Shown: piece by piece, positions 1 to 21,191 of the stretch
How positions within the stretch are numbered: position 1 is the stretch's first letter
Layout: the number at the start of each line of letters is the position of its first letter
Virus record (IMG/VR): IMGVR_UViG_3300044638_002652
Span: 1-21,191 of that record
Length of the DNA: 21,191 nt
Source of the DNA: a virus
Reading direction: 5' to 3' (one strand)
Translations under genes and position numbers: made by a program
Notes under the pieces: model-generated
The model's database searches: none
What the model was told of the DNA's origin: nothing
What the model saw: only the letters and a program-made list of their open reading frames with translations

Positions 1-297
1 TATTTGTGAATCATTATAGAATGTATATGTTCTATCACTTATATTAAACTCGTCCTCATTCCATATACCCATTGATTGCATAAGGTCTTTGAAATCCTTC
101 ATTACAGTCCTTTTAAGGGATGGTATTGTTTTCCTTACAATAGTTACCAACTCTTTATTTTGAAGGGCCTGTACGATAAGCCATTGAAGTGCTGCATACG
201 TTTTACCCGAACGCGAGCCACCTACGAGATGACAAACTCTAGTAGGACAATCCTCTATATGTTTATAACTAATCGTTGTATTGACTTCCAGATGCAT
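1..297 (-). CDS. terL: Terminase large subunit, N-terminal part (cut by window edge)
   Basis: This is the ATPase/nuclease motor subunit that packages DNA into the prohead; only about the first 99 residues lie in the window. A Walker A motif, GGSRSGKT, sits at residues 26-33, preceded by a short basic stretch, as is usual in TerL proteins. It is followed by the family pattern IVRKTIPSLKRTVMKDF, around the first helix after the P-loop. The ATG at 297 is chosen because an in-frame TAG lies immediately upstream and no other Met precedes the P-loop. The start overlaps the end of the small terminase gene by 29 nt in another frame. The Walker B and nuclease domains lie beyond position 1. The family call is confident; the subfamily cannot be decided from this fragment. 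Confidence 0.93.
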   Translation of the reverse strand, partial: MHLEVNTTISYKHIEDCPTRVCHLVGGSRSGKTYAALQWLIVQALQNKELVTIVRKTIPSLKRTVMKDFKDLMQSMGIWNEDEFNISDRTYTFYNDSQI

Positions 298-589
298 CTA
301 CTTGATTTTGTGTAATGTTTACGGATATCTGCTGTATTCTTTGTTCTACTTCTGCTTTCAATTCCATTCGGCTTTGTTTAGGTAAATGAAACTCTAACAT
401 CTTAAGTGTGATGTCTACTGCACCCTTTGGGTCTTTCTTCATCATCTCCTCCATTAGTGATGGTAGATTATCCATAACTTTATTAGTAGCACGAGCTAAT
501 GATAGTTTCATCATCTCTGTACTTCTATTGAGAGCACCAGCCGGTCTACCTGCTCTATTAATTCTTTTATCGTTCTTTTGAAATGCCAT
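269..589 (-). CDS. terS: Probable terminase small subunit
   Basis: A 106-residue, basic, mostly helical protein directly upstream of terL and overlapping it by 29 nt. The N-terminus reads KRINRAGRPAGALNRST, a Gly/Pro-containing basic motif typical of the short DNA-binding proteins (DUF5681-like) that precede TerL in many phages. The middle section (KVMDNLPSLMEEMMKKDPKG and on) resembles the helical oligomerisation region. TerS recognises the packaging site and regulates TerL. The assignment rests on position and general resemblance, not on a diagnostic catalytic motif. About 90 nt without a gene separates it from the sigma-like gene upstream, and I found no clear promoter there. Confidence 0.72.
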   Translation of the reverse strand: MAFQKNDKRINRAGRPAGALNRSTEMMKLSLARATNKVMDNLPSLMEEMMKKDPKGAVDITLKMLEFHLPKQSRMELKAEVEQRIQQISVNITQNQVDASGSQYND

Positions 590-680
590 TGTAATTGGTT
601 GTATTTAACAATATATATAGATATAACAACTACATCCACCTTTGTATTTATCGTTGGACCTTGCCACCTTAGAATTGATT

Positions 681-1235
681 CTACGATGGTTTAAAGGGAT
701 TAACCTTTACTAATCTTATATGTTGTTTAATCTTTTTGACATTTAGAAAGGATGTTGATTTACTTATCCCTATATCTTTACTCAACTTATCCAATGTCAT
801 CTTATCATCACTAAAGAAATATAATTCAGCTAATCGTGCTGAACTCCACATCTTTGTTTTTTGTAGTTGTTGTATCTCATTTACTATTTCATCATAGCAT
901 TGCTGTACTTTGGTATCCATCTCCTCATTATATTCTTCATCTACTTCATCATAAGTGTCCGAAATGGTTTGTACCTTACCATTACTCTTTACCATATTAA
1001 TGTGACGTGTTCGTAAGAATGAATGAAGATACATCATATTGAAATCATCTACACCATACCATATATTAGGATTACCTCTTTCGGCAATGTAAGAGTAGAG
1101 TTCTGCAACTAATTCCTTAGCCATCTCTCTATTCTTTGTTATGTTGTATGAAGCGGACATCAACCAATCATTCTTAACTCTATAAAGAATATCAAGCCTT
1201 CTATTGTTTTCTCTTTGTATTTCTTCTATACTCAT
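681..1235 (-). CDS. Sigma-70-like (ECF-type) transcription factor
   Basis: A 184-residue protein whose layout matches a short two-domain sigma factor. Residues about 22-80 look like region 2: a helix with NREMAKELVAELYSYIAER, then a section ending FLRTRHINMVKSN, comparable to the core-binding and -10-recognition helices. An acidic linker follows (about 93-108). Residues about 146-172 (LDKLSKDIGISKSTSFLNV) look like a region 4 helix-turn-helix. Its start overlaps the stop of the preceding gene as TAATG, suggesting translational coupling. It lies just before the terminase genes. It could instead be a non-sigma HTH regulator. Together with the gene at 5881-6753 it would give the phage two sigma-type proteins. 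Confidence 0.6.
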   Translation of the reverse strand: MSIEEIQRENNRRLDILYRVKNDWLMSASYNITKNREMAKELVAELYSYIAERGNPNIWYGVDDFNMMYLHSFLRTRHINMVKSNGKVQTISDTYDEVDEEYNEEMDTKVQQCYDEIVNEIQQLQKTKMWSSARLAELYFFSDDKMTLDKLSKDIGISKSTSFLNVKKIKQHIRLVKVNPFKPS

Positions 1236-1462
1236 TAAATCCTATCACTTACAAATTTTCTCAGCTCATCAATACATCTTACCCATAATCCGCCTGATGA
1301 TTTACAGCTGCAAGGTTGTGGTTCTTTGTTACCTCTTATTTGTGTGCACCTACTCCACATCTTACCCATTAAGTGTTCGGGTAAATGCATTTTGATTGAT
1401 GATAGTTCTTCTTTCATTAGATTGAATTCTGATTCATTAAAGGGTGCGTATTTATTTTCCAT
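1235..1462 (-). CDS. Small Cys-containing phage protein, function unknown
   Basis: A 75-residue protein. The N-terminal half is acidic and helical; the C-terminal half carries Cys at roughly 39, 51, 53 and 63, with the stretch EPQPCSCKSSGGLWVRC. The four Cys could bind zinc, and the CSC-SSG-W pattern is one I associate with small proteins of Bacteroidota phages, but I do not know a function. It is separated by 1 nt from the gene above and overlaps the sigma-like gene below by 1 nt (TAATG), so it belongs to the same transcript and may be translationally coupled to that gene. Confidence 0.65.
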   Translation of the reverse strand: MENKYAPFNESEFNLMKEELSSIKMHLPEHLMGKMWSRCTQIRGNKEPQPCSCKSSGGLWVRCIDELRKFVSDRI

Positions 1463-1463
1463 A

Positions 1464-1640
1464 TTATCCTAATTGTGCTATTTGTTCTAATGGAGTATCT
1501 CTCCAAAATCTTTCTAAATCCTCTGCCATCTTTTGTTTAAGTTCATCGGTTATCTCTACATCTTTCAATCCTCCTATACTTTGTAAGAATTTGATATGTG
1601 CTTCTACTGAAGTTTCATTTCTTTGGTATGCTGTTTCCAT
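1464..1640 (-). CDS. Small hypothetical protein (58 aa)
   Basis: A 58-residue, acidic, probably helical protein containing WRDTPLEQIAQLG at its C-terminus. I chose the ATG at 1640 rather than an in-frame ATG 42 nt upstream: the downstream start gives a TAA-T-ATG junction with the preceding gene's stop, the same arrangement as at 3177/3175, whereas the longer form would overlap that gene by 41 nt. No recognisable domain. It is part of the tightly packed run 2197 to 681. Confidence 0.6.
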   Translation of the reverse strand: METAYQRNETSVEAHIKFLQSIGGLKDVEITDELKQKMAEDLERFWRDTPLEQIAQLG

Positions 1641-1641
1641 A

Positions 1642-1827
1642 TTAATATAATTTAATTCCTTCTTTACATCCACATAGTTCATTCAAATAGATTCTTCGTG
1701 CTTCACATCCGCAATCATCTAAGTTAAAGAATCGTTTAGCTATCCATCCTGCTAAATCTTTACCCCATCCTAATGTGATTACGTTTATTAATCCATCTAC
1801 TATGTTTCCCAATTTAATTATGCACAT
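1642..1827 (-). CDS. Small amphipathic protein with DCGC motif (61 aa)
   Basis: A 61-residue protein. Residues about 5-33 form a hydrophobic/amphipathic helix (IVDGLINVITLGWGKDLAGW); then comes NLDDCGCEARRIYLNELCGC. The pattern of a short amphipathic N-terminus, a D-C-G-C motif and a basic helix recurs in small proteins of Bacteroidota phages. Its role is unknown to me; a membrane-associated (holin-like) or small structural role is possible but not shown. The start overlaps the HNH gene by 14 nt. The four Cys could bind a metal or form disulfides. Confidence 0.6.
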   Translation of the reverse strand: MCIIKLGNIVDGLINVITLGWGKDLAGWIAKRFFNLDDCGCEARRIYLNELCGCKEGIKLY

Positions 1828-2197
1828 TTCTATTTGGTTTAGTTATTTGATGATAATGAATAAGATTTTCTGAACGAGTCATATACTCTAAGTTATCAGG
1901 CTTATTATTATGTTTGTCACCATCTTTGTGATTAACTTCTAATCCTTTAGGAATCTTACCTAAGAATGTTTCTGCTATCAAACGATGACCTCTTCTCCAT
2001 AATCTTTGTTTCTTAGGTCCAATACCTACGAATAATCCATAGTATAAATAACCTGATGGGTGAGTACGTGGTCTTAATACTCTTATTTCACCTTTAGGAT
2101 TGTATCTGTAAGATATCTTTGTTGTGTAGATTAATCCATCACTACCTGCATAGTAGTCAGGAAATCCTTTTAAATCTTTAATTTGAATTTTTGCCAT
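1814..2197 (-). CDS. HNH endonuclease with NUMOD4-like N-terminus
   Basis: A 127-residue protein. The N-terminus (about 7-26, KGFPDYYAGSDGLIYT) matches the NUMOD4 DNA-binding element; residues about 70-80 (GHRLIAETFLG) and 87-114 (VNHKDGDKHNNKPDNLEYMT) match the HNH_3 nuclease, with H90, the Asn residues and H114 as likely metal/catalytic positions. Proteins of this type are usually free-standing homing endonucleases that nick or cut DNA and spread their own gene; some phage HNH proteins instead assist terminase cleavage. The gene follows a strong terminator (2246-2281) and starts the run leading to terS and terL. It looks intact. Confidence 0.88.
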   Translation of the reverse strand: MAKIQIKDLKGFPDYYAGSDGLIYTTKISYRYNPKGEIRVLRPRTHPSGYLYYGLFVGIGPKKQRLWRRGHRLIAETFLGKIPKGLEVNHKDGDKHNNKPDNLEYMTRSENLIHYHQITKPNRNVHN

Positions 2198-2245
2198 TGT
2201 ATATTGTTTTGTGTTTATAAATATTAGTAGTTTAGAAAAGTGAGC

Positions 2246-2281
2246 ATAAAAAAGAGAGACTGGAAATGACGCCAGCCTCTC
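2246..2281 (-). terminator. Rho-independent terminator
   Basis: On the minus strand, GAGAG(G)CTGG pairs with CCAG(A)CTCTC around an 8-nt loop, followed by TTTTTTATGCTC. It ends the small-gene transcript coming from 5240-2375. The 12 bases from the U-tract onward are identical to those of the terminator at 19414-19444. Confidence 0.85.
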
Positions 2282-2369
2282 AAAATATAGAGTATGTTAG
2301 AGGAACAAATATAAAATGGCAGTTCCATATAAAAACCCCTAACTCTCTATAAATATTATAATCTACCAT
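2280..2369 (-). CDS. Possible 29-aa hydrophobic peptide
   Basis: A 29-codon frame starting 5 nt after the previous gene's stop and ending with TGA right against the terminator stem. The C-terminal 20 residues are strongly hydrophobic (LGVFIWNCHFIFVPLTYSIF), so a translated product would sit in the membrane. Hydrophobicity arises easily in AT-rich noncoding DNA, and the same stretch can fold as RNA (paired blocks between 2287 and 2350), so this may not be a gene. Confidence 0.22.
   Translation of the reverse strand: MVDYNIYRELGVFIWNCHFIFVPLTYSIF
2287..2350 (-). other. Potential multi-stem RNA structure before terminator
   Basis: Nested complementary blocks: ATAGAG (2287-2292) with CTCTAT (2345-2350), GTTAG (2296-2300) with CTAAC (2339-2343), and GGAAC (2302-2306) with GTTCC (2322-2326). 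Together they give a long interrupted hairpin just ahead of the terminator at 2246-2281. A TATATTTG resembling a -7 box lies at 2313-2306, but no TTTG is correctly spaced. Could be a 3' UTR stabiliser or chance. Confidence 0.35.
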
Positions 2370-2374
2370 TTAAA

Positions 2375-2524
2375 TTAATTATTTTCTGATAATCTTTGTG
2401 ATTCTTCTTCCTGCTTAACATAAGATTCAAATAGTTTCCCCCAGTCTAGGTTTGCAAAAACCCATTCAATTTCTTCTTTAGTTAATTTATCAAAAGGTTT
2501 CTTTAGTATTTCGTCTATATTCAT
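2375..2524 (-). CDS. Small acidic hypothetical protein (49 aa)
   Basis: A 49-residue frame beginning MNIDEILKKPFDKLTKEEIE and ending in a Glu/Gln-rich helix. It starts 1 nt after the TAA of the 118-aa gene, so it is very probably co-transcribed and perhaps coupled with it. Composition is acidic and helical with two Trp (WVFANLDWGKLF). No known domain recognised. The tight junction and protein-like composition support a real gene despite its size. Confidence 0.6.
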   Translation of the reverse strand: MNIDEILKKPFDKLTKEEIEWVFANLDWGKLFESYVKQEEESQRLSENN

Positions 2525-2525
2525 A

Positions 2526-2882
2526 TTATTTCTTTTTAGTTACTGTATTATTAATTAAATCTACTTTATATACCTGCCCAAATAGTTTTTCTATCTCTCT
2601 TTCTTTAACTTCTCTTTCAATTGGGTCTAAATCATATTTGCTTCCAAAATGATTATCAATCCATTTATTCATATCAATTCCTAATTTATTCTTTGAATCA
2701 TTCTGAACTTTAGCTTCTTTCTTAGCTTTGTCATTGTATAACCAATTATCAATGTGTTCTTGGATATCTAATGCTAAGTCTGCCGCATCTTCTATATCTA
2801 ATTCAATACTTGTTTCAGATTTACTGACGATGGTTAATATTATTTTATCTCCATCTTTCTTTACATAGAATTCGTTTGCCAT
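2526..2882 (-). CDS. Small acidic paralog-family protein (118 aa)
   Basis: The N-terminal 50 residues have the same plan as the two genes upstream: a polar start, beta strands (DKIILTIVSKSETSIELDI), then an acidic helix ending in an aromatic/leucine motif (LALDIQEHIDNWLYND). A charged extension of about 65 residues follows, ending IEKLFGQVYKVDLINNTVTK. Function unknown. It has its own host-type promoter (2904-2935) and is followed 1 nt later by the 49-aa gene. The shared plan suggests duplication and divergence of a small regulatory or host-takeover protein; that role is only inferred from its place in the early-looking block. Confidence 0.7.
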   Translation of the reverse strand: MANEFYVKKDGDKIILTIVSKSETSIELDIEDAADLALDIQEHIDNWLYNDKAKKEAKVQNDSKNKLGIDMNKWIDNHFGSKYDLDPIEREVKEREIEKLFGQVYKVDLINNTVTKKK

Positions 2883-2903
2883 ATTATATTGTTTATTGTT
2901 TTG

Positions 2904-2935
2904 TAAAGATACGAAATTTAATTGATATCATTAAA
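2904..2935 (-). promoter_or_regulatory. Host-type promoter (TTTA-N20-TATCTTTA)
   Basis: On the minus strand a TTTA -33 box (2935-2932) is followed after exactly 20 nt by TATCTTTA (2911-2904), close to the Bacteroidota consensus TTTG/TAnnTTTG. It reads into the 118-aa gene with a leader of roughly 15-20 nt. The -33 box lies within the last codons of the upstream 85-aa gene. Confidence 0.68.
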
Positions 2936-3175
2936 CATCTTATCAAAAGCATCCTTTATCTCTATATCTGAAAGAATTCTATCAGATACATTATTGTATT
3001 CCTGCTCCTTCAATTCATCGGGCCAATTGGATTCCTCCCAATTTAATTTGTCATCTTCATAATCAAATTGTAACCATACATTTAAATCATCTACTAATTG
3101 CTTTACATCTTCCCTATCTAGCTGAGAAGTAACAGTAATGAATACTCTATCTCTTTCTTTTTCTACTTTTATCAT
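2918..3175 (-). CDS. Small acidic paralog-family protein (85 aa)
   Basis: An 85-residue acidic protein beginning MIKVEKERDRVFITVTSQ: beta strands followed by the helix LDREDVKQLVDDLNVWLQF, then a Trp/Glu-rich tail. It resembles the 66-aa protein upstream (LTREDVIEMINDLQYYL) and the start of the 118-aa protein downstream. I chose the ATG at 3175 instead of an in-frame ATG at 3217: it gives a TAA-T-ATG junction with the preceding gene, and the longer form would add a hydrophobic segment without counterpart in the paralogs. Function unknown. Confidence 0.68.
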   Translation of the reverse strand: MIKVEKERDRVFITVTSQLDREDVKQLVDDLNVWLQFDYEDDKLNWEESNWPDELKEQEYNNVSDRILSDIEIKDAFDKMFNDIN

Positions 3176-3176
3176 A

Positions 3177-3377
3177 TTATTTTTTATTTTGGGAATCAAG
3201 ATAATACTGAAGGTCATTAATCATTTCAATTACATCTTCTCTAGTAAGTTCTAACTCAAAGTAACTAGTGTCTCTAATGTAATCAATTGGATTAATTGAA
3301 AAAATAAAAGTACCATCTGTTTTTGATACGATTTCTAATTCTGATTCATTGTCTTTGTAAACCTTTCTTGTTGCCAT
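3177..3377 (-). CDS. Small acidic paralog-family protein (66 aa)
   Basis: A 66-residue protein, MATRKVYKDNESELEIVSKT onward, with two or three predicted strands and a C-terminal helix containing ELTREDVIEMINDLQYYLD. It is the shortest, and may represent the core, of three tandem related proteins (3377 to 2526). Its promoter (3406-3437) and an A-rich leader containing ATAAATAAAAAACAAAATT precede the start. No Shine-Dalgarno is visible, as is common for Bacteroidota and their phages. Function unknown. Confidence 0.7.
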   Translation of the reverse strand: MATRKVYKDNESELEIVSKTDGTFIFSINPIDYIRDTSYFELELTREDVIEMINDLQYYLDSQNKK

Positions 3378-3405
3378 AATTTTGTTTTTTATTTATATGT
3401 TATTG

Positions 3406-3437
3406 TAAAGATACTAAATTTAGTCCAAACTACCAAA
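3406..3437 (-). promoter_or_regulatory. Host-type promoter (TTTG-N20-TATCTTTA)
   Basis: On the minus strand TTTG (3437-3434), exactly 20 nt, then TATCTTTA (3413-3406). It drives the paralog genes starting at 3377, giving a leader of about 20 nt. The -33 box lies immediately after the stop codon of the 105-aa gene. The -7 octamer is identical to those at 2904-2911 and, on the plus strand, 5825-5832. Confidence 0.78.
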
Positions 3438-3755
3438 TTATTTATTATTTATAGTCTTTCTTATTAATTTTAATTCTGACTCGTTTAATTGTATATTATT
3501 AACAACCCACTTTAGATACCAAATCGGTACTGAAGTTATATCAATTCCTTTATACTTTCCAACATTCATATAAGCTTGTTTACAATTAATAAAATTAGAA
3601 TTCTTTTCAATAGTTGAATTTAATCTTGGAAGCGTTTGACCTCTAACAGGTAATGGATTCCAACTTTTTGCTAACTCATCAACTTTTTTAGATTGCTCTA
3701 ATTTCTTTTTTTGTAATGCTTCTTTTCTTAATTTGTTTTTTTGTTTTAAATTCAT
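3438..3755 (-). CDS. GKYKG-domain protein (DUF3820 / ExoX C-terminal-like)
   Basis: A 105-residue protein with a Lys-rich helical N-terminus (NLKQKNKLRKEALQKKK) and a C-terminal domain of about 45 residues containing NVGKYKGIDITSVPIWYLKW. The GKYKG...P..YL.W pattern is that of the DUF3820/ExoX-like C-terminal family, small domains often attached to exonucleases or found alone in phages and thought to act with nucleic acids. No nuclease domain is present, so this is the stand-alone form. The ATG at 3755 is preferred over one at 3779, because it is followed directly by the basic helix and preceded by an A-rich leader; the longer form adds 8 residues. Confidence 0.65.
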   Translation of the reverse strand: MNLKQKNKLRKEALQKKKLEQSKKVDELAKSWNPLPVRGQTLPRLNSTIEKNSNFINCKQAYMNVGKYKGIDITSVPIWYLKWVVNNIQLNESELKLIRKTINNK

Positions 3756-3966
3756 ATTGTTATCGTTTAGACACAACATATCTATTAGGAAATTTTTTCA
3801 ATTTCTTCATAATACATACATTGTGTATTATATACCATATCTTAGAAAGTGCTAACAACAAACAACAACACACCTTCTTACCTTAATTTTTACGAGTAAG
3901 TTCCTTATCAGAGTGAGTTAGTTTTACCTGCCGGTGTTTATTGCCTCATTATACTAATTGGATGTT

Positions 3967-4007
3967 AGTTCTCGGTAGATTAAGTATGCTCAGAGTAATC
4001 TACAACT
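3967..4007. other. Long intergenic inverted repeat
   Basis: GTAGATTA (3975-3982) is perfectly complementary to TAATCTAC (3996-4003) around 13 nt. After a 4-nt bulge, AGTT (3967-3970) pairs with AACT (4004-4007). This 12-bp arm could fold in RNA of either strand or be a protein-binding dyad. It is not followed by a U-tract, so a terminator is unlikely. Confidence 0.5.
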
Positions 4008-4054
4008 CTTAGTAGTTTATACTATAATAAATAGCCTGTTAAAATCCCAAACGT

Positions 4055-4088
4055 TAAAAAAAGGGAAAGTTTTTTAGACCTTCCCTTT
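4055..4088 (-). terminator. Rho-independent terminator
   Basis: On the minus strand AAAGGGAA (4088-4081) pairs with TTCCCTTT (4067-4060), followed by a run of T. It lies only about 50-70 nt downstream of the promoter at 4132-4163, so that promoter would make a short RNA unless termination is incomplete or controlled. Confidence 0.8.
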
Positions 4089-4126
4089 GTGAATGTAACA
4101 ATTCGAATAATAGAACTAAAAAACCA
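4055..4126 (-). ncRNA. Candidate short RNA between promoter and terminator
   Basis: The region from the predicted start of the 4132-4163 promoter to the U-tract of the next terminator is about 70 nt. No worthwhile reading frame was found in it. It could be a small regulatory RNA, or the leader of a termination/antitermination switch for the genes from 3755 onward. Predicted from the two flanking signals only. Confidence 0.3.
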
Positions 4127-4131
4127 CAATA

Positions 4132-4163
4132 CAAATATACGAAGAATAATCCATATTACCAAA
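4132..4163 (-). promoter_or_regulatory. Host-type promoter (TTTG-N20-TATATTTG)
   Basis: On the minus strand TTTG (4163-4160), exactly 20 nt, then TATATTTG (4139-4132): a full match to the Bacteroidota consensus. It begins just past the stop codon of the 192-aa gene and points into the intergenic region at 3780-4131. Confidence 0.78.
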
Positions 4164-4164
4164 T

Positions 4165-4743
4165 TTATATTGAACATAAAACGATGTTAGCAATCATATC
4201 GGTTTCAAATATATTCTTTGCTACTTTTACATTAATCTTATCTGTATCTAAATAAGAAACCAAATATTGGTGAATATCAAAGGGTCTACCATTGATAATA
4301 GTATTTCCTTTATCATCTACCATAAATGTCCATTTTGATACATACAAACATTCTATAATTTCTGATTTATTATCATCCATTGTATAACCACTTTCGCAAT
4401 ATACGTGCTCAGCAAATGGTGTATTGATATCATAAAGATAATCATCATGCGCCGCTTGATATCTTCCATATACCATATTATCATATAGGAATGGAACTAT
4501 GTTATTTTTCTCATCATAAGGTAAAATACCATTTTCTAAATCCATTACATACGTTTTGTTTGGTACTAAAACTTCTCTTAGGGTTTCTAAGTATTGTTCT
4601 TTGTACTCATTAAGTTGCTCTACATATATTTCGTGCATGTGTGGACTATCTGTATCTTTCCATCTATCATGCTGTATCATATCACTATGGATAGCTATTC
4701 TTACTTTTAATGCTTCTAACTGAATTTTTGTTTCTAATTTCAT
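4165..4743 (-). CDS. Hypothetical protein (192 aa)
   Basis: A 192-residue soluble protein. The N-terminal third is helical (KIQLEALKVRIAIHSDMIQH, then a Tyr/Glu-rich helix); the remainder is mixed, with many Asp, Tyr and His and a short C-terminal segment. I recognise no family or catalytic motif. It starts 4 nt after the 116-aa gene and is probably transcribed from the promoter at 5248-5279. The promoter for the next unit begins right at its stop codon. Expected to be an early gene by position only. Confidence 0.68.
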   Translation of the reverse strand: MKLETKIQLEALKVRIAIHSDMIQHDRWKDTDSPHMHEIYVEQLNEYKEQYLETLREVLVPNKTYVMDLENGILPYDEKNNIVPFLYDNMVYGRYQAAHDDYLYDINTPFAEHVYCESGYTMDDNKSEIIECLYVSKWTFMVDDKGNTIINGRPFDIHQYLVSYLDTDKINVKVAKNIFETDMIANIVLCSI

Positions 4744-4747
4744 AACT

Positions 4748-5098
4748 TTATTTTGTTTTATTTTTTGTTTCTAATAATGTGTTTTCTAATAATTTGTGCA
4801 ATCTTTGATATTCTTTGTAATACCAAAACCAATCGTGCTTATCTTTTAATTCTGATGATATTGATAATTTATTAACTTTATCAGAAATAAAAACACCCAT
4901 TTCCATACCATTTGAACAGTAATAGAAAATGGAACCAGGATCACCCATATGTTTTCTAACATTTGTTACCTGCATTATATAACGTTCACCATCATGCTCA
5001 TCATCATTCTGTTCAAAGGTAAATTTAGTATTATTTTCACAAATCTTTTCCAATGCTTTACGTGCATTGATTACATCTGAATCATTTTCTCTATACAT
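4748..5098 (-). CDS. Hypothetical protein (116 aa)
   Basis: A 116-residue protein with a helical N-terminus (DVINARKALEKICENNTKF), a central section that looks like beta strands (ERYIMQVTNVRKHMGDPGS, then FYYCSNGMEMGVFISD), and a C-terminal aromatic helix (WFWYYKEYQRLHKLLENTLL). No known family recognised. It is the first sizeable gene after the promoter at 5248-5279 and is separated by 4 nt from the 192-aa gene, so the two probably form one transcript. Confidence 0.68.
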   Translation of the reverse strand: MYRENDSDVINARKALEKICENNTKFTFEQNDDEHDGERYIMQVTNVRKHMGDPGSIFYYCSNGMEMGVFISDKVNKLSISSELKDKHDWFWYYKEYQRLHKLLENTLLETKNKTK

Positions 5099-5102
5099 AA
5101 TC

Positions 5103-5183
5103 TTATTTTTTAAGGTTTGTGAATAATAAAAACGGGTTTTCTAAGATGAGTTTAAGGAATTCCTTGCGTGTGATTTTTGCCAT
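5103..5183 (-). CDS. Possible 26-aa leader peptide
   Basis: The first ATG downstream of the promoter at 5248-5279 opens a 26-codon frame, MAKITRKEFLKLILENPFLL and on, ending 4 nt before the start of the 116-aa gene. The peptide would be basic and amphipathic. Its place as the first frame of a transcript and its close spacing to the next start fit a leader peptide or a small phage effector. Too short for certainty. Confidence 0.4.
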   Translation of the reverse strand: MAKITRKEFLKLILENPFLLFTNLKK

Positions 5184-5247
5184 TTGTATTGCCCGTTAGG
5201 GACTTGGTTTAAGTGTGAGTTGAGGAATACCCCCAACCCTTACTATA

Positions 5248-5279
5248 CAAACATACGAAATGCTTGTGAGAATACCAAA
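5248..5279 (-). promoter_or_regulatory. Host-type promoter (TTTG-N20-TATGTTTG)
   Basis: On the minus strand TTTG (5279-5276), exactly 20 nt, then TATGTTTG (5255-5248): a perfect match to TAnnTTTG. The predicted transcript starts near 5241 and carries the 26-aa frame, the 116-aa gene and the 192-aa gene. It sits about 30 nt downstream of the repeat and DnaA-box region. Confidence 0.8.
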
Positions 5280-5309
5280 CGGTTTAAGGGTTAATTTTAC
5301 CCCCAAAAA

Positions 5310-5410
5310 CGTAAGTCATTGATAGTCAATAAAAAAGTTTTTCCACAAGTTATTCACATTTCATAACTCGTTGATAATCAATCTTTTACATAACTCATTG
5401 ATAATCAATG
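5310..5410. other. Candidate replication origin (DnaA boxes plus repeats)
   Basis: Two matches to the DnaA box TTWTNCACA lie 2 nt apart in the same orientation: TTTTCCACA (5339-5347) and TTATTCACA (5350-5358). Around them are three copies of a near-palindrome: CATTGATAGTCAATA (5317-5331), CGTTGATAATCAATC (5369-5383) and CATTGATAATCAATG (5396-5410). The last two extend to a 22-nt direct repeat with 27-nt spacing. The region is gene-free, AT-rich and bounded by a promoter and a terminator. This is typical of an iteron-type or DnaA-dependent origin, but the repeats could equally be regulator binding sites. Confidence 0.42.
5362..5410. repeat. 22-nt direct repeat, two copies
   Basis: Copies at 5362-5383 and 5389-5410 differ at two positions; each begins CATAACTC and contains TTGATAATCAAT. 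A diverged third copy lies at 5310-5331. The core is nearly self-complementary, suggesting a dimeric binding protein. Confidence 0.75.
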
Positions 5411-5413
5411 ACA

Positions 5414-5440
5414 TAAAAAAACCCCCAAAATAGGGGGTTT
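5414..5440 (-). terminator. Rho-independent terminator
   Basis: On the minus strand AAACCCCC (5440-5433), a 6-nt loop and GGGGGTTT (5426-5419) are followed by a T-rich run. It follows the 102-aa gene (stop at 5488) and insulates the candidate origin from transcription coming from above. Confidence 0.88.
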
Positions 5441-5487
5441 ATAGGGTGATGGAAAATATAAATGGCATTAGATAAAGTCCACCCTAT

Positions 5488-5796
5488 TTATTCTTTTATT
5501 GGTACACAATTAGGTACGATTCTCCCGTCTAATACTTTAGTGCCGATGGCTTCATATCCTTCCCAACATGCATCTTCTAATCCATCACCTTCGGCAAGTT
5601 TGATTCCTTTGTATTGAATCTCTCTTAATTTAGATGATATTAGATTTACTCCACTCATTCCAGTTTCTTTACGATATGTTTCATAGCATATAGCTGATGC
5701 TTGTTCTTGCTCATACCCAGCATTAATTTCTGCTGGTATGCAATAAGCTAGATATTCTTCTTGCGTTTCTCCTTTTTTTGGTTTGTCTACTGGCAT
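5488..5796 (-). CDS. Small head-associated protein, two Cys-containing motifs
   Basis: A 102-residue protein with two recognisable parts. Residues 1-45 (DKPKKGETQEEYLAYC...AICYETYRKE) match a short Cys-containing domain that I know from phage head proteins and proteases (typically KPKKGE...F..RC...AVCY..W). Residues about 74-101 (EDACWEGYEAIGTKVLDG, then VPNCVP) match another small phage domain usually found at the end of XkdF-like or head proteins. Four Cys are suitably placed for a metal site or disulfides. The gene is cut off from the virion block by the inverted sigma gene. No well-matched promoter was found for it; TAACTTTG at 5878-5871 lacks a -33 box. The biochemical role is unknown. 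Confidence 0.7.
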   Translation of the reverse strand: MPVDKPKKGETQEEYLAYCIPAEINAGYEQEQASAICYETYRKETGMSGVNLISSKLREIQYKGIKLAEGDGLEDACWEGYEAIGTKVLDGRIVPNCVPIKE

Positions 5797-5800
5797 ATTA

Positions 5801-5832
5801 TTTGGTTTTATGATATATTTTTAGTATCTTTA
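5801..5832 (+). promoter_or_regulatory. Host-type promoter of the sigma gene (TTTG-N20-TATCTTTA)
   Basis: On the plus strand TTTG (5801-5804), exactly 20 nt, TATCTTTA (5825-5832), the same -7 octamer as two minus-strand promoters. It gives a leader of about 43 nt before the ATG at 5881. The -33 box begins 5 nt beyond the start codon of the divergent 102-aa gene. Confidence 0.8.
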
Positions 5833-5835
5833 CAT

Positions 5836-5863
5836 TATAACAAACAAAAATCAATTTGTTATA
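5836..5863 (+). promoter_or_regulatory. Dyad at the sigma-gene transcription start
   Basis: TATAACAAA (5836-5844) and TTTGTTATA (5855-5863) are perfect 9-bp inverted repeats separated by 10 nt, covering the predicted transcription start. A further TTATAA lies at 5876-5881 over the start codon. It could be an operator, possibly for autoregulation, or a weak 5' hairpin in the mRNA. Confidence 0.5.
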
Positions 5864-5880
5864 CTATAAACAAAGTTATA

Positions 5881-6753
5881 ATGCCAAGAAAGAAATCTGC
5901 TGACAGCATTTCCAATTACTTCAATGATGAGGTGGAAGCAGCTATATTAAAATACAACACATCTACATCGCATAATGAAAAGGAAATCTTATTCAGATTA
6001 ATCTATCCTGCTCTACATAAGATAGCAGAAGTATTTTACAATAAGATTAAACCAGTCTATGTACAAATAGAACCATTAGATTTTCAAATGGATTGTACCG
6101 CATTCCTAGCTGATAAGTTACACTTCATTAAAGAGGGTAAAGGAAAAGCATTTTCATATATGACAGTAACTGCTAGGAACTTTTATATAGGAGCTAATAT
6201 GAAAGCATATAGTAAATTAAATAAGCATGTCACATTAGATTATGTGAATGAGGGTTGGGATATCAAAGATACAGTTAATGAAGATAGAGATAATAAAGAA
6301 ACAACCGAAGGTTTATTAAACGCATTTTGTGATTACTTAGAAACTAATAAATTAGAATTAACTAAAAATAAAGCCAGAAAAGGATTACCTATACTGAATG
6401 AAATAATAAGAATGATTAGAGAGATTGATGGTATAGAGGATATCAATCGTAGAATTATAATGAATAATTTAACCAACATAAATGGGTTAAAAATAGAAAG
6501 ACATTACATTACTGTAATATTCAATAGATTTCAGGCACACTATATTAAATTCAAAAAACATTGGTTAAAATATATAACTCAACTGCCATATATAGATAAA
6601 AAAGATTTAACTCAAGAAGAAATTGATTATTGTATTGAAAACTATAAAGAACATGATTGGCTATCAGGTCCAACTACATTTGCTAAAAAGTTTAATGTTG
6701 ATGAATATGTAGTAAGGAAAGAACTAAACAAAGCTGGTTTGTGTACTATCTAA
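5881..6753 (+). CDS. Phage sigma factor, gp55-like (probable late sigma)
   Basis: A 290-residue protein with start MPRKKSADSISNYFNDEVE. Residues about 35-120 resemble sigma region 2 as in T4 gp55: a helix (LIYPALHKIAEVFYNKI), the stretch DFQMDCTAFLADKLHFI, then EGKGKAFSYMTVTARNFYIG and NKHVTLD. The KGKAFSYMTVTARN segment is the most telling. The C-terminus (about 258-288, GPTTFAKKFNVDEYVVRKEL) looks like a helix-turn-helix, longer than in gp55. The ATG at 5881 is chosen because the promoter at 5801-5832 lies just upstream, so a longer in-frame form from 5761 would start before the promoter. It is the only plus-strand gene and converges on the 107-aa gene with an 8-nt overlap. It probably directs RNA polymerase to the virion genes; its target promoters are not identified. 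Confidence 0.72.
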   Translation: MPRKKSADSISNYFNDEVEAAILKYNTSTSHNEKEILFRLIYPALHKIAEVFYNKIKPVYVQIEPLDFQMDCTAFLADKLHFIKEGKGKAFSYMTVTARNFYIGANMKAYSKLNKHVTLDYVNEGWDIKDTVNEDRDNKETTEGLLNAFCDYLETNKLELTKNKARKGLPILNEIIRMIREIDGIEDINRRIIMNNLTNINGLKIERHYITVIFNRFQAHYIKFKKHWLKYITQLPYIDKKDLTQEEIDYCIENYKEHDWLSGPTTFAKKFNVDEYVVRKELNKAGLCTI

Positions 6754-7069
6754 CTCTATAACGTTTACCTTCCCAACGGCATTCAGTAACAAATCCTAAG
6801 TTGATTGTTCTCCACTCATTATTGTTATCTTCTGATTTTACAACCATATAATCATAAGCCTCATAATCATAGATAGCACCTCTATCGATACCATTTAAAA
6901 ATGGTCCCCAATATACTGAACGAGTTGTTTGCCCTCCATCAACTTTATTCCACTTAACCCAAATAGGTTTACTAGCATTACTATCCATTAGGAAATCGTA
7001 AAACTGTGTGAATGTAATTTCAGGTACAGCGAATTGTAATATCTTATTATGTACGTTATTCTCTATCAT
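6746..7069 (-). CDS. Hypothetical protein at end of the virion block (107 aa)
   Basis: A 107-residue, mostly beta protein rich in Trp and Tyr (KPIWVKWNKVDGGQTTRSVY, YDYEAYDYMVVKSED), with a basic C-terminus WEGKRYRVR. No family recognised. It follows the protease-like gene by 2 nt and is the last gene of the structural transcript before the inverted sigma gene, whose 3' end overlaps its own by 8 nt. No bidirectional terminator is visible between them, so the converging transcripts would be partly antisense. A virion or assembly role is inferred from position only. Confidence 0.65.
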   Translation of the reverse strand: MIENNVHNKILQFAVPEITFTQFYDFLMDSNASKPIWVKWNKVDGGQTTRSVYWGPFLNGIDRGAIYDYEAYDYMVVKSEDNNNEWRTINLGFVTECRWEGKRYRVR

Positions 7070-7071
7070 TC

Positions 7072-8454
7072 TTATTCAGTTATAGGTCCACCTACTACCC
7101 ATGCTGCGCAAGTTCTACTTGCTGCACATTTAAAATCAAATGCTTCACAATAACCAATCTCACCAGCATTAATTGCTTCGTATGGGTCTACTTCTTGTCC
7201 TAATCCTTCTGCGATACATTTAAGTATTTCTGGAGTTCGGTAAAAGAATACACAGTTACCGCAAAGTGCTTTTTTTGCTTCTTCAACGTTTCCTTTGAAT
7301 TGGTCTGCTTTTGCTTTCCAATAGTCTTCGTTTGGTTCGTTTGGGTTAAGTGGCCCGTAGTTTGCTTCATCTATTGCTTTTTGTCTATTAGCTATGTTTA
7401 GTTTGATATCTTGCGTTGATTCAGGACATGTTGCAAAGTCCTGTAAGATTGGAGGAATATCTCCAGCTTTTAATTTCTTTTTATCTTCAGCTGCTTCACC
7501 AGGATAACTTGATGTTACCGATGGTTGTTCAGCTTCTTCTAATATACCTAACTCTTTTAATTTATTTCTACTCCAACTCAATGCTGATTTTCCACCCCAG
7601 AGCAAAAACGAAATCGTTCCGCATGCATTCATATCCGTTTCATCATAGTAAGTTTCAGCTCTACTCAAAAAAGAATACATTCTTTTAATTGTTTCAACTG
7701 ATATAGATTCACCATCTGCTAATTGTTGTGCACGAACTTTACCTGTTTGAGTAGCACATTTGTTACCATTCTTTTCGTTTAACTCTATACCTCTTTTAGC
7801 ATTATTCTTAATCTCATCACCATAATCAGCGTATGATTCAAACATTGCTTTAATCTTACTTAATACTAATTCAGCTTCAACTTCATTTAATTCATTAATA
7901 TCTTTTAGTAAATAATTCTCTTTAGATGCTTCTACTAACTGATGGGAAAATAAACCTTCAATCGAGAACCCTGTTAATTTTCCTGTTTTTACAAAATCTT
8001 GCCACAACTTTTCGTTGTTCACTTTCATTGTACCAGCCCAAGTTCCTGGCGCTAATGATAATCCATATACTGCTGATTTATCTTTTGTTCTACTCTCTAC
8101 TATCCAACTCTCAACTAATGATACATCTGAAATTGATTTTTTATGTTCAACAGTTACCTTATCAGTATATTTGTTTTGTAAGTATTTCTCACTTAATTTC
8201 TTAATAGTAGGTGCAGATAAGAATACGTGATATGGTTTACCTTCACCATCTATGCGAAGTATTCTTTTATCTGGCACCAATATAGGTCCTAAGACCAATC
8301 TTTTATCGTTATCTACTGCTTGAAATTGAATTTGCTCTTTATCAAACGCTACCCAACCCGCTTCAATAGCCGGCTCAGATACCATTGAGATTGCATAAAC
8401 CTCATCTTCTTCTCCTTCAATTATAAGTTCGTAAACTAAATCTTCGTTTATCAT
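7072..8454 (-). CDS. XkdF-like head maturation serine protease with C-terminal six-Cys domain
   Basis: A 460-residue protein in three parts. Residues 1-170 match the XkdF family (Peptidase_S78_2): the family start DEVYAISMVSEPAIEAGWVAF (positions 17-37), likely catalytic His104 in VTVEHKK and Ser164 in LTGFSIEG. Residues about 215-305 form a second helical domain (TGKVRAQQLADGES...IKRMYSFLSR) common in phage head proteins. Residues 398-449 hold six Cys (398, 401, 413, 436, 443, 449) with a CxxC start and an ending TCAAWVVGGP, resembling small Fe-S (HiPIP-like) or disulfide-knot domains. Such proteases normally trim capsid and scaffold proteins and lie next to the capsid gene; here the gene follows the tape measure gene, far from the capsid gene at 21 kb. 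Confidence 0.78.
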   Translation of the reverse strand: MINEDLVYELIIEGEEDEVYAISMVSEPAIEAGWVAFDKEQIQFQAVDNDKRLVLGPILVPDKRILRIDGEGKPYHVFLSAPTIKKLSEKYLQNKYTDKVTVEHKKSISDVSLVESWIVESRTKDKSAVYGLSLAPGTWAGTMKVNNEKLWQDFVKTGKLTGFSIEGLFSHQLVEASKENYLLKDINELNEVEAELVLSKIKAMFESYADYGDEIKNNAKRGIELNEKNGNKCATQTGKVRAQQLADGESISVETIKRMYSFLSRAETYYDETDMNACGTISFLLWGGKSALSWSRNKLKELGILEEAEQPSVTSSYPGEAAEDKKKLKAGDIPPILQDFATCPESTQDIKLNIANRQKAIDEANYGPLNPNEPNEDYWKAKADQFKGNVEEAKKALCGNCVFFYRTPEILKCIAEGLGQEVDPYEAINAGEIGYCEAFDFKCAASRTCAAWVVGGPITE

Positions 8455-8502
8455 AATGTTTTAACAATTTAATGTCAGTTTTTATTGATATATATTTATA
8501 TA

Positions 8503-10299
8503 TTAGTATCCACCGAATGTTGCTGCGTTTGATGTTCTTCTATCCAAGGCCTGCTGGCTGGAGACGTCCCCGGCGACAACATAAGCCTTTGTAGGCTTAC
8601 CAGTTGTTGCTGCTAATGTACCTGCGATTTGTGCGCCAGGTGATGCCGCTTGTGTTCCACCTATTTGTGGTGCTGGCGTACCTGCTACCGTTGGTGCAGT
8701 TGGTGCTGGTGGTAAAGATGCTCCACTACTAGTTGCAGATGTTGCATTATCACTACTATTAATTTGTGATATTGATTTAGCTGCTCCTGCTATTGTAGAT
8801 GCTATACCCAATGCTGCTGATATTGTATTAATAGTAACCCAAGGTTGTCCTGCAGTCAATGGAAATGCTGCTACTGATTTAGCGTTAGCTACTGCAGTAT
8901 TTGCTACAATCTTTCCAATTGCTGCTGCCTGTTCTACTACGATACCAGCGATTGCTAATTTTTTATTCTTTCCAGCTATTTGTTGTAAGAATGAACCGAA
9001 CTGTCCAACTAAATCTAATTGAGCATTTTGTAATTCAGCTTTAGCATCCAACTCAGCCATATCAATTTGCTTCCTTGCATCTGCAGCTCCTTTAGCAATT
9101 GCTGTTCTTTGATTTTCAGTTAAATCTTTTTCACTTAAAAGGATTTGTTCTTTCTCATTTATTAATGCTCTCCTTTGGTCATAGGTCATAGCATCAAACT
9201 CTAATTGAGTATCTACCCCTAATAAATCATCTTCTCTTTTCTTATTTACTTTTTCCTTTTCTTTTTCAGCATCTGCTTTATCCTTCTCTGCTTTTTCTTT
9301 CTTAGCTTCTTCTAGCTTCTTAGCTTCCTCATCATCGTATTTCTTATTGATTGCTGCTACTTCTATTCTACCTTGTTCTAATACTGCGGATTTATCTTTA
9401 ATACCAGCTTTTTCTAATGCTAATAATCTTTCGTTTTGTTTTAATCCAGCATTGTATATCTCTTGGTCTCTTTGAGTTAGAGTTGCAACGTATGCTTCAG
9501 TTTGTACTTTGTTTGCTGCTTCTAAATTCTTTGCAGCTTCTTCTTCTTGCTTCTTACGTTTTTCAGCGGCCTTTTGAGCATTTTCTAAACGTTTCTTTTG
9601 TTGTTCTTCTTGCTTCTTAGTTAGTTCCTCTTGTCTTTTCGTCTCAGCTTCGTTAGCTTTTTGTTGAACCTCATCTACTGATAAAGTTGCTTCTTTAATT
9701 TTAGATTCTGAAATACCTAAGAACTTAGCAAACTTTTGGAAACCCAATGCAACTTTTTCTAATACGAATGCAAATCCATTAAATAGGGGAACTGCCACTT
9801 TCTCAACAATTGCAAGAATAGGTCCTAATATGCCACTAAATGCTTGTGATAATCTATTAAGAGTTTGTTGGCCTTCAGCAGTTGAACCTAATGCTTTCTT
9901 CATTAACAACAAACCACCAGCCACAGCAGCAATAACTGCAATGATTGGGTTTGCTATAAGAACTTTGAATGCTCCATCTAATGCTTTCATTGCATTACCG
10001 GCTGCGCCTGCAGGTCCAGGTAAAGATGCTAATTGGTCATCAAATTGTTTTGCTTGAAATTGAACCTTTTCTAATCCTTCTTCCAAATCATCCAATTGTG
10101 CTCTTAACTTATTGAACTTTACTTTATCGCCAGCAGCTGCTGCTTCCTGTAAATCCTTTTGAGTTTTACGAATCTGCAATTGTAGTTTGACAAACGAACC
10201 GGCTGTTTCTTCGGCCTTTTCGCCCAAGTCTCCTATTTCTTCCGCACCCTTTACTTGGGTATCAATGATTGCGGTGTATGTGGTTGTATTATCAGCCAT
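8503..10299 (-). CDS. Tape measure protein
   Basis: A 598-residue protein that would set tail length and form the channel for DNA ejection. Layout: N-terminal coiled coil (about 38-92), a hydrophobic segment typical of tape measures (FKVLIANPIIAVIAAVAGGL, 111-130), a second apolar stretch to about 190, a very charged Lys/Glu/Ala coiled coil (about 205-375), a second hydrophobic section (about 440-510) and an Ala/Pro/Thr/Gly-rich C-terminus. At roughly 0.15 nm per residue this would give a tail of about 90 nm, consistent with a siphovirus-like particle; no sheath gene is visible. Its start overlaps the 51-aa gene by 1 nt (TAATG). It lies downstream of the tail-tip genes, the reverse of the usual order. 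Confidence 0.88.
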   Translation of the reverse strand: MADNTTTYTAIIDTQVKGAEEIGDLGEKAEETAGSFVKLQLQIRKTQKDLQEAAAAGDKVKFNKLRAQLDDLEEGLEKVQFQAKQFDDQLASLPGPAGAAGNAMKALDGAFKVLIANPIIAVIAAVAGGLLLMKKALGSTAEGQQTLNRLSQAFSGILGPILAIVEKVAVPLFNGFAFVLEKVALGFQKFAKFLGISESKIKEATLSVDEVQQKANEAETKRQEELTKKQEEQQKKRLENAQKAAEKRKKQEEEAAKNLEAANKVQTEAYVATLTQRDQEIYNAGLKQNERLLALEKAGIKDKSAVLEQGRIEVAAINKKYDDEEAKKLEEAKKEKAEKDKADAEKEKEKVNKKREDDLLGVDTQLEFDAMTYDQRRALINEKEQILLSEKDLTENQRTAIAKGAADARKQIDMAELDAKAELQNAQLDLVGQFGSFLQQIAGKNKKLAIAGIVVEQAAAIGKIVANTAVANAKSVAAFPLTAGQPWVTINTISAALGIASTIAGAAKSISQINSSDNATSATSSGASLPPAPTAPTVAGTPAPQIGGTQAASPGAQIAGTLAATTGKPTKAYVVAGDVSSQQALDRRTSNAATFGGY

Positions 10300-10454
10300 T
10301 ATTTTTTACTTTTCCAGATTCTTTTTAATAACAATTTTGCTTCATTTATAGATTGAGGATATTTGTATTTACCTTTGGCAATATCAATATCTTCGTTCTC
10401 TCCATAAAATTCTCCTAAGTTCAATAAATCAATTACAGTCTTTATCATATCCAT
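10299..10454 (-). CDS. Small protein upstream of the tape measure gene (51 aa)
   Basis: A 51-residue frame beginning MDMIKTVIDLLNLGEFYGEN and ending in the basic helix LLLKRIWKSKK. Its TAA overlaps the tape measure ATG (TAATG), which strongly suggests a translated, coupled gene. Its position is that of tail assembly chaperones, but it is much shorter than those and has no visible slippery frameshift site. I do not recognise the family. Confidence 0.62.
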   Translation of the reverse strand: MDMIKTVIDLLNLGEFYGENEDIDIAKGKYKYPQSINEAKLLLKRIWKSKK

Positions 10455-10479
10455 TTAACAGTTTTGTTTGGTTTTGTGA

Positions 10480-11079
10480 TTAAGGGTTCAATTGGAACAA
10501 AATCATACACTTATCGTTATAATGAGGGTATCCTTCCTGGCAATCTTCGTTTATTAAATAAATTGGATTTAACTGAAAAGGAGGTATCATTAGATTTATA
10601 CATTTCCAACCACCATCTTCTATATCAGGGTTCATATCCCACTTAGTAAAGGATGTAGCCAGGAGGTATTTTGCACCACTCTCCTGACAGTTTCTTATAG
10701 CCTTTGATACATTATCATTACTTAGGTGTCCTAAACAATCTCTTGTGAATATAAGGTCTACTTTTGGTAGTGTATCATTGATTAAATCTAACACTCTAAA
10801 ATCAATATTTGTATAATTTGCTTTGTTTAATCCTATTAATGGTTCTACTATATCTGCTCCTATATAAGAAGCTCCACATAAATCTACATCTTTCATCCAA
10901 TTCCAATCTCCGCAAGGGATATCTAAAATAGATGTGATACCAAACTTTTGTATTAATATAGGTAATTCTCTACGAATCACTTTTGTATTTTGCATTTCAC
11001 TCCCACCACCACTTACACTTTCAGGTGAACACCATAGATTCTTTTCGTAAATCTCTGTAAACTTTTCTTTTACACTCAT
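10480..11079 (-). CDS. Class I SAM-dependent methyltransferase
   Basis: A 199-residue protein with a clear Rossmann methyltransferase core. Motif I is LDIPCGDWNW (52-61), the SAM-ribose acidic residue is D76 in YIGADIV, and motif IV/post-IV is DLIFTRDCLGHL (108-119). The N-terminus (LWCSPESVSGGGSEM) and the GGWKCINLMIPPFQLNP segment belong to a methyltransferase family found in phages and cyanobacteria, often beside glycosyltransferases. The substrate is not evident; a sugar hydroxyl is plausible. It overlaps the glycosyltransferase gene by 4 nt (ATGA), so the two are translationally coupled and probably act in one pathway. Length is normal for the family. Confidence 0.85.
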   Translation of the reverse strand: MSVKEKFTEIYEKNLWCSPESVSGGGSEMQNTKVIRRELPILIQKFGITSILDIPCGDWNWMKDVDLCGASYIGADIVEPLIGLNKANYTNIDFRVLDLINDTLPKVDLIFTRDCLGHLSNDNVSKAIRNCQESGAKYLLATSFTKWDMNPDIEDGGWKCINLMIPPFQLNPIYLINEDCQEGYPHYNDKCMILFQLNP

Positions 11080-12011
11080 AACAATATTGTTTTTTTAGCT
11101 GTTTCTTTTACTTGCTCCCAATAGTAGATACTTGCTCTATGCTCATCTAATATTAATTCATCACCATAAGGTAATCTATTAATGTAAGATGCTTTGTGAA
11201 ACATTCCACTATTAGCATCCATTACTCCAGCGTTATGTAATATCCAATATTTTTCAATTGATTTTTCATTATCAGTACTCCATCCAAATGCCATTCTATC
11301 ATCAACTTGTGTAGGATGTCCTGATAACCATGCATTCCATAACAAACTCCACATACCTGCTGTCCATTTTTGTATTGCATAATCCCAATCAGCTTTTGGA
11401 ATGTGTAAATGTTCTACTGAATTAAAATAAGAATACATTTTAATTGCATCCTTTTCTACCTTATCCCAAAACTCAAATCCCTCTCCCTTAATTAAATACT
11501 GAGCACCACCTGAATGGTTATTCATTAACTTAGGAATTAATTTATCTATACCAATTATATTACACATATCTTCATATATGTGGTTGCCTTTTTGTTGTAT
11601 GTAATCATAGTTGATGTAAGAGTTAGTATCACTCATATACCATGTGTTATTATTTCTAACCCAATCTAATTCAGGAGGACGAGTAAATACAATATCACTA
11701 TCATGCAAAAATAACCATTCATCTTTCAAAGCAGGATATGCTTTAAGATGTTGTTTCATTAAGTTAAAATAGATTGATGGGATATAAGAGTAATCTTCTC
11801 TAGTATCCTCATAAAAAAAGAAACGAACGGTATTGTAATGAGATTGAAGTTTCTTCCAATCATCAGGTACATGCCCATTGTTTATTGCACCCAATATATC
11901 AATCTGATTTGGGTTTACTCCATGCTTTATGAAGTTATTAATTAGTACCTCAATCTGCCATCTATAATAATCGTTGGCCGGTTGAGCACATATAAATCGT
12001 GTTTGTTGCAT
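11076..12011 (-). CDS. GT-A type glycosyltransferase
   Basis: A 311-residue protein. Near residues 99-110, WLFLHDSDIVFTRPPE contains the DxD-type motif DSD (104-106) that binds a divalent metal and the sugar nucleotide in GT-A glycosyltransferases. Further features are NNHSGGAQYLIKGEGFEFW (164-182), typical of the acceptor-side loop, and a C-terminal ILHNAGV (257-263) whose His may be a metal ligand. The overall shape resembles hydroxyproline O-glycosyltransferase-like enzymes. No signal peptide or membrane segment is present, so it should act in the cytoplasm. It starts 12 nt after the Thr/Ser-rich tail protein gene and overlaps the methyltransferase. Donor and acceptor are not known. Confidence 0.82.
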   Translation of the reverse strand: MQQTRFICAQPANDYYRWQIEVLINNFIKHGVNPNQIDILGAINNGHVPDDWKKLQSHYNTVRFFFYEDTREDYSYIPSIYFNLMKQHLKAYPALKDEWLFLHDSDIVFTRPPELDWVRNNNTWYMSDTNSYINYDYIQQKGNHIYEDMCNIIGIDKLIPKLMNNHSGGAQYLIKGEGFEFWDKVEKDAIKMYSYFNSVEHLHIPKADWDYAIQKWTAGMWSLLWNAWLSGHPTQVDDRMAFGWSTDNEKSIEKYWILHNAGVMDANSGMFHKASYINRLPYGDELILDEHRASIYYWEQVKETAKKTILL

Positions 12012-12023
12012 AACATTTTATTT

Positions 12024-13010
12024 TTATAAACATCCTCCATCACAAGATGCAAATGTATTCAAAGTCAGTGTACTACCTATATCACCACTTACTACTGTAT
12101 ATGTTCCTGTGGTTAATGATACACCTGCATTATTAGCACAATTTGCATCAGTTATTATATTTCCAGTTGTATAAACATTTGCGTATGTATCAGGTGAGCC
12201 ACATGCAGTTACTATTTGTAGTTCTACATAAATTGTATCACCAACATATACAGTTCTAGTCCCACTTGCTGTACTACTTCTGCTTTCAACAGCAAAACCA
12301 TTTACATATAAATCCATAGTTCCATTTGCTCCACCTGTTTCACTATAACTCCATGCTAAAGTAGCATTACCAGCTGTTGTAGTAGTTGTTGAAGTTGTAG
12401 TAGAAGTTGTAGAAGTACTGGTTGTGGTAGTTGTACTTGTAGTAGAAGTTGTACTTGTGGTTGTTGTTGTTGGGGCAACAGGTTCAACAAATGGTAAAGC
12501 ATCCGGTAATATAGGTCCAAGCAATTGTATTGCACATTGTCCATTCTTCAAATTATAATCATTAATCGCACGAAGATGATAGTAGTTACCTCTAAATTGT
12601 ACTACATCATTTAATTCCATCTTAAAATAATCTGCTAAGGGAATGATTGCTGAAGCGTTCAACAATCTAGTGCGTGGATTATAGAGTAACTCAACATAAG
12701 TTTCCCAATAATCATTATATAACGAATTGGTTGGAACTTCACCATATACAGCTGCTTCATTAAAAAACAATAATGATTTAGAATCAGTTGTAGGAAATGA
12801 ACCTGATACTACATTGTAGTTATCAAAATAAGGAAATGCAAATTGTTCTTTTGCTGTTGCCGCGGGTGATGCGGATGAACCGCTATCAAAATACCAAGGT
12901 TGGCATCCAAGCATTCCATTATAAAATAATAATCTTGGTAGCACTCTAGACGGATTGTATGTTGCGTCTGAAATGTAAGTTGGTATGTATATAGGTATTG
13001 ATTGTGACAT
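12024..13010 (-). CDS. Tail-tip/adhesin protein with Thr/Ser linker
   Basis: A 328-residue protein in three parts. Residues 1-175 look like the C-terminal half of Bacteroidota-phage tail-tip proteins (LYNDYWETYVELLYNPRTRL, then NYYHLRAINDYNLKNGQC). Residues 181-212 are an unbroken Thr/Ser run. Residues 213-328 look like a beta-sandwich (Ig-like) domain with Cys pairs, ending CDGGCL, probably for receptor binding. Such linkers separate a virion-anchored part from an exposed host-binding domain. It starts 12 nt after the 665-aa tail gene. The Thr/Ser run and its gene neighbours suggest glycosylation, which is inference. Confidence 0.65.
   Translation of the reverse strand: MSQSIPIYIPTYISDATYNPSRVLPRLLFYNGMLGCQPWYFDSGSSASPAATAKEQFAFPYFDNYNVVSGSFPTTDSKSLLFFNEAAVYGEVPTNSLYNDYWETYVELLYNPRTRLLNASAIIPLADYFKMELNDVVQFRGNYYHLRAINDYNLKNGQCAIQLLGPILPDALPFVEPVAPTTTTTSTTSTTSTTTTTSTSTTSTTTSTTTTTAGNATLAWSYSETGGANGTMDLYVNGFAVESRSSTASGTRTVYVGDTIYVELQIVTACGSPDTYANVYTTGNIITDANCANNAGVSLTTGTYTVVSGDIGSTLTLNTFASCDGGCL
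12375..12470 (-). repeat. Thr/Ser codon low-complexity tract
   Basis: A 96-nt tract of ACN/TCN/AGT codons encoding 32 consecutive Thr or Ser residues. The near-repeat DNA could lengthen or shorten by slippage or recombination without breaking the frame in steps of 3 nt, changing linker length. Confidence 0.85.
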
Positions 13011-13021
13011 ATAATTTTATT

Positions 13022-15019
13022 TTAACAGAAAAATCCAGTTCCATATCCTATTACTCCAGCAGTAATTGGGTAAATTTCTAAAGATGAAGGGTCAACAACG
13101 AAATTATAATTAGTAACAATATCTGCTCCATATCTGTCATAGTACAATGTTTCTCCTTGAAGAATCTGACCTGATACAGTATATACATCATAGTTTTGAT
13201 ATATTCCACATGTACTAGGAGGAGCTGCAGTTGATAATCTAGCATTACCAACATAAAATGCATTTATAGGTGGATTTAATCCCTGTACCGAACCTGATAA
13301 ACCAGTTCCAGATATTTGTAATAAAGGAGATGATGCTAAAGTTGTTTTAACTTCAAACTTACCTTGTGAGAAAAAGTTTTGAGTATCTACATAATATGTT
13401 TTACCATACTCTCTATTTGCTGCTTTACTAAATTGTTGAGAAATATAGTCTTGGTCTAATGAATCACCAAAGTTAAGTTCATTTACAGCTAAATTATTAG
13501 CTGGAATTACTTCTATCTTCTCATCTAAGTTTATGTATTTGTTGAAATCTTTTATCTCACCTTGTTGATACCATGTGTTAAATGTTTCAACTATAAATTC
13601 ATTTCTTTGAGTTTTAGATGGATATATTACTAAGTTAAATTTCTTTTGAATTCCTTTAATAAAATCAATTAACTTAATACCAGTAGTACCAAATGGCATA
13701 TTAGTCATCATATCCATAATCCTACCATCAGCTGCCTGTTTTACTTCCGTTATTTGTAAATAAGATTTAGTTGTTCCTAAAGGGTCTAATGTTACCTTTG
13801 GTAAAGCACCTGTTGTAACATTAGGTCTTTGTTTTAATTGAAAATAATAATTACCAGGAGGTATATCATCCATTAAAAATTCAGTTTGTAATTGATATGT
13901 TGTATTAATTCCACCACTTCTACTTTGTTGTAATTGGTCAAAGAAAAATATATAAGATTGTATTGCACGAAGTGAATAAGGTGTAGAACTGCCTGTTTCT
14001 ATCATTTGTATCTGCCATGTTCCATTTGCAGATAAAGTACCTGGCATATTATTTGCCGAACAACTTACATTTAGATTTACATTTAATATACCTGATAGGT
14101 TAGTTCTTTCTTTAACTTCGTATGCACCATTGTTATAAAATCCCTGAGGGTCTGATAATGCGTTAAACCAAGGTAGTGTAACAAATGTATTTGCTGTCAA
14201 AACCACATCGGTCATCCCACTTCCAGATATTGCACCTACTTTTATTTTACCATATCCTTCTAAATCAACACCTGAAAATTCAGGATATTTTAATGAGTTA
14301 TTACCTAATAAATAAACATCATCTAAGAATGGCTCATTAAAGAATGAACTTGTATAAGTGTATCCAGCATATTCAAATATTGCATCCCATACTTTTTTCA
14401 TACGGATTGCAGGCTTAAAGTTTTGTACTGTTAATGAACCATTTATATCATCCATACCAAACAATTCATATTGGCCTGATGTGTATTTGTATCCACTACC
14501 ATAATCAGCTAAAGGATAAACTACATCACCATTAAATAAATTACCACTCCAACTTGCTGAAATGTTTTCAAAAGATGCTGTGTGGTTGTATTTGTCTAAT
14601 GTAGTTAATTGAGTAAGGTATGTATTTGTGATTGTTTTAGCAAAAGAAGATATTGCTCCAAAGATACTTACTTCGTATGAATCAATAAACTTATTAGCTA
14701 TTACATTTACTTTATTTAATTGTAGGTATCCTTGCGAAATATAGATACCATCAAAATCTAAGTAACAAGGTACTTTAATATTTGTAGCAAATGTATCAGG
14801 ATTGAAAATACTAATATCATATACGTGTTCAAAGAATGCGTTATTCTTTTTTGTACCAGGCAAAGAAATCTGACGAGTAAAATCAGCGGGAATAACACCC
14901 AAGTCAAAAAGACCTGTAACGTTATCCGATAACTTTATTTCTTCATCAGCAAAAAGGTCTAAGATTTCACCATTTGCCACTAGTTTGAAAATAAAACCTT
15001 GCGTTGTAACTACTCCCAT
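13022..15019 (-). CDS. Tail-tip / baseplate structural protein (665 aa)
   Basis: A 665-residue, beta-rich protein without signal peptide. The N-terminal region (DFTRQISLPGTKKNNAFFEH, followed by PCYLDFDGIYISQGYLQLNK) matches the start of tail-tip proteins I know from Bacteroidota phages. Residues about 440-560 (FGTTGIKLIDFIKGIQKKFN, NELNFGDSLDQDYISQQFSK) fit the middle of the same family. The last 70 residues, between STCGIYQNYDVYTV and the final FFC, resemble a small Cys-bounded repeat domain of tail adhesins. Its start overlaps the previous gene by 1 nt (TAATG). Together with the next gene it may be one ancestral protein split in two. It probably forms the tail hub or distal-tail region. 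Confidence 0.65.
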   Translation of the reverse strand: MGVVTTQGFIFKLVANGEILDLFADEEIKLSDNVTGLFDLGVIPADFTRQISLPGTKKNNAFFEHVYDISIFNPDTFATNIKVPCYLDFDGIYISQGYLQLNKVNVIANKFIDSYEVSIFGAISSFAKTITNTYLTQLTTLDKYNHTASFENISASWSGNLFNGDVVYPLADYGSGYKYTSGQYELFGMDDINGSLTVQNFKPAIRMKKVWDAIFEYAGYTYTSSFFNEPFLDDVYLLGNNSLKYPEFSGVDLEGYGKIKVGAISGSGMTDVVLTANTFVTLPWFNALSDPQGFYNNGAYEVKERTNLSGILNVNLNVSCSANNMPGTLSANGTWQIQMIETGSSTPYSLRAIQSYIFFFDQLQQSRSGGINTTYQLQTEFLMDDIPPGNYYFQLKQRPNVTTGALPKVTLDPLGTTKSYLQITEVKQAADGRIMDMMTNMPFGTTGIKLIDFIKGIQKKFNLVIYPSKTQRNEFIVETFNTWYQQGEIKDFNKYINLDEKIEVIPANNLAVNELNFGDSLDQDYISQQFSKAANREYGKTYYVDTQNFFSQGKFEVKTTLASSPLLQISGTGLSGSVQGLNPPINAFYVGNARLSTAAPPSTCGIYQNYDVYTVSGQILQGETLYYDRYGADIVTNYNFVVDPSSLEIYPITAGVIGYGTGFFC

Positions 15020-16185
15020 TATATAATTAATTTATAAGATTGTCCCCAATCAAAATCAAATGCGTATTGTACTAACTTATCGTTTACACCTGTTTTGAAT
15101 GTAACCGAATCAGTTCTAATTGTAATAGGTCTTACTGTTTCAGTTGTTGATGTTTGTTCATATACCCAATAGATTTCATCTGCTACTAACAATTGTTTTA
15201 ATATATTATTGTAATCATCATCCATATAGTCAGAATTAACACTTAGTGTTTGCTTACTATCTGAAAGATAATTTAAGTTAGAGCTATCATAATTTTGATA
15301 AGATAAACCAGTACCTTGCCACGTTCCTAATTGTGGTTGATATGTTCTTTTAGTAGATTGGAATGATTGTCTATTAACTAAATAAAAGTTAAAGTAATCA
15401 AATTGTCCATATCTATTTTTCCATTTGATTCTTACATTAGGATATTTTTGTAAACAAACATCTGTAAAATTAATAGAAGAACCCAATGCAGTTGAACCAG
15501 AATAAGCCTGTACACTAAATGTGTCCGTTAATATGTTTAATGGAAAATCACTACATAAAGGTCCAATAGGAAAATATTGTGTTTGTTGTGAAGATGATAT
15601 TGAGCTACTTACGTTAATTGAAGCATTACCTAACGAACCTGAATAAACCATTCGAGTTGGTTGTGATGTTCCAACATCGCCAGTATAAACTGTCATCCAC
15701 CCGTTAGTTTCATCTAAGAAAGATTGAGAAACAGGTCCATCACTCATTATAGGCCAATGAACTGATTTAGATACAATTTGTTGATTGATTGGTTCTTGAA
15801 ATATAGCGTATCCATCTAATGCTTTGTATGCTGAACTTGATACATGTGAACCTGTAATAAAGTTTGTTCCATCTTGATATTGCCAATAGAAATCTACTGA
15901 ATAGTATTTAACATTTGAAGTATTTGCAAATGCCAAATCAGTAAGTGTAGAATTCATTATTCTACTAACATCAAATATTCCACGTAGGGAATCGTTTGGA
16001 TATTTCGTAAGTACATATTCAGGTACTGCAGGTTTTGCATTAGCTGAACCAGTCCAATAATACAAATCAGCGTAATACTGAAATGATGAACTATATACAA
16101 CTGCAGTATTTTCAAACACAGTAAACGCCATTGGCGATTGTGCTAAAGATGCTGTTGCTGGATATTGAGTTATATTCAAAGCCAT
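15019..16185 (-). CDS. Tail structural protein (388 aa)
   Basis: A 388-residue, beta-rich protein with many Ser, Tyr and Asn and no signal peptide or catalytic motif. It begins with NITQYPATASLAQSPMAFTV, a start seen in structural proteins of uncultured phages, and contains several YxVDFYW/FNFYLVNRQSF-type strands. The end DFDWGQSYKLII abuts the 665-aa gene through TAATG. Position between the gp10-like protein and the tail tip suggests a distal-tail or tail-tube-associated part. The precise role is unknown. Confidence 0.62.
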   Translation of the reverse strand: MALNITQYPATASLAQSPMAFTVFENTAVVYSSSFQYYADLYYWTGSANAKPAVPEYVLTKYPNDSLRGIFDVSRIMNSTLTDLAFANTSNVKYYSVDFYWQYQDGTNFITGSHVSSSAYKALDGYAIFQEPINQQIVSKSVHWPIMSDGPVSQSFLDETNGWMTVYTGDVGTSQPTRMVYSGSLGNASINVSSSISSSQQTQYFPIGPLCSDFPLNILTDTFSVQAYSGSTALGSSINFTDVCLQKYPNVRIKWKNRYGQFDYFNFYLVNRQSFQSTKRTYQPQLGTWQGTGLSYQNYDSSNLNYLSDSKQTLSVNSDYMDDDYNNILKQLLVADEIYWVYEQTSTTETVRPITIRTDSVTFKTGVNDKLVQYAFDFDWGQSYKLII

Positions 16186-16203
16186 AGTAATCTTTTATCT
16201 TTT

Positions 16204-16220
16204 AACCAACAAAATTGGTT
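16204..16220. other. Small intercistronic hairpin
   Basis: AACCAA (16204-16209) and TTGGTT (16215-16220) pair around 5 nt, 19 nt upstream of the 388-aa start. No U-tract follows on the minus strand. It may influence translation of that gene; the evidence is thin. Confidence 0.3.
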
Positions 16221-16233
16221 TTGTATTGGATGG

Positions 16234-16644
16234 TTAGGTTGGTAACCCTCTTAATGCTCTTTTTAATCCTATATCAACTGCATTCATAATAGTAGTTTGT
16301 ATTATACCATTAACTGCGTTATCTATCTGTCTCTTTAATAATGGGTCATTAGCAGCTTCTTCGGCAAATGGTCTTTTCTTCATATAGACAGTACCATCTT
16401 GAACAAACTTACCATATTCTGCACCAGGAGGAGCATAATCTAAAGTAATAAATACTTTTGGTGTTTCTATCTTAATCTTACTACCCTTTTTAGTAGAAGT
16501 AGACTTAAGCATCTTATCAGTTGTGTTAAATGAACCAACTGTATTAAATAAATTACCGGTCTTATACGCAGGTCTAGACCTGTTAATCATATAAGTTTTA
16601 GCTAATGTTCTAAACGATTCGGCAACTTGTCTGAATTCTTTCAT
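16234..16644 (-). CDS. HK97 gp10-like head-tail protein
   Basis: A 136-residue, basic protein with the pattern of HK97 gp10 / tail-component proteins: an N-terminal helix (KEFRQVAESFRTLAKTYMIN), basic residues RSRPAYKTGNLFNTVGSFN, the strands KVFITLDYAPPGAEYGKFVQ, and the family's arginine-proline signature MKKRPFAEEAANDP followed by a helix. Members sit at the head-tail joint or aid tail completion. The start overlaps the 173-aa gene by 1 nt (TAATG). Confidence 0.78.
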   Translation of the reverse strand: MKEFRQVAESFRTLAKTYMINRSRPAYKTGNLFNTVGSFNTTDKMLKSTSTKKGSKIKIETPKVFITLDYAPPGAEYGKFVQDGTVYMKKRPFAEEAANDPLLKRQIDNAVNGIIQTTIMNAVDIGLKRALRGLPT

Positions 16645-17165
16645 TAGAATGGATATAAATCATACATACATCTCGGTCTAGCATTGTGAGTAGTTAAATC
16701 AAATGTAGCTACCCATCCAGCTAATCCATTATCAAATCTATCAACAAATGCTTCACAATCAATCCCACCATCTAAATCAAAGTTATTCACAGCGTATTGT
16801 GTGTATGAAAGTAAATCGTTAAGAATAGCTAATGTATTTGCATGAATATCAACTGCATCATCTTTACCAAAGAATGGAACAATTTGTTTATTAAAAGGTC
16901 CTGTTGATTCGTTATTTTTTAATTTAACTTTATCAGCAACTGTAAGTTGACAAGTATAGATTGTTTGTGAATCTTCAAATCTTGCATTACTAACTAATAT
17001 ATTACCAATTGGATATGCTGGGAACTCATCAGTATCTATCTCAAAAATATCACCTTGCGTTACAACCTCAATAGATGGATGGTTTTCCATTATGATTTTA
17101 AAGTAATCTAAGACGTTATAATATAACGAATAGTTTATACCAGTATTTTGAACTACATTTCCCAT
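16644..17165 (-). CDS. Tail terminator/completion-like protein
   Basis: A 173-residue protein with an alpha/beta layout: helix (NVLDYFKIIMENHPSIEVVT), strands around FPAYPIGNILVSNARFED and YTCQLTVADKVKL, a helix (DIHANTLAILNDLLSYTQYA), then FVDRFDNGLAGWVATFDL and a final ARPRCMYDLYPF. The order of a helical start with H-P-I, central strands and a W-containing late strand resembles tail-terminator proteins of Bacteroidota phages. It lies between the connector and gp10-like genes, as expected. No catalytic motif. Confidence 0.55.
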   Translation of the reverse strand: MGNVVQNTGINYSLYYNVLDYFKIIMENHPSIEVVTQGDIFEIDTDEFPAYPIGNILVSNARFEDSQTIYTCQLTVADKVKLKNNESTGPFNKQIVPFFGKDDAVDIHANTLAILNDLLSYTQYAVNNFDLDGGIDCEAFVDRFDNGLAGWVATFDLTTHNARPRCMYDLYPF

Positions 17166-17170
17166 ATAAT

Positions 17171-17689
17171 TTATAATTGGATACCGCCAAAGTATTGATT
17201 AGTGAAATCAGGATAAACTTGTGTAAGGTTACCAACACTCTCAAGATATTGTGGTATTTGGTTAGAGTAAGCTATCAAATAGTTTTGTAAACGAGTTGCG
17301 TAGAAATCTGCTGAATTCAATGCTTTCTGCAATAGGTAATCAATCTCATTCTTACCCGGTGATACCGATACTTCTGATTGATGCTTAACTGCACCTTCAG
17401 ATTTGAATTGGATACCACTAAAGGGGATGTATTCAACACAGGCGTACCATATTAACGTAGGTTTGATATGGTCATTAATTAAATCCTGATAATAAGGGTT
17501 TAATGTACCCACAGTATTGTTTTCAATGTGTCCTTGTAAGAAATAAAATAACACAGTACCTAATAAATTAAGCATGTATTTGTCTTGTGCTGTTCTTACA
17601 AAAGGTAATAATCTATCAGCATCAATTGAACCCTGTAATGGTGAGTTCTTAATAATATCGTTTCTACTTACATATAAAGCGTATGCCAT
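17171..17689 (-). CDS. Head-tail connector protein (DUF6712-like)
   Basis: A 172-residue, helical protein: MAYALYVSRNDIIKNSPLQG, then IDADRLLPFVRTAQDKYMLN, LINDHIKPTLIWYACVEYIP and NEIDYLLQKALNSADFYATR. This string of helices around a dimer-like core is that of gp6-type connectors and of the DUF6712 family in Bacteroidota phages, which extends the portal ring. It follows the portal gene directly (12 nt), consistent with this role. Confidence 0.7.
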   Translation of the reverse strand: MAYALYVSRNDIIKNSPLQGSIDADRLLPFVRTAQDKYMLNLLGTVLFYFLQGHIENNTVGTLNPYYQDLINDHIKPTLIWYACVEYIPFSGIQFKSEGAVKHQSEVSVSPGKNEIDYLLQKALNSADFYATRLQNYLIAYSNQIPQYLESVGNLTQVYPDFTNQYFGGIQL

Positions 17690-17701
17690 TGTATTTAGTT
17701 T

Positions 17702-18970
17702 TTAGTTTGAGTATGTTTTAACAAATTGTGGAGTGCCCATTATAATTCTTTCATCATTTATTGTTTCATCAACTGCTCCTTCATCTTCTATTGCTGCTGG
17801 GTTTTCACCTTCTTCATTAATATCATCTTGCACTTGCTCAGTTGTTTGTCCTGTTTCTTTTGCAGTTTCAGATAAGATTGCTAATGGAGTTAATTGCTCA
17901 AAGTATAATTCAGTATCTTCGTATCCACCTTCACTAAGTGCAGTTGTTAAGAAATTTATGATTAGGTTTTGAAACGGATTAATTGTCATCGTTTGTAAAA
18001 TAGAGTAAGCTGTTTTCATTTCCTCTGATTGAGAACTGAAACCATTAGCTTGTGTACGAATACCAAATAGTAATGGAGATGTTACTCTATGCCCAACTAA
18101 GATTCTATCTTGTGCGTATTCAGCAACATATTTGTATTTGTCATGCAAATTATCTATGTTGATTGTTTCTAAGGTAGGTCTTCTTTCAGCATCATCGTTA
18201 AATGAAATCATAAATCTACCAGCGTTTCTAGTGCCTGTAAACTTAGATTCAATTAGTGATTCTATTGTTTGTCTTTCTTCAGGTGCTGGAATACCATTGT
18301 TCATATTAATCATTACTAATGGCATAAATCCATTCTCAATGTTATTAAGATGTAAGTTTGATAATTCAGCTTCTACATAAGCAAATTGTAATGCACTCAT
18401 CCAATCAGGAAGTGAGTAGTAGTATTTACCTGGTGAGTAATTTTTAATATAAAGTAATTCCATCTTTTCATTTGATGTACCAAATGTAGGAATTTTCTTT
18501 TTGTTTCTTTGTGCTTTCTGGTCATTCCAATCTACACAATAGAAATAGTTTTCTATTTTAGGATTATCGTATATCTTCTCAGCACGAATTGTTTGAACTG
18601 GGATATGATAGAACTTAACAATCTTAGTATGCTCATCATTCCAATAAACTTGAAATGAAGCATTACCATATAGTTTCAAATCAAAGATACCTCTTTTAAT
18701 TTCTTCTTGCGGTAATAACTTATCCAATATAGTTTGGAACTGCACACTCTTAGAGTACAATCCCTTACCAAATATTAAATCTGATATTCCTTCTATACAG
18801 GCTGCGTTAGTTGTTGATGTTGTATAACTATCGGTTATGTTTTGGAAGTAATCATCAGGTCCTATAATACCAACAGGTACCCATTGGTAACGTGTTTTTA
18901 TATCTTCAATTACGATAGGTATATCTTGCTGTGATAGGTTTACAACCGAAAAATTCGTATTTTGTTTCAT
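17702..18970 (-). CDS. Portal protein
   Basis: A 422-residue protein that would form the dodecameric DNA gate at one capsid vertex. Family features include the N-terminal wing (ACIEGISDLIFGKGLYSKSV), the strand-rich stretch GIFDLKLYGNASFQVYW, FYHIPVQTIRAEKIYDN, a central stem region with YAQDRILVGHRVTSPLLFGI (about 285-304), the helical SQSEEMKTAYSILQTMTINPF, and an acidic Glu/Asp-rich tail (about 365-405). The length is short but in range. It starts 1 nt after the 124-aa gene. Unusually it lies downstream of the major capsid gene and far from the terminase genes. Confidence 0.85.
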   Translation of the reverse strand: MKQNTNFSVVNLSQQDIPIVIEDIKTRYQWVPVGIIGPDDYFQNITDSYTTSTTNAACIEGISDLIFGKGLYSKSVQFQTILDKLLPQEEIKRGIFDLKLYGNASFQVYWNDEHTKIVKFYHIPVQTIRAEKIYDNPKIENYFYCVDWNDQKAQRNKKKIPTFGTSNEKMELLYIKNYSPGKYYYSLPDWMSALQFAYVEAELSNLHLNNIENGFMPLVMINMNNGIPAPEERQTIESLIESKFTGTRNAGRFMISFNDDAERRPTLETINIDNLHDKYKYVAEYAQDRILVGHRVTSPLLFGIRTQANGFSSQSEEMKTAYSILQTMTINPFQNLIINFLTTALSEGGYEDTELYFEQLTPLAILSETAKETGQTTEQVQDDINEEGENPAAIEDEGAVDETINDERIIMGTPQFVKTYSN

Positions 18971-18971
18971 A

Positions 18972-19346
18972 TTATTCCATTATTATGTATTCGTTGTCCG
19001 TCAAATTGCTTTTGAATGCTTCCTCAACACCTAATTGTGATATACGTTCAGGCTTATCTACTGATTGAGATGCAAATACTGAAATAGAACCATGCCAAAT
19101 AGAGGATGTTCCATCAGTTATATATGCTCTATATTGGTCACCAATTGATGCTGATACCAAAGATGCTGTCCAATTTAATTTACTTTCGTAAGCATCATAT
19201 GTGTAAGGTCTTCCCGAAGCACTAACTGATGCAGATGTATTTTGCAGTGTCAACATATCTTGCAATTGTAGTACAAGATTTGATGAACCTGTTGGTTCTA
19301 TTCTAAAAGTGTAATTATTGCTTCCTGAAATGTAATAAGCTAGCAT
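18972..19346 (-). CDS. Small virion protein (124 aa)
   Basis: A 124-residue, beta-rich protein with Ser/Thr-rich turns (GSNNYTFRIEPTGSSNLVLQ). The C-terminus, SQSVDKPERIS then FKSNLTDNEYIIME, matches the end of small structural proteins that I associate with Bacteroidota phages. It is the first gene after the terminator at 19414-19444, and no host-type promoter lies between, so its promoter should be of another type. A head-decoration or head-tail role is inferred from its place before the portal gene. Confidence 0.6.
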   Translation of the reverse strand: MLAYYISGSNNYTFRIEPTGSSNLVLQLQDMLTLQNTSASVSASGRPYTYDAYESKLNWTASLVSASIGDQYRAYITDGTSSIWHGSISVFASQSVDKPERISQLGVEEAFKSNLTDNEYIIME

Positions 19347-19413
19347 TAGGTTGTCTTTATATTGTGTTTATCTATACATTTAACAATCATTGCTAATAAT
19401 ATAGTGAAAGAGC

Positions 19414-19444
19414 ATAAAAAAAGGGAGAACTGAGTCCTCCCTTT
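19414..19444 (-). terminator. Rho-independent terminator inside the virion block
   Basis: On the minus strand AAAGGGAG (19444-19437), a 9-nt loop and CTCCCTTT (19427-19420) are followed by TTTTTTATGCTC. It lies just after the 183-aa gene and before the portal unit, so capsid and 183-aa transcripts would end here in part, giving them higher expression than the genes beyond. Confidence 0.85.
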
Positions 19445-19467
19445 AATATTTTAAAGCGATATACTGA

Positions 19468-20019
19468 TTAGTTAGTTCCGTTTACGATTGTAGGCGGATT
19501 AGTAACTGAGCCGAATGGGTTACCGAATGTTGAACCTGAGATAAATGATGCAGGGAATTGTTCCATACCAGTGAAAGTAATAGAATAACCATAAAGGTCA
19601 CCTAATGCTGCTCCTGTTTGTAGAGTTCCTGCAGTTACATCTGCTCCCTCTCTTTGTCCTACTAATAGAGTATCTCCATTCATAGTGTGTACAAAGATTT
19701 GAGGTCTTCCATAAGCCATTAATTTTAATTGAGTTGTCATCTCATTTGTCAACTTCTTCAAGTTTAATACTAATTCTTGATTGAAGAATGTAGTACCATT
19801 TTCTCTTGATGAGTTTACAGTTTCAGTATATGCACTTGTTCCTTTTAGGTCATAATAGTAAGCTGTAAGACCTGCTGGTAGAGATTCTATTAAATCGTCT
19901 GCGATACCATTAGTTGCATTAGCAAGTGAAGATGTGTAGTTTACAAAATAAACTCCAGATATTCCACCTACCGATTCCTTACAAACTTCGTTACGTCCTG
20001 CTGATAAATTACAAGCCAT
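19468..20019 (-). CDS. Major structural protein, probably tail tube
   Basis: A 183-residue protein beginning MACNLSAGRNEVCKESVGGI. The region from NSSRENGTTFFNQELVLNLK to GYSITFTGMEQFPASF follows the pattern of tube-type virion proteins, with strands separated by turns (YGRPQIFVHTMNGDTLLVGQ; AALGDLYGYSITFTGMEQFP). It lies after the major capsid gene and is closed by its own terminator, fitting a highly expressed product. Tail tube is my first choice; head decoration is the alternative. Confidence 0.6.
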   Translation of the reverse strand: MACNLSAGRNEVCKESVGGISGVYFVNYTSSLANATNGIADDLIESLPAGLTAYYYDLKGTSAYTETVNSSRENGTTFFNQELVLNLKKLTNEMTTQLKLMAYGRPQIFVHTMNGDTLLVGQREGADVTAGTLQTGAALGDLYGYSITFTGMEQFPASFISGSTFGNPFGSVTNPPTIVNGTN

Positions 20020-20064
20020 GTTGATTAAGTTTTATTTTTTTAATTTTGTTCTGAAACTATTATG

Positions 20065-20098
20065 AGTAAAGGGAGATATGGTTAATCTCCCTATTACT
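20065..20098. other. Strong hairpin after the capsid gene
   Basis: AGTAA-AGGGAGAT (20065-20077) pairs with ATCTCCCT-A-TTACT (20085-20098): 13 bp with one bulge and a 7-nt loop, 11 nt past the capsid stop. There is no proper U-tract on either strand. It could protect the capsid mRNA 3' end, direct processing, or act as a partial terminator. Confidence 0.6.
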
Positions 20099-20108
20099 TA
20101 CTCAAATA

Positions 20109-21062
20109 TTAATAGTTTTTGTGGATAGCGATGTCAGAACCGATACCGTATTGAGTACCAGCTGTATATCTCATAATGATTCTAAAGTTTTGAGAACCAT
20201 CTAAGTCTTCCATGTCTAACACTTTTACTTGGTTGTAATCACTCATCAAACCAGTTCCGAAGAACAAGTTGCTGCGTTGGGCTACCACCATAGCAGAAGA
20301 TGCTAAACCTGGACACCATGCTAACTCAACACCATTGAAGTTCATTGGTTTTTCACCAACGTTCATTTGGTTGTTGTATCCGTTTGCACCTTGTGCTCCA
20401 CCAGCTAATGCTTGTTGGTATGCCTTTGCTACGTTTGTTGGTACATAGATTAATAAATCTTCTTTACCATAAACAGTTTGAGGAATAGCATCAACTAATG
20501 AATTCAATGAAGCTAATACGTTAGCTGAAGTGATTGAACCAGATGCAGAAGAAGTTACAGGAGCGTTTGTTCCACCAGCAACTACTGATGAACTTAATGC
20601 GTTGTAGATACCACCGAATTGACCGTTAGTAGCTGCAACACCTCTCCAAATAGATTCTTCAGTTGCTTCTGCTACCTTACCACCTACATAACTTACTAAG
20701 AAGTCAGTGAAGTTAGCTGGGATAGAATCAAAAGCTGAATATCCTAATTGTAAAGCCTCCCAAGAATCTACAAACTCTTGCTTACATAATTGTAAGTTTA
20801 CTTGTAATTCTTTAGGTTCTAAGATTCTTTCTGTCAATGCAACAGTACCTGATGTAGTAAAATCACAAGATGCATCATTAACGATAGAATCAACCGCAAT
20901 CTTTTGGATTACTGATTTGAATTTCACGTTTGGCATGATTGTGATGTACTTGTTATCAAGAGTTTGTGCAGACAAAAGGGCGCTAGCAATGTATTTGCCA
21001 GCGAACTCACCAGCGTAAGTTGTAGTAACGCTAGGCTGAGTAAAGTTTTGTTGTTTTCTCAT
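20109..21062 (-). CDS. Major capsid protein (HK97 fold)
   Basis: A 317-residue protein, the shell subunit. Features agree with an HK97-type capsid: a short N-terminal arm, the helix/strand stretch KFKSVIQKIAVDSIVNDASC, EPKELQVNLQLCKQEFVDSW, the long spine-like helix FTDFLVSYVGGKVAEATEES, a central A-domain (SVVAGGTNAPVTSSASGSIT, DLLIYVPTNVAKAYQQAL) and the C-terminal strands NLFFGTGLMSDYNQVKVLDM and FRIIMRYTAGTQYGIGSDI. The start is preceded by an A-rich leader without Shine-Dalgarno. It shows no large N-terminal scaffold domain. It is the first complete gene of the virion block. Confidence 0.85.
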   Translation of the reverse strand: MRKQQNFTQPSVTTTYAGEFAGKYIASALLSAQTLDNKYITIMPNVKFKSVIQKIAVDSIVNDASCDFTTSGTVALTERILEPKELQVNLQLCKQEFVDSWEALQLGYSAFDSIPANFTDFLVSYVGGKVAEATEESIWRGVAATNGQFGGIYNALSSSVVAGGTNAPVTSSASGSITSANVLASLNSLVDAIPQTVYGKEDLLIYVPTNVAKAYQQALAGGAQGANGYNNQMNVGEKPMNFNGVELAWCPGLASSAMVVAQRSNLFFGTGLMSDYNQVKVLDMEDLDGSQNFRIIMRYTAGTQYGIGSDIAIHKNY

Positions 21063-21078
21063 TTGTAATAAGTTTTTT

Positions 21079-21191
21079 TTATTTATAAAGTTTAGATAAG
21101 AATGTATTTTGTGCCGAAGCTACTTTCTTACCGAATTTTTGTTTTTCTTTTGAAGTGTTTGCTGATGTAGTCTCATCTATTGGAGCACCAT
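21079..21191 (-). CDS. C-terminal fragment of an unknown protein (cut by window edge)
   Basis: The last 37 codons of a gene reading into the window, ending KKVASAQNTFLSKLYK with a Lys/Thr/Glu-rich section before. It ends 16 nt before the capsid start, a common place for a scaffold or head-morphogenesis protein, but this fragment has no diagnostic motif. Confidence 0.55.
   Translation of the reverse strand, partial: GAPIDETTSANTSKEKQKFGKKVASAQNTFLSKLYK

Follow-up and report, generated by a model that had tools for sequence, protein, structure and literature searches.

Small phage proteins that exchange heads and tails, and their possible link to replication

Results

Three small ORFs at one end of a viral genome fragment

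Two questions are raised by three small adjacent ORFs in a virus record: whether they are copies of one another, and what their products might do. The record is 21,191 bases long, was analyzed whole, and is called the window here. Larger genes form a long run on its minus strand (7072-21062), and small genes, mostly on the minus strand, cluster at the low end. The sole listed plus-strand ORF of more than 110 aa (5761-6753, 330 aa) matched nothing in Pfam at E = 0.1 or in PHROG at E = 0.01. A 317-aa protein (20109-21062) is 30% identical to a protein of the Nonlabens phages P12024S/L that is annotated only as hypothetical; "capsid protein" is our own label for it. Persicivirga, the host given for P12024S/L, resolves to Nonlabens, a member of the Flavobacteriia. 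Scans of bacterial genomes with the B-type family (see below) and the 20109-21062 protein as queries confirmed no relative, so the host was assigned by kinship to P12024S/L, and our guess is that the virus is a tailed phage of Flavobacteriia. These phages resemble the window in the 317-aa protein, but the phage collection as a whole gave no convincing relative of the three small proteins. Megablast of the window against this collection gave no match, and tblastn gave none for C118, one match each at E = 0.7 for B85 and A66, and no convincing relatives for the headed proteins of the related loci L027 and L044. Whole proteins, families, and tails served as queries in the scans that found the related loci.

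The three ORFs are real and all lie on the minus strand, as the sequence-only reading had placed them. A66 (3177-3377, 66 aa) is a free-standing head. B85 (2918-3175, 85 aa) is a chimera of a head (3069-3175, residues 1 to ~35) and an acidic, docking-type tail (2918-3068), and C118 (2526-2882, 118 aa) joins a head (residues 1-48) to a tail. The mechanically called B85 ORF opens at 3217; its most likely start is the ATG at 3175, one base past the A66 stop, and the gap between the two genes is 1 nt. The variable block is followed by a 49-aa minus-strand ORF (2375-2524) with counterparts of 49-63 aa after the headed gene in most relatives read (missing in L003, L044, L046, and L070), and by a minus-strand HNH endonuclease gene (1814-2197; PF13392, E = 2e-17). 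A minus-strand ORF of 113 aa (3438-3779) precedes A66 and has a weak PF12843 match (E = 0.0012) below the cut-off.

The three proteins share a head

Pairwise BLASTP, run without composition correction, aligned B85 with C118 at E = 2e-4 (99 columns, 23% identity), A66 with B85 at E = 8e-4 (18 helix residues), and A66 with C118 at E = 0.006. The profile-profile comparison proposed in the sequence-only reading linked the B family to the C family with a probability of 98.8 (E = 8e-17) and A66 to the B family with a probability of 81.5 (E = 1e-5, 21 helix columns). A66 reached 50.9 against a head set led by B85 and only 35 against the C family. A head HMM was built from 23 sequences that included B85 and C118 and left out A66, and it was searched against the window's stop-to-stop segments of at least 40 aa, which were distinguished by frame length. 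B85 scored 65.1 bits, C118 55.7, and A66 25.1, and the next-best segment scored 5.1; only these three were above threshold. None of 20,000 shuffles of A66 reached its score (best shuffle, 18.8). The comparisons argue strongly for a common ancestry of the B85 and C118 heads and moderately for the inclusion of A66. The aromatic-leucine pair described earlier at the end of the helix is present in all three (YL, WL, and WL).

Family searches gave the proteins no name. Their best PHROG match was at E = 0.065, which is not significant, and the best PHROG match of the L011 relative (E = 0.0024) is a family of unknown function. Family profiles recognized no initiator domain in A66, B85, or C118, no RHH-annotated family matched the window proteins at E <= 1, and no PUR or PC4 family or chain was listed for them by sequence profile. 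Sequence searches of the PDB returned nothing below E = 0.1; the best was AvtR for L003 at 0.12. Pfam matches of A66 to WapI (E = 0.037) and of B85 to Neur_chan_LBD (E = 0.012) fell below the curated cut-offs and were rejected.

The predicted head is a small sheet followed by a helix

AlphaFold2 modeled A66 as strand-strand-strand-helix at modest confidence (mean pLDDT 72.6, 2 alignment rows), with strands at residues 3-8, 12-18, and 24-30 and a helix at 46-64. The start of C118 was modeled with the same order of elements, also at modest confidence (mean pLDDT 63.9, 18 rows), and its long helix spans residues 30-82, followed by short C-terminal strands; residues 82-103 have pLDDT below 50. The third strand is missing from B-type heads in the head alignment. 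The term beta-helix, used in the sequence-only reading, is the wrong word for three strands followed by a helix, and unrelated folds, the outcome that would have spoken against kinship, were not seen; the A66 and C118 models start alike.

Among the best 50 structural matches of the C118 model were PUR repeats (Z = 3.2-4.5, rmsd 1.6-2.5, 48-53 residues aligned) and PC4 (Z = 3.4-3.6), outranked by COMM domains and coiled coils (Z up to 6.1). Matches with Z below 8 may reflect a common arrangement only, and these rows are too weak to name a family for the modeled C118 head. Pur-alpha was the top row for the A66 model, but with Z = 3.0 and an rmsd of 7.3. Foldseek against the PDB gave no match with E < 1, and a viral structure library gave none below E = 0.02.

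B85 is a mosaic with a crossover at the head-tail border

Positions 1001-3068 of the window are identical to contig L007 at 2,067 of 2,068 positions, and the similarity then ends. The breakpoint (3068/3069) falls in codon 36 of B85, right behind the Trp-Leu that ends the head, and the near-identical stretch takes in the B85 tail. In L007 this tail (98% protein identity) is the end of a different gene (972-1331) whose product, beginning MNNQDLFEKYL, has an additional FDKMF motif of its own. In the place of the 113-aa ORF, A66, and the B85 head, L007 has a MAKRFT ORF and the front of the FDxxF ORF.

On the other side of the breakpoint, the B85 head is 78-86% identical to its nearest heads, in L009, L027, and L032. 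Alignments of L009, L010, and L025-L031, several of them near-copies of one another, start exactly at 3068 on the head side, with 72-83% nucleotide identity over the head; for L008, L011, L012, L023, L024, L032, and L033 the alignment start lies somewhere from 3031 to 3092. Contig L005 has the same chimeric arrangement, 97.7% identical across the junction, which makes an assembly error unlikely. These alignments show B85 to be a recent mosaic formed by a crossover at its head-tail junction. The sequence-only reading had described the three genes as tandem paralogs. Kinship through the head stands, whereas local tandem duplication does not: the nearest heads of B85 lie in other phages, at 78-86% identity compared with 23% over 99 columns to C118, and recombination gave B85 a tail that is part of another gene in L007. 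Module shuffling is the main source of the diversity.

HNH-like ORFs also lie downstream in relatives, and HNH-like genes adjoin the variable block in the window (1814-2197), L003 (5563-6096), L025 (4658-5233), and L072 (2291-2986). Extra ORFs beside the block in L025 and L072 presumably resemble GIY-YIG nucleases. The HNH gene of the window is a possible driver of module exchange. Two stretches of ~60 nt, one before C118 (2858-2920) and one before the HNH gene (2175-2234), are 75% alike and could be cassette-exchange sites.

Related loci carry other combinations of heads and tails

One slot in each related locus encodes a headed protein. The table of proteins compared lists 34 entries: the three window proteins, the A66 of L003, and 30 proteins that relatives encode in the slot. 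Their heads were sorted under our own letters into A66-like, B, C, D (MLEVKKTN), and E (MGINLTKG) types and an Arc-like RHH type that matches phrog_3180 (L003, 2.5e-5; L044, 1.3e-7; L046, 1.1e-3). Homologous tails in the relatives are found on four variants of the head or on the Arc-like head, and sequence comparison shows that an Arc-like RHH domain can replace the head on a homologous tail. A single gene of L017 combines a C head with a B85-like tail and a C tail, L040 joins a C-like head to a B-like tail, and L072 has a tail without a head. In L072 and L073 this headless fragment (2986-3228) forms a direct fusion with the small ORF that usually lies downstream. The sheet-plus-helix head itself comes in three settings: free-standing in A66, joined to an acidic tail that ends in FDKMF in B85, and joined to a long-helix tail in C118. 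Most B-type genes (13 of 15) have their start no more than 4 nt ahead of, or 7 nt past, the point where the preceding ORF ends.

The slot often lies downstream of initiator-type genes

Genes upstream of the slot were read at 27 loci, the window and 26 relatives, with near-identical contigs counted once. An initiator-type ORF lies just upstream in 17. Eight belong to the MAKRFT family (L007, L008, L011, L018, L023, L032, L046, and L056), three are of HTH type (L012, phrog_4707 at 7e-17, with L017 and L057 grouped with it by eye), two are of Lin1244 type (L025 and L070; phrog_2562 at 1.5e-32 and 7.6e-31, and Lin1244_N at 9.4e-15 for L070), and two are DUF1376-like or primosomal (L062, phrog_3992, primosomal, at 7.8e-6; L044, phrog_9327 at 5.9e-7), with DUF1376 matches that score below the curated Pfam cut-off. 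The remaining two (L010 and L065) have DUF6291, a family of unknown function that was counted as initiator-type. For the MAKRFT family, no annotated match went below E = 0.008, and a relative in Pseudanabaena phage Pan5 has no name; we infer its initiator-type role from its position.

The ten loci without such a gene are the window, L003, L015, L026, L027, L033, L040, L066, L067, and L072. Family profiles recognized no initiator among the genes adjoining A66, B85, and C118, nor in the fragmentary contigs of the two lineages with A66 whose genes were read (window/L001 and L003). In both lineages A66 stands directly before the headed gene, in the place that a small FDxxF ORF takes in relatives; that ORF precedes the headed gene in 14 of the 17 initiator-type loci. 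In L015 (4508-4996), L033 (2959-3453), L044 (2331-2831), and L066 (1175-1669), the headed gene is preceded by an ORF of 162-166 aa, separated from it in L066 by a 49-aa ORF. These ORFs look similar by eye, and PHROG gave no match for those of L015 and L044.

An FDxxF C terminus is common to some initiator-type ORFs and B85

B85 has FDKMF near its C terminus (2933-2947, minus strand, counted from the translation). The motif F[DN]x[IMVL]F was sought in 449 distinct ORFs of at least 45 aa from the window's transcribed strand and the plus strand of the loci. Of the 26 ORFs that have it, 25 carry it in their last 25 residues; 200 rounds of shuffling the last 25 residues gave a mean of 0.39 and a maximum of 3. 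Motif and locus counts include related contigs and do not represent independent events. The motif is carried by B85, by initiator-type ORFs from three families (MAKRFT, DUF1376-like, and Lin1244-type), by the small ORF that precedes the slot, and by another small ORF of L007. Among the 17 initiator-type ORFs, nine have the motif (L007, L008, L011, L023, L032, L046, L056, L062, and L070; for example L062 2146-2661, L070 165-767, and L046 171-695) and eight do not (L010, L012, L017, L018, L025, L044, L057, and L065). MAKRFT members make up 8 of the 17 and 7 of the nine bearers. The ORF sequences show an FDxxF C terminus recurring on initiator-type proteins of different families. The likeness extends further in DFKPKYSEEEFDKVFND of L062, DFKPILSTEEFDSVFND of L070, and EFKPIMTEEEFDKIFGSLE of a small ORF of L057. 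Because these tails share more than the motif, they were probably handed on by recombination. A literature search for FDxxF together with phage found nothing.

Promoter-like elements, selection, and charge

The promoter-like element meant here has the form TATCTTTAC. It precedes A66 as AAATTTAGTATCTTTACAA (3403-3421, minus strand), with TTTG 20 nt ahead of TATC, and C118 as AAATTTCGTATCTTTACAA (2901-2919, minus strand). Within the 70 nt upstream of the gene, the element is present for 2 of 2 A66-like genes, 4 of 7 C genes (C/B included), and 4 of 4 D genes, and for none of the B (15), E (2), RHH (3), or headless (1) genes; in L015 and L018 it sits before the preceding ORF instead. An exact search for TTTG-N18-22-TANNTTTG gave 5 matches in the window, against an expectation of 1.2; none lies ahead of A66 or C118 on the minus strand, and the search was set aside.

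Diversifying selection, proposed earlier for these genes, finds no support in the substitution ratios, which were below 1 throughout. The dN/dS of C118 was 0.16-0.32 in four of four comparisons (heads, 0.08-0.20), that of the B85 head against three relatives was 0.12, 0.19, and 0.59, and three pairs of relatives' headed proteins gave 0.10, 0.14, and 0.49. The sole informative pair for A66 gave 0.76 from 3 synonymous and 10 non-synonymous changes, and 13 changes are too few to tell. Net charge is -6 for A66 and -13 for B85, and -6, -2, and -8 for the heads of A66, B85, and C118. PADLOC, a collection of defense proteins and hence a weak test of anti-defense, gave no match at E <= 1 for the three proteins and a weak AbiEi match for the L011 relative (E = 0.0045).

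Discussion

We tentatively favor the reading that the three genes encode modular accessory proteins of phage replication with a dimerizing head and a docking tail; resting on sequence comparison, it falls somewhat short of an even chance, and our confidence was lowered because the assignment of the MAKRFT family is weak. The genes would belong to a set of small modular proteins that relatives encode beside initiator-type replication genes. RHH domains form dimers, and by analogy the head may do so or may bind a partner, with the tail docking the protein onto a replication component. B85 may reach the same partner as the C termini of the initiators, which could be the helicase, a helicase loader, or another part of the replisome. 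Docked proteins would then help or limit assembly of the phage replisome, and A66, as a free head, could pair or compete with the headed proteins. A bolder extension is possible but doubtful: a C-terminal docking code, in its longest form like FKPxxSxEEFDxVF, would pass between three initiator-type families and small adaptors by recombination, initiators and adaptors would be exchangeable on one replisome hub of host or phage origin, and B85 and C118 would be interchangeable adaptors or brakes.

The chief competitor to the accessory-protein reading is the role in host takeover or anti-defense put forward in the sequence-only reading. Small early proteins, some perhaps DNA mimics, would lie beside replication genes by chance, and head swaps would redirect them to different host targets. 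The small size and strong acidity of A66 and B85 (net -6 and -13), the promoter-like element ahead of both A66 and C118, and the variation in gene content at the slot among otherwise near-identical phages all suit such a role. The lack of a PADLOC match for the window proteins, beside the single AbiEi match of L011, speaks against it, as do the initiator-type neighbors at 17 of 27 loci, the FDxxF tail common to them, and the dN/dS values below 1. We consider it unlikely, and an anti-defense role for the window proteins has no support here. Transcription regulators of the replication or early operon, with dimeric operator-binding heads and regulatory tails, would likewise account for the element before A66 and C118 and for the homologous tails that bear an Arc-like head in L003, L044, and L046. 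The heads are acidic, however, strongly in A66 and C118 and mildly in B85, the tail motif of B85 is common to initiator-type ORFs, and the window proteins match no regulator-annotated family, so that this role is quite improbable.

Accessory single-stranded DNA-binding proteins with PUR- or PC4-like domains would fit the replication context, the strands-then-helix order, and the weak PUR and PC4 rows for C118 and Pur-alpha row for A66. The strand count of PUR and PC4 exceeds that of C118 and B85, and B-type heads lack even the third strand. With Z below 8, higher-ranking COMM domains and coiled coils, no Foldseek PDB match at E < 1, no sequence match, and acidic heads, we hold this explanation to be very improbable. 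The Arc-like RHH repressors of phrog_3180 resemble the head in the place that they take on homologous tails (L003, L044, and L046), but the window heads match no RHH family and the A66 and C118 models are rich in strands.

Recently emerged domain mosaicism is described for phage replication proteins, replication initiation proteins among them, in the part of one report drawn on here (PMC10684548), and the likeness to our case is recent domain shuffling. The difference from what that part describes is that the proteins here are very small, lack a significant PHROG match, and have a crossover placed to the base. The portion used of a second report (PMC10448857) describes nuclease genes near essential genes and at exchange boundaries, together with domain swapping. 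The HNH gene (1814-2197) beside the shuffled block is the point of likeness, and its position fits both accounts, as far as these portions go.

Domain shuffling, known in phage replication proteins, is seen here in very small proteins. Heads and tails are shuffled in proteins of ~85-135 residues, the crossover lies at the domain border, and an Arc-like domain can take the place of the head. Should the FDxxF motif serve for docking, it would single out the protein by which these phages begin replication, and a short peptide would make that question testable.
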